Shown here: in pieces, positions 1-64,000 of the stretch
Numbering within the stretch: the stretch's first letter is position 1
How the letters are laid out: the number at the start of each line of letters is the position of its first letter
Origin: Catellatospora vulcania
Lineage (GTDB): Bacteria; Actinomycetota; Actinomycetes; Mycobacteriales; Micromonosporaceae
Direction of reading: 5' to 3'
Assembly: GCF_009720385.1 (NCBI RefSeq)
Contig: NZ_ML769303.1
Location: forward strand, 273,979-337,978
Length of the DNA: 64,000 nt
Notes under the pieces: model-generated
Seen by the model: the letters and a program-made list of their open reading frames with translations, nothing else
Database searches by the model: none
Told to the model about the DNA's origin: nothing
Made by a program: the position numbers and the translations under genes

Positions 1-1
1 C

Positions 2-199
2 TTCTACACCGGCCTGATCTACAAGGCCATGGGCTTCCCCACGAAGATGTTCACGGTGCTGTTCGCGCTGGGCCGCCTGCCCGGCTGGATCGCCCAGTGG
101 CGCGAGATGATGAGCGACCCGGCCACCAAGATCGGCCGCCCGCGCCAGGTGTACACCGGCGCCCCGGAGCGCGACTTCATCCCGGTCACCGACCGCTGA
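2..199 (+). CDS. gltA: Citrate synthase, C-terminal fragment (cut by window edge)
   Basis: The open frame enters from the left edge and stops at TGA 197-199, leaving 65 residues. Citrate synthase condenses acetyl-CoA with oxaloacetate in the TCA cycle. The fragment has the conserved end of the family: an [13 protein letters not shown] stretch, a hydrophobic [18 protein letters not shown] helix, then the terminal RPRQVYTG motif, which in the family lies next to the small domain and the C-terminal extension. Active-site residues lie outside the window, so activity cannot be judged. A strong hairpin follows the stop, so this gene probably ends its transcript. Confidence in the family is high; whether it is gltA or a methylcitrate synthase paralogue cannot be settled from the tail alone. 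Confidence 0.85.
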
Positions 200-220
200 C
201 CCGCAGCTCAGCTCACCCAT

Positions 221-260
221 ACGCGAAAGCGCGCCCGCACCCGCGGGCGCGCTTTCGCGT
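221..260 (+). terminator. Perfect 18-bp hairpin terminator after citrate synthase
   Basis: Arms 221-238 and 243-260 are perfect reverse complements around a 4-base loop (ACCC). It starts 21 bases after the stop codon. No U-tract follows, which is normal for high-GC actinobacterial terminators. Confidence 0.8.
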
Positions 261-286
261 CTTCCAGCCGGCGGGGCGTCCGCCTC

Positions 287-357
287 CCGCGTTTGATCAT
301 GAAGTTGTGGCAGCGACACGCCGTCGAGCCGTGCCATAAGTTCATGATCAACGCGGG
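287..357. repeat. Imperfect palindrome centred on TTGATCATGAA arms
   Basis: A left arm (about 287-311, containing TTGATCATGAAGTTGTGGC) faces a right arm (333-357, containing GCCATAAGTTCATGATCAA). They match over about 25 bases with one extra T and two mismatches, around a loop of about 20 bases. It is noticeably AT-richer than its surroundings and lies between the citrate synthase terminator and the next gene. It resembles the size and shape of the other 55-70 bp palindromes in the window, but not their sequence. Function unknown. Confidence 0.7.
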
Positions 358-399
358 AAAGGTGGCGGTGGGCTGCGGGCCGGGTGGTAGTTGTGGGGG

Positions 400-1008
400 A
401 TGGGTGGGATCGTTTCGCCGGGGTTCCGGGGGCGGCGGGGGGTTGAGGGCGGCGAGGTCAGGCTGCCGCCGGGGCAGTACCTGACCGAGGACTTCCCGGT
501 GCTGACCGCGGGGCCGACGCTGCGGGTGCCTACGGACACGTGGGAGTTCGTGATCGTCACGGAGACGGGCGAGAAGCACCGGTGGGACTGGCAGCAGCTG
601 ATGGCGCTGCCCAGCGAGCGGCCGACCGTCGACCTGCACTGCGTGACCAAATGGTCGAAGCTGCACACGAGCTGGCAGGGCGTCAGCCTGGACGTGCTGC
701 TCGAAGGCGTGGACACCGCGGCCGACTACGCGATGGTCCACTCCTACGGCGGCTACACCACCAACCTGCCGTACGAGGACCTGCTGCACGGGCAGGCCTG
801 GATCGCGTACAAGTTCGACGGCGAGGATCTGACGCCGGAGCACGGCGGGCCGGCCCGGCTGCTGGTGCCGCATCTGTACCTGTGGAAGTCGGCGAAGTGG
901 GTGCGCGGCATCACGCTCACCGACGAGGACACCCCGGGCTTCTGGGAGAGCGCCGGCTACCACGACTACGGTGACCCATGGCGCGAGCAGCGGTACCAGG
1001 GGGACTGA
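400..1008 (+). CDS. Molybdopterin-dependent sulfite-oxidase-like oxidoreductase
   Basis: This 202-residue protein belongs to the sulfite oxidase/MsrP molybdopterin fold. The motif DLHCVTKW carries the cysteine (about residue 81) that in the family ligates molybdenum. The flanking LPPGQYLTEDFPVL N-terminus and the HGGPARLLVPHLYLWKSAKWV block are typical of the short actinobacterial members, which lack heme and dimerisation domains. There is no twin-arginine or other signal peptide, so it should be cytoplasmic. I place the start at ATG 400 (MGGIVSPGF) rather than the in-frame TTG at 391, because relatives begin this way. The next gene overlaps its end by 31 bases and encodes a flavin reductase, the likely electron partner. 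The substrate is unknown. Confidence 0.88.
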   Translation: MGGIVSPGFRGRRGVEGGEVRLPPGQYLTEDFPVLTAGPTLRVPTDTWEFVIVTETGEKHRWDWQQLMALPSERPTVDLHCVTKWSKLHTSWQGVSLDVLLEGVDTAADYAMVHSYGGYTTNLPYEDLLHGQAWIAYKFDGEDLTPEHGGPARLLVPHLYLWKSAKWVRGITLTDEDTPGFWESAGYHDYGDPWREQRYQGD

Positions 1009-1742
1009 GCCCGCGGCTGGTCTGGCGGGCGGCCAGGCTGGTCGAGTTCCGGGACGAGACGCCCAGCGCGCGGACCCTGGTGTTCGACGTGCCCGACTGG
1101 CCCGGGCACCTGCCGGGGCAGCACGTCGACGTGCGGCTGACCGCCGAGGACGGGTACAGCACCGAGCGCAGCTACTCCATCGCGACGCCCGCCGACGGCA
1201 CGCGCGTGGCGCTGACCGTGCAGCTGGTGCAGGACGGGGAGGTGTCGCCGTACCTCACGCAGACCCTGTCCGTCGGCGACGTGATCGAGCTGCGCGGGCC
1301 GGTCGGCGGCTGGTTCGTGTGGCGGCCGGCGGACACAGCCCCGGTGCTGCTGATCGGCGGCGGCTCGGGCGTCGTGCCGCTGATGGCGATGATCCGGGCC
1401 CGGCGCGCGGCGGGCAGCAAGGCCCTGTTCCGGCTGATCTACTCGGCACGCACGCCGGAGGACCGGTACTACGCCGACGAGCTGCGCACCCGGGCGCGCG
1501 ACGACTTCGGGCTGGACGTCAGCTACGTGTACACCCGCAAGACGCCCGAGGGCTGGCCGCTGCCGCCGCGGCGGCTGGGCGTGGCCGACGTGAACAACGG
1601 CGGCTGGCCGCCCGACTTCCAGCCGGCCTGCTTCGTGTGCGGGCCGACCGGCTTCGTCGAGGCGGTGGCCGACATCCTGATCGCGCTCGGCCACGACGCG
1701 CGCCGGGTGAAGACCGAACGTTTCGGCCCGAGCGGGACCTGA
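978..1742 (+). CDS. FAD-binding ferredoxin-NADP reductase-like oxidoreductase
   Basis: A 254-residue FNR-fold protein. RSYSIA (residues 64-69) is the FAD isoalloxazine-binding motif, GGGSGVVP (127-134) the nucleotide pyrophosphate loop, and CGPTGF (221-226) the NAD(P)H-side cysteine motif. No iron-sulfur domain is attached. The ATG at 978 lies inside the end of the molybdoenzyme gene, so the two are almost certainly translationally coupled. The simplest reading is an NAD(P)H-dependent electron donor or acceptor for that enzyme, a pairing often found in actinobacteria. A later start cannot be excluded because the first 12 residues are poorly constrained. Confidence 0.85.
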   Translation: MARAAVPGGLSPRLVWRAARLVEFRDETPSARTLVFDVPDWPGHLPGQHVDVRLTAEDGYSTERSYSIATPADGTRVALTVQLVQDGEVSPYLTQTLSVGDVIELRGPVGGWFVWRPADTAPVLLIGGGSGVVPLMAMIRARRAAGSKALFRLIYSARTPEDRYYADELRTRARDDFGLDVSYVYTRKTPEGWPLPPRRLGVADVNNGGWPPDFQPACFVCGPTGFVEAVADILIALGHDARRVKTERFGPSGT

Positions 1743-1758
1743 CGGAAGGCATACCGTG

Positions 1759-2037
1759 ATGGAACTCTTCTCCGACGACTTCACCGACGGCAACGCGCTG
1801 GCCGGGCCGCTGCGCGAGATCTTCGCGGTGGACATGACCACGGCCACCGGGCGCTGCGCCGGCTGCGGTGACGAGGGGCCGGTGGCGGGCATGAAGGTGT
1901 ACGCCCACGCGCCCGGCCTGGTCGCCCGCTGCCCCTCCTGCCAGCAGGTGCTGATGCGGCTGGTCCGCGGCCCGAGCAGCGCCTGGCTCGACCTGCGCGG
2001 CACCATGTCGCTGCGCATCCCGATGCCTGCCGAGTAG
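1759..2037 (+). CDS. Small zinc-ribbon protein, DUF6510-like
   Basis: A 92-residue protein with two CXXC pairs, CAGC (about residues 33-36) and CPSC (58-61), spaced like a one-domain zinc ribbon. It resembles the actinobacterial DUF6510 family that usually follows the sulfite-oxidase-like and flavin-reductase pair, and it lies 16 bases after the reductase stop. ATG 1759 is preferred over the adjacent GTG 1756 because of the GGAAGG upstream. The zinc ribbon could help assemble or regulate the molybdoenzyme; that is inference, and no catalytic function is evident. Confidence 0.75.
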   Translation: MELFSDDFTDGNALAGPLREIFAVDMTTATGRCAGCGDEGPVAGMKVYAHAPGLVARCPSCQQVLMRLVRGPSSAWLDLRGTMSLRIPMPAE

Positions 2038-2074
2038 CCGGTTCGGCGCGGAGGTAACGGGTAGATTGCGCGTT

Positions 2075-2467
2075 ATGACTATTTTGACTGCCGAGGACGT
2101 CGCGCTGCTCAACGAGCCTCAGCTGGCCCACGTCGGGGTGGTGGACTTCGACGGCGCACCGCACGTCACTCCGGTCTGGATCGACACCGACGGCGAGCAC
2201 ATCCTGTTCAACACCGCCAAGGGCCGGGTGAAGTACAACGCCATGGTCCGCGACCCGCGGGTCGGCATCTCCGTCGTGGACAAGGCGAACGACTACCGCA
2301 CCCTGTGGATCAAGGGCGACGTCGAGTTCGTCGAGGAGGGCGCTGACGCGCACATCGACAAGCTGGCGTACAAGTACCTGGGCAAGGACAGCTACCCGTG
2401 GCGCAAGGCCGACGAGGTACGCGTGATCGTGAAGGTCACCCCGACCACGAAACTCGCCCAGAGCTGA
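2075..2467 (+). CDS. PPOX-class FMN/F420-binding split-barrel protein
   Basis: A 130-residue split beta-barrel of the pyridoxamine-phosphate-oxidase superfamily. The order HVGVVDFDGAPHVTPVW, then a strand ending in NTAKGRVKYNAM and RDPRVGISVVD, is typical of actinobacterial F420- or FMN-dependent reductases of this class. The start is ATG 2075 (MTILTAEDV); the in-frame TTG at 2066 is less likely. It has its own 37-base leader and probably stands alone. The 3-prime end faces the permease gene, and a hairpin repeat lies between the two stops. Cofactor and substrate cannot be told from the sequence alone. Confidence 0.82.
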   Translation: MTILTAEDVALLNEPQLAHVGVVDFDGAPHVTPVWIDTDGEHILFNTAKGRVKYNAMVRDPRVGISVVDKANDYRTLWIKGDVEFVEEGADAHIDKLAYKYLGKDSYPWRKADEVRVIVKVTPTTKLAQS

Positions 2468-2496
2468 CCACCAGCAGCTCACCCCGCGTCTGGGGA

Positions 2497-2546
2497 AAGG
2501 AAGGGCACCTTCACATCGCTATGCGATGTAGCAGGTGCCCTTCCCA
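2497..2546. repeat. Dispersed hairpin repeat, copy 1 of 4
   Basis: Outer arms GGAAGGGCACCT (2499-2510) and AGGTGCCCTTCC (2533-2544) pair perfectly. An inner stem ACATCGC/GCGATGT (2513-2519/2523-2529) encloses a TAT loop. It lies between the convergent ends of the PPOX gene and the ABC permease gene, where it could act as a bidirectional terminator. Related copies are at 7714-7761, 50790-50838 and 60390-60439. Confidence 0.85.
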
Positions 2547-2555
2547 ACGTTCGGG

Positions 2556-3733
2556 TCATTCGGTGCGGAGGGCGGGGACGGGGTCGAGGCGGGCGGCGCG
2601 CAGGGCCGGTAGGACGCCGAAGATGATGCCGACGCCGGCCGCGACGCCGAAGGACAGGGCGATGGACCAGCCGGTGAGCAGGGTCGGCAGGGGAGTGAAC
2701 CGCTCGACGGCGACCGTGGCGGCCACGCCGAGGGCGATGCCGAGCACGCCGCCGACGCTGGTCAGCAGGACCGCCTCGGTGAGGAACTGGGCGGCGATGT
2801 CGGACGGGCGCGCGCCGACGGCCTTGCGCAGGCCGATCTCGCGGGTGCGCTCGCGGATCGACACCAGCATGATGTTGGAGACGCCGACGCCGCTGACCAG
2901 CAGTGAGATGCCGGCTGTCGCGCCGAGCACGCCGGTCAGCACGTCCAGGATGTCGCCGAGCACGCTGAGGATCTGGTCCTGGGTGACCACGCTGAAAGCG
3001 CTGTCGGGGTGGCGCTCGCCCAGCTCGGCCACGATCCGGTCGCCGAGGGCGGCCATGCCCGCGGGGTCGGTGGCCCGTACCGCGAGCCCGTCCACCCGGG
3101 TCGTGGCGAACAGCCGCTGCGCCGTGGTGAGCGGGATGTGCACCTCGTCGTCGCGGTCCACGCCCAGGCTCTGCCCGAGCGGCGCGAACACCCCGGCCAC
3201 CCGGAACCGCACCCCGGCCACGGTGATCTGACGTCCCACCGGGTCGGTCCCGCCGTAGAGCACCCGGGCCACGGTCGCGCCGAGCACCGCGACCCGGCGC
3301 GCGCTGTCCACGTCGGCGCGGCTCAGGTACGCGCCGCGGGCGATGTCGCGGACCAGCACCGTGCGGTTGTTCTCCAGTACCCCGGCCACCGTGGTGAAGG
3401 TCTTGACCGGTCCTGCCTGCACCAGCTCGCCGGACGCCACCGAGGCCGCGACGCGGGTGGGGTCCCCGACGACGCGAGCCACCGCCTCCACGTCCGACAG
3501 CTGCATCCGGGAGATGGTCGGCATGCCGATCTCCACCTTGCCGGGCACCACCAGCAGCAGGTTCGAGCCCAGCTCGTCGACCCGCCCGGCCACCTCGCGG
3601 CGGGTGCCGTCGCCGATCGCGATCAGCACCATCACCGAGCTGACCCCGATCATGACGCCCAGCACGGTGAGCCCGGTCCGCAGCCGCGCCGCCACCAGCG
3701 CGCCGACCGCGACCCGCGCCGCTTCGCCGATCC

Positions 3734-3737
<4 letters not shown>
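2556..3737 (-). CDS. MacB-type ABC transporter permease (FtsX family)
   Basis: A 393-residue membrane protein with the MacB/FtsX plan. It has one N-terminal membrane helix (about residues 20-45, GLTVLGVMIGVSSVMVLIAI), a large extracytoplasmic domain, then three C-terminal helices (from about residue 280, with the RERTREIGLRKAVGARPSDI coupling segment between helices). The ATG at 3735-3737 overlaps the stop of the ATPase gene by four bases (ATGA). With the adaptor and ATPase upstream it forms an adaptor-ATPase-permease export operon of the MacAB kind. The substrate (peptide, lipid or antibiotic) is not indicated. Confidence 0.9.
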
Positions 3738-4464
<727 letters not shown>

Positions 4465-4468
<4 letters not shown>

Positions 4469-5820
4469 TCGACCGTCATTCCCTCGATGACCTGCTCCAG
4501 GCCGCTGACGACGACCCGGTCGCCCTCGACGAGGCCCTCCAGGATCTCGCGGCGATCCGGCCCGGCCGAACCGGCCTTGATGAGCTGCTTGATCGCCTTG
4601 CCGGCCCGGACCAGCCAGACGAAGTCCTTGCCGGCTTCCTGGAAGATCGCCCCCAGCGGCACCGACAGCGCCGAGCCGGTGCCGCCGAGCGGCAGGTGCG
4701 CCGTGCCGGTCATGCCGGGCAGGGGTGCCGGGTCCAGCGGCCCTTCCAGCTTGAACGTGGTGCGGTAGGACACCCCGCCGCGGGCCGCCGGGGTGGGCAG
4801 CACGTCGATCGAGGTGACGGTCGCGCTGTACGAGGTGCCCGGGGTGGCCTCCAGCGACACGTCGGCGACGTCGCCCGGGTGCACCGAGAGCACGTCGGTC
4901 TCGTCGATCTGCCCGACCACGGACAGCTCGCTCATGTCCACGATGGTCACGATCGCCTTGCCCGCGGTGACCGGGTCGCCGACCTCCGGGGCGGCGTTCA
5001 CGCCCGGATCGCCCGCGCCACCCGCGCCGATGTCGATCCCGGTCAGGCCCGGCAGCAGCGTGGCCAGCGGGCCGGACGGCAGCCGGTCGGCGAGCAGCGA
5101 CGAGATGACCGCGTTGCTCTCCGGCCCGCCGAGCTGCACGGTGCCGCCGATCGGCGCGCGCAGGGTCAGCGCCGCCACCGTGGCCTGCGCGGCGTCCAAC
5201 GACGACTGGGTCAGCAGCCGGGTCACCGCGTTGAGGCCGACCAGGATCTCGTCGACCTTCTCCAGGTTGTCGTCGACGTCGTCGGTGAAGTCGTCGAGGT
5301 CGTCGATGGTGTCGTTGAAGGTGTTCTGCTGCTCGTTGATCTGGTCGATCGTCTGCTGGCGCAGCTGCGGGAAGGGGATCAGCTTCGCGTTGTCGCGTGC
5401 TGCGTTGTACTGCTCGTTGCCCGCGTCCCGCCGGTCGTCGATGAGGTCGTCCAGGCTCGCGGGGTCGATCTTCTTGATGTTCTTGACCCGCTTGGCGGCC
5501 TGGCTCGCCCGGGCCAGCCGCTGCTGCGCTATCGGCGAGTCGATGAAGCCGATGAGGTCGCCGGCCTCCACGAGCTGTCCGGGCTCGACCTTCAGATCGA
5601 CCAGCACACCCCGGGCGGCGGCCCGCAGCGTCGCCGCGTTGCGGGCGTTGACCTGCGCGGGAACGTCGATGACATCGGACACGCTGGCCCGCCGTACGTC
5701 GTCGACGCTGATGGTGGGATCGGGGTCCGGCTCCTCCACGGCCGCGGCGGCGAGGGTCAGCGGCAACGTGACGACGGTCAGGCCGACGAGGGCGCGGCGA
5801 GTGGGGAAGGTTCGGGTCAC
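4465..5820 (-). CDS. HlyD/MacA-type efflux adaptor subunit
   Basis: A 451-residue periplasmic-adaptor-type protein. A signal-anchor helix (about residues 10-28) precedes a split lipoyl domain ([23 protein letters not shown]), then a long charged coiled-coil hairpin (about 105-205) and beta-barrel segments ending in [20 protein letters not shown]. The coiled coil has a very acidic stretch ([20 protein letters not shown]). In Gram-positives such adaptors sit outside the membrane next to FtsX-type permeases. It starts at GTG 5820 and is the first gene of the export operon. The 248 bases upstream, shared with the divergent DUF4331 gene, should hold both promoters. Confidence 0.88.
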
Positions 5821-6068
5821 CGCGACATCCTATGGCGGTTAATAGCACATTTTACGCCTGATAGTCCGTGTCTGGGTTGAATGCGGAAATCGTGTATTTC
5901 ATGTCTCGTGTTCGGAGCACCGAGAAGGTGCTTCGGCGCCGGTGGGCTCCCGGATGGGCCGCTGACGGCAAGTGGACAGGCAGCCATCTATACGTGAGGC
6001 CGGGTCCGAAGTTCCGGCGACAGACGCGGTTGGCGCGTCTGCCCCTCAGAACCGGGGAGGACCCGACC

Positions 6069-7712
6069 ATGAGACTCACCCTTCGCCGACGGGGTCGCCG
6101 CACCGGCACCGTGCTCGCCCTGGCGGCCTGCGTGGCCGTCTCCGGCGGGCTGTACGCGCTCGGGCCCGGCCCGGCCGGCGCGTCCAGCCACCGCGAGGCG
6201 CCTCTCGTCGCGCTCGATCCCGCCGTCGACGCGACCGACCTGTACGCCTTCGTCAGCCCGGACCGGCCCGGATACGTCACGTTCGTGGCGAACTGGGTGC
6301 CGTTCCAGGAGCCCAACGGCGGCCCCAACTTCTACCCGTTCGCCACCGACGCGCAATACATGATCAATGTGGACAGCGACGGCGACGCGCGGCCCGACGC
6401 CCGCTTCCGGTGGACGTTCAAGAACGTCGACAAGCGCGGCAACTCCACCTTCCTGCTCAACAACGGGCCGGTGACCTCGCTGGACGACGAGAACCTGCTG
6501 TTCAAGCAGACGTACACGCTGGAGTCCTCGTTCAACGGCGAGGCCTTCCGCACCCGCGCCACCAACGTCGGGGTCGCACCTTCGCGGGTGGGCCCGGCGT
6601 CCATGCCGGACTACGGCGCGCTGCGCGAGCAGGCCACCGTCAAACTGCCCGGCGGCTGGCGCATCTTCGCCGGGCAGGCCGACGACCCGTTCTTCCTCGA
6701 TCTGCGGGTGTTCGACCTGCTCTACGGCGGCGACCTCAGCGAGACCGGGCAGGACACCCTGGCCGGCTACAACGTCAACACCATCGCGCTGGAGGTGCCG
6801 TTCAAGGACGTCGCCCTGCGCGGCGACGGCGAGCGCAACCCCGTGATCGGCGTGTGGACCACCACCGAGCGGCCCCGGGTGCGCATCACCGGACGCACCG
6901 GCGACCCGCGCGGCGGCGACCGGGTGCAGGTCTCCCGGCTGGGCAACCCGCTGGTCAACGAGGTCGTCGTGCCCGCCGGACTCAAGGACGCGTTCAACGC
7001 CTCCCGGCCCGACGGCGACGCGAAGATCCCGCAGCTGGTCAAGCGGGTCACCGAACCCGAGGTGCCCAAGCTCATCGAGGCGATCTACAACATCCCCGCC
7101 CCGGCCACCCCGCGCAACGACCTGGTCGAGATCTTCCTGACCGGCATCACCACCAAGGCGAACGGCCCGATCAAGGCGGACCTCAACTCGCAGCTCAACA
7201 ACGCCGACGTGAACCCGTCGAAGTTCCGCCCGTCGGAGATGCTCCGGCTGAACCTGTCCACGCCGGTCACCGCCGACCCGAACCGGCTCGGCGTCATCGG
7301 CGGCGACCTGCAGGGCTTCCCGAACGGGCGGCGGCTGGCCGACGACGTCGTCGACATCGAGCTGCAGGCCCTGGTCGGCGCGGCGCAGACCGGGCAGATC
7401 GTGGACGCGCTGGCAGCCGGGGACGCGGTCGACGCCAACGAGAACGCCTTCGGCGACACGTTCCCGTACGTCGCCCTGCCCAACGCGACCGCGGTGAACG
7501 CGGCCGCCGCGGCCCCGGCCGGACCGGCCTCGGCCGACCCGTCCCCGGCGTCCGCGTCGACCACCGTCGAGGAAGGCATGTCCACCGGCGACACGATGGC
7601 CGTCGTCGGCTCCTCCGTCGCCGGCGGCCTCGGCCTGCTCCTCTTCGCCGGCTGGTGGATGCGCCGCCGCAACCGCACCCACCCCCACGGCCCCGAAACC
7701 CACGTCCACTGA
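6069..7712 (+). CDS. Secreted DUF4331 protein with C-terminal membrane anchor
   Basis: A 547-residue DUF4331 protein. It has an Arg-rich signal peptide (about residues 1-40), and the mature chain starts with the family motif SSHREAPL, followed by DATDLYAF and NWVPFQEP. The C-terminal part has an Ala/Pro/Ser linker and a membrane helix (VVGSSVAGGLGLLLFAGWWM) followed by an Arg- and His-rich tail, so the protein is probably anchored on the cell surface. The start is ATG 6069 with GGGGAGG eight bases before it. It leads a set of genes (DUF4331, TPR, NicO transporter). The biochemical role of DUF4331 is not established; the linkage to a Ni/Co transporter suggests metal handling. Confidence 0.85.
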   Translation: MRLTLRRRGRRTGTVLALAACVAVSGGLYALGPGPAGASSHREAPLVALDPAVDATDLYAFVSPDRPGYVTFVANWVPFQEPNGGPNFYPFATDAQYMINVDSDGDARPDARFRWTFKNVDKRGNSTFLLNNGPVTSLDDENLLFKQTYTLESSFNGEAFRTRATNVGVAPSRVGPASMPDYGALREQATVKLPGGWRIFAGQADDPFFLDLRVFDLLYGGDLSETGQDTLAGYNVNTIALEVPFKDVALRGDGERNPVIGVWTTTERPRVRITGRTGDPRGGDRVQVSRLGNPLVNEVVVPAGLKDAFNASRPDGDAKIPQLVKRVTEPEVPKLIEAIYNIPAPATPRNDLVEIFLTGITTKANGPIKADLNSQLNNADVNPSKFRPSEMLRLNLSTPVTADPNRLGVIGGDLQGFPNGRRLADDVVDIELQALVGAAQTGQIVDALAAGDAVDANENAFGDTFPYVALPNATAVNAAAAAPAGPASADPSPASASTTVEEGMSTGDTMAVVGSSVAGGLGLLLFAGWWMRRRNRTHPHGPETHVH

Positions 7713-7713
7713 A

Positions 7714-7761
7714 AGGAAGGGCGCCTTCACGACGCTATGCGTTGTAGAAGGTGCCCTTCCC
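7714..7761. repeat. Dispersed hairpin repeat, copy 2 of 4
   Basis: Arms GGAAGGGCGCCTTC (7715-7728) and GAAGGTGCCCTTCC (7747-7760) pair along their length, with one G-U type pair where copy 1 has A-U. The loop core CGCTATGCG is shared. It begins at the base after the DUF4331 stop and ends 30 bases before the TPR gene start, so it may attenuate transcription between the two. Confidence 0.85.
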
Positions 7762-7790
7762 ATCGCTCGTCTGCGAAAGGGGAGGTAGTC

Positions 7791-9164
7791 ATGTGGCGAC
7801 GGATCATCGCGGTGGGCGTCACCGCCGCGGCGCTGCTCGGCCTCGGGGGTGCGTTCGGCGCGTCATCGGCGCCCTGGATCGCCGAGCCCGCGCACGCACA
7901 GGCCGATCCGCTGGTCAAATCGATCGAGCAGGCGCAGGCGCGGCTGCGGGACGTGCCCGGCGACTGGACCACCTGGGCGGCGCTGGGCAGCGCGTACGTC
8001 GAGCGGGCCCGGATCACCGGGGACCCCGGCTACTACACCAGGGCCGAGGGTGCGCTGCGCGAATCGCTGCGTCTGCACCCGGCGGGCACGCCGTCGACCG
8101 GATCCGGCAACCCCGCCAGCTCCGGTGGTGCCAGAACAGGCGCCGGGACCAGCGCCGGGGCCGGGGACGGCACGGGCAACCATGCCGCGCTGACCGGGCT
8201 GGGCGCGCTGGCCAACGCGCGGCACGACTTCACGCTCGCCGAACGGCTGGCCCGGCAGGCGGTCGCGGCCAACCCGTTCAGCGCCGACGCGTACGGGGTG
8301 CTGACCGATGCGCTGACCCAGCTCGGCCGCCCCGCCGAGGCGACCGAGGCGGCGCAGCGCATGCTCGACCTGCGGCCGGGGCTGCCCGCGCTGTCCCGGG
8401 CGGCGTACGACCTCGAACAGCACGGCCGGGTCGACGAGGCCCGTGCCCTGTGGACGCAGGCGCTCGCCACCGCGATCGCGCCCGCCGACCTGGCCTTCGT
8501 CCACCACCAGCTCGGCGACCTCGCCTGGCACGGTGGCGACCTCACCGCGGCCCGCGCCGCCTACCAGGCCGGGCTGTCCGCGGACGGCGGCTACCTGCCG
8601 CTGCGCCACGGGCTCGCCCGCGTCGACGCGGCGAGCGGCCGCACCGGCGAGGCGCTGGCCGGGTACGCGGCACTGACCGCCGCCTCGCCGACCCCGTCCC
8701 TGCTCGTCGAGCACGCGCTGCTGCTGCGCTCGCTCGGCCGCGCCGACGAAGCCGAAACGCAGCTGGCCCTGGCCCAAGCCGCGCTCGACCTGCTGACCGC
8801 CGGGGGAGGCGGGGACGCGCTCGCCGCCGCCGAACTGGCCCTGGCCCGCGGCGACCACGCCACCGCGGTGCGCCTGGCCGAGGGAGAGTGGCGACGGCGC
8901 AGGCACACCGACGTCGCCGACACCCTCGCCTGGGCGCTGCACCAGGCCGGCCGCCCCGCCGAGGCGCTGCCCCTGGCCCGAGCCGCGGCGGCGCTCGGCG
9001 CGCGCAGCGCGCTCCACGCGTACCACCTCGGAATGATCGAACTCGCCCTCGGCGACCGCGCGGCCGCCCGCCGCGATCTCGCCCGGGCCCTGCGGCTCAA
9101 CCCCCACTTCTCCCCGGTCGACGCGCCCGCCGCGGCGCGCGCCCTGGCCTCGGCAGGTGCCTGA
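7791..9164 (+). CDS. Exported TPR-repeat protein
   Basis: A 457-residue protein with an N-terminal membrane/signal segment (IIAVGVTAAALLGLGGAF, residues 5-22) followed by TPR-like helical pairs from about residue 43 to the end. A Gly/Ser/Ala-rich, low-complexity insertion lies at about residues 102-128. ATG 7791 has AAGGGGAGG upstream. The stop TGA shares its final A with the ATG of the transporter gene, so translation is probably coupled. As a TPR scaffold beside a secreted DUF4331 protein and a metal transporter, it probably organises an extracytoplasmic complex. No catalytic motif is visible. Confidence 0.82.
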   Translation: MWRRIIAVGVTAAALLGLGGAFGASSAPWIAEPAHAQADPLVKSIEQAQARLRDVPGDWTTWAALGSAYVERARITGDPGYYTRAEGALRESLRLHPAGTPSTGSGNPASSGGARTGAGTSAGAGDGTGNHAALTGLGALANARHDFTLAERLARQAVAANPFSADAYGVLTDALTQLGRPAEATEAAQRMLDLRPGLPALSRAAYDLEQHGRVDEARALWTQALATAIAPADLAFVHHQLGDLAWHGGDLTAARAAYQAGLSADGGYLPLRHGLARVDAASGRTGEALAGYAALTAASPTPSLLVEHALLLRSLGRADEAETQLALAQAALDLLTAGGGGDALAAAELALARGDHATAVRLAEGEWRRRRHTDVADTLAWALHQAGRPAEALPLARAAAALGARSALHAYHLGMIELALGDRAAARRDLARALRLNPHFSPVDAPAAARALASAGA

Positions 9165-10771
9165 TGAACCCGAAGACGACGATCCGCCGCACGCTGCCGG
9201 TCGCGGCGCTGGTGGGAGCCGCGCTCGCGCTGCTGCCCGCCCCCGCTTCCGCGCACCCGCTCGGCAACCTGTCCGTCAACCAGCTGGTCGCGCTGACCCT
9301 GCGTCCCGCCGCCGTCGACGCCACCACGGTCCTCGACGTCGCCGAACTGCCCACCCTGCAGCAGCGCGGCACGGTCGACACCTCCGGCGACGGCGTCGCC
9401 GACCCGCCCGAGCTGCGTGCGCACGCCGCGGCCGCGTGCGACGCCTTCGCCCGCGACCTGGCGGTACGCGTCGACGACCGCGCCCTGCGCTGGGCCGTCC
9501 GCTCCGCCGCGATGACCCTCGAACCAGGCTCCGCGGGCCTGCCCACCAGCCGGATCACCTGCACCCTGAGCGCACCCGCACGGCTGGACCGGCCCGCCGT
9601 GCTCACCATCCACAACGGCCACCTCGCCGACCACATCGGCTGGCGGGAGATCACCGCCACCGGCGCGGGCGTCGACCTGCCCGGCTCGCCCGTACCGGCG
9701 CGCAGCACCACGAACGAGCTGCGCGACTACCCCGTCGACCTGCTCGGCTCCCCGCTCGACGTCCGCGACGCCCGCCTGCCCGCCCGCCCCGGCACAGGCA
9801 CGGCGGCGTCCGGCTACCCGGCGACCGGCGCCGTCTCCGGATCGGCGCCTGACCTGGGCGCGCCCGCACGACCCGACGACCCTGCGCCGCTGCGCTGGGC
9901 AGCCTGGACACAGCAGCAGGTCCTGGACGCCGTCGGCGCCGACCGGCTCACCCCGCTCGTCGGCCTCCTCGCCGTCCTGCTCGCCCTGGTGCTCGGGGCA
10001 GGGCACGCGCTGCTGCCCGGACACGGCAAGACCGTGATGGCGGTATACCTGGCCGGTCGTGCGGGCCGCCCGCGCGACGCCCTGACCGTCGGCGCGACCG
10101 TCACCGCGACCCACACCGGCGGCGTCATCGCCCTCGGCCTCCTGCTCACCGCCGTCTCCGGCCTGACCGGCCAGACCGTGCTCGGCTGGCTCGGCCTGGC
10201 CAGCGGCACCATCGTGATCACCGTAGGCCTCGCGATGCTGCTGACCGCGCTGCGCCGCCGTGCCGCCCACAGCCACGCCCACGACACGCACGACCACGAC
10301 ACGCACGACCACGACACGCACGCCCACGACACGCACGACCACGGCTCGCACGCCCATGGCTCGCACGTTCACGGCTTGCATGGGCAGGTGCATCGGCATG
10401 GTCTGTTCGGCCGGGCGCATTCCCACGACGGCAGCCATGCGCAGGGGCCCCCCGGACGCGGGCGGTTCGGGCTCGGGGCGATCGGAGTGGCGGCGGGGCT
10501 GGTGCCGAGTCCGTCCGCGCTGGTCGTGCTGCTGGGCGCGATAGCGCTGGGCCGGACCGGTTTCGGCATCCTGCTCGTGCTCGCCTACGGCCTGGGCATG
10601 GCGGGCACGCTCACCGCGGCCGGGCTGCTACTGCTCAAGGTTCGCGACCGCTGGGCGGGGCGGTTCGACCGATTCCGTCGCATCCGCCTGGCGGGACCCT
10701 ACGCCGCGAGCGCGATGGTGCTGCTCGTCGGCGTCGGCCTGGCCGCTCGTGCGGCGACGCTGGTGGCCTGA
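9164..10771 (+). CDS. NicO/RcnA-type nickel-cobalt transporter with N-terminal exported domain
   Basis: A 535-residue protein. A signal peptide (to about residue 29, ASAHPLGN) leads into an exported domain of about 230 residues, then six or more membrane helices. The first helix holds GAGHALLPGHGKT and the second TATHTGG, the histidine motifs of the NicO/RcnA metal-transporter family. Between helices is a striking His/Asp repeat (about residues 368-425, HDTHDHDTHDHDTH and variants), a probable metal sensor or buffer. The ATG at 9164 overlaps the TPR stop by one base. Nickel or cobalt is expected; direction (import or export) is unclear because RcnA relatives export while the operon context could suit either. 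Confidence 0.87.
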   Translation: MNPKTTIRRTLPVAALVGAALALLPAPASAHPLGNLSVNQLVALTLRPAAVDATTVLDVAELPTLQQRGTVDTSGDGVADPPELRAHAAAACDAFARDLAVRVDDRALRWAVRSAAMTLEPGSAGLPTSRITCTLSAPARLDRPAVLTIHNGHLADHIGWREITATGAGVDLPGSPVPARSTTNELRDYPVDLLGSPLDVRDARLPARPGTGTAASGYPATGAVSGSAPDLGAPARPDDPAPLRWAAWTQQQVLDAVGADRLTPLVGLLAVLLALVLGAGHALLPGHGKTVMAVYLAGRAGRPRDALTVGATVTATHTGGVIALGLLLTAVSGLTGQTVLGWLGLASGTIVITVGLAMLLTALRRRAAHSHAHDTHDHDTHDHDTHAHDTHDHGSHAHGSHVHGLHGQVHRHGLFGRAHSHDGSHAQGPPGRGRFGLGAIGVAAGLVPSPSALVVLLGAIALGRTGFGILLVLAYGLGMAGTLTAAGLLLLKVRDRWAGRFDRFRRIRLAGPYAASAMVLLVGVGLAARAATLVA

Positions 10772-10938
10772 TCGCGGTTTTCGAAACCTGCGAACCGCAC
10801 ACCCGTTGAGGTCACGGCGCTGCCTGGGCGGCCGATTCCGAGGTCGCCGGGTCGCAACGGAGGCGCTGGGATTCGAGGTGCTCGTGTGCCCGAGTGGGTG
10901 GCCGGCTCGGGCAGGTGTGATTGCCGCTCGGGCACGGC

Positions 10939-12294
10939 CTAGGGCCGCAGGTGGTAGGTGTTGCGGCGGGGACTCCGGGTGACGTCCACGTAGCTGGGCG
11001 GGACGAACTCGGGTCGCCGGTCGTGGCCGAGCCGAACCTGCCAGTCCTCGTGGTGGACGACGCGATGGTGGTGCCCGCACAGCAGCACGGAGTTGTCGAG
11101 GTCGGTCGGGCCGCCGTCCGCCCAGTGGCGGATGTGGTGGCCCTGGCACCAGCGCGGTGGGCGGTCGCAGCCGGGGAAGGCGCAGCCTCGGTCGCGCAGG
11201 ACGAGTGCTCGGCGCAGGGCTCCGGTGACGAGGCGGCGGGTCCGGCCGAGATCGAGCAGTCGTCCGCCGCCGCCGAGCACGGCGGGGATGACCTGGGCGT
11301 CGCAGGCTACGCGGCGGACGGTCTCAGGAGTGAGCGTCGCGCCGTCGTCGAGCAGCCCCGCGCCGGTGCGTCGGACGAGGTCGCCGTAGTCGACGGTGAT
11401 GACGAGTTGTGGGCGGTCACCGCCGTTGTCGGGCAGTTCGCCGGAGGCGAGAACGCGGCGGCAGACCTCGGTGAGGGCGTCGGCTCTCCGCTGACCGGCG
11501 GTGCGCATGTCGCGGGTGCTGTCGGACGCGCGATGGCCGGCCCATGCGATGTCGTCGGCACGTCCGGCGCTGCCGTCGCCCAGGAGGTGACCGCCGAGGG
11601 TGGTCCGGGGGTGCGCGGGATCGAGGACACCGGGCCGGGCGAGAGGATCGAGGGCGGCGGTGATGACGGCGGCGGCTTCGGTGTCGAGCCAGCCGGTCAC
11701 GCGTACGCGCCCGCTGCGGTCGGGGCTGAGGGTGAGCGTGCGGGTGGCGTGGGCGCGTTCCTCCTGCGCGGCCAGCGCCTCGCGTTCGTGCTCCTCGGCG
11801 GCGTCGGGGGCGACGTGGGTGAGGATGCGCTCGCCGAAGCGGCGCAGGATGGACGGCTCGAACTGGGCCGCGAATCCGATCAACGCGGTCTCGGCCTTCG
11901 CCGTGGTCTCCAGTTCCGATGCGGTGGGCAGTGCCTCAAGGGCCTGGGCGATGACGGCAGCCTGCTCGGTGTTGATGGTTCCGGCGGCGAGGGCTTCGGC
12001 GGTGGCGGGAAGACGGTCCAGGGCTCGGGCGAGGTCGACGGTCTGCCTGGCGCCGCGTATGCCGATACGCCAGTGCTCACGCAGCCAGACCGCCGTGCTG
12101 GAGGCACCATGGGCGGCCGGGACGGCACGGGCGTCGAGTTCGCGGACGAGGGACAGCTCCACGGCTGCCAGGCGTTCCCGCAGGCCTCGCGCGGAGTCGA
12201 GCGTGGTGATCAGCTCGGCGTCGGTCAGCGGCCAAGCGGGTGCATCGGCGCAAGCGGCGACTGCTCGCCCTGCCTGCGTCAACGCCTCCCACAT
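10939..12294 (-). CDS. DUF222 / HNH endonuclease (13E12-repeat family)
   Basis: A 451-residue protein with a helical DUF222 domain (about residues 25-300) and a C-terminal HNH nuclease domain. The latter has CAFPGC and CQGHHIRHW followed by GGPTDLDNSVLLCGHHH, giving the paired cysteines and catalytic histidines of the fold. These proteins are abundant, multi-copy and often strain-variable in actinobacteria, and are thought to act on DNA in mobile or defence settings. It starts at ATG 12294 and has no operon partner. The 167 bases downstream to the NicO gene hold only weak dyads. Confidence 0.88.
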   Translation of the reverse strand: MWEALTQAGRAVAACADAPAWPLTDAELITTLDSARGLRERLAAVELSLVRELDARAVPAAHGASSTAVWLREHWRIGIRGARQTVDLARALDRLPATAEALAAGTINTEQAAVIAQALEALPTASELETTAKAETALIGFAAQFEPSILRRFGERILTHVAPDAAEEHEREALAAQEERAHATRTLTLSPDRSGRVRVTGWLDTEAAAVITAALDPLARPGVLDPAHPRTTLGGHLLGDGSAGRADDIAWAGHRASDSTRDMRTAGQRRADALTEVCRRVLASGELPDNGGDRPQLVITVDYGDLVRRTGAGLLDDGATLTPETVRRVACDAQVIPAVLGGGGRLLDLGRTRRLVTGALRRALVLRDRGCAFPGCDRPPRWCQGHHIRHWADGGPTDLDNSVLLCGHHHRVVHHEDWQVRLGHDRRPEFVPPSYVDVTRSPRRNTYHLRP

Positions 12295-12326
12295 GACTCC
12301 ATTTTAGAACTCACGTACGACATCAT

Positions 12327-12542
12327 TCAGCCACGATGATCAATGGTGGCGACGGCGAGGACGTCGGGGACCACGGGCCCGGCCGGCAGGTCGACCTTGC
12401 CGCCCACGCCGGACAGCAGGCCCGCGGCGTGCGCCTCCTGCTCGGCGCGCTTGATGAGCAGCCAGCGGCCGTCGCGATGCAGGTGGACCTCGACGTTGAC
12501 GACGAATGCGGGACGCCCGCCGGGGGTGAGTTGTTCGATCAT
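12327..12542 (-). pseudogene. Truncated NUDIX hydrolase remnant
   Basis: The 71-codon frame begins like an intact NUDIX hydrolase (FVVNVEVHLHRDGRWLLIKRAEQ, then AAGLLSGVGGKVDLPAGPV), which matches the first strand and the GG start of the Nudix box. The catalytic REXXEEXGU part is missing: after GGKVD the frame runs into DVLAVATIDHRG and stops. About two thirds of a normal 140-160 residue domain is gone. It lies between the HNH gene and the guanidine operon terminator, and its end abuts the HNH start region. I read it as a deletion remnant, although expression of the short peptide is not excluded. Confidence 0.6.
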
Positions 12543-12588
12543 CAACGCACCCTATGACGGTCAGGCAACGCCGTGGGCCGCGCGTGAA

Positions 12589-12624
12589 GCGCCGGCCGCG
12601 GCGGCATCCCGCTGCGGCCGGCGC
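12589..12624 (-). terminator. Terminator hairpin of the guanidine operon
   Basis: Arms GCGCCGGCCGC (12589-12599) and GCGGCCGGCGC (12614-12624) are perfect 11-base complements, just past the ATPase stop on the minus strand. Confidence 0.72.
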
Positions 12625-12636
12625 CCGGACAGGCCG

Positions 12637-13416
12637 TCAGGCCTGGTGGTGGTAGAGCCGGACCAGGTCCTCGATCTCGGCGCGTACGCCCAGGAAGGCG
12701 GCGTCGCGTTTGACGGTGAGGTCGCGTTCGCCGGGCAGCGGGACGGTCACGTCGGCGGCGACGCGGCCGGGGTTGCTGGCCAGGGTGATGACGCGCTGGC
12801 CGAGGAAGACGGCCTCCTCCACGTCGTGGGTGACCATGATGACGGTGGTGCCGCACTCGTGCCACAGGCGGCGGATGAACAGCTGCATGTCCTCCTTGGT
12901 CTGCACGTCGAGCGCGCCGAACGGCTCGTCGAGCAGCAGCACCTCGGGTTCGCAGGCCAGCGCGCGGGCGATGGCGACGCGCTGGCGCTGGCCGCCGGAC
13001 AGCTGCCGGGGCAGCGCGTGGCGCAGCCCGGTCAGGCCGGTCGCGGCGAGGTAGTGGTCGACGCGGGCGGCGCGCTCGCCGCGGCTCAGCGGCAGCAGTT
13101 CCAGTCCGAACGCGACGTTGCGTTCGACGGTGCGCCAGGGGTAGACGGCGCCGGTCTGGAAGACCATGCCGCGGTCGGGTCCGGGGCCGGCGACGGGAAC
13201 CCCGTCGAGCAGGACCTCGCCGGTGGTGGGCCGGGACAGGCCCGCGATCAGGGAGAGCAGCGTGGACTTGCCGGAGCCGGACGCGCCGACCACGCACACG
13301 AACGAGCCGCGGGCGACCTCCAGGTCGATGTCCTCCAGCGCGCGCACCTGCTCCCAGCCGCGGGTGAAGTCCTTGCCGACGGCCTTCAGGCACAGCGTCC
13401 CGGTCACGAGGTCCAC
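12637..13416 (-). CDS. ABC transporter ATP-binding protein, SsuB/TauB type (guanidine operon)
   Basis: A 259-residue ATPase of the nitrate/sulfonate/taurine import family: Walker A GASGSGKST (about 44-52), signature LSGGQRQR, Walker B VLLLDEPFGALD, H-loop VTHDVEEA. It is the last gene of the riboswitch-led operon and should drive the permease upstream. The start is GTG 13416 (VDLVTGTLCL); GTG 13407 is a possible alternative. The sequence around this start is a near copy of the sequence at the permease stop 50 bases earlier (see the duplication at 13403-13472). This duplication explains why these two genes have a 37-base gap while the other junction inside the operon overlaps. Confidence 0.9.
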   Translation of the reverse strand: MDLVTGTLCLKAVGKDFTRGWEQVRALEDIDLEVARGSFVCVVGASGSGKSTLLSLIAGLSRPTTGEVLLDGVPVAGPGPDRGMVFQTGAVYPWRTVERNVAFGLELLPLSRGERAARVDHYLAATGLTGLRHALPRQLSGGQRQRVAIARALACEPEVLLLDEPFGALDVQTKEDMQLFIRRLWHECGTTVIMVTHDVEEAVFLGQRVITLASNPGRVAADVTVPLPGERDLTVKRDAAFLGVRAEIEDLVRLYHHQA

Positions 13417-13472
13417 CTTCCGGCCGTGCCGCCTCGGCGCGGCGGAGTTCTCGTCACGAGGTCCACCTGCCG
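13403..13472 (-). repeat. Direct duplication at the permease/ATPase junction
   Basis: A block of about 19 bases (minus-strand core GGTGGACCTCGTGAC) occurs at 13403-13421 and 13453-13471, a 50-base period. The distal copy holds the permease stop and an out-of-frame GTG. The proximal copy holds the ATPase start. Reading from the distal GTG gives a 20-codon frame that ends in RWTS-stop, the same end as the permease. Confidence 0.75.
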
Positions 13473-14488
13473 ACCCGGTCGCGCAGCAGGCGCAGCGCGA
13501 TGTCGATGGTGAGGCCGATCAGCGCGATGACCACGAGGACCGCGAAGATGCGGTCGATCTGGTTGAAGCGCTGCGACCGCACGATGCGGTAGCCGAGGCC
13601 CTCCTCGGCCGCGAACAGCTCGGCGACGACCACGAAGTTCCAGGCCGCGGCCGCGTTGACCCGGATCGCGTCGAGGATGCCGGGCAGCGAGTGCGGGATG
13701 ACGACCTTGCGCAGCACCTCTCCGCGCCGGGCGCCGAGGGTGTACGACACGTCGACGAGCGCGCCCGGTATCCGGCGTACCGCGTCGGCGGTCATCAGGG
13801 TGTTGAAGAAGACGGTGCCGAGGAACAGCAGCGCCACCTTCGACATCTCGTCGATGCCCAGCCACAGCGCCAGCAGCGGGATGAACGCGCTCGCCGGCAG
13901 GTAGCGCAGCAGGCCGATGACCGGCTCGAACGCGGCCCGCCCGGCCTGGAACGCGCCCATCGCGATGCCGAGCGGCACCGAGACCGCCACGGCCAGCCCG
14001 AAGCCGAGCAGCACCCGTCTGATGCTGGCGACGGTGTCGCCGAGCAGCAGCCCGTCCCGGGCCAGGTCCAGCCCGGCCGCCCAGGCCTGGGCGGGTGACG
14101 GCAGGTAGTCGGGACGGCCGTCGATGACGGTGCTGAGCAGTTGCCACAGCGCGAGCGGCACGAGCACCGACAGCGCGGTCAGCGCCAGCCGGGACGGCCG
14201 CGGGATCGGGGTGCGGATCGCGAAGACCCGCGGCACACGGCGCGGCGGCTGCCGCCGGGGCAGCGGCGCGAACGCCGCCGCCCCGGCTCCCGTGCCGGCG
14301 TGCACCGCGACGGCCGCGCCGTCGGCCGCGGCGGTGTCGCCGGTCAGGTCCAGGTGTGCCGCGGACGGATCGCCCGCGGCGGGCGGGCTCTCCCGCGACG
14401 CGGCGTCAGCGGCGGCGAGCGGGCCGGCCGTGCCCGGCCCGCCTGGGCTGCCGGCCGGCTCCGGCCCACCCTCGGTGAGCACGCTCAT
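13454..14488 (-). CDS. ABC transporter permease, SsuC type (guanidine operon)
   Basis: A 344-residue inner-membrane permease. Residues 1-95 form an unusual hydrophilic Ala/Pro/Gly-rich N-terminus. About six membrane helices follow, with the binding-protein-dependent transport (EAA) loop near SYTLGARRGEVLRKVVIPHSLP. The family is the nitrate/sulfonate/bicarbonate one. The ATG at 14488 overlaps the stop of the binding-protein gene (ATGA). Given the guanidine riboswitch and guanidine hydrolase in the same transcript, the transporter probably imports guanidine or a guanidino compound; the substrate is inferred from context only. Confidence 0.88.
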   Translation of the reverse strand: MSVLTEGGPEPAGSPGGPGTAGPLAAADAASRESPPAAGDPSAAHLDLTGDTAAADGAAVAVHAGTGAGAAAFAPLPRRQPPRRVPRVFAIRTPIPRPSRLALTALSVLVPLALWQLLSTVIDGRPDYLPSPAQAWAAGLDLARDGLLLGDTVASIRRVLLGFGLAVAVSVPLGIAMGAFQAGRAAFEPVIGLLRYLPASAFIPLLALWLGIDEMSKVALLFLGTVFFNTLMTADAVRRIPGALVDVSYTLGARRGEVLRKVVIPHSLPGILDAIRVNAAAAWNFVVVAELFAAEEGLGYRIVRSQRFNQIDRIFAVLVVIALIGLTIDIALRLLRDRVGRWTS

Positions 14489-15492
14489 GGCGATACCGCC
14501 TGGACGAACTTGGGTTCGAGCAGGCCGTCCAGCGGGGGTGCGGTGTCGACGAGCTTCGCCGAGACCATGAACTCGGCGATCGACTTCGCCTGGAAGTCGA
14601 GGTTGGCGGGGGTCGAGCCGGGCGTGAACGCGGCCAGGTTCTGCTCCCGGGTGAAGATCGTCGTACCGGCGTCGTACGACTTGTAGTCGGCGGCGCTGAC
14701 CCCGGCCTTCTTCGCCATGACGTCGATCGCGGCGTCCGGGTTGGCCTTGATCCAGGCCAGGGTGTCGAACCAGGTCTTCACCACGGCCTGCACCTCGGTC
14801 GGGTGGTCCTTGACGAACGCGGTGGTGAAGACCAGGTGGTCGGGGATCGCGCCGGGGAAGTCGGCGCTGGTGGCGATGGCCTTGCTGCCCGCCAGGCCGA
14901 GCGCGGTCGTGGTGAACGGGGCGAACGCGCCCACCGCGTCGACCTCGCCGGTGGTGAAGGCCGCCGCGGCGGCGTCGGTCAGCATCGGCTTGAGCTGGAT
15001 GTCGGCCTCGGTCAGCCCGGCCGTCTTCAGCGCGAGCAGCAGCAGGTAGTGGTCGACGGTGCCCTGCTCGACGGCGACCCGCTTGCCTTTCAGGTCGGCG
15101 AGCGTGTTGATGCCGGGCTTGGCGATGATCTGGTCGTTGCCGGTGGAGTTGTCGTTGACCAGCACGATGGTCTGCTGTGCGCCGCCGCTGACCGAGGTCA
15201 GGGTGTCGCCCAGGGTCTGGCTGTTGGCGCTGAGGTTGCCGGTGGCCAGCGCGGTGAGGCTGTCGGTGTAGCTGTCGAAGTACTTCAGCTCGACGGTGAC
15301 GCCGTTCTTGGCGAACAGGCCCTGCTCCTGGGCGACCTGCCAGGGGAACCAGCCGGGCCAGGCGCTGAAGCCGAGCACGACGGTGGCGGGCGCGCCCGGT
15401 GCGGGCTCGTCCGCGCCGCAGGCGGTGGCGGGCAGGACCAGCGCGGCGACGGCGGTGACAGCCGCGAGGCGGTGGCGGAAACGACGGTTCAT
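14485..15492 (-). CDS. NMT1/SsuA-like substrate-binding lipoprotein (guanidine operon)
   Basis: A 335-residue lipoprotein: signal peptide with a lipobox ending at Cys25 (ATAC), then a periplasmic-binding fold beginning VVLGFSAWPGWFPWQVA, typical of the SsuA/TauA/NrtA class. The chain contains LADLKGKRVAVEQGTVDHYLL and the TTGEVDAVGAFAPF segment. It is the second gene of the riboswitch-led operon, 27 bases after the hydrolase stop. It should capture the substrate outside the membrane and pass it to the permease. Relatives beside guanidine-I riboswitches are thought to bind guanidine or related guanidino compounds; the ligand here is inferred. Confidence 0.88.
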   Translation of the reverse strand: MNRRFRHRLAAVTAVAALVLPATACGADEPAPGAPATVVLGFSAWPGWFPWQVAQEQGLFAKNGVTVELKYFDSYTDSLTALATGNLSANSQTLGDTLTSVSGGAQQTIVLVNDNSTGNDQIIAKPGINTLADLKGKRVAVEQGTVDHYLLLLALKTAGLTEADIQLKPMLTDAAAAAFTTGEVDAVGAFAPFTTTALGLAGSKAIATSADFPGAIPDHLVFTTAFVKDHPTEVQAVVKTWFDTLAWIKANPDAAIDVMAKKAGVSAADYKSYDAGTTIFTREQNLAAFTPGSTPANLDFQAKSIAEFMVSAKLVDTAPPLDGLLEPKFVQAVSP

Positions 15493-15519
15493 GTATGTCT
15501 CCTGGAGGATGCGAGAAGG

Positions 15520-16692
15520 TCAGGAGGTGCGGCGGGGCAGGTGGCCGGCGCGGACGAGGCAGCCGAGCGTGTCGCAGATGACGCGGGTCGCGATGAGCGA
15601 GGTGATGTCGGCGTTGTCGTACGGCGGCGAGCACTCGACGATCTCGATGCCCGCCAGCGGCCGCTCGGCGATGAGCTGGATGAACTTGAGCACCTCGCGG
15701 GGCAGGAAACCGCCCGGCTCGGGCCAGCCGGTGCCGGGCACGAACGCGGCGTCCAGGCAGTCCACGTCGAAGGACAGCCACACCGCCTCGGCCCCGTCCC
15801 AGGCCACTTCGAGGGCGCGTTCGGCGGCGGCCTCGATGCCCATCTCGACGCAGTCGGTGACCGTCATGATCGTGGTGCCGCGCTCCCGGCCCACCTTGAC
15901 GCCGGGCCGCGGGGCCTGCCAGCCGCCGATGCCGATCTGCACCAGGTTCTTCGGCGGCACGTTCGGGATGTCCGTGGCGTGGAACCACGGGGTGGTGTGC
16001 ATCCGCTCGTCGAGGTCGGTCTCCTGGGTGTCGACGTGCCGGTCGAAGTGGATGATGCCGAGGTTGCCCTGCAGGTGCTCGGCGACCCCGCGCACGGTGG
16101 GGTAGCCGATGGAGTGGTCGCCGCCGAGCACGACCGGGAACGCGCCCGAGGCGTACACGTGGCCGACGGCCTTGGAGATCTGGTCGAACGTCTTCTCGAT
16201 GTTGGCGGGGATGGTGAACACGTCACCCAGGTCCGCGATCGTGATCGACTCCCGCAGGTCCACGCCCAGCTCGAAGCTGTACGGGCCGTACAGCGCGGAG
16301 ATGCGCCGGATGCCCTGCGGGCCGAACCGGGTGCCGGGGCGGTAGGTGGTGCCGCCGTCGAACGGCGCGCCCAGCACCGCGACGTCGTACTCGCCGCAGC
16401 GGCGCACGTCCTCCAGGTACGGGGCCTTGAGGAAGGTGTTGATCCCGGCGAAGTGCGGCAGCTCGCCACGGGAGAACGTCGGGATGCGCTTGTCGACGAT
16501 GGAGTCCGCGCCGGGCAGGCCGTATTCGAGGCCCCGGGCGATCTCCTCCTCCCACTTCGTGGTGGGCAGCTCGGCCTCGCGCGCGACGGCGTACGCCGCC
16601 TCGGGGCCGTAGTGCTCGTGCAGGCCGTGCTGCTCGCGCAGGGCGTTGTCGTCGGGCGAGCCGTGGCGGTGATGGTGGTGGGCGAAGCCCAT
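15520..16692 (-). CDS. gdmH: Guanidine hydrolase (ureohydrolase superfamily, GdmH-like)
   Basis: A 390-residue ureohydrolase. It carries WEEEIARGLEYGLPGADS and the metal motifs GGDHS (His193), FDRHVDTQ (Asp217, His219, Asp221) and DVDCLD. FDRHVDTQETDLDERMHTTPW replaces the agmatinase DAHTD motif and follows the nickel-dependent guanidine hydrolase of cyanobacteria (Sll1077, which I recall at similar length). The expected reaction is guanidine plus water to urea plus ammonia. The N-terminus is unusually His-rich (HHHHRHG at residues 5-11, more His to residue 27). Start ATG 16692 has GGAGG six bases upstream. It is the first gene after the guanidine-I riboswitch. No HypA/HypB-like nickel chaperone genes are adjacent. 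Confidence 0.88.
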   Translation of the reverse strand: MGFAHHHHRHGSPDDNALREQHGLHEHYGPEAAYAVAREAELPTTKWEEEIARGLEYGLPGADSIVDKRIPTFSRGELPHFAGINTFLKAPYLEDVRRCGEYDVAVLGAPFDGGTTYRPGTRFGPQGIRRISALYGPYSFELGVDLRESITIADLGDVFTIPANIEKTFDQISKAVGHVYASGAFPVVLGGDHSIGYPTVRGVAEHLQGNLGIIHFDRHVDTQETDLDERMHTTPWFHATDIPNVPPKNLVQIGIGGWQAPRPGVKVGRERGTTIMTVTDCVEMGIEAAAERALEVAWDGAEAVWLSFDVDCLDAAFVPGTGWPEPGGFLPREVLKFIQLIAERPLAGIEIVECSPPYDNADITSLIATRVICDTLGCLVRAGHLPRRTS

Positions 16693-16741
16693 GGGGCGCC
16701 TCCGAGACGAGGAGCCTGGCCGCGAAACAGCCAGGTGTTCG

Positions 16742-16866
16742 GCTGTCTCCCGGGCTTTTGTCCCGCCGTGGAACGGCCACGCCGCTGCGCGGGCCGCCTG
16801 CGCCTCTCGGACCAGGCCCGTCCGGCGACCCGTAACGACAGGGCCGGAACGGCGGAACCCTAGGCG
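16742..16866 (-). ncRNA. Guanidine-I (ykkC) riboswitch
   Basis: On the minus strand the leader runs CTAGGGTTCCGCC, then CTGGTCCGAGAGGCGC, a variable GC-rich arm, and CGGCGGGACAAAAGCCCGGG followed by AGACAGC. These are the three conserved blocks of the guanidine-I/ykkC aptamer in order and spacing. The aptamer ends about 50 bases before the hydrolase ATG. The bases between can form hairpins close to the GGAGG, which fits control of either termination or ribosome access. The genes it controls (guanidine hydrolase and importer) match the ligand. Confidence 0.92.
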
Positions 16867-16992
16867 CGCCTCACCTTCGGTGAGTCACCGTGGATTACAT
16901 CGGCGAATGGTTTCCCCTCGATGTCGCCGCCGTTGCCGGGCCGTGACCGCCGTCCCGACCGCGCCGACGGGCCGTCCCGCGTCCGCTGCCGT

Positions 16993-17154
16993 TAGGATCG
17001 GACCGGCGGCAGGGAGGAACTCGGGGAAGAGCCGAGACGGTCCCGCCACTGTGACCGGGGAGCCCGTCCCCACCCCGTCGACACGCTGTCGAGGCCACCG
17101 CAAGGGAAGGCCCGGGGCCGGGCGTTGATCCGGGAGTCAGGAGACTCCGGCCGC
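16993..17154 (+). ncRNA. Cobalamin riboswitch upstream of cobN
   Basis: It contains the B12 box GCCACTGTGACCGGGGAGC (17045-17063) and, about 70 bases later, the conserved 3-prime block CCGGGAGTCAGGAGACTCCGG. Upstream GGGAGGAACTCGG and GAGCCGAGACGG form the expected arm. Boundaries are approximate. The cobN start is 50 bases downstream behind AGGAGG. It should repress cobN when adenosylcobalamin is plentiful. Confidence 0.92.
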
Positions 17155-17204
17155 CGCATCGACTCTGCTACCGGGGCGCGGACCCCGACAGGAGGTACGC
17201 GGCC

Positions 17205-20200
17205 ATGACGGCTGTGCAAGGTCTGCTGCTGTCCACTGCGGACACCGAACTGCTCGCCGCCCGCGCGTCGGACGCGCCCTGGCGTATCGCCAACCCCGCC
17301 CGGGTCGACCCCGGCGACGTTCCCGAGCTGCTGCAAGACGTCGCCTTCGTGGTGGTACGCCTACTCGGCGGCCGCCGCACCTGGCCGGAAGGGCTCGACG
17401 CGGTGCTCGCCGGGGGCCTGCCGGTGGTGGTGCTGGGCGGGGAGGCGCAGCCCGACGCCGCGCTGCAGGCCGAGTCGACGGCGCCCGCCGGGGTCGCCGG
17501 GGAGGCGCTGGCATACCTGGTCGAGGGCGGCGCGGACAACCTGCGCGAGCTGCACCGGTTCCTGTCCGACACGCTGCTGATGACCGGTGAGGGCTTCGAA
17601 CCGCCGCACGCCACGCCGGAGTACGGCGTACGCCCCGGCCCGGCGCACGAGGCCGGGCGGCCGACCGTCGGGATCGTCTACTACCGGGCGCACGAGCTGG
17701 CCGGGAACACCGCGTTCGTGGACACCCTCGCCGGGGCGCTGCACGACGCGGGGGCCAACTCGCTGCCGGTGTACTGCGGCTCGCTGCGCGGGGTGTCCGA
17801 CGGGCTGCGGGACCTGCTGCGCGGCTGCGACGCGCTGATCGTCACGGTGCTGGCCGCGGGCGGCACGATCGCGGCGGACGCGAGCGGCGGCGGGGACGAC
17901 GAGGCCTGGTCGGTCGCGGCGCTGGCCGAACTCGACGTGCCGGTGCTCCAGGCGCTGTGTCTGACCTCGTCACGGGCGGGGTGGCAGGACTCGGACGCGG
18001 CGCTCAGCCCGATGGACGCGGCGATGCAGGTGGCGATCCCGGAGTTCGACGGCCGCCTGATCACGGTGCCGTTCTCGTTCAAGGAGCCCGGCCCGGACGG
18101 CATCGGCGTGTACGCCGCCGACCCGGAGCGGGCGGCCCGGGTCGCGGGTATCGCGGTGCGCCAGGCTCGGCTGCGGCACGTGCCCAACGAGCGCAAGCGG
18201 CTCGCGATCGTGCTGTCCAGCTACCCGACCCGGCACTCGCGGGTGGGCAACGCGGTCGGCCTGGACACCCCGGCCAGCGCGGTGGTGCTGCTGCGGGCGC
18301 TGCGCGAGGCCGGGTACGACCTGGGTGAGGGCTTCCCCGAGGACGGCGACGCGCTGATCCACACGCTGATCGCGGCGGGCGGGCACGACGTGGAGTGGCT
18401 GACCGAGGAGCAGCTCGCGGCGGCCCCGGCCCGGGTGCCGCTGCGCGCGCACACGCGCTGGCTGGACGCGCTGCCCGCGAGCCTGCGCGACGGCATCGTG
18501 GCCGCGTGGGGCGAGCCGCCGGGTGAGCTGTACGTGGACCGCGGCGAGATCGTGCTGGCCGCGCTGCGGTTCGGCAACGTGCTGCTGATGATCCAGCCGC
18601 CGCGCGGCTTCGGGGAGAACCCGGTCGCCATCTACCACGACCCGGACCTCGCGCCGAGCCACCACTACCTGGCCGCGTACCGCTGGCTGGACGAGGAGTT
18701 CGGCGCGGACGCGGTGGTGCACCTGGGCAAGCACGGCACCCTGGAATGGCTGCCGGGCAAGGGGCTGGGCCTGTCCCGCGAGTGCGCCCCGGACGCGGTG
18801 CTCGGCGACCTGCCGCTGGTGTACCCGTTCATCGTCAACGACCCGGGTGAGGGCACCCAGGCCAAGCGGCGCGGGCACGCGGTGATCGTGGACCACCTGG
18901 TGCCGCCGATGGCCCGCGCGGAGACGTACGGCGAGATGGCGAAGCTGGAGCAGTTGCTCGACGAGTACGCCACCGTGCAGGCCCTCGACCCGACGAAGCT
19001 GCCCGCGGTGCGCGCGCAGATCTGGACCCTGATCCAGGCCGCGCAGCTGCACCACGACCTGCACCAGGCCGACATGCCCGGAGTGGACGACTTCGACGAC
19101 TTCATCCTGCACGTGGACGGCTACCTGTGCGAGGTCAAGGATTCGCAGATCCGCGACGGCCTGCACATCCTCGGCGGCGCGCCGGAGGGTGAGGCGCGGA
19201 TCAACCTGGTGCTCGCGGTGCTGCGCGCCAACCAGGTCTGGGGCGGCGTGCGCGGCGCGCTGCCGGGCCTGCGGGCGGCGCTGTGCCGCCGGTACGGGCT
19301 GGACGAGCGCGCGCTGCTGGCCGAGCCCGGAGCCGCGGTGGCGGTGCCCGCGGACCTGACCGAGGTCGTCGACGGCCCGGCCCGCACCGGCGCGGACGCC
19401 GTCGACCTGATCGAGGGCGTGGCCCGGCGGCTCGTCATCGGCAACGAGACGCTGGGCTGGGAGCCGTCGAAGGTCCCGGCGGTGGTCGCCGAGGTGCTGG
19501 GCGGGCCGGACGACGCCGTCGAGGCGGTGCTGCGCTTCGCCGCGACCGAGGTCGTGCCCAGGCTGGACGCGACCGTGGACGAGGTGACCGCGGTGCTGAA
19601 AGCGCTGGACGGGCGCTACGTCGCGGCCGGGCCGTCCGGCTCGCCGACCCGCGGCCTGGTCAACGTGCTGCCGACCGGGCGCAACTTCTACTCCGTCGAC
19701 CCGAAGGCGATCCCGTCGCGCAACGCCTGGGACGTGGGCGTGGCGCTGGCGGACTCGCTGCTGGCCCGGCACCGGCAGGAGACGGGCGAGTGGCCGCGTA
19801 CGGTCGGGCTGACCGTGTGGGGCACGTCGGCGATGCGTACCCAGGGCGACGACATCGCCGAGGTGCTGGCGCTGCTGGGCTGCCGTCCGACCTGGGACGA
19901 CGCGTCGCGGCGGGTGACCGGGTTCGCGGTGGTGCCGCTGGCGGAGCTGGGCCGGCCGCGGGTGGACGTGACGGTGCGCATCTCCGGGTTCTTCCGAGAC
20001 GCGTTCCCGCACGCGGTGGCGCTGATCGACGACGCGGTGCGGGCGGTGGCCGACCTCGACGAGCCCGACGAGGACAACTTCGTGCGCGCGCACGCCCGCG
20101 CCGACGAGGCCGAGCACGGCGACCGGCGGCGGGCCACCACGCGCATCTTCGGTTCCAAGCCGGGGGCGTACGGGGCCGGCCTGCTCCCACTCATCGACGC

Positions 20201-20855
20201 CCGGAACTGGCGCGACGACAAGGACCTGGCCGAGGTGTACGCGGTCTGGGGCGGCTACGCCTACGGCCGCGACCTGGACGGCCGGGCGGCCCGGGAGGAC
20301 CTGGAACGGGTCTATCGCCGGGTCAGCGTCGCCGCGAAGAACGTGGACACCCGCGAGCACGACATCGTCGACTCCGACGACTACTTCCAGTACCACGGCG
20401 GCATGATCGCGATGGTGCGCACGCTGACCGGCGTGTCCCCGACCGCGGTGATCGGCGACTCGCACCTGCCCGACAGCGTGAAGACGCGCACCCTGGGCGA
20501 GGAGACCAAACGCGTGTTCCGGGCCCGGGTGGTCAACCCGCGCTGGATCGCCGCGATGATGCGCCACGGCTACAAGGGCGCGTTCGAGCTGGCCGCGACA
20601 GTCGACTACCTGTTCGGCTACGACGCCACGGCCGGGGTCGTCGACGACTGGATGTACCAGAAACTGGCCGAGGCGTACGTCTTCGACCCGGAGGTGCGCG
20701 AGTTCATGGAGCGGTCCAACCCGTGGGCGCTGCGTGGCATCAGCGAACGCCTCATCGAGGCCGCCGACCGGGGGCTGTGGGCGGAGCCGGACCCGGCCAC
20801 GCTGGAGGCGCTGCGCCAGGCGTACCTGTCGGTGGAGGGCGAGCTGGAAGGCTGA
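17205..20855 (+). CDS. cobN: Cobaltochelatase subunit CobN
   Basis: A 1216-residue CobN/BchH-family chelatase, full length. It has the family motif HLGKHGTLEWLPGKG (about residue 505), followed by PFIVNDPGEGTQAKRRGHAVIVDH, and the C-terminal block YQYHGGMIAMVRTLTG-like segment (seen as FQYHGGMIAMVRTLTG) plus NPRWIAAMMRHGYKGA. It holds the tetrapyrrole and cobalt, and works with an AAA/VWA ATPase to insert Co into hydrogenobyrinate a,c-diamide. That partner is the chelatase ATPase at 29593, itself under a second cobalamin riboswitch 8.7 kb away. Start ATG 17205 has AGGAGG upstream. It stands alone; the next gene has its own promoter-like element. Confidence 0.95.
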   Translation: MTAVQGLLLSTADTELLAARASDAPWRIANPARVDPGDVPELLQDVAFVVVRLLGGRRTWPEGLDAVLAGGLPVVVLGGEAQPDAALQAESTAPAGVAGEALAYLVEGGADNLRELHRFLSDTLLMTGEGFEPPHATPEYGVRPGPAHEAGRPTVGIVYYRAHELAGNTAFVDTLAGALHDAGANSLPVYCGSLRGVSDGLRDLLRGCDALIVTVLAAGGTIAADASGGGDDEAWSVAALAELDVPVLQALCLTSSRAGWQDSDAALSPMDAAMQVAIPEFDGRLITVPFSFKEPGPDGIGVYAADPERAARVAGIAVRQARLRHVPNERKRLAIVLSSYPTRHSRVGNAVGLDTPASAVVLLRALREAGYDLGEGFPEDGDALIHTLIAAGGHDVEWLTEEQLAAAPARVPLRAHTRWLDALPASLRDGIVAAWGEPPGELYVDRGEIVLAALRFGNVLLMIQPPRGFGENPVAIYHDPDLAPSHHYLAAYRWLDEEFGADAVVHLGKHGTLEWLPGKGLGLSRECAPDAVLGDLPLVYPFIVNDPGEGTQAKRRGHAVIVDHLVPPMARAETYGEMAKLEQLLDEYATVQALDPTKLPAVRAQIWTLIQAAQLHHDLHQADMPGVDDFDDFILHVDGYLCEVKDSQIRDGLHILGGAPEGEARINLVLAVLRANQVWGGVRGALPGLRAALCRRYGLDERALLAEPGAAVAVPADLTEVVDGPARTGADAVDLIEGVARRLVIGNETLGWEPSKVPAVVAEVLGGPDDAVEAVLRFAATEVVPRLDATVDEVTAVLKALDGRYVAAGPSGSPTRGLVNVLPTGRNFYSVDPKAIPSRNAWDVGVALADSLLARHRQETGEWPRTVGLTVWGTSAMRTQGDDIAEVLALLGCRPTWDDASRRVTGFAVVPLAELGRPRVDVTVRISGFFRDAFPHAVALIDDAVRAVADLDEPDEDNFVRAHARADEAEHGDRRRATTRIFGSKPGAYGAGLLPLIDARNWRDDKDLAEVYAVWGGYAYGRDLDGRAAREDLERVYRRVSVAAKNVDTREHDIVDSDDYFQYHGGMIAMVRTLTGVSPTAVIGDSHLPDSVKTRTLGEETKRVFRARVVNPRWIAAMMRHGYKGAFELAATVDYLFGYDATAGVVDDWMYQKLAEAYVFDPEVREFMERSNPWALRGISERLIEAADRGLWAEPDPATLEALRQAYLSVEGELEG

Positions 20856-20858
20856 CCA

Positions 20859-20909
20859 GGTCGGGTGATCGGGCCATTCTCGGCCACACCCCGCGTCGTT
20901 ATGGTGGCT
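20859..20909 (+). promoter_or_regulatory. Conserved upstream element of membrane module 1
   Basis: The segment GGTCGGGTGATCGG...ATTCTCGGCC followed by GTCGTTATGGTGGC recurs upstream of module 2 (22145-22195), with one base less spacing here. TATGGT fits a -10 hexamer, with TTCTCG 17 bases earlier as a weak -35. Conservation outside coding sequence suggests promoter or operator function. Confidence 0.6.
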
Positions 20910-20939
20910 GCCTGAACCGACTCTGCGGGGGGAGCAGGC

Positions 20940-21281
20940 GTGGCCAGGATCGGCGTGGGCCGGATCGCGAACGCCGCGGTGTTCGCGGTCATCGGCCTGA
21001 CCGGCGTCGGCGTCGCCACCTGGGGCTCGATCGCCGGAGTCACCTGCGACGGCGACCCGATGCGGCCGGGCGACCGGTGCCTGGAGATCTCCGAGGGCGA
21101 GGCGCTGTGGCGCACCTATGCGGAGAAGCAGAAGGAGCAGGGGCAGCAGCTCCTGCTGCTCCGGGGCGGTGGTGCGCTGTTCCTGCTCGTGTCCGCGGGC
21201 GCGGTCGCCGCCGCCGTCGGCCGGAGCAGGCTGGAGCGGCGGGACGCGCTGGAGGCCCGCGCGTGGATGACGGTGCGGTGA
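20940..21281 (+). CDS. Module 1 small two-helix membrane protein with C-X10-C motif
   Basis: A 113-residue protein of unknown function: helix 1 at about residues 9-31, a short extracytoplasmic segment with CDGDPMRPGDRC, a polar stretch, then helix 2 at about residues 72-91 and a basic tail ending AWM. Two sister genes (22226 and 23434) share TM1, the C-X10-C motif with M-X-PGD inside, the YAE/YTE-Q segment, and the AW(M) end. GTG 20940 follows GGGGGGAG. It lies one base before the larger module-1 gene, so the two are co-translated. The paired cysteines probably form an exported disulfide; the rest is unknown. Confidence 0.8.
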   Translation: MARIGVGRIANAAVFAVIGLTGVGVATWGSIAGVTCDGDPMRPGDRCLEISEGEALWRTYAEKQKEQGQQLLLLRGGGALFLLVSAGAVAAAVGRSRLERRDALEARAWMTVR

Positions 21282-21282
21282 C

Positions 21283-22104
21283 ATGACGACGTATCTCGGC
21301 TCGGACTCGGTGCCCATGGAGGCGGCCGTCGCCGCGGGGTCGCGGGCGCTCGGCCCGCACCAGGTCAGCTATCCGGTGCAGACGGCGGGCAGGCCGCTGG
21401 TCGGCCTCGGCATCTTCGTGGTGCTGTGGACGGCGGTGGCGGGCCTCATGGCGGTGAGCGCGGGCGACTCGCCCGGCCTGTACGGGTCGAGCCCGTGGGA
21501 GGCCGCGCTGCCGTTCACCGTGCTGGCGGCGGTCTCGGCGGCCGGCTTCCTGCTGCTGCTGGCACGCAGCCCGATCGTGTCGGCTCGGGCGCGGCAGCTC
21601 CAGGTGCACGTGTTCGAGCACGGCTGGGTGCGGGTGCGCCGCAGGCGCGTCGAGGTCTACCGCTGGGACGAGGTGCTGACGCTGTACGCCGCGGTCGGCA
21701 CCAGCAAAGCCGGCCATCTCCGCCATCCCGTCCACCACTACCGGATCACGTTCGCCGACGGTCGGCACGTCAGCCTGCGCAACTACTCCACGGACATGGT
21801 GCGGTTCGGTCCGCTGCTGGTGGACGCCGTGACGCGGGTGCAGCTGCCCAGGGCGGCGGCCCATCTCCGCGCGGACGGTACGGTCGCCTTCGGCGCCTTC
21901 ATCGTGACCGGCGGCGGGGTGGCCACCCGCAAGGGCGGATTCCTGGCATGGCCGGAGTTCGGCGGCGTCAGCGTCGAGTCCGACCAGGTGAGCATCTTCG
22001 ACCGGCAGGGCAGGCGGGCATCCCCGCAGGCGGCGGTGGACGAGATCCCCAACGTCAGAACGTTCCTGCTGCTGGTCCACGCTCTCGCCAAGAATCCCGC
22101 CTGA
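21283..22104 (+). CDS. Module 1 larger membrane protein, DUF6585-like
   Basis: A 273-residue protein of unknown function. It has a polar N-terminus, two adjacent membrane helices (about residues 45-65 and 78-98), then a cytoplasmic part with two PH-like lobes. The first holds LQVHVFEHGWVRVR and VEVYRWDEV followed by YRITFADGR; the second holds FGAFIVTGGGVATRKGGFLAW. A GVSVESDQVSIFDRQGR segment and a C-terminal helix follow. It resembles proteins labelled DUF6585. Sisters at 22566 and 23792 keep every one of these blocks. ATG 21283 is two bases after the small partner's stop. Confidence 0.78.
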   Translation: MTTYLGSDSVPMEAAVAAGSRALGPHQVSYPVQTAGRPLVGLGIFVVLWTAVAGLMAVSAGDSPGLYGSSPWEAALPFTVLAAVSAAGFLLLLARSPIVSARARQLQVHVFEHGWVRVRRRRVEVYRWDEVLTLYAAVGTSKAGHLRHPVHHYRITFADGRHVSLRNYSTDMVRFGPLLVDAVTRVQLPRAAAHLRADGTVAFGAFIVTGGGVATRKGGFLAWPEFGGVSVESDQVSIFDRQGRRASPQAAVDEIPNVRTFLLLVHALAKNPA

Positions 22105-22144
22105 TCCGGGCCGGTGCGAGGCGAGGGGTCACGGACGACCCCGC

Positions 22145-22195
22145 GGTCGGGCGATCGGACGATTCTCGGCCGATCTTCAGTGTCGTTATGGTGGC
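22145..22195 (+). promoter_or_regulatory. Conserved upstream element of membrane module 2
   Basis: Near copy of 20859-20909: GGTCGGGCGATCGG, ATTCTCGGCC, then GTCGTTATGGTGGC. The left 27 bases differ at a few positions and the right 14 are identical. It shows that module 2 was duplicated together with its promoter and may be controlled in parallel with module 1. Confidence 0.6.
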
Positions 22196-22225
22196 GCCCT
22201 CATCATGCGAACGGGGAGATCCATA

Positions 22226-22564
22226 GTGGCCAGACCCAAGGCCGGCGCCATCCTGGGCGCCGTGTCACTCGCCGTCGGCGGCGCTCTGTGCATCGTGCTC
22301 GCGCTCGTCGTGTTCGGAGACGTCCTCTGCGGCAACGACCCGATGCAGCCGGGCGACAAGTGCTTGGTCACGGGCGATTCCGGTAGCGCCTGGCACAGCT
22401 ACACCGAGATGCAGGACCAGCAGAAGCAGCGGGGTCCGATCTTCGGCGGCCTCGGCGTGCTGCTCCTGCTGGGCGCGGTCGGCACCCTGGTGAAAGGCAT
22501 GCGCGACAGCGCGAAGGAAGCGCTGCAGGACGCCTCGGCGCAGGCATGGACCAGGGAGAGCTGA
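22226..22564 (+). CDS. Module 2 small two-helix membrane protein with C-X10-C motif
   Basis: A 112-residue paralogue of the module 1 and 3 small proteins: helix 1 (about 9-30), exported CGNDPMQPGDKC, a YTEMQDQQ segment, helix 2 (about 74-90), and a charged tail with AW near the end. I choose GTG 22226 over the in-frame ATG 22205. The sister proteins begin MARPKAG/MAKPKAG-like at this point, and GGGGAG lies at the right distance. Its stop is one base before the larger partner. The function is unknown. Confidence 0.8.
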   Translation: MARPKAGAILGAVSLAVGGALCIVLALVVFGDVLCGNDPMQPGDKCLVTGDSGSAWHSYTEMQDQQKQRGPIFGGLGVLLLLGAVGTLVKGMRDSAKEALQDASAQAWTRES

Positions 22565-22565
22565 C

Positions 22566-23387
22566 ATGACGTCAGGACTCGACTCCACGACCGTGCCCGC
22601 CGACGTCGCGGCGGTGGCTGCCACCCGGGATCTGGGCGGGCACCGGGAGAGCTACCCGAACCGGACCTCCAAGCGGCTGCTCTTCGGCTTCGGCGTCCTC
22701 TGGGTGGTCCTCGGCGCGATCGCGGTCCTCGCCCTGGTGGGCGTCGGCTCCGGTGACGACAGCGCCGTCGGCCCCGCCATCGGCTTCACGGGGGCGGCGG
22801 CGCTGTTCCTGGCCGCCTTCCTGTGGGTGCTGCTGCGCGGCCCGGCGGTGTCGAAGGCGGCCCGCCGGCTCCAGGTGCACGTGTTCGAGCAGGGCTGGGT
22901 GCGGGTGCGGCGCAAGGGCGTCGAGGTCTACCGCTGGGACGAGGTGCAGACGCTGTACGCGCAGGTCACCGTGCAGGTCACCAACGGCATCAGCCAGACG
23001 AGCTACCGCTACCAGCTGACCTTCGCCGACGGGCGCAAGATCGTGCTGGGCACCCTCGCCACCGACATGGCGCGGTTCGGCCCGGTGCTGGCCTCGCAGG
23101 TGGCGCAGGCGCAGCTGCCCAAGGCGATGAGCTACTTCGACAAGGACAACCCGGTCGCCTTCGGCGACTTCACGATCACCGACGAGGGTGTGCGCACCAG
23201 GCGCGGCAAGGTGCTGGCCTGGTCGGAGATCGGCGGGGTGCTGCTGGACAACGGGCACGTCAGCATCGCCGACCGGGCGGGCAAGCGGATCTCCCCGCAG
23301 ACGCTGCTCGGGAAGATCCCCAACGGCTACACGTTCCTGCTGATGATGGACACCGTCCTCGGCAAGCTGCGCGGCGCGCAGGCGTAA
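22566..23387 (+). CDS. Module 2 larger membrane protein, DUF6585-like
   Basis: A 273-residue paralogue of the module 1 protein with the same plan: HRESYPNRTSKRLLFGFG lead-in, two membrane helices (about 38-58 and 72-92), LQVHVFEQGWVRVR, VEVYRWDEVQTLY, FADGRKIVLGTL, then FGDFTITDEGVRTRRGKVLAW and NGHVSIADRAGKR. It resembles module 3 (PKAMSYFDKDNP against PKAMAYFDKGNP) more than module 1. ATG 22566 follows the small gene's stop by one base. Unknown function; the PH-like lobes suggest binding to the membrane surface or to a protein partner. Confidence 0.78.
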   Translation: MTSGLDSTTVPADVAAVAATRDLGGHRESYPNRTSKRLLFGFGVLWVVLGAIAVLALVGVGSGDDSAVGPAIGFTGAAALFLAAFLWVLLRGPAVSKAARRLQVHVFEQGWVRVRRKGVEVYRWDEVQTLYAQVTVQVTNGISQTSYRYQLTFADGRKIVLGTLATDMARFGPVLASQVAQAQLPKAMSYFDKDNPVAFGDFTITDEGVRTRRGKVLAWSEIGGVLLDNGHVSIADRAGKRISPQTLLGKIPNGYTFLLMMDTVLGKLRGAQA

Positions 23388-23433
23388 CGCGCCGTCCGCG
23401 AAAAGTCCGACAGCCCGGAGGGGGCACAGGAAC

Positions 23434-23790
23434 GTGGCAAAGCCCAAGGCAGGTGTCGTCATCGGCGCGTCCGCGCTGGCCGTGATCGGCGTGGTCTTCT
23501 TCGTCGTCGCCGCGTTCAGCTCCGGTGGCGAGGTGACCTGCGACGGCAAGGCGATGCGGCCGGGTGACGTGTGCCTGGAGGTGGCCAAGGACGGCCGCAA
23601 GACCTATCACACCTACGCGGAGCTCAAGGCCGAGCAGGATGCCCGGCGCCCGATACTGCTCGGTGCCCTGGGCGGGGTCGGCGGGTTGTTCGTGCTGGCC
23701 GCGGGCGGCTTCGTGGTGGCGGGCTCGCGGGAGAACAAGAAGGATCAGGCGCAGATCGAGGCCGCGGCGGCGTGGATGAGGGCGGGCTGA
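23434..23790 (+). CDS. Module 3 small two-helix membrane protein with C-X10-C motif
   Basis: A 118-residue paralogue: MAKPKAGVVIGA leads into helix 1, then exported CDGKAMRPGDVC, YAELKAEQ, helix 2 (about 75-95), and a charged tail ending AAWM. The start is GTG 23434 with CGGAGGGGG before it. The 46 bases between module 2 and this gene lack the conserved promoter element of modules 1 and 2, so modules 2 and 3 probably share a transcript. The function is unknown. Confidence 0.8.
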   Translation: MAKPKAGVVIGASALAVIGVVFFVVAAFSSGGEVTCDGKAMRPGDVCLEVAKDGRKTYHTYAELKAEQDARRPILLGALGGVGGLFVLAAGGFVVAGSRENKKDQAQIEAAAAWMRAG

Positions 23791-23791
23791 C

Positions 23792-24637
23792 ATGACACTG
23801 CTGGTGGAGTCCGCGCTCGGGCTCGGCCCCGACGTGACGTTGGCGGCCTCGATGCGCAACCTGGGCGAGCACCGCGAGAGCTACCCGGCGGTGACCTCAA
23901 AGCCACTGCTGGTCTCCCTGGGGATGTTCACGGTGCTGTTCGGGGTGCTCGCCGGTGCCGCGACCTGGGGCGCGATCATCGGGGACCCGGTCGTCTGGGT
24001 CGCCGCCAACATCCTCTGGACGATCACCGCGCCGTGCCTGCTGGGCTTCCTGTGGGTGCTGCTGCGCAGTCCGGCCGTGTCCAGGCGGGCCCGGCAGTTC
24101 CGGGTGCACGTGTTCGAGCACGGCTGGGTGTGGGCCCGCCGCAGCGGCACGGAGGCGTACCGCTGGGACGAGGTGCAGGCGCTGTTCGCCAACCTGGCCG
24201 CCTTCACCGCGGAGATCAGCAGCAGGACGCCCTACGGCATCCGGATCACCATGGTCGACGGCCGCCGGATGGACATCTGGCACGTGCACGTCGACATGGC
24301 GCGTTTCGGCCCGCTCGTCAGCGCGCGCGTCGCCCAGGCGCAGCTGCCAAAGGCGATGGCGTACTTCGACAAGGGCAACCCGATCACCTTCGGCGATCTG
24401 ACGGTGACCGACGAGGGCGTGGCCTACGGGGGATTCCTGACGCCCTGGTCGGACATCGGCGGCGTCGAGATCGACCACGTCGGGGGTAACCACGTCGAGG
24501 AGAGTCATCTGTCGCTGGTGGACCGGCAGTGCAGACCGCGCGGGACGCGGGTGAACTTCGGCCTGATGGCGAACGCGTACACGTTCGTGCTGATGGTCGA
24601 GACGATCGTCGCGAAACTGCGCAGCGTCGGCCAGTAG
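23792..24637 (+). CDS. Module 3 larger membrane protein, DUF6585-like
   Basis: A 281-residue paralogue of the other two larger proteins: HRESYPAVTSKPLLVSLGMF lead-in, two membrane helices (about 43-63 and 72-92), FRVHVFEHGWVWAR, TEAYRWDEVQALF, then FGDLTVTDEGVAYGGFLTPW. It differs from the sisters by a longer segment before SLVDRQ (DHVGGNHVEES). ATG 23792 follows its small partner by one base. Its stop faces the GNAT gene nine bases away. The function is unknown. Confidence 0.78.
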   Translation: MTLLVESALGLGPDVTLAASMRNLGEHRESYPAVTSKPLLVSLGMFTVLFGVLAGAATWGAIIGDPVVWVAANILWTITAPCLLGFLWVLLRSPAVSRRARQFRVHVFEHGWVWARRSGTEAYRWDEVQALFANLAAFTAEISSRTPYGIRITMVDGRRMDIWHVHVDMARFGPLVSARVAQAQLPKAMAYFDKGNPITFGDLTVTDEGVAYGGFLTPWSDIGGVEIDHVGGNHVEESHLSLVDRQCRPRGTRVNFGLMANAYTFVLMVETIVAKLRSVGQ

Positions 24638-24646
24638 CTCCGGCCG

Positions 24647-25567
24647 TCAGTCGGCGAGCTGCTTGAGGTACGAGTACTCGCTGGCGAAGGGCTGGTAGCC
24701 GAGCCAGTCGTTGACCGCGATCATCGGCGCGTTGGTGTAGTCGTTGCAGGTGATCGCGGTGTGGATGCCGGCCTGTGCGGCCTGGCGCAGGGCGACCGAC
24801 TTGGCGATCTTCGCCAGTCCCCGGCCGCGGTACTCGCGCAGCGTGCAGGTGCCGGTGGAGACGCCCTTGCCCAGTGCCAGGTTGGCCTCCAGGAACGTGG
24901 CGCAGGCGGCCACGCCGTCGACCAGCACCACGGTGCCGACGTCGAGCTGCTGGTCGGGGCTGTTCCAGTAGCGGCCCAGCCAGACGTCGTAGGGGATGCC
25001 GTCGAACGACATGTCGCCCGGCTCGTCGACCGAGGCGGCCAGGTCCAGGTCGTACACCGTCTGCGGGCCTGCCTCGCGGAGGCTGACCGTGGTCACGCCG
25101 GACGGCAGCGGCGGCAGGGACGGCAGCTGTGCGGTGTCGAGCTGGGCGTAGCGGTCGTGCGCGCCCTGCGTGTAGCCCTGCTTCTGCGCCCAGCGCCGAT
25201 CGGCCGGGTCCTCGGTGGCGAAGGTGCGCACGCGGCGGGCGCCGATGGCGCGCAGGTGCTCCTCCAGCCGCTGGTAGAGGGCGCTGCCGACGCCTTGGCC
25301 GCGGTGGTCGGGATGCACCTCGACCTGCACGTAGCTCGCGCCCGGCTCCGAGGTGGAGATGTTGAAGCCGCCGACGGCGCAGCCCACGGCGTGACCGTCG
25401 CGCAGGGCCAGCAGCCGCAGCACCCGGGCCTCCGGGCGGGTGGTGCGCCACCAGACCTCCTGCTGCGCCACGCTGGCGACGAACCAGGGGAAGGACGCGT
25501 ACCGGATGGCGGCCTGCGCCGGCACGTCCTCGATGGTCATCTCGCGGATCAGGAGTTCACTCGTCAC
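24647..25567 (-). CDS. Tandem GNAT-family acetyltransferase
   Basis: A 306-residue protein with two GNAT folds. The N-terminal half has VEVHPDHRGQGVGSALYQRLE, an intact acetyl-CoA motif A (R/Q-X-X-G-X-G/A). The C-terminal half has CTLREYRGRGLAKIAKSVAL and ends with a CNDYTNAPMIAVNDWLGYQP segment, where the Asn and Tyr are typical of GNAT motif B. Mycothiol synthase has the same two-domain plan but different motifs, so I do not assign it. The start is GTG 25567. The upstream peptidase ends at 25644 behind a strong terminator, so this gene needs its own promoter in the 76-base gap or depends on read-through. Confidence 0.85.
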   Translation of the reverse strand: MTSELLIREMTIEDVPAQAAIRYASFPWFVASVAQQEVWWRTTRPEARVLRLLALRDGHAVGCAVGGFNISTSEPGASYVQVEVHPDHRGQGVGSALYQRLEEHLRAIGARRVRTFATEDPADRRWAQKQGYTQGAHDRYAQLDTAQLPSLPPLPSGVTTVSLREAGPQTVYDLDLAASVDEPGDMSFDGIPYDVWLGRYWNSPDQQLDVGTVVLVDGVAACATFLEANLALGKGVSTGTCTLREYRGRGLAKIAKSVALRQAAQAGIHTAITCNDYTNAPMIAVNDWLGYQPFASEYSYLKQLAD

Positions 25568-25601
25568 CCTGCCTGTCTAGCAGCGAAGGCAAGCGATTTA
25601 A

Positions 25602-25635
25602 CCGGTGGCGCCCGCGCCGTTGCGGGCGCCACCGG
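25602..25635 (-). terminator. Terminator after the M14 peptidase
   Basis: Perfect 14-base arms CCGGTGGCGCCCGC (25602-25615) and GCGGGCGCCACCGG (25622-25635), loop of six, just past the peptidase stop on the minus strand. Confidence 0.82.
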
Positions 25636-25643
25636 GGGTCTGG

Positions 25644-27596
25644 CTAGAGGGTCAGGGTCCAGGTGTTGACGTAGCCGACGTCACCGGACGCCGCGTCCTG
25701 CACCCGCAGCCGCCAGGTGCCGTTGGCGGCCTCGGAGGACAGGTTCACGGTGTAGGTGGTGTCGATGTTGTCGGTGCTGCCGCCCGAGCGGTTGTGCAGC
25801 GTGTACGCGGTGCCGTCCGGCGCCAGCAGGGACACCACCAGGTCACCCTTGTACGTGTGCACGATGTGCACCTCCGCCGTCGACGTCGACGACGCGTTGC
25901 GGTTGCAGCCCGCGATGGTGATGTCGCTGTAGACCGTGGCCACGTCGACGATGGTCACGTCGGTCGGGTTGGTCCCCGTGCAGCCGGGCGCGCCGTTCAC
26001 GGTCAGCGTGTACGTGGCGGTCCGGGTCGCCCCGGTGCCGGTGCCGGTCACCGTGACCGGGTAGCTGCCCGCCGGGGTCGACGCGCTGGTGGCGATCGTC
26101 AGCGTCGACGAACCGCCCGCGGTGACCGAGGCCGGGCTGAACGTGGCGGTCGCGCCCGAGGGCAGGCCGCTCGCGGACAGGTTCACCGTCTGCGCGCTGC
26201 CCGCGGTGACGGCGGTGCTGATGGTCGAGGTCAGCGAGCTGCCCGGGTTGACCGAGCCCGAGGAAGGCGCGGCCGTGATCGAGAAGTCGTTGGTCGCGGC
26301 GCAGTACTGGGCCTGCTTGTTGATGGCCCGGTACGGGCAGTCGGCGTACTCGGACAGCAGCAGCACCGCACTCTTGTTGCGCGAGGTCTGCGCCGAGATG
26401 ACCTCGTCCGGCGGGTAGAAGCCGGGGCTGGACGACTTCGGGTACATCTCGAAGGTGTACGTCCACACCCGCTGGTCGCCCCACAGCCAGTCGGTGATGT
26501 CGCCGTCGGTGACGTACAGGTCGCTGCCCTGCTCGGGGGTGTAGGAGTTGGTCGCCGCCATCTGCTGGCCGATGGTGGCGAACGTGTTGCGCTCGTCGGT
26601 GGTCATGCCCGGGTTCACGGTGTCGGCCGTGGTGTACCCGAACGGCCACAGGATCAGCTCGCCGTAGGTGTGGAAGTCGATGTTTGCCTTGATCTGCTGC
26701 ACGCCGCCGACCCGCCGGGACAGCACGAAGTCGCGCAGGACCGACGCCTCCGGGGTGGAGAACGCCGACGGGCCGCGGTAGGTCTCACTCGACGTGCTGC
26801 CCGAGGAGCCGCCGCAGCAGCCCCACTTGTAGCCGAAGTTGCGGTTGATGTCGGTGCCGACCGACGAGCTGCCCGAGTTCGGCTGGCGGTTCTTGCGCCA
26901 GGAGCGGTAGGAGCCGGTGGCGATGTCGTACTCGCCGCCGTCGGGGTTGAGGTCCGGCACGATCCAGATCTCGCGCGAGTCGACCACGGCCTTGACCCGG
27001 CTGTCGGTGGTGTACGCGTCGGTGAACAGGTTCGCCAGGTAGAGCGCCATCTCGACGGTGAGGTGCTCGCGGGCGTGCAGGTGCGCGTTGAACAGGATCT
27101 CGGGTTCGTTCTCGTCGGTGGCGACGTTGTCGGAGATCTTCAGCGCGACGATCTGGCGGCCCTCGTACGAGGTGCCGATGACACTCTTGCGCACCAGCGT
27201 CGGGTGGTCCGCGACGATCTGGTTGATCTCCGTGTTCATCTCGGCGTAGTTGTGGTAGTTCCCGTCGGCCGACGGGAAGTCCAGCGGGACCGCGTTCGGG
27301 CCGGTGACCCGCGACGACGGCGGCGGCAGCAGCTCCAGGCCGAAACCGAGGCGGCGGATGCGGTCGGCCTCGGCCGAGTTGGCGGTGATGTAGATGATGC
27401 CGTGCTCGATGAGGTCGATCGCCGCGCCGGTGCGGGCGACCGCGTTGCGGTCGTCGAAGGTCTTCGGGCCGGTGACCTTGTACTGCTGGGATCCGGCGAG
27501 GGTGAAGTCGTCGGCGGGCGCGCCGCCGGCCGGGCCCGGCACGGTCAGGGCGATGCCGGTGGCCAGGGTGGTCAGGATGAGCGCGAGTCTGCGCAC
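25644..27596 (-). CDS. Secreted M14 zinc carboxypeptidase with C-terminal P-domain
   Basis: A 650-residue exported peptidase. Signal peptide to about residue 26; M14 catalytic domain about 110-430 with zinc motif HLHARE (His174, Glu177), substrate-binding and catalytic segments NRNFGYKWG and TYTFEMYP (catalytic Glu), and [16 protein letters not shown] holding the third zinc His. An Ig-like Ser/Thr-rich domain (about 450-535, [19 protein letters not shown]) and a proprotein-convertase P-domain (about 540-650) follow. It should cleave C-terminal residues of extracellular peptides. Start GTG 27596 has GGAGG upstream. The P-domain is very like that of the neighbouring trypsin-like protease. Confidence 0.92.
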
Positions 27597-27637
27597 GGGT
27601 TACCTCCGAGGGGGTAGGTGGAGGCGGGTCGGGAGGA

Positions 27638-27670
27638 GGGCCCGGCGCCGCTGGTCGCGGCACCGGGCCC
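27638..27670 (-). terminator. Terminator after the trypsin-like protease
   Basis: GGGCCCGG-C-GCCGC pairs with GCGGC-A-CCGGGCCC across a five-base loop (27638-27670), 18 bases past the protease stop on the minus strand. Confidence 0.78.
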
Positions 27671-27687
27671 GGGGTGGTGCGACGGAC

Positions 27688-32475
<4,788 letters not shown>

Positions 32476-32482
<7 letters not shown>

Positions 32483-33939
32483 AGCGGGACGAGGGCTCGT
32501 CCGCGCACGTGCTGCGGGTGCCCAGGATCGTGGTGGCCGCGGCGGCGTCCGGGCACGGGAAGACGACCGTGGCGACGGGGCTGCTGGCGGCGCTGACGGC
32601 GCGGGGCATGACCGCGGCCGGGTTCAAGGTCGGGCCGGACTACATCGACCCGACGTACCACTCGCTGGCCTGCGGGCGGCCCGGCCGCAACCTGGACCCG
32701 TCGCTGGTCGGCGAGGACCTGGTCGCGCCGCTGTTCGCGCACGGGGCGACCGGCGCGCAGGTGGCGGTCGTCGAGGGCGTGATGGGCCTGTTCGACGGCC
32801 GCTCCGGGGAGGGCGAGTTCGGCTCGACCGCGCACGTGGCCCGGCTGCTGGACGCGCCGGTGGTGTTCGTGGTGGACGCGACCGGCCAGGGCCGCTCGGT
32901 CGCCGCGCTGCTGCACGGGTTCCGCTCGTTCGGCTCGGTGCGGCTGGCCGGGGTGGTGCTCAACCGGGTCGGCTCCGACCGGCATGAACAGATCCTGCGC
33001 GAGGCCTGCGAGGAGGTCGGCACGCCGGTGCTGGGCGTGCTGCGGCGGGCCGGGGCGGTGGCGGTGCCGTCGCGGCACCTGGGGCTGGTGCCCGCGGCCG
33101 AGCGCAGCGGCGCGGCCGTGGACGCGGTGCGGGCCATGGGTGCGCTGGTCGAGGACGGGGTCGACCTGGGCGAGGTGCTGGCGGTCGCACACAGTGCGCC
33201 ACCGCTGTCGGTGACCCCGTGGTCGGCGGCCGACGCGGTGCGAGCCGCCGCGGAGGCGGCCGGAGCGCAGTCGACCGGCCAGGGCACGGCCGGTGCGGCG
33301 ACGGCCGGGCCCGAAGCGGCCGGATCGCCGGAGCGGGCCGGGGACCGGCCGGTGATCGCGGTCGCGGGCGGGCCCGCGTTCACGTTCGGCTACGCCGAGC
33401 AGGCCGAGCTGCTGCGCGCCGCCGGGGCCGAGGTCGTGCACGTCGACCCGCTGCGCGACGAGGCGCTGCCGCGGGGCACCGCCGGGCTGGTGGTGGGCGG
33501 CGGCTTCCCCGAGGTGTACGGCGACGAGCTGGCCGCCAACAAGCCGCTGCGCGACGCGGTACGCGAACTCGCCGCCGCGGGCGCGCCGGTCGCCGCCGAG
33601 TGCGCGGGCCTGCTGTGGCTGGCCAGGTCCCTGGACGGGCGCGAGATGTGCGGCGTGCTCGACGCCGAGGCGGTCATGACCGAGCGGCTCACCCTCGGCT
33701 ACCGCGACGCGGTCGCGGTGACCGGCAGCATGCTCGCCGACGCGGGCACCCGGGTCACCGGGCACGAGTTCCACCGCACCGCGGTGACCCCGGCAGCCGG
33801 GCCGTCGCCCGCGTGGGCGTGGCGCGGGCAGCCCGCCGAGGGTTTCGTCCAGGGTGGAGTGCACGCGTCCTACCTGCACCTGCACTGGGCCGGGCAGCCG
33901 GGCTTCGCCCGCCGCATGGTGCGTGCCGCATGCGCCTGA
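32476..33939 (+). CDS. cobB: Cobyrinate a,c-diamide synthase CobB/CbiA
   Basis: A 487-residue glutamine amidotransferase. The N-terminal dethiobiotin-synthetase-like ATPase has ASGHGKTT (about 24-31) and KVGPDYIDPTYH. The C-terminal class I amidotransferase has the nucleophile motif AECAGLLWL and a conserved GHEFHRT. Ala/Gly linker (about 258-290) joins them. It amidates side chains a and c of (hydrogeno)byrinate before (or after) cobalt insertion, consistent with CobN acting on the diamide. ATG 32476 overlaps cobO; a GTG one codon later is an alternative start. Its end overlaps cobI by ten bases. Confidence 0.95.
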
Positions 33940-34655
33940 TCGGGGTGGGGGTCGGCCCCGGCGACCCGGAACTGGTGACGCTGCAGGCGGTGCGCCTGCT
34001 GCGCGAGGCCGACCGGGTCTTCGTGCCGGTCATGGACGTGGCCGAGCAGGGCCGCGCCGAGGCGACGGTACGCGCGCACGCCGGCCACGACCGCGTAGAG
34101 CGGCTCGTGTTCGCACTCAACGAGCGCGACGACGCGCGCCGCCGCGAGTCCCACTGGGACGCCGCCGGTGCACGCGTCGCCGACTGGCTGCGCGAGACCG
34201 GCGGCACCGCCGCGTTCGCCACCATCGGCGACCCCAACGTGTACTCGACCTTCGGCTACCTGGCCGCGACGGTCCGCGCCCTGCTGCCCGAGGTGGCGGT
34301 GCAGACCGCGCCCGGGATCACCGCGATGCAGGCGCTGGCCGCCGCGGCCGGGGTGCCGCTCGCCGAGGGCGTCGAGCCCCTGGTGCTGGTGCCGCTGGCC
34401 CGGGGCGCCACGGCGCTGTCGGCAGCTCTGGCGTACGCGCAGGACGGGACGGTGGTCGCGTACAAGGGTGGCCGTCATCTGGCCGAGGTGACGACCGCGG
34501 TGAAGGAGGCCGGGCGGCTGGACGAGGCCGTGCTCGGCACTCGGCTGGGACTGCCGGGGGAGAACGTGACGCCGCTGGCCGAGGCGGTCGAGGCGCCGTA
34601 CCTGTCGGCGGTGCTGGTGCCGGGCCGCCGTGCCGGAAGAGGGGGAAAGCTGTGA
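33930..34655 (+). CDS. cobI: Precorrin-2 C20-methyltransferase CobI/CbiL
   Basis: A 241-residue SAM-dependent tetrapyrrole methylase. It starts LIGVGVGPGDPELVTLQA, has FATIGDPNVYSTFGYL (the family's second motif) and TAPGITAMQALAA, and ends NVTPLAEAVEAPYLSAVLV. These features separate it from CobA, CobM and CobJ. It adds the C20 methyl group in the second step after uroporphyrinogen methylation. ATG 33930 lies in the cobB end; its stop overlaps the cobM GTG (GTGA). Confidence 0.93.
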   Translation: MRLIGVGVGPGDPELVTLQAVRLLREADRVFVPVMDVAEQGRAEATVRAHAGHDRVERLVFALNERDDARRRESHWDAAGARVADWLRETGGTAAFATIGDPNVYSTFGYLAATVRALLPEVAVQTAPGITAMQALAAAAGVPLAEGVEPLVLVPLARGATALSAALAYAQDGTVVAYKGGRHLAEVTTAVKEAGRLDEAVLGTRLGLPGENVTPLAEAVEAPYLSAVLVPGRRAGRGGKL

Positions 34656-35473
34656 AGGTCGTCTTCATCGGAGCCGGGCCGGGCGCTGCCGACCTGCTCA
34701 CGCTGCGCGGCGCGGCCGCGATCGGGGCCGCCGACGTGGTGGTCTGGGCGGCCAGCCTGGTCCACCCGGACGTGCTCGGGCACGCCAGGCCCGGGGCGCG
34801 CATCGTGGACTCCGCGGCGCTGACCCTGGAGCAGACCCTCGACCTCTACCGCGAGGCCGCCGAACGTGACCTGGTGGTGGCACGGATCCATTCCGGCGAC
34901 CCGGCGCTGTGGGGCGCGCTCGGCGAGCAGCTCGACGCGTGCCGGGAACTGGGCCTGCCCACCGAGGTGATCCCCGGGGTGTCCTCGTTCACCGCGGCCG
35001 CCGCGGCGGTGCAGCGCGAGCTGACCGTGCCCGAGGTGGCCCAGTCGGTGGTGCTGACCCGGCTGGAGGGCGGCAAGACGCCGATGCCGGAGCGCGAGTC
35101 GGTACGCGCGTTCGCCGCCCACGGGGCGACGATGGCGGTGTTCCTGTCCGCGGCCCGGTCCGGGCAGCTCGCGGCGGAGCTGCTGGCGGGCGGGTACGCG
35201 CCGGACACGCCGGTGGTGGTCGCGTACCGGGTGACCTGGCCGGAGGAGCTGATCGTGCGCTGCACGGTCGGCGCCCTGGAAGCGGCGGTCAAGGAGCACA
35301 AGCTGTGGAAGCACACGCTGTTCCTGGTCGGGCCCGCGCTCGGCGAGGCCGGCGGCACCCGCAGTCACCTCTACCACCCCGGCCACTTCCACGGCTTCCG
35401 TCGGGCCGACCCGGCCGCCCGCACCGCCCTGCGAGCCGGTCGCGCCGACGCCGGACGCGCGAGTCATGACTGA
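34652..35473 (+). CDS. cobM: Precorrin-4 C11-methyltransferase CobM/CbiF
   Basis: A 273-residue tetrapyrrole methylase. It begins VVFIGAGPGAADLLTLRGA, then VWAASLVHPDVLGHA, and IHSGDPALWGALGEQLD, and has the substrate-loop motif PGVSSFTAAAAAVQRELTVP and PMPERESVRAFAAHGATMAVFLS. These are CobM/CbiF hallmarks. It methylates C11. The start is GTG 34652, overlapping the cobI stop; its own end overlaps the cbiD ATG by eight bases. The extra C-terminal tail after HSHLYHPGHF-like sequence (SHLYHPGHFHGF) is short and variable. Confidence 0.94.
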   Translation: MKVVFIGAGPGAADLLTLRGAAAIGAADVVVWAASLVHPDVLGHARPGARIVDSAALTLEQTLDLYREAAERDLVVARIHSGDPALWGALGEQLDACRELGLPTEVIPGVSSFTAAAAAVQRELTVPEVAQSVVLTRLEGGKTPMPERESVRAFAAHGATMAVFLSAARSGQLAAELLAGGYAPDTPVVVAYRVTWPEELIVRCTVGALEAAVKEHKLWKHTLFLVGPALGEAGGTRSHLYHPGHFHGFRRADPAARTALRAGRADAGRASHD

Positions 35474-36725
35474 GCAGCTGGAACCCGGCGACCTGGCACC
35501 GGAGGCCCTGTCCCGTCCCGGCGTGCCCGCGCGGCGGCCGACGCGAGGACGGACGCGCAAGCAGGCCCCCGGCACGGTCGGGCCGGAGGGCCCCGAGCTG
35601 CGCGAACCCGATCTGCCGCGGACCGCCAAGGACCGGCCGAAGGCACTGCGTACCGGGTGGACCACCGGCACGTGCGCGTCGGCGGCGGCGAAGGCGGCCA
35701 CGGAGCTGCTGGTCGGCGGGGTGCCGCCGCGCTGGGTCGAGGTGGCGCTGCCGTCGGGGCGGCGGGTGACGTTCGCGGTGGCGGAGTCGGTGCTGGACGG
35801 TGACGCGGCCCGCGCGGTCGTGGTCAAGGACGCCGGCGACGACCCGGACGTGACCCACGGGGCCCGGCTGACCGCGACCGTACGCTGGCAGGACGGCACG
35901 GATGTCGCGCTGCGCGGCGGGGACGGCGTGGGCACGGTGACCAGGCCGGGGCTGGGCCTGGACGTGGGCGGACCGGCGATCAACCCGGTGCCGCGTCAGA
36001 TGATCACCCAGGCGGTGGCCGAAGTGGCAGGCGGGCGCGGCATCGAGGTCGTGATCTCGGTGCCCGACGGCGAGCGGATGGCCCGCAAGACGACCAACCG
36101 GCGGCTGGGCATCCTCGGCGGCATCTCGATCCTGGGCACCACCGGCATCGTGCGGCCGTTCTCCACCGCCTCGTGGCGGGCGAGCGTCATGCAGGCCGTG
36201 CAGGTCGCCGCCGCGCAGGGCGAGCAGACGATCGTGCTGTGCACCGGCGGGCGCACCGAGGCGGGCGCGATGGCGCTGCTGCCCGGCCTGCCAGAGGTGT
36301 GCTTCGTCGAGGTCGGCGACTTCACCGGGGCCGCGCTGCGGACCGCGGCCGAGCGGGGCATGAGCGAGGTGGTCTTCGTCGGCATGGCCGGCAAGCTGAC
36401 CAAGCTCGCCGCCGGGGTGCTGATGACGCACTACACCCGCTCGGCCGTGGACACGGTGCTGCTGGGGCAGGTCACCACGGCGGTGGGCGGTTCGGCCGAA
36501 CTGGCCGAGCAGGTCGACGGGGCGAACACCGCGCGGCATGCGTATGAGCTGTGGGAGGCGGCGGGTCTGCTGCGCGTCGCGGGCGACGTGCTGTGCGGGC
36601 GGGTGCGCGACGTGCTGGTCCGCTTCGGCAAGGGCGCGCTGCGGGCCGAGGTCGCGATGGTGGACTTCACGGGCCGGACGGTCGTGGCGGCGACCAGGCC
36701 GGAGTGGGTCGCATGCGCGCCCTGA
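35466..36725 (+). CDS. cbiD: Cobalt-precorrin-5B C1-methyltransferase CbiD
   Basis: A 419-residue CbiD. A disordered N-terminal extension (about 1-58) precedes the family core LRTGWTTGTCASAAAKAA, GGPAINPVPRQMI, and GTTGIVRPFSTASWRASVMQ-like glycine-rich binding block, then HYTRSAVDTVLL. CbiD takes the place of CobF in C1 methylation. The gene ends ATRPEWVACAP within a sequence that is duplicated 80 bases on (see 36690-36818). ATG 35466 is inside the cobM end. Confidence 0.92.
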   Translation: MTEQLEPGDLAPEALSRPGVPARRPTRGRTRKQAPGTVGPEGPELREPDLPRTAKDRPKALRTGWTTGTCASAAAKAATELLVGGVPPRWVEVALPSGRRVTFAVAESVLDGDAARAVVVKDAGDDPDVTHGARLTATVRWQDGTDVALRGGDGVGTVTRPGLGLDVGGPAINPVPRQMITQAVAEVAGGRGIEVVISVPDGERMARKTTNRRLGILGGISILGTTGIVRPFSTASWRASVMQAVQVAAAQGEQTIVLCTGGRTEAGAMALLPGLPEVCFVEVGDFTGAALRTAAERGMSEVVFVGMAGKLTKLAAGVLMTHYTRSAVDTVLLGQVTTAVGGSAELAEQVDGANTARHAYELWEAAGLLRVAGDVLCGRVRDVLVRFGKGALRAEVAMVDFTGRTVVAATRPEWVACAP

Positions 36726-36818
36726 CGGTGATCGGCCAAAACCGGGTCGGCCTGCGAACAGCCGGTGCCGCGACCAGGCCGGGGTGGGTGGCATGCGCCG
36801 GGTGACGGTGATCGGTCA
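36690..36818 (+). repeat. 80-base-period duplication across the cbiD stop / cobL start
   Basis: Blocks 36690-36738 and 36770-36818 (49 bases each) match with few changes: both contain GCGACCAGGCCGG, TGGGT, GCATGCGC and TGACGGTGATCGG. Copy 1 carries the cbiD stop and an ATG at 36713. Copy 2 carries the real cobL ATG at 36793. The frame from 36713 reads MRALTVIGQ then stops at 36803-36805 after repeating the cbiD-like ending ATRPGWVACAG. Confidence 0.85.
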
Positions 36819-38187
36819 CGACGGCGGCGGGTTCGGTGCCGCCGCGGGTGCGGCGCTGGCGCGCGCGACGCTGGTGGCCGGGGGCGAGCGGCACCTGTCC
36901 GGGCTGGACGTGACCGCCGAGCGCCTGGTCATGGGGCCGGTCGCGCCGGTCGTCGCGCGGGTGGCCGCGCACGGCGGCGAAGCGGTGGTGCTGGCCAGTG
37001 GCGACCCCGGGTTCTTCGGGATCGTCGCCGCGCTGCGCCGGGCCGGGATCGAGCCGGTGGTGATCCCGGCGGTGTCCAGCGTCGCGGCCGCGTTCGGCCG
37101 CGCGGGCCTGCCCTGGGACGACGCGCTCGTGGTGTCCGCGCACGGCCGCGACACCCTCGACGGCCGCGATGTCCGTGACGGCCGCGACACCCTCGACACC
37201 CTCGACGGCCGCGATGTCCGTGACGGCCGCGATGTCCGTGACGGCCACGACGGCCACGACTCCTCGGCACCGCGCCATGATCCGTTTTTGTGGACGCTGG
37301 ACGTCCCTATAGCGGCATCCAGCGTCCACAAAAACGGATCTTCGGGCTCGCCGGGGCGGGGGCTGCGGCGGGCGGTCAACGTCTGCCGGGCTTACCCGAA
37401 GGTGGCGGTGCTGACCGCGCCCGGTAGCGGTCCGGCGGAGCTGGGGGCGGCCCTGGCCGGGTGGGAGCGCACGCTGGTGGTGGCCGAGCGGCTGGGCACG
37501 CCGCAGGAGCGCCTGGCCACTGTCACCGCGGCGGAGGCGGCCACCGCTGCCTGGGCCGATCCGAACGTGGTGCTGGTGCTGGACCCGGCCCGGCCGCAAC
37601 AGCGACCTGGCCCCGGCTGGATCGCCGGAGCAGGTCCCGGGCCCGCCGGGTGGGCGCTGCCGGAGGCCGCCTACGCCCACCGCGACTCGATGATCACCAA
37701 GGCGGAGGTGCGCGCGTACGTGCTGGCCCGGCTCGGCCCGCGCCTCGGCGACCTGGTCTGGGACGTGGGGGCCGGATCCGGCTCGGTCGCCGTGGAGTGC
37801 GCCCGGTTCGGGGCTGCGGTGCTCGCCGTCGAACGCGACCCGGCTGCCCTGCCGCTGATCAGCGCGAACGCGACCGGTCTCGGGGTGCGGCTCGTCGCGG
37901 GGAACGCGCCTGACTGCCTGGCCGGGCTGCCCGATCCCGATGCCGTCTTCGTCGGCGGTGGCGGCGCACCGGTGCTGGCCGCGTGCGCCGAGCGCCGCCC
38001 GGCCCGGATCGTGACCGCGCTCGCCGGGCTCGAACGCGTCGGCCCGGCACTGGCGGTGCTGGCCGACGCCGGGTACCGGACGGAGGGCGTACAGCTGCAG
38101 GCTTCGCGCCTGAGCCCGCTGCCTGACGGAAGCCATCGGCTCGCCGCCACCAACCCTGTCTTCATCGTCTCCGGGGAGCTGCCATGA
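36793..38187 (+). CDS. cobL: Precorrin-6Y C5,15-methyltransferase CobL (CbiE-CbiT), with an internal insertion
   Basis: A 464-residue CbiE-CbiT fusion. The N-terminal methylase has VTVIGHDGGGFG and LASGDPGFFGIV, and the C-terminal CbiT part has ITKAEVRAYVLARLGP and DVGAGSGSVAVECARF, a SAM loop. It methylates C5 and C15 with decarboxylation. A normal CobL has about 400 residues; here about 70 residues (about 122-191) are inserted between SAHGRD and the AVNVCRAYPKVAVLT block. The insert holds Asp-Gly-Arg repeats and a translated 62-base palindrome. The reading frame is open throughout. ATG 36793 is 67 bases after the cbiD stop because of the junction duplication. Confidence 0.9.
   Translation: MRRVTVIGHDGGGFGAAAGAALARATLVAGGERHLSGLDVTAERLVMGPVAPVVARVAAHGGEAVVLASGDPGFFGIVAALRRAGIEPVVIPAVSSVAAAFGRAGLPWDDALVVSAHGRDTLDGRDVRDGRDTLDTLDGRDVRDGRDVRDGHDGHDSSAPRHDPFLWTLDVPIAASSVHKNGSSGSPGRGLRRAVNVCRAYPKVAVLTAPGSGPAELGAALAGWERTLVVAERLGTPQERLATVTAAEAATAAWADPNVVLVLDPARPQQRPGPGWIAGAGPGPAGWALPEAAYAHRDSMITKAEVRAYVLARLGPRLGDLVWDVGAGSGSVAVECARFGAAVLAVERDPAALPLISANATGLGVRLVAGNAPDCLAGLPDPDAVFVGGGGAPVLAACAERRPARIVTALAGLERVGPALAVLADAGYRTEGVQLQASRLSPLPDGSHRLAATNPVFIVSGELP
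37142..37260 (+). repeat. Tandem 18-bp-type repeats inside cobL
   Basis: Units such as GACGGCCGCGATGTCCGT recur with variants and encode DGRDVR, DGRDTLD and DGHDGHD stretches. They are in frame and end just before the palindrome at 37279. They look like expansion of a short motif from the preceding AHGRDTLDGRD codons. Confidence 0.75.
37279..37340 (+). repeat. Palindrome with perfect 23-bp arms inside cobL
   Basis: Arms 37279-37301 (begins GATCCGTTTTTGTGGACG) and 37318-37340 are exact reverse complements with a 16-base loop. It is translated in frame (DPFLWTLDVP... VHKNG). The T5/A5 tracts make it stand out from the GC-rich host gene. It looks like an inserted mobile palindromic unit. Confidence 0.9.
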
Positions 38188-40085
38188 CCATCGGCTTGAT
38201 CTGGGCCACCGCCGCCGGCCGCGCAGCCGCGCAGCGGCTGGCCGCCGCGTGGCCGGGCGAGTGCACCGTCCACGAGGGCCGCGTCCGCGACCAGCTCACC
38301 AGGGCCTGGTCCGACTCCGAGACCATCGTCGCCTTCCTCGCCGCCGGTGCCACCGTCCGACTCCTCGCGCCCCTACTCACGCCCACGCTCACCTCGCCGC
38401 CCGGCCCGCAGTTTCAGGGAAACTGCAGCTCAGAGAGCGGGGATTCATGCACTTTCCCCGAAAGTGCAGCAGCTCCCGGCGGGACGGCCCGTGCCGGTTC
38501 GGCTGCTGCCGAGGAGGTCGGCGGGGTGGGGGACGCGCAGGGTGCGGTCGGCGGGAAGCACACGCAGCCCGGTGTGGTGTGTGTGGACGAGGCGGGGCGG
38601 TGGGCGGTGGCGCTGCTCGGGGGGCACGGCGGCGGGGCGAACGCGCTGGCCGCGCGGGTGTCCGACGTGCTGGGCGCGGCGCCCGTGGTGACCACGGGCA
38701 CGGACGCCTCCGGGCTGCCCGGGTTGGACACGCTCGGGTTCGCCGTCGCGAACCCGGAAGCCGTCGCGCCGGTGTCGCGGGCGCTGCTCGACGGCGAGCC
38801 GGTGCTCCTGCGCTCCGATCAGGTGTGGCCGCTGCCGGCACTGCCCGCCAACCTCGGCGACCATCCCGGCGCGGCACGGACGGTACTGATCACCGATCGC
38901 CGCGTGCCGGACGGCGGCACCGTGGACGCGCCGGACGCGGACCGGGCGGTCCTGGTGCTGCGTCCGCCGTCGCTGGTGCTCGGCGTCGGCGCGAGCCGCG
39001 GCGTGCCCGCCGATGAGGTCGCCGACCTGGTCGAGCGGGTGCTCGCCGAGGCAGGGCTGGCGATGGAGTCGGTGTGCGCGGTGGCGACCGCCGACGTCAA
39101 GGCCGACGAGGCCGGGCTGGTGGCGTACGCGGCGTCCCGTGGTCTGCCGCTGGTGACGTTCCCGGCGGCCGAACTCGCGGCGGTGGCGGTGCCGAACCCG
39201 TCCGAGGTGGTCCGCGCCGCGGTGGGCACACCGAGCGTGGCCGAGGCGGCGGCGCTGCTGGCCGCCGGTGCCCGGGGGCGCGCGGTGGAGCTGGTCGCGG
39301 GCAAGACCGCGTCGGCGATGGCGACCGTGGCGGTGGCCCGGCTGACGCCGATGGGCCGGCTCGCGGTGATCGGCCTCGGCCCCGGCGCGGCGGACCTGCG
39401 CACGCCCCGGGCCACGGCGCAGCTGCGCGCGTCCTCGATCGTCGTCGGCCTGGACCAGTACGTGGACCAGGTCCGGCACCTGCTGCGCCCCGGCACCCGG
39501 ATCGTCGACTCAGGACTGGGCGCGGAGGAGGAGCGGGCCCGTTCGGCCGTCGAGCTGGCGCGGCAGGGGCACGCGGTGGCGCTGATCGGGTCCGGCGACG
39601 CGGGCGTGTACGCGATGGCCTCCCCGGCGCTGGAGTTCGCCGGGGACGACATCGAGGTGACCGCGGTGCCCGGGGTGACCGCGGCGCTGGCCGCGTCGTC
39701 GCTGCTGGGCGCGCCGCTGGGGCACGACCACGTGTACCTGTCGCTGTCGGACCTGCACACCCCCTGGGAGATGATCGAGCGACGGCTGGAGGCGGCGGCA
39801 CGGGCGGATCTCGTGGTGTGCCTGTACAACCCGCGCAGCGCCCGGCGTACCCGGCAGCTGCCCGCGGCGCTGGCGATCCTGGGCGCGCACCGGCCGCCGG
39901 GCACGCCGATCGGGCTGGTCCGCGACGCGTCCCGGGCCGGTGAGCGGATCGCGCTGACCACCCTCGACGCGGTCGACCCGGCCGACGTCGACATGAACAC
40001 CGTGGTGATCGTGGGCGCGAGCACGACCCGCACGGTCGCCGGGCGCATGGTCACCCCGCGGGGGTACGCGTGGATGGCGCGGTGA
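38184..40085 (+). CDS. cobJ: CbiG-CobJ fusion: cobalt-precorrin-5A hydrolase and precorrin-3B C17-methyltransferase
   Basis: A 633-residue fusion. Residues 1-385 are CbiG (LLGGHGGGANALAARV, GCG-like VLGVGASRGVPADEV and SVCAVATADVKADEAGL). From about 390 the CobJ/CbiH methylase begins GRLAVIGLGPGAADLRTP and has GSGDAGVYAMA, PGVTAALAASSLLGAPLGHD and LYNPRSARR. CbiG opens the lactone ring; CobJ methylates C17 and contracts the ring. An insertion of about 55 residues (about 72-127), between the LLAPLL and VVCVDEAGRW blocks, contains a palindromic repeat. ATG 38184 overlaps the cobL stop (ATGA). Confidence 0.9.
   Translation: MTIGLIWATAAGRAAAQRLAAAWPGECTVHEGRVRDQLTRAWSDSETIVAFLAAGATVRLLAPLLTPTLTSPPGPQFQGNCSSESGDSCTFPESAAAPGGTARAGSAAAEEVGGVGDAQGAVGGKHTQPGVVCVDEAGRWAVALLGGHGGGANALAARVSDVLGAAPVVTTGTDASGLPGLDTLGFAVANPEAVAPVSRALLDGEPVLLRSDQVWPLPALPANLGDHPGAARTVLITDRRVPDGGTVDAPDADRAVLVLRPPSLVLGVGASRGVPADEVADLVERVLAEAGLAMESVCAVATADVKADEAGLVAYAASRGLPLVTFPAAELAAVAVPNPSEVVRAAVGTPSVAEAAALLAAGARGRAVELVAGKTASAMATVAVARLTPMGRLAVIGLGPGAADLRTPRATAQLRASSIVVGLDQYVDQVRHLLRPGTRIVDSGLGAEEERARSAVELARQGHAVALIGSGDAGVYAMASPALEFAGDDIEVTAVPGVTAALAASSLLGAPLGHDHVYLSLSDLHTPWEMIERRLEAAARADLVVCLYNPRSARRTRQLPAALAILGAHRPPGTPIGLVRDASRAGERIALTTLDAVDPADVDMNTVVIVGASTTRTVAGRMVTPRGYAWMAR
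38408..38469 (+). repeat. Palindromic element inside the CbiG part, copy 1 of 2
   Basis: Two small hairpins, GCAGTTTC/GAAACTGC (38408-38426) and GCACTTTC/GAAAGTGC (38449-38467), face each other, and the two ends are themselves inverted copies. A related element lies at 58836-58897. It is translated in frame as part of the CbiG insertion. Confidence 0.85.
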
Positions 40086-40279
40086 GCCCGGTGCGTTTCG
40101 ACGGCTGCCAGGGCTGCGGCGCGTGCCTGCTGACCTGCCCCACGCACGCGATCCGGCCGATCGGCGGCACCGGCCCGGCCAGGCTGTACGCCCGGCCCGA
40201 CCTGTGCACCGGGTGCGGCGAGTGCGTCGAGGTGTGCCCGGTCGACGCGGTCGTCCTGGTCGAGTGGGAGGCGCGATGA
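40082..40279 (+). CDS. 2x[4Fe-4S] ferredoxin in the cobalamin operon
   Basis: A 65-residue bacterial-type ferredoxin with two complete CXXCXXCXXXCP sets: CQGCGACLLTCP and CTGCGECVEVCP. I place the start at GTG 40082, whose GTGA overlaps the cobJ stop; ATG 40070 would add four residues. It sits directly after the ring-contraction enzyme CobJ, in an operon without the iron-sulfur monooxygenase CobG. A role as electron carrier or as the iron-sulfur partner of CobJ-type ring contraction is inference. Confidence 0.88.
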   Translation: MSPVRFDGCQGCGACLLTCPTHAIRPIGGTGPARLYARPDLCTGCGECVEVCPVDAVVLVEWEAR

Positions 40280-40377
40280 CGCTCACGTATGCCGGAGCCG
40301 GCCCGGAGCGCGTCGAGGCCGGTGTCGGGGACGGTCTCGTCGGCGGGGCCCGGCAGATCGTGGGGGAGCCGGGATGA
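40276..40377 (+). CDS. 33-codon mini-ORF coupled to ferredoxin and cobH
   Basis: A short frame (MTLTYAGAGPERVEAGVGDG, then LVGGARQIVGEPG) starts with ATGA over the ferredoxin stop and ends with ATGA over the cobH start, so it overlaps by four bases at both ends. It fills the 94-base gap completely. It is not recognisable as a known protein and may be a translational bridge, or the remnant of a larger gene. Third-position GC is high but the sequence is too short to be decisive. Confidence 0.4.
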   Translation: MTLTYAGAGPERVEAGVGDGLVGGARQIVGEPG

Positions 40378-41060
40378 CCGTCGTGCGCAGATCGGTGCAC
40401 CCGATCGAGGCGGAGTCCTACCGGTTGCTGCGGTCCGCGGTGGACACCGCGGGGCTGCCCCGGCACAGCCGGGACGTGGCCGAGCGCATCGTGCACACCA
40501 CCGCCGATCCGGGCTGGGTCGCCGACCTGGTGCTGGACGAGGCCGCGCTGGCCGCCGGGGCCGCGGCGCTGGCCGCGGGCGCGCCGCTGGTCGTCGACGT
40601 GACGATGGTCGGCGCGGGGATCACCCGCTACCCGTCGCGCTGCCTGGTCGCCTCGGCGCAGGCCGCGGAGCTGGCCACGGCCGGGGGAGTCACCCGGTCG
40701 GCGGCGGCGGTGCGGCTGGCCGCGGCCGAGCACCCGGCGGGCGCGGTATGGGCCGTCGGCAACGCCCCGACCGCCCTGTTCGAGCTGCTGCGGCTGGCCG
40801 CCGCCGGGCAGGTCGTCCCGGCGCTGGTGGTCGGCCTGCCGGTGGGCTACGTGGGGGCGGCCGAGTCGAAGGCCGCGCTGCGCGCGTCCGGGCTGCCGCA
40901 GCTGTCCAACGTGAGCGCCCGCGGCGGCTCGGCGGTCGCCGCGGCGGCCGTGAACGCCCTGCTCTACGGCGACCCCCTGGCATCGCCGGAACTCTTGTCA
41001 CCGCCGGAGCCCTTGTCACGGCCGGAACCCCTGTCACGCGAACCCCTGGAGAGACTGTGA
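40374..41060 (+). CDS. cobH: Precorrin-8X methylmutase CobH/CbiC
   Basis: A 228-residue CobH. It has HPIEAESYRLLRS, VHTTADPGWV, VVDVTMVGAGITRYP, AVGNAPTALFELL and LPVGYVGAAESKAALRAS. The essential His (His44 region, IVHTTA) is present. It moves a methyl group from C11 to C12, giving hydrogenobyrinate. The normal fold ends near NALLYGDP; after it comes a repeated Ser-Pro-Glu-Leu tail (SPELLSPPEPLSRPEPLS) encoded by short DNA repeats. Its stop overlaps the GTG of the next gene. Confidence 0.93.
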   Translation: MTVVRRSVHPIEAESYRLLRSAVDTAGLPRHSRDVAERIVHTTADPGWVADLVLDEAALAAGAAALAAGAPLVVDVTMVGAGITRYPSRCLVASAQAAELATAGGVTRSAAAVRLAAAEHPAGAVWAVGNAPTALFELLRLAAAGQVVPALVVGLPVGYVGAAESKAALRASGLPQLSNVSARGGSAVAAAAVNALLYGDPLASPELLSPPEPLSRPEPLSREPLERL

Positions 41061-41998
41061 CCACCACCCCGCCCGCGCTGCTCATCGCCGGGCACGGCAC
41101 GTCCGACGCGGACGGCGCCGAGCAGTTCCGCGCGTTCACCGAACGGGTCGGCAAGCGCCTGGCCCCGCGCGGCGTGACCGTCGGCGGCGGCTTCATCGAG
41201 CTGTCCCCGCCCCCGCTGGGCGAGGCGGTGGCCGACCTCGTCGCGGGCGGCCACCGCCGGCTGGCGGCCGTGCCGCTGATGCTGGTCGCGGCGGGGCATG
41301 CCAAGGGCGACATCCCCGCGGCGCTGGCCCGCGAGCAGCTGCGACACCCTGGCCTGACGGTGGCGTACGGCCGCCCGCTCGGCGCGCATCCCACCGTGCT
41401 GGCCCTGCTCCGGGAGCGGCTGGACCAGGCGGGAGCCGATCAGGACACCACGGTGCTGCTGGTCGGTCGGGGGTCCACGGACCCCGACGCGAACGCCGAG
41501 GTGGCACGGGCGGCCCGGCTGCTGGCCGAGACGACCCGGGTGGCGGGCGTGGAGTACGCCTTCATCTCCCTCGCGACCCCCGGCGTGCCCGCGGGGCTGG
41601 ACCGCTGCGCGGCGCTGGGCGCGCGCCGGATCGTGGTGCTGCCGTACTTCCTGTTCACCGGGGTGCTGCCGCGCCGCGTGGCAGAGCAGACCGCGGCCTG
41701 GGCGGCGGGCCGCCCCGGGGTGGACGTGGCCTGCGCGGAGGTGCTCGGCGACACCGACGCCCTGGCCGACCTGGTGATCGAACGCTACGGCGAGGCACTG
41801 GCCGGAGACATCCGGATGAACTGCGACTCCTGTGTGTACCGCGTCAGCCTGCCGGGCTTCGAGGACCGGGTCGGCGTGCCGCAGACCCCGCACCACCATC
41901 CGGGTGACGCGGGGCACAGCCACAGTCACAGCCACGAGTACGGGCACAGCCACGATCACGGCCGTCTTCATGCGGATATTCACCAACGTCATCCTTGA
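41057..41998 (+). CDS. cbiX: Sirohydrochlorin cobaltochelatase-like CbiX with His-rich tail
   Basis: A 313-residue two-lobe CbiX/SirB-type chelatase. The N-terminal lobe has LLIAGHGTSDADG (catalytic His) and the PLMLVAAGHAKGDIP His; the C-terminal lobe has VLLVGRGSTDPDAN and LPYFLFTGVLPRRV. A Cys-X2-Cys near NCDSCVY follows, then a C-terminal His tail (HHHPGDAG, HSHSHSHEYGHSHDHG), a presumed cobalt store. It inserts Co early, into sirohydrochlorin. With CobN also present, the pathway choice is unclear. GTG 41057 overlaps the cobH stop. Last gene of the operon. Confidence 0.88.
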   Translation: MTTTPPALLIAGHGTSDADGAEQFRAFTERVGKRLAPRGVTVGGGFIELSPPPLGEAVADLVAGGHRRLAAVPLMLVAAGHAKGDIPAALAREQLRHPGLTVAYGRPLGAHPTVLALLRERLDQAGADQDTTVLLVGRGSTDPDANAEVARAARLLAETTRVAGVEYAFISLATPGVPAGLDRCAALGARRIVVLPYFLFTGVLPRRVAEQTAAWAAGRPGVDVACAEVLGDTDALADLVIERYGEALAGDIRMNCDSCVYRVSLPGFEDRVGVPQTPHHHPGDAGHSHSHSHEYGHSHDHGRLHADIHQRHP

Positions 41999-42021
41999 GG
42001 AGGTTTGACGGCCGGCGAGCG

Positions 42022-42212
42022 TTGCTGGCATGGTGAGGGCAACAAGTTCACATCAGACGACGGTGCGCAGGAACCCGGTGAGAATCCGGGACGGTCCCGC
42101 CACTGTGACCGGGGAGCGCCCCGCACGAGCCACGGCCGCCGCAGCGGCTGGAAGGCGCGGCAAGCGCGACGAAGTTCCATCCACCCGGGAGTCAGGACAC
42201 TGACCCGTCGTT
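42022..42212 (+). ncRNA. Cobalamin riboswitch upstream of cbtB-cbtA
   Basis: It contains GGAACCCGGTGAGAATCCGG, the B12 box GCCACTGTGACCGGGGAGC (42099-42117) and the 3-prime block CCGGGAGTCAGGACACTG. It lies between the cbiX stop and the cbtB start, with cbtB 41 bases after its end. Confidence 0.92.
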
Positions 42213-42252
42213 GTCCAGTTCGGGGCGGTGAACCCCGAGGAGGAGGTCTGTC

Positions 42253-42492
42253 ATGGGTGCGTTGTCGACGCCCGCGGTGCCGTCGCAGGAGACGGCCGGA
42301 ATCGCGGGGCGGCTGCGGGATCAGGTCATCGCGGGTGTGCTCGTCGCGCTGGCGCTGTTCATCCTCTACGCGGTGTTCCTGGACCAGGGCGCACTGCTGT
42401 CCCCGGTGTACGGGGAACTCTCCCGTAGCGCCAACTATCTGCACGAGCTGTCCCACGACGGGCGGCACCTGTTCGCCGCCAACTGCCACTGA
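42253..42492 (+). CDS. cbtB: CbtB, cobalt transporter subunit
   Basis: A 79-residue CbtB. A single membrane helix (about 24-44, VIAGVLVALALFILYAVFLDQ) precedes an exported segment that ends in the family's His-rich terminus HELSHDGRHLFAANCH. This presumed metal-binding end holds four His and one Cys. With CbtA it makes a predicted cobalt uptake system, regulated by B12. Start ATG 42253 has GAGGAGG upstream. The cbtA gene follows by 11 bases. Confidence 0.93.
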   Translation: MGALSTPAVPSQETAGIAGRLRDQVIAGVLVALALFILYAVFLDQGALLSPVYGELSRSANYLHELSHDGRHLFAANCH

Positions 42493-42503
42493 GCGGGGCG
42501 GAC

Positions 42504-43229
42504 ATGTCCCTGCTCTCGCTCATGGGGCGGGGCGGGCTGGCCGGTGCGTGCGCCGGCGCCCTCTCCGCCGTGGTGTCCCTGGTGCTCGCCGAGCCGGTCA
42601 TCGACCGGGCGATCGCCCTCGAACACGCGAACGCCGGCGACGGCCACGGCGCGGAGCTGTTCAGCCGCGATACGCAGCACGTCGGCATGCTGGTCTCGGT
42701 GATCCTGGCCGGGATGGCGGTCGGGCTGCTGTTCGGCCTGGTGTACGCGGTGCTGCACCGCCGCGATCCCGGGGCCGACCCGTGGGGCCGGGCGCTGCGC
42801 CTGGCCGGGGGCGGCTTCCTGGGCGTGGCGTTCCTGCCGTTCCTGCGCTTCCCGACGAACCCGCCGGGGGTGGGCAGCGAGGCGACGCAGCAGGCGCGCA
42901 CCGTGACGTGGCTGGCCGCGATCGCGATCGGGCTGGCCACGGTGTCCGCGGCGGGCCTGCTGGCGACCCGCCTCGCTGAGCGCGGGGCGTCGCTGCCGCT
43001 GCGCCAGCTGGCCCCAGTGGGGGTGGTGCTGGTGGGGCTCGCCCTGCTGTTCGTGCTGCCGTCGTCGGGTGATCCGATCAGCACGCCGGCCGATCTGCTG
43101 TGGTCGTTCCGGTTGCTGTCGCTGCTGGCCTCGGTGGTGCTGTGGGCCGGGATCGGCGTCGGATTCGGGCTGGCCGGGCTGCGGGCCGGCGCGGTCGCGG
43201 ACGCCGCCGCCGTGCGGGCGGCCGCGTGA
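42504..43229 (+). CDS. cbtA: CbtA, cobalt transporter subunit
   Basis: A 241-residue membrane protein with five or six helices (CbtA family): GRGGLAGACAGALSAVVSL at the start, VGMLVSVILAGMAVGLLFGLVYAVL, FLRFPTNPPGVG between helices and LLWSFRLLSLLASVVLWAGIGVGFGL at the end. Histidines in EHANAGDGHGAE and DTQHVGML are probable metal contacts. With CbtB it should import cobalt. ATG 42504. The stop overlaps the next gene's GTG (GTGA). Confidence 0.92.
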   Translation: MSLLSLMGRGGLAGACAGALSAVVSLVLAEPVIDRAIALEHANAGDGHGAELFSRDTQHVGMLVSVILAGMAVGLLFGLVYAVLHRRDPGADPWGRALRLAGGGFLGVAFLPFLRFPTNPPGVGSEATQQARTVTWLAAIAIGLATVSAAGLLATRLAERGASLPLRQLAPVGVVLVGLALLFVLPSSGDPISTPADLLWSFRLLSLLASVVLWAGIGVGFGLAGLRAGAVADAAAVRAAA

Positions 43230-43561
43230 AGGCCAGGGTGACGGTGTGCCGCGACTGCTGTTGCGGCACCGCCAAGCACCCGGACACCGATCACGAAGGT
43301 CAGCTGCGGCAGTTGGAGAAGGCGGGGGTACGGGTGCGCATCGCGCAGTGCCTGGACGTCTGCGAGCACTCCAACGTGATGGTGGTGCACCCGCGCCCGA
43401 CGGGTCGCCGCGACGGCGGCCGTCCGGTGTGGCTGGGCGGCATCCTCGACGAGGCGGCAGTGGAGTACGTCGCCGCCTGGGCCGCCGCCGGCGGTCCGGG
43501 CGCCGCCGAACTCCCGGTCGCGCTGATGCCCTACGTCATCGACGCCCCCGGTCAGGCCTGA
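43226..43561 (+). CDS. (2Fe-2S) ferredoxin-like, thioredoxin-fold protein
   Basis: A 111-residue protein with VCRDCCCGTAKHPD near the start and CLDVCEHSNVMVVHP in the middle, four-cysteine spacing of thioredoxin-like (2Fe-2S) ferredoxin domains. It contains an unusual CCC triplet. GTG 43226 overlaps the cbtA stop, so it is co-translated with the cobalt importer under the third cobalamin riboswitch. Its function is unknown; a redox or metal-transfer role near cobalt uptake is possible. Confidence 0.82.
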   Translation: MKARVTVCRDCCCGTAKHPDTDHEGQLRQLEKAGVRVRIAQCLDVCEHSNVMVVHPRPTGRRDGGRPVWLGGILDEAAVEYVAAWAAAGGPGAAELPVALMPYVIDAPGQA

Positions 43562-43600
43562 CGGGCCGCGCCACGCCCCGCACCGCCCGTGATCGTCCGA

Positions 43601-43655
43601 CCTGCCAGGCACCTGTGCGTATCTTGGAACCGCATTCGCCCAGGTGCCTGGCAAG
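43601..43655. repeat. Inverted repeat with 15-bp arms
   Basis: CCTGCCAGGCACCTG (43601-43615) faces CAGGTGCCTGGCAAG (43641-43655), 14 of 15 bases pairing, with a 25-base AT-richer loop. It lies between the convergent ends of the ferredoxin-like gene and the DUF6790-like gene. Confidence 0.75.
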
Positions 43656-43726
43656 TCGAGTGACCTTGGTGCGAGCCGCGCCCGGCTGGGCCGCGCGGGT
43701 CGGACGCGTTCCGGGTGGCCCGGGGG

Positions 43727-44260
43727 TCAGGGTCGGGTCGGCAGGGCGGTGGACGGCTGCTCGAACGACTGCGCGGGGGCGCCGCGGCGGTACAGGACCA
43801 GCAGGATGATGGCCAGCAGGGGCATCACTATGTCCGACGGCAGCGCCCAGACGTTGGCGGGCGCGTGGTTGTCATGGAAGACCCACTGGTTGAAGTGGCC
43901 CCAGGCGTCGCCCCAGAACGAGATGGCCAGTGCGGTCACCGCGGCGGTCAGCCAGGTGCCGCGCAGCCGCCGCCAGGCGCAGCCGATCGCGAGCACGGCG
44001 ATCGCCAGGTCGCCCCAGCCGACCTCCCACTGGAACATCGACTGCGTGTAGCCGATCTGCTCGGCGGTCTGGTCGGACGTCGGGCCGATATGGCTGAGCC
44101 CGCCGAGCACGCCCCAGATGCCGGCGCCGACCACCATGATCCAGAGTAGGGCCAGTTCGGTGGCGCGGTGCTTGCTGCGCCGCTGCGGGTGTTTGTCCAC
44201 GGCGACGTGGATCAGCCAGCCGACGACGACGGTGAACCAGATGGCAGCGAAGAACGGCAT
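43727..44260 (-). CDS. DUF6790-like integral membrane protein
   Basis: A 177-residue protein with five membrane helices: AAIWFTVVVGWLIHVA, ALLWIMVVGAGIWGVLGGLSHI, LAIAVLAIGCAW, TAAVTALAISFWGDAWGHF and VMPLLAIILLVLYRR. Conserved-looking polar residues in GDAWGHFNQWVFHDNHAP suggest a functional loop near the membrane. I recall the family as DUF6790. ATG 44260 is preferred over GTG 44263; GGAGG is six bases upstream. It is monocistronic; function unknown. Confidence 0.7.
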   Translation of the reverse strand: MPFFAAIWFTVVVGWLIHVAVDKHPQRRSKHRATELALLWIMVVGAGIWGVLGGLSHIGPTSDQTAEQIGYTQSMFQWEVGWGDLAIAVLAIGCAWRRLRGTWLTAAVTALAISFWGDAWGHFNQWVFHDNHAPANVWALPSDIVMPLLAIILLVLYRRGAPAQSFEQPSTALPTRP

Positions 44261-44338
44261 CACACACCTCCGGACGGCTCCGACGCTACGCCGGGGCCGT
44301 CCGGGTGGGGTGGGGTCCGGTGAATCCGCGCCGGCGGA

Positions 44339-45313
44339 TCAGGACACTCCGTAGAATCGCTTCGCGCCCGGGTGCAGCTCCAGCGGCGACACCAGCGGTG
44401 CGATCTCCCGGCTGAAGTTGCCGCCCTCCGGGTGCACCGCGGCCAGCTCCGACTGGTGGTCGAAGAGCAGCTGGGTGAGGCGGTACGCGACCTCCTCGGG
44501 CATGTCGACCGGCACCACGACGAGGTTCGGCACCGCGATCGTGTCCACTTCGGCGGTCAGCCCGTACATGCCCTTCGGGATGGCGCCCGGGGCGTAGATG
44601 TCGGGATACGCCTTGCTGATGGCCTGGCCCAGCTCGTCGAGCGGGACCAGGGTGAACACGCCCGGCGACTGGTCGAACAGGCCCTGGATGCCGGTGGTCG
44701 GCAGGCCCGCCGAGTAGAACATGGCGTCGAGGTCACCGGCGCGCATCGAGTTCGTCATCTGCGACAGCGACGCCGACACCTGGCTGATGTCGCGCTTGAG
44801 GTCCAGGCCGGCGACGGTGAGCAGCCGTACGGCCACCTCCTCGCTGCCGGAGTTCTGCGGCCCGGTGCCGACCTTCTTGCCGCGCAGGTCGTCGATGGAC
44901 TTGATCCCCGCGTTGCGGCGCACGACCAGGTGGGTCTGGCCGTTGAAGACCCGGGCCAGCGCCCGGAACTGCACGGGCTTGCCCTCGAACAGGCCCTTGC
45001 CCGCGGCGGCGTCCGCGGCCACGTCGGCGAAGGTGAACGCGATCTGCACGTCGTCGATCGCCAGCCGCTGCAGGTTCTCGCCCGCGCCGTTGGTCGGCGG
45101 GGCGAGCGCCTCGTAACCGGGCAGGTGGCGGTTGATCAGGTCGGCGTAGCCGCCACCCACCTGGTTGAACACCCCGTTGGTGGGGCCGGTGCCGATGGTC
45201 AGGGTGCCGCCGTGCCAGGCCGGTGCGGCCTCTTCGGCGTCCGCCGAGCAGGCGGCGAGCGCCGGCCCGAGCAGCACGCAGAGCAGCAGGGCCAGCCGGC
45301 GGCGCCTCACCAT
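44339..45313 (-). CDS. TAXI-family TRAP-type substrate-binding lipoprotein
   Basis: A 324-residue lipoprotein (Cys22 lipobox ALAAC) with the TAXI fold: LTIGTGPTNGVFNQVGGGYADLI, then LRGKKVGTGPQNSGSEEVAVRLL and MRAGDLDAMFYSAGLP. These proteins bind glutamate/glutamine-like or other acidic ligands for TRAP transporters or act as periplasmic sensors. No TRAP permease is in the window. It overlaps the roadblock gene by seven bases, so it belongs with the sensor kinase operon and might be a ligand-binding partner of the kinase. Confidence 0.88.
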   Translation of the reverse strand: MVRRRRLALLLCVLLGPALAACSADAEEAAPAWHGGTLTIGTGPTNGVFNQVGGGYADLINRHLPGYEALAPPTNGAGENLQRLAIDDVQIAFTFADVAADAAAGKGLFEGKPVQFRALARVFNGQTHLVVRRNAGIKSIDDLRGKKVGTGPQNSGSEEVAVRLLTVAGLDLKRDISQVSASLSQMTNSMRAGDLDAMFYSAGLPTTGIQGLFDQSPGVFTLVPLDELGQAISKAYPDIYAPGAIPKGMYGLTAEVDTIAVPNLVVVPVDMPEEVAYRLTQLLFDHQSELAAVHPEGGNFSREIAPLVSPLELHPGAKRFYGVS

Positions 45314-45735
45314 TGGCCGTCCACCCGCGCCTCCGGCTCCAGGGCGTACGCGACCCGGTGCGCCAGCAGCGCCGTCTCGTAGCCGATCTGGCCGAGGTCG
45401 CAGCCGGGCGCGGCCACCACGGCGAGGAATGCGCGGTCGCGGACCGCCATGATCAGGAGTACGCCCTCGTCCATGTCCACCACGGTCTGGCGCACCTGGC
45501 CGCTGCTCAGGCAGCGCGCCGCGCCGATGGTGAGGCTGGCCATCCCGCTCGTGATGGCAGAGAGCTGGTCGGACAGGTCCTGACGAAGCCCGTCCGAGTG
45601 GGCGATCGTCAGGCCGTCCACAGAGACGGCCAGCACGTAGGTGACGTCGGCGATCCGTTGGGCAAAGGAGGTCAGCAGCCAGTCAAGGCCGCCGACCTCG
45701 TCGGTGCCGGCGAGTTGCGCGGGGTTCTGAGTCAT
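45307..45735 (-). CDS. Roadblock/LC7 domain protein (CvnB-like)
   Basis: A 142-residue Roadblock/LC7 protein: LDWLLTSFAQRIADVTYVLAVSVDGLTIA, then LSAITSGMASLTIGAAR and VLLIMAVRDRAFLAVVAAPG. It matches CvnB of actinobacterial conservons, whose partners are a sensor-type kinase (CvnA), a DUF742 protein and a small GTPase. Here the kinase is upstream with an ATGA overlap, but the DUF742 and GTPase genes are absent and a TAXI lipoprotein follows instead. Confidence 0.9.
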   Translation of the reverse strand: MTQNPAQLAGTDEVGGLDWLLTSFAQRIADVTYVLAVSVDGLTIAHSDGLRQDLSDQLSAITSGMASLTIGAARCLSSGQVRQTVVDMDEGVLLIMAVRDRAFLAVVAAPGCDLGQIGYETALLAHRVAYALEPEARVDGQW

Positions 45736-48221
45736 CGGGTGCTTTCCTTCGTTGCTGGCGGGGCTGACAAGCGCTGCTCACGGGCCAGTTCGCGGTGAGC
45801 GGCCGCGATACCGCCCGCCAGACCGGACAGCCGGGCCCGGACCGCTTCGGGGTCCAGCAGCCCGGAACTGTCGGTCCGGGAGGGGGTGGTGGCTGCGCCG
45901 CCGGGCGGGGAGAGGTCGGCGGGGCGGCGCTGGGGCAGGCCGGAGGGCAGTAGTCGGGGTTGTTCGGTGGGCGCCTGCCGGACCGCGGGGATCGCCTGGG
46001 TCGGTGCGTCGCCGACCTCCGCGAAGGTGGCGGTGGCCGGAGCGGGCGTAGCGGGGGTGTCGAGGGGTGGACGGACGGTGGGGTGGGGGACGGACGGTGG
46101 TGCGGAGACGGGCGGTCGTGCGTTCGCGATGGCCGGGCGGGCGCCGGGCCGGCGGGTGCGCAGGGTTTCGCCGTCGGGCAGGCTGCCGTTGCCAGACGAC
46201 ACTGTCAGCCTGCTCACGGCGCTGTGGGACGGGGCGAGCAGTGCCGTCGGCAGCAGCACCAGCGCCACGGTACCTCCGCCGGGGCTGCTGCGCAGCTGCA
46301 CCGTGATCCCGCGGCGGCCGGCGATCCGGGCGACCACCAGCAGGCCCATGGTGCGGGCCAGTTCACTGGTCAGCATGGACGGCCGGATCAACCGCTCGTT
46401 GATCTCCTGCAGTTGTCCGGGCGGCATGCCGATGCCGGCGTCGAAGATGTTGATGGTGAGGCCGTCCACGCCGCGCCGGGTGGTGACCAGCACGCGGCTG
46501 TTCGGCGGGGAGAAGTCGGTGGCGTTCTCCAGCAGCTCGGCCAGCAGGTGCACGACGTCGCCGACGGCGTGCGCCACGACGCACAGGTCCGCGATGGAGT
46601 TGGTCTCCACCCGGGCGTACTGGTCGATCTCCGCGGCGGCCGCGTGCACGACGTCGACCAGCAGCTCGGCGTTGACGAACCGGCGGCCCGGCTCACCGCC
46701 GGCCAGCACCAGCAGGTTCTCCTCGTTGCGGCGCATGCGGGCGGCGAGGTGGTCCAGGGCGAACAGCTTGGCCAGCGAGGCCGGGTCGGTCTCGCCGCGC
46801 TCGAACTCGTCGATCAGGTGCAGCTGTCGCTGTACCAGGGTCTGGCCGCGCCGGGACAGGTTCACGAACATCTGCGAGATGTCGTGGCGCAGCATGGCCT
46901 GGTCCGCGGCCAGGCGCAGCGCCTGCTGGTGCAGGTTCGCCAGCGCCGCGCCGACCTCGCCGATCTCGTCGTTGGGGCCGGCTAGCGCCTTGGCGGCCTG
47001 CTCGTTGGAGGCGCGCACCAGGCGGCGCACGGTCTCGACGCCGGGGGCGGAGGAGACCTCGGCGATCGCGGCGGGCAGCTCGCCGCTGGCGATGTCCATC
47101 GCGGACCGGCTGAGCCGGCGCAGCCCGCGGCTGGTGCGCACGGACAGCAGCACCGCCACGCCCAGCGAGACGGCGATGATCAAGGCGGACGCGCCGCCGC
47201 TGGTCAGCGCGTCGCGTTCGGCGGCGGCGTGCTGCCGGGCGGCCTCGGCCTCCAGCGAGCCGATGACCTCCAGCTCGAACAGGTAGAGCCGGCGCAGCGC
47301 GTTGGACTTGGCGACGAACCAGGCGTCCGGGTCGACGTCCAGGCCGGCGGGCGTGCTGTCGGCGGTGAGCGCTCCCTCGAGCAGCACGCGGGCCTTGTCC
47401 ACGTCGGCGCCGCGGACGACCTCGCGGTAGCGCGCGGCCAGCTGAGGGCCGGCCACCCGCTCGAACTGCGCCACGCGTTCGGTCTCCGCGCCGTGCAGCT
47501 CGCCGAGTTCGGCCAGCTCGCCGTCTTCGAACCGGCCCCTGGCGAAGACGGTGCGCAGCAGCCCGCGCTGCTCGGCGGAGTGGTGCTCGACGGCGTTCAG
47601 CGCGGCCACCGTCTCGGTCAGCGCGCTGAGCCTGGCGTCGGTGGGCGCGGCGGCCAGCGCCTCGCCGACGGCGAACATGCTGTGGGTCAGCTCGTCGTAC
47701 ACGGACTCCGGGGAGGTCTTGACGGCCGGCTCGCCCTTGGGCGGGAACTGGGCCAGCTCACGCAGCCGGGTCAGCTCGGCGAGCGCGGCGTCGGCCTCGT
47801 CGACGAGCCCGCGGATCTCCGGCGCGACCCGGGCCGCGACGGGCACGGTCGCCCGGTATCGGGTCGCCGCCTCGTCGGTGCGCCGCCGCTGTGCGGTGAG
47901 CAGCAGCTCACCCGCCTTGCCGCCGCGCTGCAGCAGCGCCTCGGTCTCCGACAGCTCCTGTTCGAGCTGGTGGTTCAGCTTGACCGTGGCGGTCAGCGCC
48001 TGGGCCACCGCGCCGGAGGACTCGGCCTCGGCTGCGGCGTCCATGGCCGACGACGTCTGCACGCTGCCCAGCACGCCGACGCCGATGGTGGCCACGGCGA
48101 TGGGCAGGAGCAGGCGTAAGCCGATGGAGCGACGGGGACGGCGTCGTGCCGTGACCATCGGAACATCGGCTTCCTGGACGTATTGGGGTGCCCACGGCGG
48201 TGCGCCGCCGGTGACTGCCAT
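45732..48221 (-). CDS. Nitrate/nitrite-sensing-domain sensor kinase (CvnA-like)
   Basis: An 829-residue kinase: N-terminal membrane helix (about 33-53), a NIT-type helical sensor domain (about 60-325), second helix (about 340-360, ALIIAVSLGVAVLLSV), HAMP-like linker, and an HATPase domain with N-box LLENATDFSPPNS and G1 box FDAGIGMPPG. The usual H-box is replaced by a segment around RHDISQMFVNLSRR. The C-terminal 200 residues are Pro/Ala-rich and unstructured. Start ATG 48221 with GAGAGG upstream is preferred over TTG 48275 or ATG 48257. It is the first gene of the partial conservon. Confidence 0.87.
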   Translation of the reverse strand: MAVTGGAPPWAPQYVQEADVPMVTARRRPRRSIGLRLLLPIAVATIGVGVLGSVQTSSAMDAAAEAESSGAVAQALTATVKLNHQLEQELSETEALLQRGGKAGELLLTAQRRRTDEAATRYRATVPVAARVAPEIRGLVDEADAALAELTRLRELAQFPPKGEPAVKTSPESVYDELTHSMFAVGEALAAAPTDARLSALTETVAALNAVEHHSAEQRGLLRTVFARGRFEDGELAELGELHGAETERVAQFERVAGPQLAARYREVVRGADVDKARVLLEGALTADSTPAGLDVDPDAWFVAKSNALRRLYLFELEVIGSLEAEAARQHAAAERDALTSGGASALIIAVSLGVAVLLSVRTSRGLRRLSRSAMDIASGELPAAIAEVSSAPGVETVRRLVRASNEQAAKALAGPNDEIGEVGAALANLHQQALRLAADQAMLRHDISQMFVNLSRRGQTLVQRQLHLIDEFERGETDPASLAKLFALDHLAARMRRNEENLLVLAGGEPGRRFVNAELLVDVVHAAAAEIDQYARVETNSIADLCVVAHAVGDVVHLLAELLENATDFSPPNSRVLVTTRRGVDGLTINIFDAGIGMPPGQLQEINERLIRPSMLTSELARTMGLLVVARIAGRRGITVQLRSSPGGGTVALVLLPTALLAPSHSAVSRLTVSSGNGSLPDGETLRTRRPGARPAIANARPPVSAPPSVPHPTVRPPLDTPATPAPATATFAEVGDAPTQAIPAVRQAPTEQPRLLPSGLPQRRPADLSPPGGAATTPSRTDSSGLLDPEAVRARLSGLAGGIAAAHRELAREQRLSAPPATKESTR

Positions 48222-48329
48222 CGCCTGTGCCTCTCGACTGTTCGGTGGGACTCCCATGAGAGTTACGGGCAACAACCTTCACCACAACCCCCGAAACGTC
48301 CACCGGATGGACACATCGGTGTCATATGA

Positions 48330-48425
48330 CGACACGTTCAGCCCTCGACAGCGTTGTCGGTGGTCGTTGCGGCTTCAACTTACTTATATCCGAATTGGAT
48401 TCATATCCTCCGGATGGGCGTGTTC
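48330..48425. promoter_or_regulatory. AT-rich divergent promoter region
   Basis: Between the kinase and the lipoprotein genes, TTCAACTTACTTATATCCG and TTGGATTCATATCC are AT-rich patches, one or both likely to be promoters. Boxes cannot be assigned reliably. Confidence 0.3.
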
Positions 48426-48503
48426 TGGCGCTTTTCACCTGTGGAAAGTCCCCCGGTCACTACGCTTTGTGACAATGTCGGATCCGCCAACGGGGTGGCA
48501 CCA

Positions 48504-48986
48504 ATGTACGTACGCCGATTCGCTCTGCTCGCCGCCGTGATCACCGCAGGGGCCCTCGGCGCCTGCGCCGAGAGTGTCACCCCGCCTGTCGCGGGTAAAC
48601 CGGGTGTGGCCGTCACCCCGGTGGCCGCCTCGCCCACGAAGGCCCGCGCCGCGGTGCGGGTCGCCAATGTGGGCGGCCGCAAGGCCCTGGTCGACCAGGA
48701 CGGCCGCACGCTCTACGTCTTCCTCCGCGATGCCAAGGGCAAGAGCGCCTGCCTGGACAAGTGTGCGGCGACCTGGCCGCCGATGGTCGGGGACGCGGTC
48801 AACGGGGAGGGCGTCGACGGCTTCCTGCTGTCCACTCACACCCGGCCCGACGGGACGGTGCAGACCACGTACCGCAACCTGCCGCTCTACCGGTTCGGCA
48901 ACGACAAGCCGGGCGACGCCCACGGGCAGGGCATGGACGGGGCCTGGTTCATGCTCGACGAGAACGGCGAGATGTACCAGTGGTGA
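48504..48986 (+). CDS. COG4315-type secreted lipoprotein
   Basis: A 160-residue lipoprotein (lipobox ALGAC, Cys21). The mature part carries two copies of the COG4315-type repeat seen as KALVDQDGRTLYVFLRDAKG with CLDKCAATWPP, then YRNLPLYRFGNDKPGDAHGQ and a WFML segment. The family is found in many bacteria with no firm function. ATG 48504 is the start; no clear ribosome site is visible. It stands alone. Confidence 0.85.
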   Translation: MYVRRFALLAAVITAGALGACAESVTPPVAGKPGVAVTPVAASPTKARAAVRVANVGGRKALVDQDGRTLYVFLRDAKGKSACLDKCAATWPPMVGDAVNGEGVDGFLLSTHTRPDGTVQTTYRNLPLYRFGNDKPGDAHGQGMDGAWFMLDENGEMYQW

Positions 48987-49111
48987 CCGGCCGCCCGTCG
49001 CTGTGAATTCGCTGCCAACCGGCGCGACGCCGGGCGTGTAACACCTGCCGCCCGGCGTCGCGCCGGTAACCTTGCCCGAATTCGCTGACTTGTCTGCGAT
49101 GTGGGGAAGAT

Positions 49112-50779
49112 ATGAAAAACAGGCGCTTTCTGATCACCGCGACCGTGGTGGCCGTCGTGCTGGGCGGCATCGGCTACCTCTCCTTCCGGCAGGCGTACAG
49201 CAGCGGCGCGCCGCTGCAGCCGGCCCGGCCGGTGCGCACGCTCGGCGCGCCGCTGCCCGGCGCACCCGCCGTCACCGAGCCGCGCGCCGACGGGCACCTG
49301 GTCAGCGGCGCCGACGTGCACATGGAGAGCGCGCCCATGCCGACCCGCAAGGACGGCAGGAAGGTCAAGCACGTCTGCACCGAGTGGGAGATCTGGTCCG
49401 TCGAGCCCGCCGAGCGGGTCTGGCACTCGCCGTGCGTCGACGGCCCGCAGCTGGTCCACGCGCACCTCGGCGACGGCGTGTTCGACAACTCCTTCGCCGC
49501 CCGCCGCGACCTCGTCGCCGACCGCGAGTACGACCTGCGGGTCCGCTACCGCGACGCCAGCTTGGACAAGGTGAAGCGGTGGAGCCCGTGGGGCTACCGC
49601 GCGTTCCGCACCATCCCGCAGCGGGCCCCGCTGGCCGGGGCCGGCACCTGGCACGTGCGCCAGGACGGCTACCGCGTCGAGGAGGTGGCCGGCGGCTTCC
49701 AGCTGCCCGTGCACCTGGCCATGGTCCCGGGGCACACGGGCGACCCGGCCGCGCCGATGTTCTACGTGACCGAGCTGTACGGCCAGATCAAGGTCGTCAA
49801 GGGCGACCTGAGCACCGGCGTGTACGCCAGGAACCTGCTGAACTTCAACCCGCGCGGGACGTTCCCCGGCACCGGGGAGAAGGGCGTCACCGGCGTCGTC
49901 GTCGACCCGGACAACGGCGACGTGCTGGCCTCGGTGCTCTACGAGCGCGACGGCGTGCACTACCCGAAGGTGGTCCGCTTCTCCAGCAAGGACGGCGGCC
50001 TGACCGCCGCGAAGCAGACGACCCTGCTGGACATGCCCGCCGAGCCGCAGTCGGCCGCCCACCAGATCTCCCAGCTGACCATCGGCCCCGACGGCAAGCT
50101 CTACGTGCACATGGGCGACGGCATGCTGGCCTACACGGCCAAGGACCTGAACTCGTTCCGCGGCAAGATCCTGCGGGTGAACCTGGACGGCAGCGCGCCG
50201 GCCGACAACCCGTTCTACGACGACGGCGACGGCATCACCGCCCGCGACTACGTCTACGCCTCGGGTTTCCGCAACCCGTTCGGCGGCGCGTGGCGTGCCG
50301 ACGGCAGCTACTACCAGGTCGAGAACGGCACCGCGATCGACCGGCTGTCACGGGTGGACAAGGGCGTCGACTACGGCTGGGACGGCACCCGCGACAGCAT
50401 GCTCAAGCCGAAGCTCTACATCTGGGAGCCGTCGACCGCGCCGACCTCGATCGCGTTCATCGACCCGGACGTGCACCACGGCTCCGGCTTCCCGAAGAGC
50501 AAGCACGGGCACATGTTCGTGGCCGAGAGCGGCCCGACCTTCGCCAGCGGCCCGCAGGACAACGGCAAGCGCATCGTCGAGTTCACCTTCGACGGCGGCA
50601 AGGTCGGCAAACCGAAAACGCTGCTGGAGTACAACGGCACCGGCAAAGCCAGCGTGGTCGGCCTGGCCGCCGGCCCCGACGGCCTCTACTTCACCGCCCT
50701 CTACCCCGACGCCGACACCACCTCCCCCGACGACCCCGCCGCCAAGATCTACCGTCTGCGCTACACCGGCGCCGAGTAG
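49112..50779 (+). CDS. Membrane-anchored glucose/sorbosone dehydrogenase-like protein
   Basis: A 555-residue protein with an N-terminal signal/anchor (about 5-25). After an N-terminal domain of about 160 residues, a six-bladed propeller of the glucose/sorbosone dehydrogenase family follows: GVTGVVVDPDNGDVLASVLY, LTIGPDGKLYVHMGDG, RGKILRVNLDGSAPADNPF, ASGFRNPFGGAW, YGWDG and HMFVAESGP. Residues expected to bind PQQ are partly present, so dehydrogenase activity is plausible, not proven. ATG 49112 has GGGGAAG upstream. It ends 10 bases before a hairpin repeat that separates it from the convergent OmpA gene. Confidence 0.85.
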   Translation: MKNRRFLITATVVAVVLGGIGYLSFRQAYSSGAPLQPARPVRTLGAPLPGAPAVTEPRADGHLVSGADVHMESAPMPTRKDGRKVKHVCTEWEIWSVEPAERVWHSPCVDGPQLVHAHLGDGVFDNSFAARRDLVADREYDLRVRYRDASLDKVKRWSPWGYRAFRTIPQRAPLAGAGTWHVRQDGYRVEEVAGGFQLPVHLAMVPGHTGDPAAPMFYVTELYGQIKVVKGDLSTGVYARNLLNFNPRGTFPGTGEKGVTGVVVDPDNGDVLASVLYERDGVHYPKVVRFSSKDGGLTAAKQTTLLDMPAEPQSAAHQISQLTIGPDGKLYVHMGDGMLAYTAKDLNSFRGKILRVNLDGSAPADNPFYDDGDGITARDYVYASGFRNPFGGAWRADGSYYQVENGTAIDRLSRVDKGVDYGWDGTRDSMLKPKLYIWEPSTAPTSIAFIDPDVHHGSGFPKSKHGHMFVAESGPTFASGPQDNGKRIVEFTFDGGKVGKPKTLLEYNGTGKASVVGLAAGPDGLYFTALYPDADTTSPDDPAAKIYRLRYTGAE

Positions 50780-50789
50780 ACCTCGAACG

Positions 50790-50838
50790 AAGGAAGGGCG
50801 CCTTCACCACGCTATGCGTTGTGGAAGGCGCCCTTCTT
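50790..50838. repeat. Dispersed hairpin repeat, copy 3 of 4
   Basis: GGAAGGGCGCCTTC pairs with GAAGGCGCCCTTCT at the far end. Here the pair G-C replaces the A-U or G-U of copies 1 and 2, a compensatory change. It lies between the convergent stops of the sorbosone dehydrogenase-like gene and the OmpA gene. Confidence 0.85.
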
Positions 50839-50846
50839 GACGTGCG

Positions 50847-51884
50847 TCAGGGGAGGACGATGAACTCGACCCGCCGGTTGACGGCTTGGTTGGCCTCGGT
50901 GGTGTTGGGGCGGGCGGGGCGGCTCTCGCCGTAGCCCGCCGAGGTCAGCCGGTCGGCTGCGACACCCTGCTTCACCAGGTAGTCCAGCACCGTCTTGGCG
51001 CGGGACCGGCTCAGCGCCAGGTTGTCCGCGGCCGTGCCGTTGCTGTCGGTGTGACCCTCGATCCGCACCTTGACCTGCGGGTTGGCGGTCAGGATGCGGG
51101 CCGCCTCGCCGAGCGCGGCGCGACCCGCCGCGGTCAGCGTGGTGCTGTTGTCGAGGAAGGTCACCGCGGGCAGCTTGACCAGCTCCTGCTGGACCTTCGC
51201 CACCTCGGTGCGGTCGGCCACGACCGAGCCGGACTGGGCGGCGGCGGCCGTCACGGCGTCCTTGGTCGCCTGCGAGGCGAGCGTGCCCGCCAGCGACAGG
51301 TTGCCGTCCCGCAGCTCCACCGACACGTCCTTGGCGCCCTGGCCGAACGCGGAGACCACGTTGGCCAGGCCGTCCAGCCCGGCGTCGGAAACACTCGGGT
51401 CGACCTTGAGCTGGTCGTCCACCGGGCGGGTGCCGGCCAGGAAAGCAGCCGCGTCGACCAGCCGCTTGCGGGACTCCTCGGTGGGCACCGTGCCGGTGAG
51501 CGTGGCCCCGCCGCTGGACACGGTGAGCACCACCGTCGGCGGGGTGGCCGTCGCGGTCGGGGACGGCGACGGGGCCGGTGCGGCCACCGCGGGCACGTCG
51601 GCGACGGCGACGCGTACGCCTTCCAGTCCGCGCACGATCGCCAGCGCCCGGTCGGCCTCGTCGGCCGAGGCCGCCTTCAGCGTGCCGTCGCGCCCGATGA
51701 AGCCGACCTCCACCGCCGGCAGCCCGGCGGCCCGCAGGGCCTGCTCGGACCGGGAGGTCAGATCGTCCTGGACGGTCTCCCGGATGGGCAGGTGCTGCGC
51801 GGTGACGATGCCGGCCAGGCCGAGCACCGCGACCGCCAGCCCGACCACCGGGTGGAACCTGCGAGCGTTGTCCGCCATGCTCAT
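50847..51884 (-). CDS. BON- and OmpA-domain protein (ArfA-like)
   Basis: A 345-residue protein with an N-terminal membrane helix (about 13-30), two BON-like segments (about 36-95 and 115-225, sequence VVLTVSSGGATLTGTVPTEE), and an OmpA C-terminal domain (about 235-345) with VRIEGHTDSNGTAADNLALS and RAKTVLDYLV, ending RRVEFIV. It resembles mycobacterial ArfA and should bind peptidoglycan outside the membrane. ATG 51884 overlaps the upstream stop (ATGA). Confidence 0.92.
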   Translation of the reverse strand: MSMADNARRFHPVVGLAVAVLGLAGIVTAQHLPIRETVQDDLTSRSEQALRAAGLPAVEVGFIGRDGTLKAASADEADRALAIVRGLEGVRVAVADVPAVAAPAPSPSPTATATPPTVVLTVSSGGATLTGTVPTEESRKRLVDAAAFLAGTRPVDDQLKVDPSVSDAGLDGLANVVSAFGQGAKDVSVELRDGNLSLAGTLASQATKDAVTAAAAQSGSVVADRTEVAKVQQELVKLPAVTFLDNSTTLTAAGRAALGEAARILTANPQVKVRIEGHTDSNGTAADNLALSRSRAKTVLDYLVKQGVAADRLTSAGYGESRPARPNTTEANQAVNRRVEFIVLP

Positions 51885-52657
51885 TCCCGTCCCGTGTCGC
51901 GGCCGGCGACGAGGCGGCGCTGCAGGTCGGCCAGACCCTCCTCGTCACCGTCGGCGAGCAGCTGGGCCTGGCGCGACCAGGTGAGCAGCGCGGGCGCGAA
52001 GTTGAGCCCGCCATCCTCGATGGCCTTGCGCAGGGCGTCGTTGTCGGCTGCGGCGACCGCGGCGTACGTGCCCATTCCGGCGGCCGTGAGCGCGGCCTCC
52101 ATCTTGGGCCCGATGCCCTCGATGCGCTGCAGGTTGTCCCCGGCGGCGACCAGCATGTTCTCGATCGGGGTGAGGGTCGAGGCCTCGACCTTGAACGCCT
52201 TGTCCTGGGCGGCCTCGACCGCGGCTTCGACCGCGTCGTCGGGCTCGTCGGCGACGGCGACCGGCTCGGCCACCGCGGCGACAGCGACCGGCTCGGCCGG
52301 TGCGGCGACCGGCTCCGGCTCGGTGACCGGCTCGGGCTTGGCGATCGGGGCGACCAGCGACACCGGCCGCTGCTGCACCTCGATCTCGTCGTCGGCGGGC
52401 GCCGCCGGGGCGGGCACGGCCTTCTTCGACGACTTCTTGGCGGCCTTCGGCTTCTCGGCCTGGGGCTCGTCGGCCACGGTGACCGCGGCGACCGGCGCGG
52501 CATCCGCCACGACCGGGGAAGACGGGGCGGCGGCCGCGGCCGGCTGCTCCGCCGGGGTGGACTTGCCGCGCCTGCTGAACAGCAACCAGCCCACCAGCAG
52601 GCCGAGCAGGAACGCTGTCAGGATCATGAGGAGCGACTGGCCGATGAACCAGGCCAC
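51881..52657 (-). CDS. Membrane-anchored helix-hairpin-helix protein (OmpA operon)
   Basis: A 258-residue protein: one membrane helix (about 5-25, GQSLLMILTAFLLGLLVGWLLF), an Ala/Pro/Glu-rich linker of about 120 residues, then a helix-hairpin-helix-type domain with LQRIEGIGPKMEAALTAAGM and AVAAADNDALRKAIED. Such HhH domains can bind DNA or proteins, and here may act beneath the membrane. The start is GTG 52657 with GGAGG five bases before; longer upstream frames lack a good site. It is coupled to the OmpA-domain gene. Confidence 0.82.
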   Translation of the reverse strand: MAWFIGQSLLMILTAFLLGLLVGWLLFSRRGKSTPAEQPAAAAAPSSPVVADAAPVAAVTVADEPQAEKPKAAKKSSKKAVPAPAAPADDEIEVQQRPVSLVAPIAKPEPVTEPEPVAAPAEPVAVAAVAEPVAVADEPDDAVEAAVEAAQDKAFKVEASTLTPIENMLVAAGDNLQRIEGIGPKMEAALTAAGMGTYAAVAAADNDALRKAIEDGGLNFAPALLTWSRQAQLLADGDEEGLADLQRRLVAGRDTGRE

Positions 52658-52843
52658 GAAGACCTCCAAAGTGAACGCGCGAGACAAACGCGCTTGCGGA
52701 AGGATTGCTGCTCGTCTCGCTGAGGCGAGCCGACGAGCTCGAGGCAGCTTCGCACACCCCGCGGACATCCGACTCATCGCATCGGCTGGTTGTGGCACCT
52801 GCACCGGTCACAAAAGCGCGGGTGTCCGCATAGGATCACGGCT

Positions 52844-53326
52844 GTGCCGCAGACCGTGACGCATGTGCGCGACCTCGCCGACGTGGTCGGCAGCTTCCTG
52901 GGCCACAGCGCGTGGCATGAGATCACCCAGCGTCAGGTGGACCTGTTCGCCGAGGCGACGTGGGACGACCAGTGGATCCACACCGACCCCGAGCGCGCCG
53001 CGAGCGGGCCGTACGGCCAGACCATTGCGCACGGCTTCCTCACCATGTCGCTGACGCCGACCCTGCTGGCCGAGATCTGGCGGGTCGAGGGCGTGGACAT
53101 GACCGTCAACCAGGGGCTGGACAACCTGCGGCTGCGGGCCCCGGTGCCGGTCGGCGCGCTGGTGCGGATGGGCGCCGACCTGCTGTCCACGCGTACCCGG
53201 CCGAAGGGCTTCGCCGAGGTCGTGGTGCGGCTGACGTTCGAGCTGGAGCACGCCGGCCGGCGGCAGCGCGCGGCCACCGCCGACCTGACCATCCTGCTCC
53301 GGGAGGCGGCGGCCGTCCCGCTCTGA
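52844..53326 (+). CDS. MaoC-family dehydratase
   Basis: A 160-residue hot-dog fold protein: FAEATWDDQWIHTDPERAAS (Asp and His of the MaoC/enoyl-hydratase motif), GPYGQTIAHGFLTMSL and VNQGLDNLRLRAPVPVGALV. It should hydrate enoyl thioesters or act in a related step. GTG 52844 is the start; the region upstream has only weak GGATC. It is monocistronic, and convergent with the small SPOR-like gene. Confidence 0.88.
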   Translation: MPQTVTHVRDLADVVGSFLGHSAWHEITQRQVDLFAEATWDDQWIHTDPERAASGPYGQTIAHGFLTMSLTPTLLAEIWRVEGVDMTVNQGLDNLRLRAPVPVGALVRMGADLLSTRTRPKGFAEVVVRLTFELEHAGRRQRAATADLTILLREAAAVPL

Positions 53327-53334
53327 TCAGCGGT

Positions 53335-53538
53335 TCAGGAGGGGTCGCCCTGCCAGCGGGCGTCCTCCTCCTCCCACTGCTCGTTGCGCTCCTTGACCTT
53401 CGTCAGCGCCTGCTCGGCGCCGGCGGGGGAGGGGTACGGGCCGAGCAGGAACTTCGACGGGCACTTGTCGTCGCCGTGCTCGACCCGGTTGTGCTTGATG
53501 CACCAGAAGTACTGGGGCGGATCTCCGACGTTCGTCAT
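53335..53538 (-). CDS. Short SPOR-like actinobacterial protein
   Basis: A 67-residue protein: QYFWCIKHNRVEHGDDKCP and FLLGPYPSPAGAEQALTKVKERNEQWEEEDARW. The sequence resembles the short SPOR-domain proteins common in actinobacteria. It has two cysteines (Cys13, Cys26) which, with nearby His, could bind a metal. ATG 53538; function unknown. Confidence 0.78.
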   Translation of the reverse strand: MTNVGDPPQYFWCIKHNRVEHGDDKCPSKFLLGPYPSPAGAEQALTKVKERNEQWEEEDARWQGDPS

Positions 53539-53604
53539 GCCATCACTGTGCCCGTTCGCGGGCCCGCTACGCCACCGATCCGCGACAAGCCGGGGGATAC
53601 GGCA

Positions 53605-53633
53605 AGGGGCGCCCTCCGCCGGAGGACGCCCCT
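53605..53633 (-). terminator. Terminator after the coiled-coil secreted protein
   Basis: AGGGGCGCCCTCC (53605-53617) pairs with GGAGGACGCCCCT (53621-53633), one mismatch, three-base loop, just past the stop at 53646 on the minus strand. Confidence 0.72.
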
Positions 53634-53645
53634 GGTGTCGCCAGG

Positions 53646-54755
53646 TCAGAGCATGGAGAGATGGACGTGGTTGGTGTGGTCCCCGGCGGGGTTGTCACCG
53701 CAGTTGGAGCCGGCGGAGTCGTAGGTCTTCCACCCGCCGTTGATCCAGATCTTGCAGTACCAGATCACGTACATCACCCCGAGCCGGCTCGCGTTCTTGA
53801 TGAAGAACGACGCCAGGTTGTTGCCGTAGGTGCGGTCGCCGCCGCTGGCGGAGTAGTTGGTGAAGCCGCCGGTGGCCGAGGCGAAGTCGCAGGCCCGGCC
53901 CTTGGGATGCTCGCCGCCGCCGCCGGAGCGGTGGCAGGAGACGTAGCGCTTGAAGCCGTTGGCCTTGGCCTGGTTCATCGCCCACAGGGTGCGCGGGGTG
54001 ATACAGCCGCTGGTGGTCGGGTCGTTGACCGAGCAGCTCTCGCTGGGCCAGGACCCGTTGGCGTTGCGCGGGGCGGGCTTGGCCAGCGGTGAGTTCGGGT
54101 TGATGTAGCCGGTGGAGTCGCGCCCGTCGACCGCCCGCAGGGCCGCGTCGGCGGCCTTCTTGCGCTTCTCCATGTTCTTGACCGCGTCCTGCTGCAGCTT
54201 CAGCTGGATGTCGATCGCCGCCTTCTTCGCGGTGATCTCCTGCTTGTGCGTGCGGTAATCGTTGAGCCGGGCCTCGTCGCGCTGGGTCATCCGGTCCATG
54301 GCGTTGGCCTTGGTCAGCAGCGATCCCGGAGAGGTGCCGTTGATCATGAGGCTGACCATGCCGAGCCGTCCGGTCTTGTAGGCCTCGGCGGCGTACTGGC
54401 CGACGAACACGCGCAGCTGCTCCAGCTCCGACTCGGCCGCGGTCAGCTCGGCGGCCAGCGCCTTCTGCGAGGCCTGGGCCGCCTCCAGCTCCGCCTGCGC
54501 CTCCAGGTAGCCCTTGGCCGCCGCGTCCAGGTTCTCGCGCAGCTTGGCGAGCGTCTTGGAGTTGCCCTCGTTGGGCTCCGCGAACGCGGGCGCGGCCGGC
54601 GACAGCCCGCTGACCACCAGGAACACGGCAGCCAGCAGCAGGGTGAGGTAGGCGGCGCGTCGTCGTCGGGTGCGCCGGTGGGGAGTCCGCGGTGGTCCGC
54701 CGTCCAGGCGGTCCGCCGGGACGACCCACTGGCGCAGGGGCACGGTGGGGGTCAC
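53646..54755 (-). CDS. Secreted coiled-coil peptidoglycan-hydrolase-like protein
   Basis: A 369-residue exported protein. Signal anchor (about 35-60), a long coiled coil (about 64-205, LAKLRENLDAAAKGYLEAQA and following), and a C-terminal domain of about 150 residues with SGCITPRTLWAMNQAKANGF, HRSGGGGEHPKGRACDF and DHTNHVHLSML. The His/Asp pattern and the coiled coil resemble actinobacterial secreted cell-wall proteins of the NlpC/RipA-like regulatory type, but the C-domain is the ARB_07466-like type rather than NlpC. The start is GTG 54755. It probably acts in the wall; enzymatic activity is not certain. Confidence 0.8.
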   Translation of the reverse strand: MTPTVPLRQWVVPADRLDGGPPRTPHRRTRRRRAAYLTLLLAAVFLVVSGLSPAAPAFAEPNEGNSKTLAKLRENLDAAAKGYLEAQAELEAAQASQKALAAELTAAESELEQLRVFVGQYAAEAYKTGRLGMVSLMINGTSPGSLLTKANAMDRMTQRDEARLNDYRTHKQEITAKKAAIDIQLKLQQDAVKNMEKRKKAADAALRAVDGRDSTGYINPNSPLAKPAPRNANGSWPSESCSVNDPTTSGCITPRTLWAMNQAKANGFKRYVSCHRSGGGGEHPKGRACDFASATGGFTNYSASGGDRTYGNNLASFFIKNASRLGVMYVIWYCKIWINGGWKTYDSAGSNCGDNPAGDHTNHVHLSML

Positions 54756-55046
54756 GGAGGTGCTTCCTTCCGTCGTTCGCCGCGCGGGGGGCTCGGCGCG
54801 TCGGCGGCACTGCTGGGGGAGCAGCGGGCCGGGCGGCCGTGCCGTCGTCGGGGATGCGCGACGGTGGCTTCGGCAGATCTTTATGTGAGACAGCCTCGGT
54901 GCCGTAGGGGCAGGCGGTCAGAGTACCCGGTACTCACGGGGGCGCTCAAAACGATCGACGAACGTGCACCGCTTTGCCCGAATCGTAGGTTTTCGCGTTG
55001 CCCCGTCAGGGAACCGGCCGCGTAATAGTGTTATCCGGAGGGAATT

Positions 55047-58000
55047 GTGTCGTCTCGCGCCGTTTCAGTGCTCTTCACGGCCTGGATGGTGCTGCTTGGC
55101 GTGCTCTACTACGTCATCAGGCCGTGGCAGGTCGGGTTGTGGGCAGCGCTCGGGCTGAGCGGCGCGGCCGCGATCGTCCACGGCGTGCGCCGCAACCGGC
55201 CGCGCCGACCCCGTCCGTGGTACCTGCTGGCTGGGGCGTTGCTGCTGTTCGTCCTCGGGGACCTCTTCTCCGCCCTGCTCAACAGCGACTACCTGGCGCC
55301 CTACGACGTGCCGTTCCTGGTCGACATGGTCTACCTGGCGATGTTCGTCGTGATGAGCATGGGCCTGATGGGTCTGGCCCGCTCCGGCTGGGCGATGCGC
55401 GACCGGGCCGGCGTGCTCGACGCGGTGACCCTGATCCTGGGCCTGGGCCTGCTCGCCTGGATGTTCATCATCGAGCCGCGCTTCCGTACCCCCGGCTTGA
55501 CGGCGGTGGACCAGATCGCCGCGGTCGCCTATCCGCTGGCCGACCTGCTGCTGCTGGCGATGGTGGTGCGGATCGTGCTGGTCGCGCGCTGGAGCGCGCC
55601 GGTGGCGCTGCTGGCCGCGGGCGGCGTCGGCATGTTCGTCAGCGACAACCTGCACCTGTTCGCCCGGCTGGACGGGTTCTGGCACATCGGCGGGTCGCTC
55701 GACGTCGGCTGGATGCTGCTCTACTGGGGCTGGGGGCTGGCCGCGCTGCTGCCCTCGATGGTCTGGCTGACCGAGCCCCGCCCCGCCCCGACCGCGGAAC
55801 TCAGCGGGCGGCGGGTGGTGGTGCTGGGGTTGTCGTCGTTCATCCCGCCGATGGTGCTGCTCTTCCAGGCGCTGCGGGGGCCGGTGCGCAACGCCGAGGG
55901 CATCGCGCTGCTGTGCATCGCCATGTTCGTGCTCGTGCTGATCCGGCTGCTGGACGCCATGCGCATCCACCGCCAGGCGCTGGCCCGCGAGCGGATGCTG
56001 CGCGAGGCGGGCGTCAGCATGGTGGCCGCCACGGACATCGCCCAGGTCTCCGACGTCGTACGCGACACGGCCACCGGACTGATGCCCAGCCACGCCGAAC
56101 ACCGGGTCATCCTGGCGGTCGAGGGCAACGACCGGGCTGCGGCCGGAGCGAAGCCGCCGGACGGGTCGCCCCGCCCGGCGGTGCTATGCCGCACCGGCGA
56201 GCTGTCCCCGGAGCACGCCCAGGAGCTGGCCGGCTTCGACGCCGTGCTGAGCTGCCCGCTCGCGCCGGCGGACGGCACCTCGGGCGGGCACAGCATCGGC
56301 ACGCTGCTGGTCGCGGCCGAGGAGGACGTGCTGCAGACGCTGCAGGGCACGATGGAGGTGCTCGCCCTGCAGGCGGCGCTGGCGCTGTCCCGGATCATGC
56401 TCAACGACGAGGTCAACCGGCGCGACAGCGAGGCGTACTTCCGCGCGCTGGTGCACAACACCGCCGACGTGATCATGATCGTGGGCGGTGACGACGAGAT
56501 CCGCTACTGCAGCCCGTCGGCGGCGGCGATGTTCGGCCGCGAGGCCCTCGAAGGCAACCACCTGCTCGATCTCGTCGTGCCCGAGGAGCGCGAGCGCAGC
56601 GCGGGATACCTGCTGCGGGCGCGGCAGGAGCGGCGCGGCGAGACCACCGACTGGACCGTGTGGGGCTTCGGCGACCGGCGGCTGCAGGTCGAGGTCTCCA
56701 GCCGCGACCTGCGCGAGGACCCGGCGGTCGCCGGTCTGGTCATCACGCTGCGCGACGTGACGCAGCGGCGGCGGCTCGAACGGGAGCTGACGCACCGGGC
56801 GTTCCACGACTCGCTGACCGGACTGGCCAACCGTGCCCTGTTCATCGACCGGGTGACACTCGCGGTGGACCGGGCCCGCCGCAACGGCTCCATCGCCGGA
56901 GTGCTGTTCATCGACCTCGACGACTTCAAGGACGTCAACGACACCATGGGCCACCCCGTCGGGGACGAGCTGCTGACCGCGGTGGCCGAGCGGCTCAAGG
57001 GCGTGCTGCGCCCCCACGACACCGCCGCGCGCCTGGGCGGCGACGAGTTCGCGGCGCTGATCGAGGACTCCACCGGCACCGAGGCGATCGAGGCGGTCGC
57101 CGAACGGGTGGTGCGGGCGCTGTCGCTGCCCGTGCCGGTGGGCGACCAGCGGGTGCCCGCCGGGGCCAGCATCGGCGTGGCCACCACCCGGCACGCCGAC
57201 GACGGCGACGAGTTGCTGCGCCACGCCGATCTCGCGCTCTACTCGGCCAAGGGCGAGGGCAAGGGTCAGTGGCGGCGCTACCAGCCGGCCCTGCACGAGG
57301 CGCTGGTCGAACGGCTCCAGCTGAAGGCCGACCTGGACCGGGCCGTCGCCGAGGAGGAGTTCAGCCTGCGCTTCCAGCCGGTCGTCGGGCTGACCGGCGA
57401 CGGCACGGTGGGCTTCGAGGCGCTGGTGCGCTGGGAGCACCCGAGTCGCGGCACGCTGCCGCCCGGCGAGTTCATCGGGCTGGCCGAGGAGTCCGGGCTG
57501 ATCGTGCCGATCGGCACCCAGGTGGTGCGCCAGGCGCTGGCCACGGCGGCCCGGTGGCCGAGCCGGGCCGGGTTGAGCCCGTACATCAGCATCAACATCT
57601 CGGCGCGCCAGTTCCGCACCCCCGGCGTGGTCGCCGACCTGCTGCGCGAGCTGGACGAGGCGGGCCTGCCCGCGCACCGGATGATGCTGGAGATCGTCGA
57701 GACGCTGCTGCTGCACGAGGACGAGGAGGTCTGGGCCGACCTGGCCGAGCTGCGCGAGGCCGGGGTACGGGTGGCCATCGACGACTTCGGCACCGGCTAC
57801 TCGTCGCTGAGCTACCTGCGGCAGATGTCGCTGGACGTGGTGAAACTCGACAAGTCCTTCGTCGGCGAGATCGCCGTCTCCGCCCAGCAGCGGGCCCTGG
57901 TCGAGGGCATCGTGCGGCTGGCCAACACGCTCGGGCTGGAGGTCATCGCCGAGGGCATCGAGACGCAGGAGCAGCGCGACATCCTCGCCGACATCGGCTG

Positions 58001-58097
58001 CCCCTACGGCCAGGGCTACCTGTTCAGCAAGCCGCTGCCCGGCCCGGAGACGTTTCCCTGGCTGGTCGACGACCTCGACGACCCGGCAGCGCACTAG
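55047..58097 (+). CDS. Membrane GGDEF-EAL protein with PAS domain
   Basis: A 1016-residue c-di-GMP protein. About ten membrane helices (1-320) precede a GAF-like region (about 320-455), a PAS domain (about 460-575), GGDEF (RLGGDEF near residue 664, intact active site) and EAL (FEALVRWEHP near 790, with DDFGTGYSSLSYLRQM and EGIETQEQ). Both catalytic sites look complete. GTG 55047 has CGGAGGG upstream. It should make and/or break c-di-GMP in response to a membrane and PAS signal. The next gene starts ten bases on. Confidence 0.93.
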   Translation: MSSRAVSVLFTAWMVLLGVLYYVIRPWQVGLWAALGLSGAAAIVHGVRRNRPRRPRPWYLLAGALLLFVLGDLFSALLNSDYLAPYDVPFLVDMVYLAMFVVMSMGLMGLARSGWAMRDRAGVLDAVTLILGLGLLAWMFIIEPRFRTPGLTAVDQIAAVAYPLADLLLLAMVVRIVLVARWSAPVALLAAGGVGMFVSDNLHLFARLDGFWHIGGSLDVGWMLLYWGWGLAALLPSMVWLTEPRPAPTAELSGRRVVVLGLSSFIPPMVLLFQALRGPVRNAEGIALLCIAMFVLVLIRLLDAMRIHRQALARERMLREAGVSMVAATDIAQVSDVVRDTATGLMPSHAEHRVILAVEGNDRAAAGAKPPDGSPRPAVLCRTGELSPEHAQELAGFDAVLSCPLAPADGTSGGHSIGTLLVAAEEDVLQTLQGTMEVLALQAALALSRIMLNDEVNRRDSEAYFRALVHNTADVIMIVGGDDEIRYCSPSAAAMFGREALEGNHLLDLVVPEERERSAGYLLRARQERRGETTDWTVWGFGDRRLQVEVSSRDLREDPAVAGLVITLRDVTQRRRLERELTHRAFHDSLTGLANRALFIDRVTLAVDRARRNGSIAGVLFIDLDDFKDVNDTMGHPVGDELLTAVAERLKGVLRPHDTAARLGGDEFAALIEDSTGTEAIEAVAERVVRALSLPVPVGDQRVPAGASIGVATTRHADDGDELLRHADLALYSAKGEGKGQWRRYQPALHEALVERLQLKADLDRAVAEEEFSLRFQPVVGLTGDGTVGFEALVRWEHPSRGTLPPGEFIGLAEESGLIVPIGTQVVRQALATAARWPSRAGLSPYISINISARQFRTPGVVADLLRELDEAGLPAHRMMLEIVETLLLHEDEEVWADLAELREAGVRVAIDDFGTGYSSLSYLRQMSLDVVKLDKSFVGEIAVSAQQRALVEGIVRLANTLGLEVIAEGIETQEQRDILADIGCPYGQGYLFSKPLPGPETFPWLVDDLDDPAAH

Positions 58098-58107
58098 GGT
58101 CGGGCGG

Positions 58108-58830
58108 GTGCGGATCGTCTCCCTGGTGCCGTCGCTGACCGAGGCCGTCGCGGCGACCCTGCCCGGGGCCCTGGTGGGCGTCACCGACTGGTGCACCCAT
58201 CCGGCCGGGCTCGACGCGGCGCGGGTCGGCGGCAGCAAGTATCCCGATCTCGACCGGGTGCTGGCGCTGCGGCCGGACGTGGTGCTGGTCAACGTCGAGG
58301 AGAACCGCGAGCAGGACGCCGACGCCCTGCGGGCCGCGGGCGTCGAGCTGTACGTCACCTACCCGCGCACCGTCGACGAGGCCCTCGACGAGCTGGGCCG
58401 CATGCTGACCGCGCTCGGCGCGACCGCCGAGCCCGCCTGGCTGACCACGGCCCGCGCCGCCTGGGCGGGCCTGCCGACCCCGACAGTGCCCCGGTGCGCG
58501 ATCGTCCCGGTCTGGAGGAGGCCCTGGATCGTGCTCGGTGGCGACACCTTCGCCGGGAACGTGCTGCGCCGCCTCGGCGTACGCAACGTCTACGACGACG
58601 CGCCCGATCGCTACCCGCGCCCGTCCCCCGACGAACTCCACGCGCGAGACGCCGACCTCGTGGTGCTCCCCGACGAGCCCTACGCCTTCACCCGCGCCGA
58701 CGGCCCCGAAGCCTTCCCCGGCAAACCCTGCGCCCTGCTCTCCGGCCGCCACCTCACCTGGTACGGCCCCTCCCTCGCCGAAGCCCCCGCGCTGCTGTCC
58801 GCCCAACTCGCCGAAGCACACCCCGCCTGA
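58108..58830 (+). CDS. BtuF-like helical-backbone metal/cobalamin-binding protein
   Basis: A 240-residue class III substrate-binding fold: RIVSLVPSLTEAVAATL, GVTDWCTHPAG, and RPDVVLVNVEENREQDADAL with WIVLGGDTFAGNVLRRLGVRNVYDD. It resembles the BtuF/FecB group, but has no signal peptide or lipobox, so it is probably cytoplasmic. It may bind a corrinoid or other ligand inside the cell. The start is GTG 58108, ten bases after the GGDEF-EAL stop, possibly the same transcript. No ABC permease or ATPase is adjacent. Confidence 0.83.
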   Translation: MRIVSLVPSLTEAVAATLPGALVGVTDWCTHPAGLDAARVGGSKYPDLDRVLALRPDVVLVNVEENREQDADALRAAGVELYVTYPRTVDEALDELGRMLTALGATAEPAWLTTARAAWAGLPTPTVPRCAIVPVWRRPWIVLGGDTFAGNVLRRLGVRNVYDDAPDRYPRPSPDELHARDADLVVLPDEPYAFTRADGPEAFPGKPCALLSGRHLTWYGPSLAEAPALLSAQLAEAHPA

Positions 58831-58835
58831 CGGCG

Positions 58836-58897
58836 TGCAGTTTCGGGGAAACTGCGCGAATGGACCTTCCGATACCTGCACATTCCCCGAAACTGCA
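58836..58897. repeat. Palindromic element, copy 2 of 2 (intergenic)
   Basis: Outer perfect 15-base arms TGCAGTTTCGGGGAA (58836-58850) and TTCCCCGAAACTGCA (58883-58897). Inside, GCAGTTTC/GAAACTGC forms a local hairpin (58837-58855). It is the same family as the element inserted in the CbiG gene at 38408-38469. It sits between the convergent BtuF-like and carboxylesterase genes. Confidence 0.9.
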
Positions 58898-58921
58898 TTC
58901 GGCCCCGGCGCGCCGGCGGCG

Positions 58922-60364
58922 TCAGGTCCAGGAGCGGAGCTCGTCGTCGTTGGGGGCGTGGATGAGGCGTGAGGTGGGGGCGTCGAAGCGCATGACGGGG
59001 CGGGTGTCGTTCCAGGGGGTCCAGCCCGGGTCGCCGGTGGTGGCGAAGTCGATCCAGGCCCGGTGCATCGTGTCGGCCAGCTCCTGGGGTGGGTTAGGGC
59101 CGGACAGGGGCAGGCCGTCGGGGGTGCCCAGGGTGTCGAAGACGAAGCCGATCTCCAGGGCGTGGCAGGCGCCCAGGCGCTCCATCGGGGACGGCCAGGC
59201 GAACTCGTACAGCCAGGTGCTGCCCGGCTCCCGGGCGTCGGCCAGCAGGTTGAGCGGCCGCCGCAGCAGCCGGTCGGTGGCGATGACGCCGAGCAGCTCG
59301 CCCGGCGAGGCCTCCGGCCGGGCCGCCCGGTAGGCCCGGGCGGTGCGCGCCCGCACCCGGAACTTGGCCAGGGCCAGCCGCAGCGTGAGCCGGTTGATCC
59401 GGTCGACCAGGCCGGTCGGCACGAACCACAGTCGGTACTCCTCGGCGTTGTAGCCCAGCAGCACGGGAATGTCCGCGCCCGCGCCGTCGTGCAGCGCCAC
59501 CATCGGGTCGCGGGGCAGCACGTCGCCGTCGACGGCCAGGGTGAAGCCGTTGCCGTTGCCGATCGGCGGCCCGCCCCGGGTGATCGAGACCTGCGCGGCC
59601 AGCAGCCGGGCCCGGTCGACCCGTGCGAACGCCGCGGCGGTCGCCGGGATCTTCAGCCGCTTTGCGATGAGCCTCGTGGAGCGGCCCGCGGCCTCGGGCG
59701 GCTGCGCGGCCGGGGCCCCGCTCTGCAGCACGGCCCGGTGGAACAGCCCCTGCGCGAGCGGGCTGGTCAGCAGCGCGCCGATGGAGATCGACCCGGCCGA
59801 CTCGCCGAACACGGTCACGTTGGCCGGGTCGCCGCCGAACGCCGCGATGTTGTCGCGTACCCAGGTCAGCGCCGCGATCTGGTCGCGCAGGCCGAGGTTG
59901 GCCGGGGCGTCGGGGAACACGCCGAAGCCCTCGATGCCGAGCCGGTAGTTGATCGACACGAGCACCACGCCGTCGCGGGCGAAGTGGTGCCCGGAGTACG
60001 CGGGCAGGCAGTTCGACCCGTTGCGTAGCGAGCCGCCGTGGATCCACACCAGGACGGGACGGCCCACCGCGCCCGCGGGCGCCCACACGTTCAGGTTCAG
60101 GCACTCGTCGCCCGGGATCGACGGGTCGGCCAGCAGCCGGTCCATCGGCGGCGGGAACGGCGCCTTCGGCGCGGTCGGCCCGTACGCCAGCGCGTCGCGC
60201 ACGCCCGTCCACGCCGTCACCGGCGCGGGCGCGGCGAACCGGTGCTCGCCGAAGGGCGCTGCCGCGTACGGGATGCCCAGGAACACCGCGACCCCGTCGT
60301 CGACCCGCCCCCGCACGCGCCCGTCCCGCGTCGCGACCACGACCCCCACAGCCGTCTCCGTCAT
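58922..60364 (-). CDS. Carboxylesterase/lipase family protein
   Basis: A 480-residue alpha/beta-hydrolase (type B carboxylesterase). The nucleophile elbow is GESAGS (Ser189), the oxyanion hole is VWIHGGSLRNGS, and the acid and base are probably Glu near YNAEEYR and His near CHALEIGFVFD. The N-terminal GRVRGRVDDGVAVFLGIPYA is typical of the family. It should cleave carboxylic esters; no signal peptide, so probably cytoplasmic. ATG 60364. It is monocistronic; a hairpin repeat and a terminator lie between it and the FAD dehydrogenase gene upstream. Confidence 0.9.
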   Translation of the reverse strand: MTETAVGVVVATRDGRVRGRVDDGVAVFLGIPYAAAPFGEHRFAAPAPVTAWTGVRDALAYGPTAPKAPFPPPMDRLLADPSIPGDECLNLNVWAPAGAVGRPVLVWIHGGSLRNGSNCLPAYSGHHFARDGVVLVSINYRLGIEGFGVFPDAPANLGLRDQIAALTWVRDNIAAFGGDPANVTVFGESAGSISIGALLTSPLAQGLFHRAVLQSGAPAAQPPEAAGRSTRLIAKRLKIPATAAAFARVDRARLLAAQVSITRGGPPIGNGNGFTLAVDGDVLPRDPMVALHDGAGADIPVLLGYNAEEYRLWFVPTGLVDRINRLTLRLALAKFRVRARTARAYRAARPEASPGELLGVIATDRLLRRPLNLLADAREPGSTWLYEFAWPSPMERLGACHALEIGFVFDTLGTPDGLPLSGPNPPQELADTMHRAWIDFATTGDPGWTPWNDTRPVMRFDAPTSRLIHAPNDDELRSWT

Positions 60365-60389
60365 CCCCGCATTCTCCCGCCCCCAGCGA

Positions 60390-60439
60390 AAGGAAGGGCA
60401 CCTTCTTAACGCTTTGCGTAGAAGAAGGTGCCCTTCCTA
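60390..60439. repeat. Dispersed hairpin repeat, copy 4 of 4
   Basis: Arms AGGAAGGGCACCTTCT (60391-60406) and AGAAGGTGCCCTTCCT (60423-60438) are perfect 16-base complements, loop TAACGCTTTGCGTAGA-like. The loop keeps the CGCTNTGCG core of the family. It lies 26 bases upstream of the carboxylesterase start on the opposite side. Confidence 0.88.
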
Positions 60440-60498
60440 ACCAGCCAGGTGCGCTACGCAGGCGGAACGTGCGGGCGCGGAGCAGGCCGCGGGAAAGG

Positions 60499-60530
60499 GG
60501 GCCGTGGCCGGGTGTGGTCGGCCACGGCCC
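60499..60530 (-). terminator. Terminator after the FAD dehydrogenase
   Basis: GGGCCGTGGCC (60499-60509) and GGCCACGGCCC (60520-60530) form a perfect 11-base stem with a ten-base loop, three bases past the stop at 60533 on the minus strand. Confidence 0.75.
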
Positions 60531-60532
60531 GG

Positions 60533-62179
60533 TCACACGGCCGCGGCGGCGGCGCGGCCCGCCTGGCGGCCGGAGAAGATGCAGCCGCCGAGGAAAGTGC
60601 CCTCCAGCGACCGGTAGCCGTGCACGCCGCCGCCGCCGAACCCGGACACCTCGCCGGCCGCGTACACCCCGGGCAGCGGCGTGCCGTCGGCCCGCAGCAC
60701 CCGGCCCTCCAGGTCGGTCTCCAGCCCGCCGAGGGTCTTGCGGGTGAGGATGTTGAGCCGGACCGCGATCAGCGGCCCCGCCTTCGGGTCCAGCAGCCGG
60801 TGCGGCGTCGCGACCCGGATCAGCTTGTCCCCGCGGTAGTTGCGCGCCCCGCGGATCGCGGTGATCTGCAGATCCTTGGTGAACGTGTTGGTCAGCTCCC
60901 GGTCGCGCGCCTCGACCTGGCGCTGCACGTCGGCGAGGTCCAGCAGGTCCTCGCCGGTCAGCTTGTTCATGCCCGCGACCAGCTCGGCCAGGGTGTCCGC
61001 GACGACGAAGTCCGCCCCGTTGCGCTTGAACGCCTCGACCGGGCCGGGCGCGCCGGGCAGTGCCCGCTTGAGCACCTGCCGCACGCTCTTGCCGGTCAGG
61101 TCCGGGTTCTGCTCCGAGCCCGACAGCGCGAACTCCTTCTCGATGATCTTCTGGGTGAGCACGAACCAGGTGTACTCGTGCCCGGTGCCCATGATGTGCT
61201 CCAGCGTGCCGAGCGTGTCGAAGCCCGGGAACAGCGGCACCGGCAGCCGCTTGCCGGTCGCGTCCAGCCACATCGACGACGGGCCCGGCAGGATCCGGAT
61301 GCCGTGCTTGTCCCAGATCGGGGCCCAGTTCTCGATGCCCTCGGTGTAGTGCCACATCCGGTCGCGGTTGATCAGGTTGCCGCCCGCGTCCTCGGTGATG
61401 CCCAGCATCCGGCCGTCGACGTGTGCGGGCACGCCGGACAGCAGCCGCTGCGGCGGGGTGCCCAGCCGCTCCGGCCAGTTGCGCCGCACCAGGTCGTGGT
61501 TGCCGCCGATGCCGCCGGAGGTCACGATCACCGCCTGCGCGCGGAAGGAGAAATCACCCACCTGGGTACGCGAACTCGCCTCGCCCCGCGCGGCCGAGCT
61601 GGGCTCCAGCACCGCGCCGCGTACGCCGTCGCACACCCCGGCGGTCAGCGTCAGCTCGTCGACCCGGTGCCGGAACGCGAGCGTGACCAGTCCCTTGTCC
61701 ACCGCGGCGCGGACCCGGCGGATGAACGGGGCCAGCACCCCGGGCCCGGTGCCCCAGGTGATGTGGAAGCGCGGCACCGAGTTGCCGTGCCCGTCGGCGA
61801 GGTAGCCGCCCCGCTCGGCCCAGCCGACCACGGGGAAGAAGCGCACACCCTGCGCGTGCAGCCAGGACCGCTTCTCGCCGGCGGCGAAGTCCACGTAGGC
61901 CTGCGCCCAGCGGCGCGGCCAGGCGTCGCACTCGCGGTCGAACCCGGCGCTGCCCAGCCAGTCCTGCAGGGCCAGCTCGGGGGAGTCCTTGATGCCCATG
62001 CGCCGCTGCTCGGGCGTGTCGACCAGGAACAGGCCGCCGAACGACCAGAACGCCTGGCCGCCGAGCGACGCCTCGGGCTCCTGGTCGAGCAGGATGACGC
62101 GCTTGCCGGCGTCGGCCAGCTCGGCGGTGGCGACGAGCCCGGCCAGCCCGGCTCCGACCACGATGACGTCTGCGTCCAC
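60533..62179 (-). CDS. FAD-dependent dehydrogenase, fumarate-reductase/KsdD type
   Basis: A 548-residue flavoprotein. Residues start VDADVIVVGAGLAGLVATAE (Rossmann dinucleotide motif), followed by EPEASLGGQAFWSFGGLFLV, then HTGP-like FHITWGTGPGVL, and at the C-terminus YAAGEVSGFGGGGVHGY and LGGCIFSGRQAG, typical of FAD-binding-2 (KsdD/fumarate reductase) enzymes. I place the start at GTG 62179, with AGGAGA upstream. It should desaturate a small molecule or steroid ring using FAD; the substrate is not determined. Confidence 0.88.
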   Translation of the reverse strand: MDADVIVVGAGLAGLVATAELADAGKRVILLDQEPEASLGGQAFWSFGGLFLVDTPEQRRMGIKDSPELALQDWLGSAGFDRECDAWPRRWAQAYVDFAAGEKRSWLHAQGVRFFPVVGWAERGGYLADGHGNSVPRFHITWGTGPGVLAPFIRRVRAAVDKGLVTLAFRHRVDELTLTAGVCDGVRGAVLEPSSAARGEASSRTQVGDFSFRAQAVIVTSGGIGGNHDLVRRNWPERLGTPPQRLLSGVPAHVDGRMLGITEDAGGNLINRDRMWHYTEGIENWAPIWDKHGIRILPGPSSMWLDATGKRLPVPLFPGFDTLGTLEHIMGTGHEYTWFVLTQKIIEKEFALSGSEQNPDLTGKSVRQVLKRALPGAPGPVEAFKRNGADFVVADTLAELVAGMNKLTGEDLLDLADVQRQVEARDRELTNTFTKDLQITAIRGARNYRGDKLIRVATPHRLLDPKAGPLIAVRLNILTRKTLGGLETDLEGRVLRADGTPLPGVYAAGEVSGFGGGGVHGYRSLEGTFLGGCIFSGRQAGRAAAAAV

Positions 62180-62332
62180 GCTGCCACTCTCCTGGATACA
62201 CGGCGATGTGACCGGCAGCATAGCGAACGCGAAACTCTTTCGTTTAGCTCGCCACCCGCTCGCGGCGGGCTGCCGGATGATGACCCTCAACCCGGCAGGG
62301 CCCCGCCGCGTATTGGGGAGCGGAGGTGGCGG

Positions 62333-63910
62333 ATGGACAGGTACGACGGTTTCCACGAGTTCGTGGTCGCCAGGGGCGGCGCGCTGTCGCGTACGGCGTT
62401 CCTGCTGACCGGGGAGCACCACGCGGCGGAGGACCTCGTGCAGTCGGCGCTGGCCAAGGCGGCGAGCCGCTGGCGGCAGATCGTGGAGTACGGGCAGCCC
62501 GAGGCGTACATCCGCCGCATCATGATCAATGAGCAGATCTCGTGGTGGCGCCGACGCCCGGCGCGGCCCGTGGCCGACCTGCCCGACCTGCCCGGTCCCG
62601 ACGAGCCGCACCGGATCGTGGACCGGGTGGCGCTCGGCGAAGCGCTGGACACGCTCTCGCCCCGCCAGCGGGCGGTGGTCGTGCTCCGTTTCTACGAAGA
62701 CCTGTCCGAGGCGGACACCGCAGCCGTGCTCGGCTGCTCGGTCGGCACCGTGAAGAGCCACACCCACCACGCGCTGGCCAACCTGCGGCGCGCCCTGCCG
62801 CTGTATGCCGAGCAGGCCGGCCAGTACGCCGACGCGCCCGCCGCCCTGGTAGCGGCACGCCGACGCCGCTCCCGCCGGGCGGCCGTGGTGGCGCTGGCCA
62901 TCGTGCCGCTGCTGCTGACTGCCCTCTGGTATGCCGTGCGCGACCCCGCCGACGTGCCGCCGCCCGCGACGGTGCCGCCGTCGGTGAGCCCGGTGTCGCT
63001 GCCCCGGCTGCGTCCGCGTCCGGAGCAGCCGACCAGCGTCGGCAACCTGCCTGCGGATCGTGGCATCGGCGGCGCGTCGCTGCTGCTGGCGGGATCCAGT
63101 CCGGGCCTGGTGCAACTGGTCGGCGGCGACGGCGGTCTCTACCACCACTTCGTGCCCGCCGAACAGCTCCTCAACGCCCCGGCTCTGTCGCCGGACGGCC
63201 GGTGGCTCACCTGGACGACCGCACAGGCGACGATGGTGCGCGACCTGACCGACACCACGGTGCGCGAGCTACCACCCTCGTCCGGCGCGCCGTTCTGGTC
63301 ACCCTCCGGCGGCTGGTTCCTCATCCCGGCCACGCCCACCCGGGGCGACCTGCTCTACCGCATGCCGGACTGGGCGGCTCACCCGCTCGCGCAGGCCGCA
63401 CCGGAGCACATGACCTGGGCCGTGCTGGACAGCGGGGAGCTGCTGCGCTCCGCTCGGGCGGTGAGCCCCACCGCCGCCGCGTTCGTGCTGGCAGAGCCGT
63501 TCACCGGCGCGGTCCGCCAGATCAGGGTGGACGCTGCCGGGCTGCTCGGTGCGGGCGAATCCATCACCGCCCCCGCTGCGGTCCTGCCGACGCGGATCGA
63601 CGTTCAGATCGGTGTCGGCGTGGCCGCCTTCCGGGTCGTCCGCGAGGAGCCGGTCGCCGGCACGTCCGTCGGGCAGTCCGTGATCGAATTCTCGACCGTG
63701 GACGGCCGGGTGCTGCGCCGCATCGACCTGGTGCCCGACATCGTCGCCTGGGTGCTCTGCTACCAGAGCGGTGATCTGCTGTGGACCGACGGCGTGAACC
63801 TGCGCCGCAGGCCGGCGGGTGCGGACCACGACGAGGTGGTGATGCCGCTCGACCCGAGCGCGGCAGTCCACCCGCCCGGCTGCCGGGAGGGCGGGCAGAT
63901 CGCGGCGTGA
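62333..63910 (+). CDS. SigE-family sigma factor fused to a membrane-anchored C-terminal sensor-like domain
   Basis: A 525-residue fusion. Residues 1-160 are an ECF sigma factor of the SigE group: region 2 with FLLTGEHHAAEDLVQSALAK (about 24-43) and WRQIVEYGQPEAYIRRIMIN, and region 4 with DTLSPRQRAVVVLRFYEDLS and CSVGTVKSHTHHALANLRRA. A poly-Arg segment and one membrane helix (183-202) lead to about 320 exported residues with propeller-like strands (ALSPDGRWLTWTTAQATMV, PFWSPSGGWFLIP). Usually these are two separate genes. ATG 62333 has GGAGG upstream. Confidence 0.88.
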   Translation: MDRYDGFHEFVVARGGALSRTAFLLTGEHHAAEDLVQSALAKAASRWRQIVEYGQPEAYIRRIMINEQISWWRRRPARPVADLPDLPGPDEPHRIVDRVALGEALDTLSPRQRAVVVLRFYEDLSEADTAAVLGCSVGTVKSHTHHALANLRRALPLYAEQAGQYADAPAALVAARRRRSRRAAVVALAIVPLLLTALWYAVRDPADVPPPATVPPSVSPVSLPRLRPRPEQPTSVGNLPADRGIGGASLLLAGSSPGLVQLVGGDGGLYHHFVPAEQLLNAPALSPDGRWLTWTTAQATMVRDLTDTTVRELPPSSGAPFWSPSGGWFLIPATPTRGDLLYRMPDWAAHPLAQAAPEHMTWAVLDSGELLRSARAVSPTAAAFVLAEPFTGAVRQIRVDAAGLLGAGESITAPAAVLPTRIDVQIGVGVAAFRVVREEPVAGTSVGQSVIEFSTVDGRVLRRIDLVPDIVAWVLCYQSGDLLWTDGVNLRRRPAGADHDEVVMPLDPSAAVHPPGCREGGQIAA

Positions 63911-64000
63911 TCTTGCATGGTTCGGGTTCGCCAGGCCGTACGCGGACCGGCCACGTCCCCGCAACCGCCGGGATGAGGTCGTCATCGCCCTCAGCGGCGA
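63911..64000. other. Right-edge sequence without a recognisable feature
   Basis: The last 90 bases after the sigma-fusion stop hold no open frame or hairpin that I can support. Confidence 0.5.

Follow-up and report, generated by a model that had tools for sequence, protein, structure and literature searches.

A guanidine-I riboswitch operon of Catellatospora vulcania encoding a predicted nickel guanidine hydrolase with a histidine-rich N-terminal tail

The guanidine hydrolase GdmH (Sll1077) of Synechocystis PCC 6803 is encoded in an operon which, in the passages cited, comprises a guanidine-I riboswitch, the gene of the nickel guanidinase and SsuA/permease/SsuB-type ABC genes (PMC8390497, PMC12186494) as well as genes for nickel delivery (PMC12186494); hypA and hypB are the genes named for such guanidinase operons (PMC8390497, passage cited). 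For the guanidinase of N. inopinata, the cited part of PMC11410670 describes an N-terminal extension and no adjacent nickel chaperone, and states that the acquisition of nickel by this chaperone-less enzyme is unclear. The metformin hydrolase operon (MefH/DmgH with hypA, hypB and hupE) unites nickel ureohydrolases, a His-rich HypB and a nickel permease, but acts on another substrate than C. vulcania GdmH, with a heteromeric enzyme and canonical HypA/HypB (PMC11399263, part cited).

An operon like that of Synechocystis is present in Catellatospora vulcania (GCF_009720385.1, contig NZ_ML769303.1) at positions 16874-12637 on the minus strand, counted within the analyzed stretch of 64,000 nt (the window). 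Behind a guanidine-I riboswitch it contains, all on the minus strand, genes for (i) a predicted nickel guanidine hydrolase of the arginase family (gdmH, 15520-16692, 390 amino acids), (ii) an ABC transporter substrate-binding lipoprotein of the SsuA family, the presumed guanidine binder (14485-15492), (iii) a permease (13454-14488) and (iv) an ATPase (12637-13416). It differs from its Synechocystis counterpart in that nickel-delivery genes are not adjacent and no HypB was found above cut-off genome-wide, and from comammox, where, in the cited part of PMC11410670, an APC permease takes the place of the ABC transporter.

The riboswitch aptamer, which the first-pass annotation had located at 16742-16866, was recovered a few bases off by a covariance-model scan (16745-16874, minus strand; RF00442, 68.0 bits versus a gathering score of 63, E 6e-10, full-length match to model positions 1-107 of 107), representing the sole match found in the genome. 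According to folds, the presumed expression platform (16690-16756, minus strand) may form two mutually exclusive hairpins with GGCUG in common, followed by a hairpin containing the Shine-Dalgarno sequence. Covariation among 19 sequences was found for the downstream leader hairpin and not for the aptamer-competing one. The riboswitch motif precedes gdmH in 33 of 80 related loci (30 full, 3 core only), the strict pattern being absent from the scanned stretch of the other 47. An Rfam scan of eight loci from the clades with 55-66 % identity and of L132 yielded nothing above gathering; since L132, a main-clade locus, was missed by Rfam although the leader of the same gene (as L097) had matched the riboswitch pattern, a missing gathering match is no proof of riboswitch absence.

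The gdmH gene starts with ATG and has GGAGG upstream. The closest solved relatives of its product are two characterized nickel guanidinases, i.e., that of N. inopinata (9fek, 722 bits) ahead of 7esr/7oi1 (581 bits), the next structure scoring 190 bits; the arginase-family domain PF00491 matches at 270 bits, and the motifs FDRHVDTQ and DERMHTTPW are present. Invariant in an alignment of 28 sequences are H193, D217, H219, D221, D309 and D311, which we take to be the metal ligands of the arginase family. Likewise invariant are T116, H232, W323 and E353, corresponding (with the numbering offset derived from the GdmH-9fek alignment) to Thr105, His222, Trp313 and Glu344, the guanidine-specificity residues of the N. 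inopinata guanidinase (PMC11410670, part cited). Judged by its sequence, the hydrolase is a further member of the nickel-guanidinase family, and the pathway is already known. An AlphaFold model built on an alignment of 28 close relatives was of low quality, with a mean pLDDT of 58.7 and values below 50 for residues 1-47.

The uptake-type ABC transporter supposed to adjoin the hydrolase gene was confirmed as an SsuA-family importer: the substrate-binding protein scores 213.7 bits with TIGR01728 (cut-off 163.5), its gene overlaps that of the permease (PF00528) by 4 nt, and the ATPase (PF00005) adjoins. In 32/80 related loci, the three genes likewise lie behind gdmH in the same orientation. As to the single terminator proposed for the operon, a GC-rich hairpin is indeed found past the ATPase gene (12570-12640, minus strand, -48.4 kcal/mol, z -2.55), but it has no U-run and was missed by a scan for T-run terminators; it may represent a U-less terminator.

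The operon most likely serves guanidine use or clearance (probability about 0.85), a reading which builds on directly computed evidence, namely the match of the leader to its RNA family, the family assignment of the proteins, the guanidinase signature of GdmH, the gene order of the operon, which is conserved in relatives, and the presence of urease and UreG. By analogy to the named relatives, from which we transfer ligand response, switch direction and transported substrate as well as activity and nickel content of the enzyme, guanidine bound to the leader riboswitch would turn the operon on, the ABC transporter would import guanidine and nickel-dependent GdmH would cleave it to urea and ammonia. 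Urea could then be split by urease, for which the genome carries genes at another site. In line with this reading, gdmH and UreG co-occur among genomes of the family (counts below), and UreG lies inside the fetched stretch in 14/80 gdmH loci.

In agreement with the earlier statement that HypA/HypB are not encoded next to the hydrolase, HypA is located on another contig, together with a hydrogenase, and the hypA-hypB pair that would mark a HypAB-served operon does not lie beside the enzyme gene in C. vulcania. A tblastn search with C. vulcania HypA against the 80 related loci gave no match of at least 35 bits. The premise of a lacking chaperone thus holds for the neighbourhood of gdmH but not for the cell, which has nickel machinery elsewhere (HypA with the hydrogenase, UreG with urease, the alpha subunit of which was detected).

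The His-rich N-terminus (MGFAHHHHRHG...) of the hydrolase, already recognized in the first-pass annotation, comprises residues 1-22 (16627-16692, minus strand, by sequence reading), far exceeds background and is found again in several genera of actinobacteria. At least three His within residues 2-9 are found in 20 of 53 actinobacterial GdmH proteins and in none of 24 from Nitrospira, compared to 3 of 430 neighbouring genes (called with a crude custom gene finder), all three being UreG. His accounts for 17.4 % of the variable tail versus 2.4-2.8 % in neighbouring genes. In the 24 Nitrospira relatives, the N-terminal extension is rich in Lys rather than His. Actinomycete UreG, the urease nickel GTPase, starts with a His-rich tail of similar style; UreG, however, is a chaperone passing metal to another protein, whereas the GdmH tail resides on the presumed nickel enzyme itself. 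The tail may be regarded, tentatively, as a flexible metal-binding arm that would help to collect nickel in a cell without adjacent chaperone or HypB, perhaps taking it from the UreG/HypA machinery. This is the reading of the tail which we favour, plausible but at odds clearly below even; the confidences in the alternatives below are not mutually exclusive.

At slightly less than even odds, the tail plays no part in nickel handling and represents a stretch prone to slippage which is tolerated at a disordered N-terminus. Its length and His number shift fast, even within one genus (L096 versus L001 and L006), and many close relatives have a short tail or one with few His (e.g., MGLFHNHYGP, MFHDHYGP), so that a long His tract cannot be essential. 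On the tree, the tail state changes at least 11 times, a rough count because good support is limited to 19 of the tree's 110 inner branches, with 36 branches open. Of the rows drawn from the start table, L122 as well as the already represented L094, L095 and L131-L134 were kept out of the tree; starts were assigned by a Shine-Dalgarno rule, some uncertain, except for L027 and L035, which were set by hand because the rule picked starts inside the riboswitch. Against mere tolerance speak the approximately six- to sevenfold His enrichment over background, its repetition in differing contexts (MHWHP, MHYHP, MGHLHH, MGFAHHHH) and the above contrast between actinobacterial GdmH on the one hand and neighbouring genes and Nitrospira on the other.

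The tail as a replacement of HypB is ruled out, as it is His-rich in 7/11 HypB-positive as well as in 13/39 HypB-negative genomes. His-rich tails occur in 2/14 loci with adjacent UreG versus 19/66 others, with only two independent pairs on well-supported branches. Tail richness is not tied to the absence of HypB, and these counts show no clear tie to UreG adjacency.

Possible too, at odds clearly below even, is that the accessory proteins of urease (UreG and partners) load GdmH with nickel, the tail being incidental or a mere docking site. UreG is encoded in 38/38 gdmH-positive versus 173/316 gdmH-negative genomes of the family (Fisher p 1.2e-9, the genomes being related and not independent) and, by genus, in 10/10 versus 13/34 (p 6e-4); this survey scored at most 5 / 8 candidates per genome, and misses are possible. 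A UreG-like match of 49-87 bits was obtained for 47 of 50 sampled gdmH genomes, and in Dactylosporangium the urease operon is located directly upstream of gdmH; the lack of a HypB above cut-off in the C. vulcania genome points in the same direction. Yet co-occurrence of gdmH and UreG is to be expected without any loading because GdmH makes urea, and it may reflect urea disposal alone. Moreover, in the cited part of PMC11410670 the comammox guanidinase has no reported nickel-loading chaperone, even though urease genes are present in 75 of 83 comammox genomes.

It is rather improbable that the tail, like the 14-residue extension stabilizing tertiary and quaternary structure in N. inopinata (PMC11410670, part cited), stabilizes the hexamer, with His for packing and not for metal. 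A segment beside the tail (LHDNYGP) is common to Nitrospira and most Actinobacteria examined, but it lies downstream, and the His-rich residues ahead of it differ in number and order between proteins, which is not expected of a packing element.

Nickel supply by the NicO-type transporter with a His/Asp loop, which was correctly noted about 5 kb away (Pfam NicO, 40.7 bits; end at 10771, 4.7 kb from the hydrolase gene), is very unlikely and was rejected on synteny, since the gene, on the opposite strand after DUF4331 and TPR genes, neighbours gdmH in only 1/80 related loci, of the same genus (stretches of up to 7 kb per side, some shorter), and its sole NCBIfam resemblance, below cut-off, is to a Ni/Co efflux subfamily. 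Equally remote is a main activity towards another guanidino compound (agmatine, methylguanidine): agmatinase models are the nearest NCBIfam names, but none of the agmatinase, arginase and formimidoylglutamase models reported reaches cut-off (agmatinase TIGR01230, 157.3 versus 174.3 bits), 9fek and 7esr are far closer, and guanidinase residues and guanidine-I leader concur with guanidine, which bears out the earlier assignment as GdmH-type rather than agmatinase.

With regard to other lineages, one may speculate, though with considerable doubt, that nickel guanidinases receive nickel by lineage-specific routes with a His-rich module in common: HypB-type chaperones in cyanobacteria, a small His-rich partner in alphaproteobacteria and the UreG-like tail in actinobacteria. 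If so, actinobacterial GdmH would be its own nickel collector by virtue of the built-in tail. Tail and alphaproteobacterial partner would provide two concrete, clonable candidates for the nickel-acquisition step and tie guanidine use to the urease nickel machinery. The gene for the partner, an undescribed and unnamed His-rich protein, adjoins gdmH in all seven alphaproteobacterial plasmid records with gdmH (three genera).

The hydrolase gene of the operon (gdmH, 15520-16692, minus strand), whose closest named relative stems from Catellatospora paridis (99 %), encodes an arginase-family enzyme predicted to be a guanidinase rather than an agmatinase, in line with the first-pass annotation. Its best matches among solved structures are 9fek (722 bits) and 7esr/7oi1 (581 bits), which PMC11410670 assigns to the guanidinases of N. 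inopinata and Synechocystis, respectively, whereas the third (proclavaminate amidinohydrolase) reached only 190 bits, and none of the matched agmatinase, arginase and formimidoylglutamase models reached its cut-off. Four guanidinase residues given for N. inopinata in that source correspond to T116, H232, W323 and E353 of the window hydrolase, positions fully conserved across 28 aligned sequences. Besides this single gdmH, the genome harbours one paralogue of 37 % identity and two further matches that are weak and partial.

Upstream of gdmH, a covariance scan located the predicted guanidine-I aptamer (RF00442; 16745-16874, minus strand) with 68.0 bits (gathering threshold 63), the single match of this Rfam model across the genome. 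Downstream and on the same strand follow genes for a binding lipoprotein (SBP, 14485-15492), a permease (13454-14488) and an ATPase (12637-13416). With respect to the supposed single terminator, folding revealed a GC-rich hairpin after the ATPase gene, marking the operon end, but a T-run scan found no U-run at it. Among relatives (best 80 of at least 573 confirmed loci, with at least 591 stretches matched), the SBP, permease and ATPase genes lie downstream of gdmH on the same strand in 32 of 80 and the riboswitch pattern, sought in the 700 bases that precede the conserved portion of gdmH, is present in 33 (30 full, 3 core only). The guanidine pathway, its riboswitch link and the ABC association are already published (PMC8390497, PMC12186494 and PMC11410670).

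Between aptamer and start codon, the leader alignment A3 (19 sequences, comprising the window and 18 of the 30 relatives whose riboswitch pattern is full) contains a hairpin formed by columns 35-41 and 52-58. Its cells are paired in 89.5 % of cases, and 10 of them are doubly changed versus a shuffled mean of 2.9. A competing hairpin, for which this alignment displays zero covariation, captures the 3' end of the aptamer; both share the GGCUG strand. Folding places GGAGG within a local hairpin. Control of translation start, of transcription or of both is possible.

A segment near LHDNYGP is present in GdmH of most relatives, and the stretch preceding it is variable. The claimed His-rich N-terminus recurs in other Actinobacteria: His accounts for 82 of 471 variable-tail residues (17.4 %) in 53 actinobacterial loci, versus 1 of 286 in 24 Nitrospira and 2 of 25 in three other loci. 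The background, taken from 430 neighbouring genes, is 2.4 %, or 2.8 % when just residues 2-9 are counted. At least three His within residues 2-9 occur in 20/53 actinobacterial, 0/24 Nitrospira and 0/3 other GdmH proteins as compared to 3/430 neighbouring genes (each UreG), and at least two in 38/53 actinobacterial GdmH versus 13/430, these counts being inflated because the common His of LHD falls inside short tails; the variable tail alone contains at least two in 21/53 and at least three in 9/53. UreG of the genome itself likewise begins His-rich. With tails of at least two His scored as rich and all others as poor (48 of 115 scored rows rich), at least 11 changes of state are required on a rapidly built tree (121 rows), for which the scored GdmH were trimmed to the post-tail part; many of its branches are weak. 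Tails differ even within a single genus (L096, a stretch around a relative's locus), which suits fast expansion. No report of the tail was found in the open literature searched, which is not proof of its absence from print; the one passage found to mention guanidine hydrolase along with a His-rich protein concerns HypB.

As the first-pass annotation states, neither HypA nor HypB adjoins the operon, and HypB is not found above the model cut-off anywhere in the genome; the sole significant match of the search (65 bits) is UreG adjoining urease alpha on genome piece C19. HypA is present on piece C25 (L090), beside NiFe hydrogenase, HycI, HypD and an ORF resembling HypE by eye. Among 50 sampled gdmH genomes (from the best 80 loci), 11 contain HypB above cut-off, and 47 a further match of 49-87 bits taken as UreG without UreG's own model. 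Tail richness is tied neither to HypB (7/11 HypB-positive versus 13/39 HypB-negative genomes) nor to UreG adjacency (2/14 loci with versus 19/66 without). In the best 80 loci, UreG lies within 14 of the fetched stretches (13 on the same strand), and NicO, suggested as nickel transporter for GdmH, within 1, which disfavours this role; since stretches reach at most 7 kb per side and some are shorter, these counts, like those of the transporter genes and the riboswitch pattern, are lower bounds. In Dactylosporangium, a urease operon is located immediately upstream of gdmH. Across 354 Micromonosporaceae genomes (family judged by named relatives), gdmH is present in 38 (E 1e-120 or better; 7 with just more distant 57-66 % relatives) and UreG in 211, including all 38 (Fisher p 1.2e-9; by genus 10/10 gdmH-bearing versus 13/34 others, p 6e-4), p values that are generous because the genomes share kinship. 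Urea disposal alone could explain this link.

Relatives of gdmH also occur on 11 plasmid records, 7 of them alphaproteobacterial (61-63 % identity; three genera, five records from Sinorhizobium fredii). In all 7, a small-protein gene directly follows gdmH on the same strand, as read from three sequences (L138:7220-7735, L140:7208-7657 and L141:7154-7714, stretches around these loci) and from tblastn positions in the other four; in one S. fredii record a HupE/UreJ permease gene comes next. The three sequences combine a long His/Asp/Gly-rich start with a conserved C-terminal part. This protein is undescribed: it matches no Pfam or NCBIfam family and no solved structure (one match, E 0.67), and was not found in the remaining 4 plasmid records or in the Catellatospora genome (best E 0.37). 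This apparent pattern lends more credence to the view that His-rich modules around GdmH may handle nickel.

Within the family, a GdmH-like clade of 65-66 % identity has tails with HSH or HTH and no Rfam match above gathering; in 2 of its 5 loci (L123:5704-6348, L125), a membrane protein gene lies just upstream, its product resembling a metal transporter by eye and lacking a Pfam match. In the window, consecutive DUF4331, TPR and NicO genes (5868-10771, plus strand) apparently form a single unit unrelated to gdmH. Divergent from the guanidine operon are a cobalamin riboswitch (17014-17147, plus strand) and cobN (17205-20855, plus strand); two further cobalamin riboswitches are located at 29346-29509 and 42027-42222. 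The region 20940-24637 (plus strand) contains three tandem, apparently duplicated pairs of similar-looking genes, each composed of a gene of ~113-119 aa followed by one of 273-281 aa.
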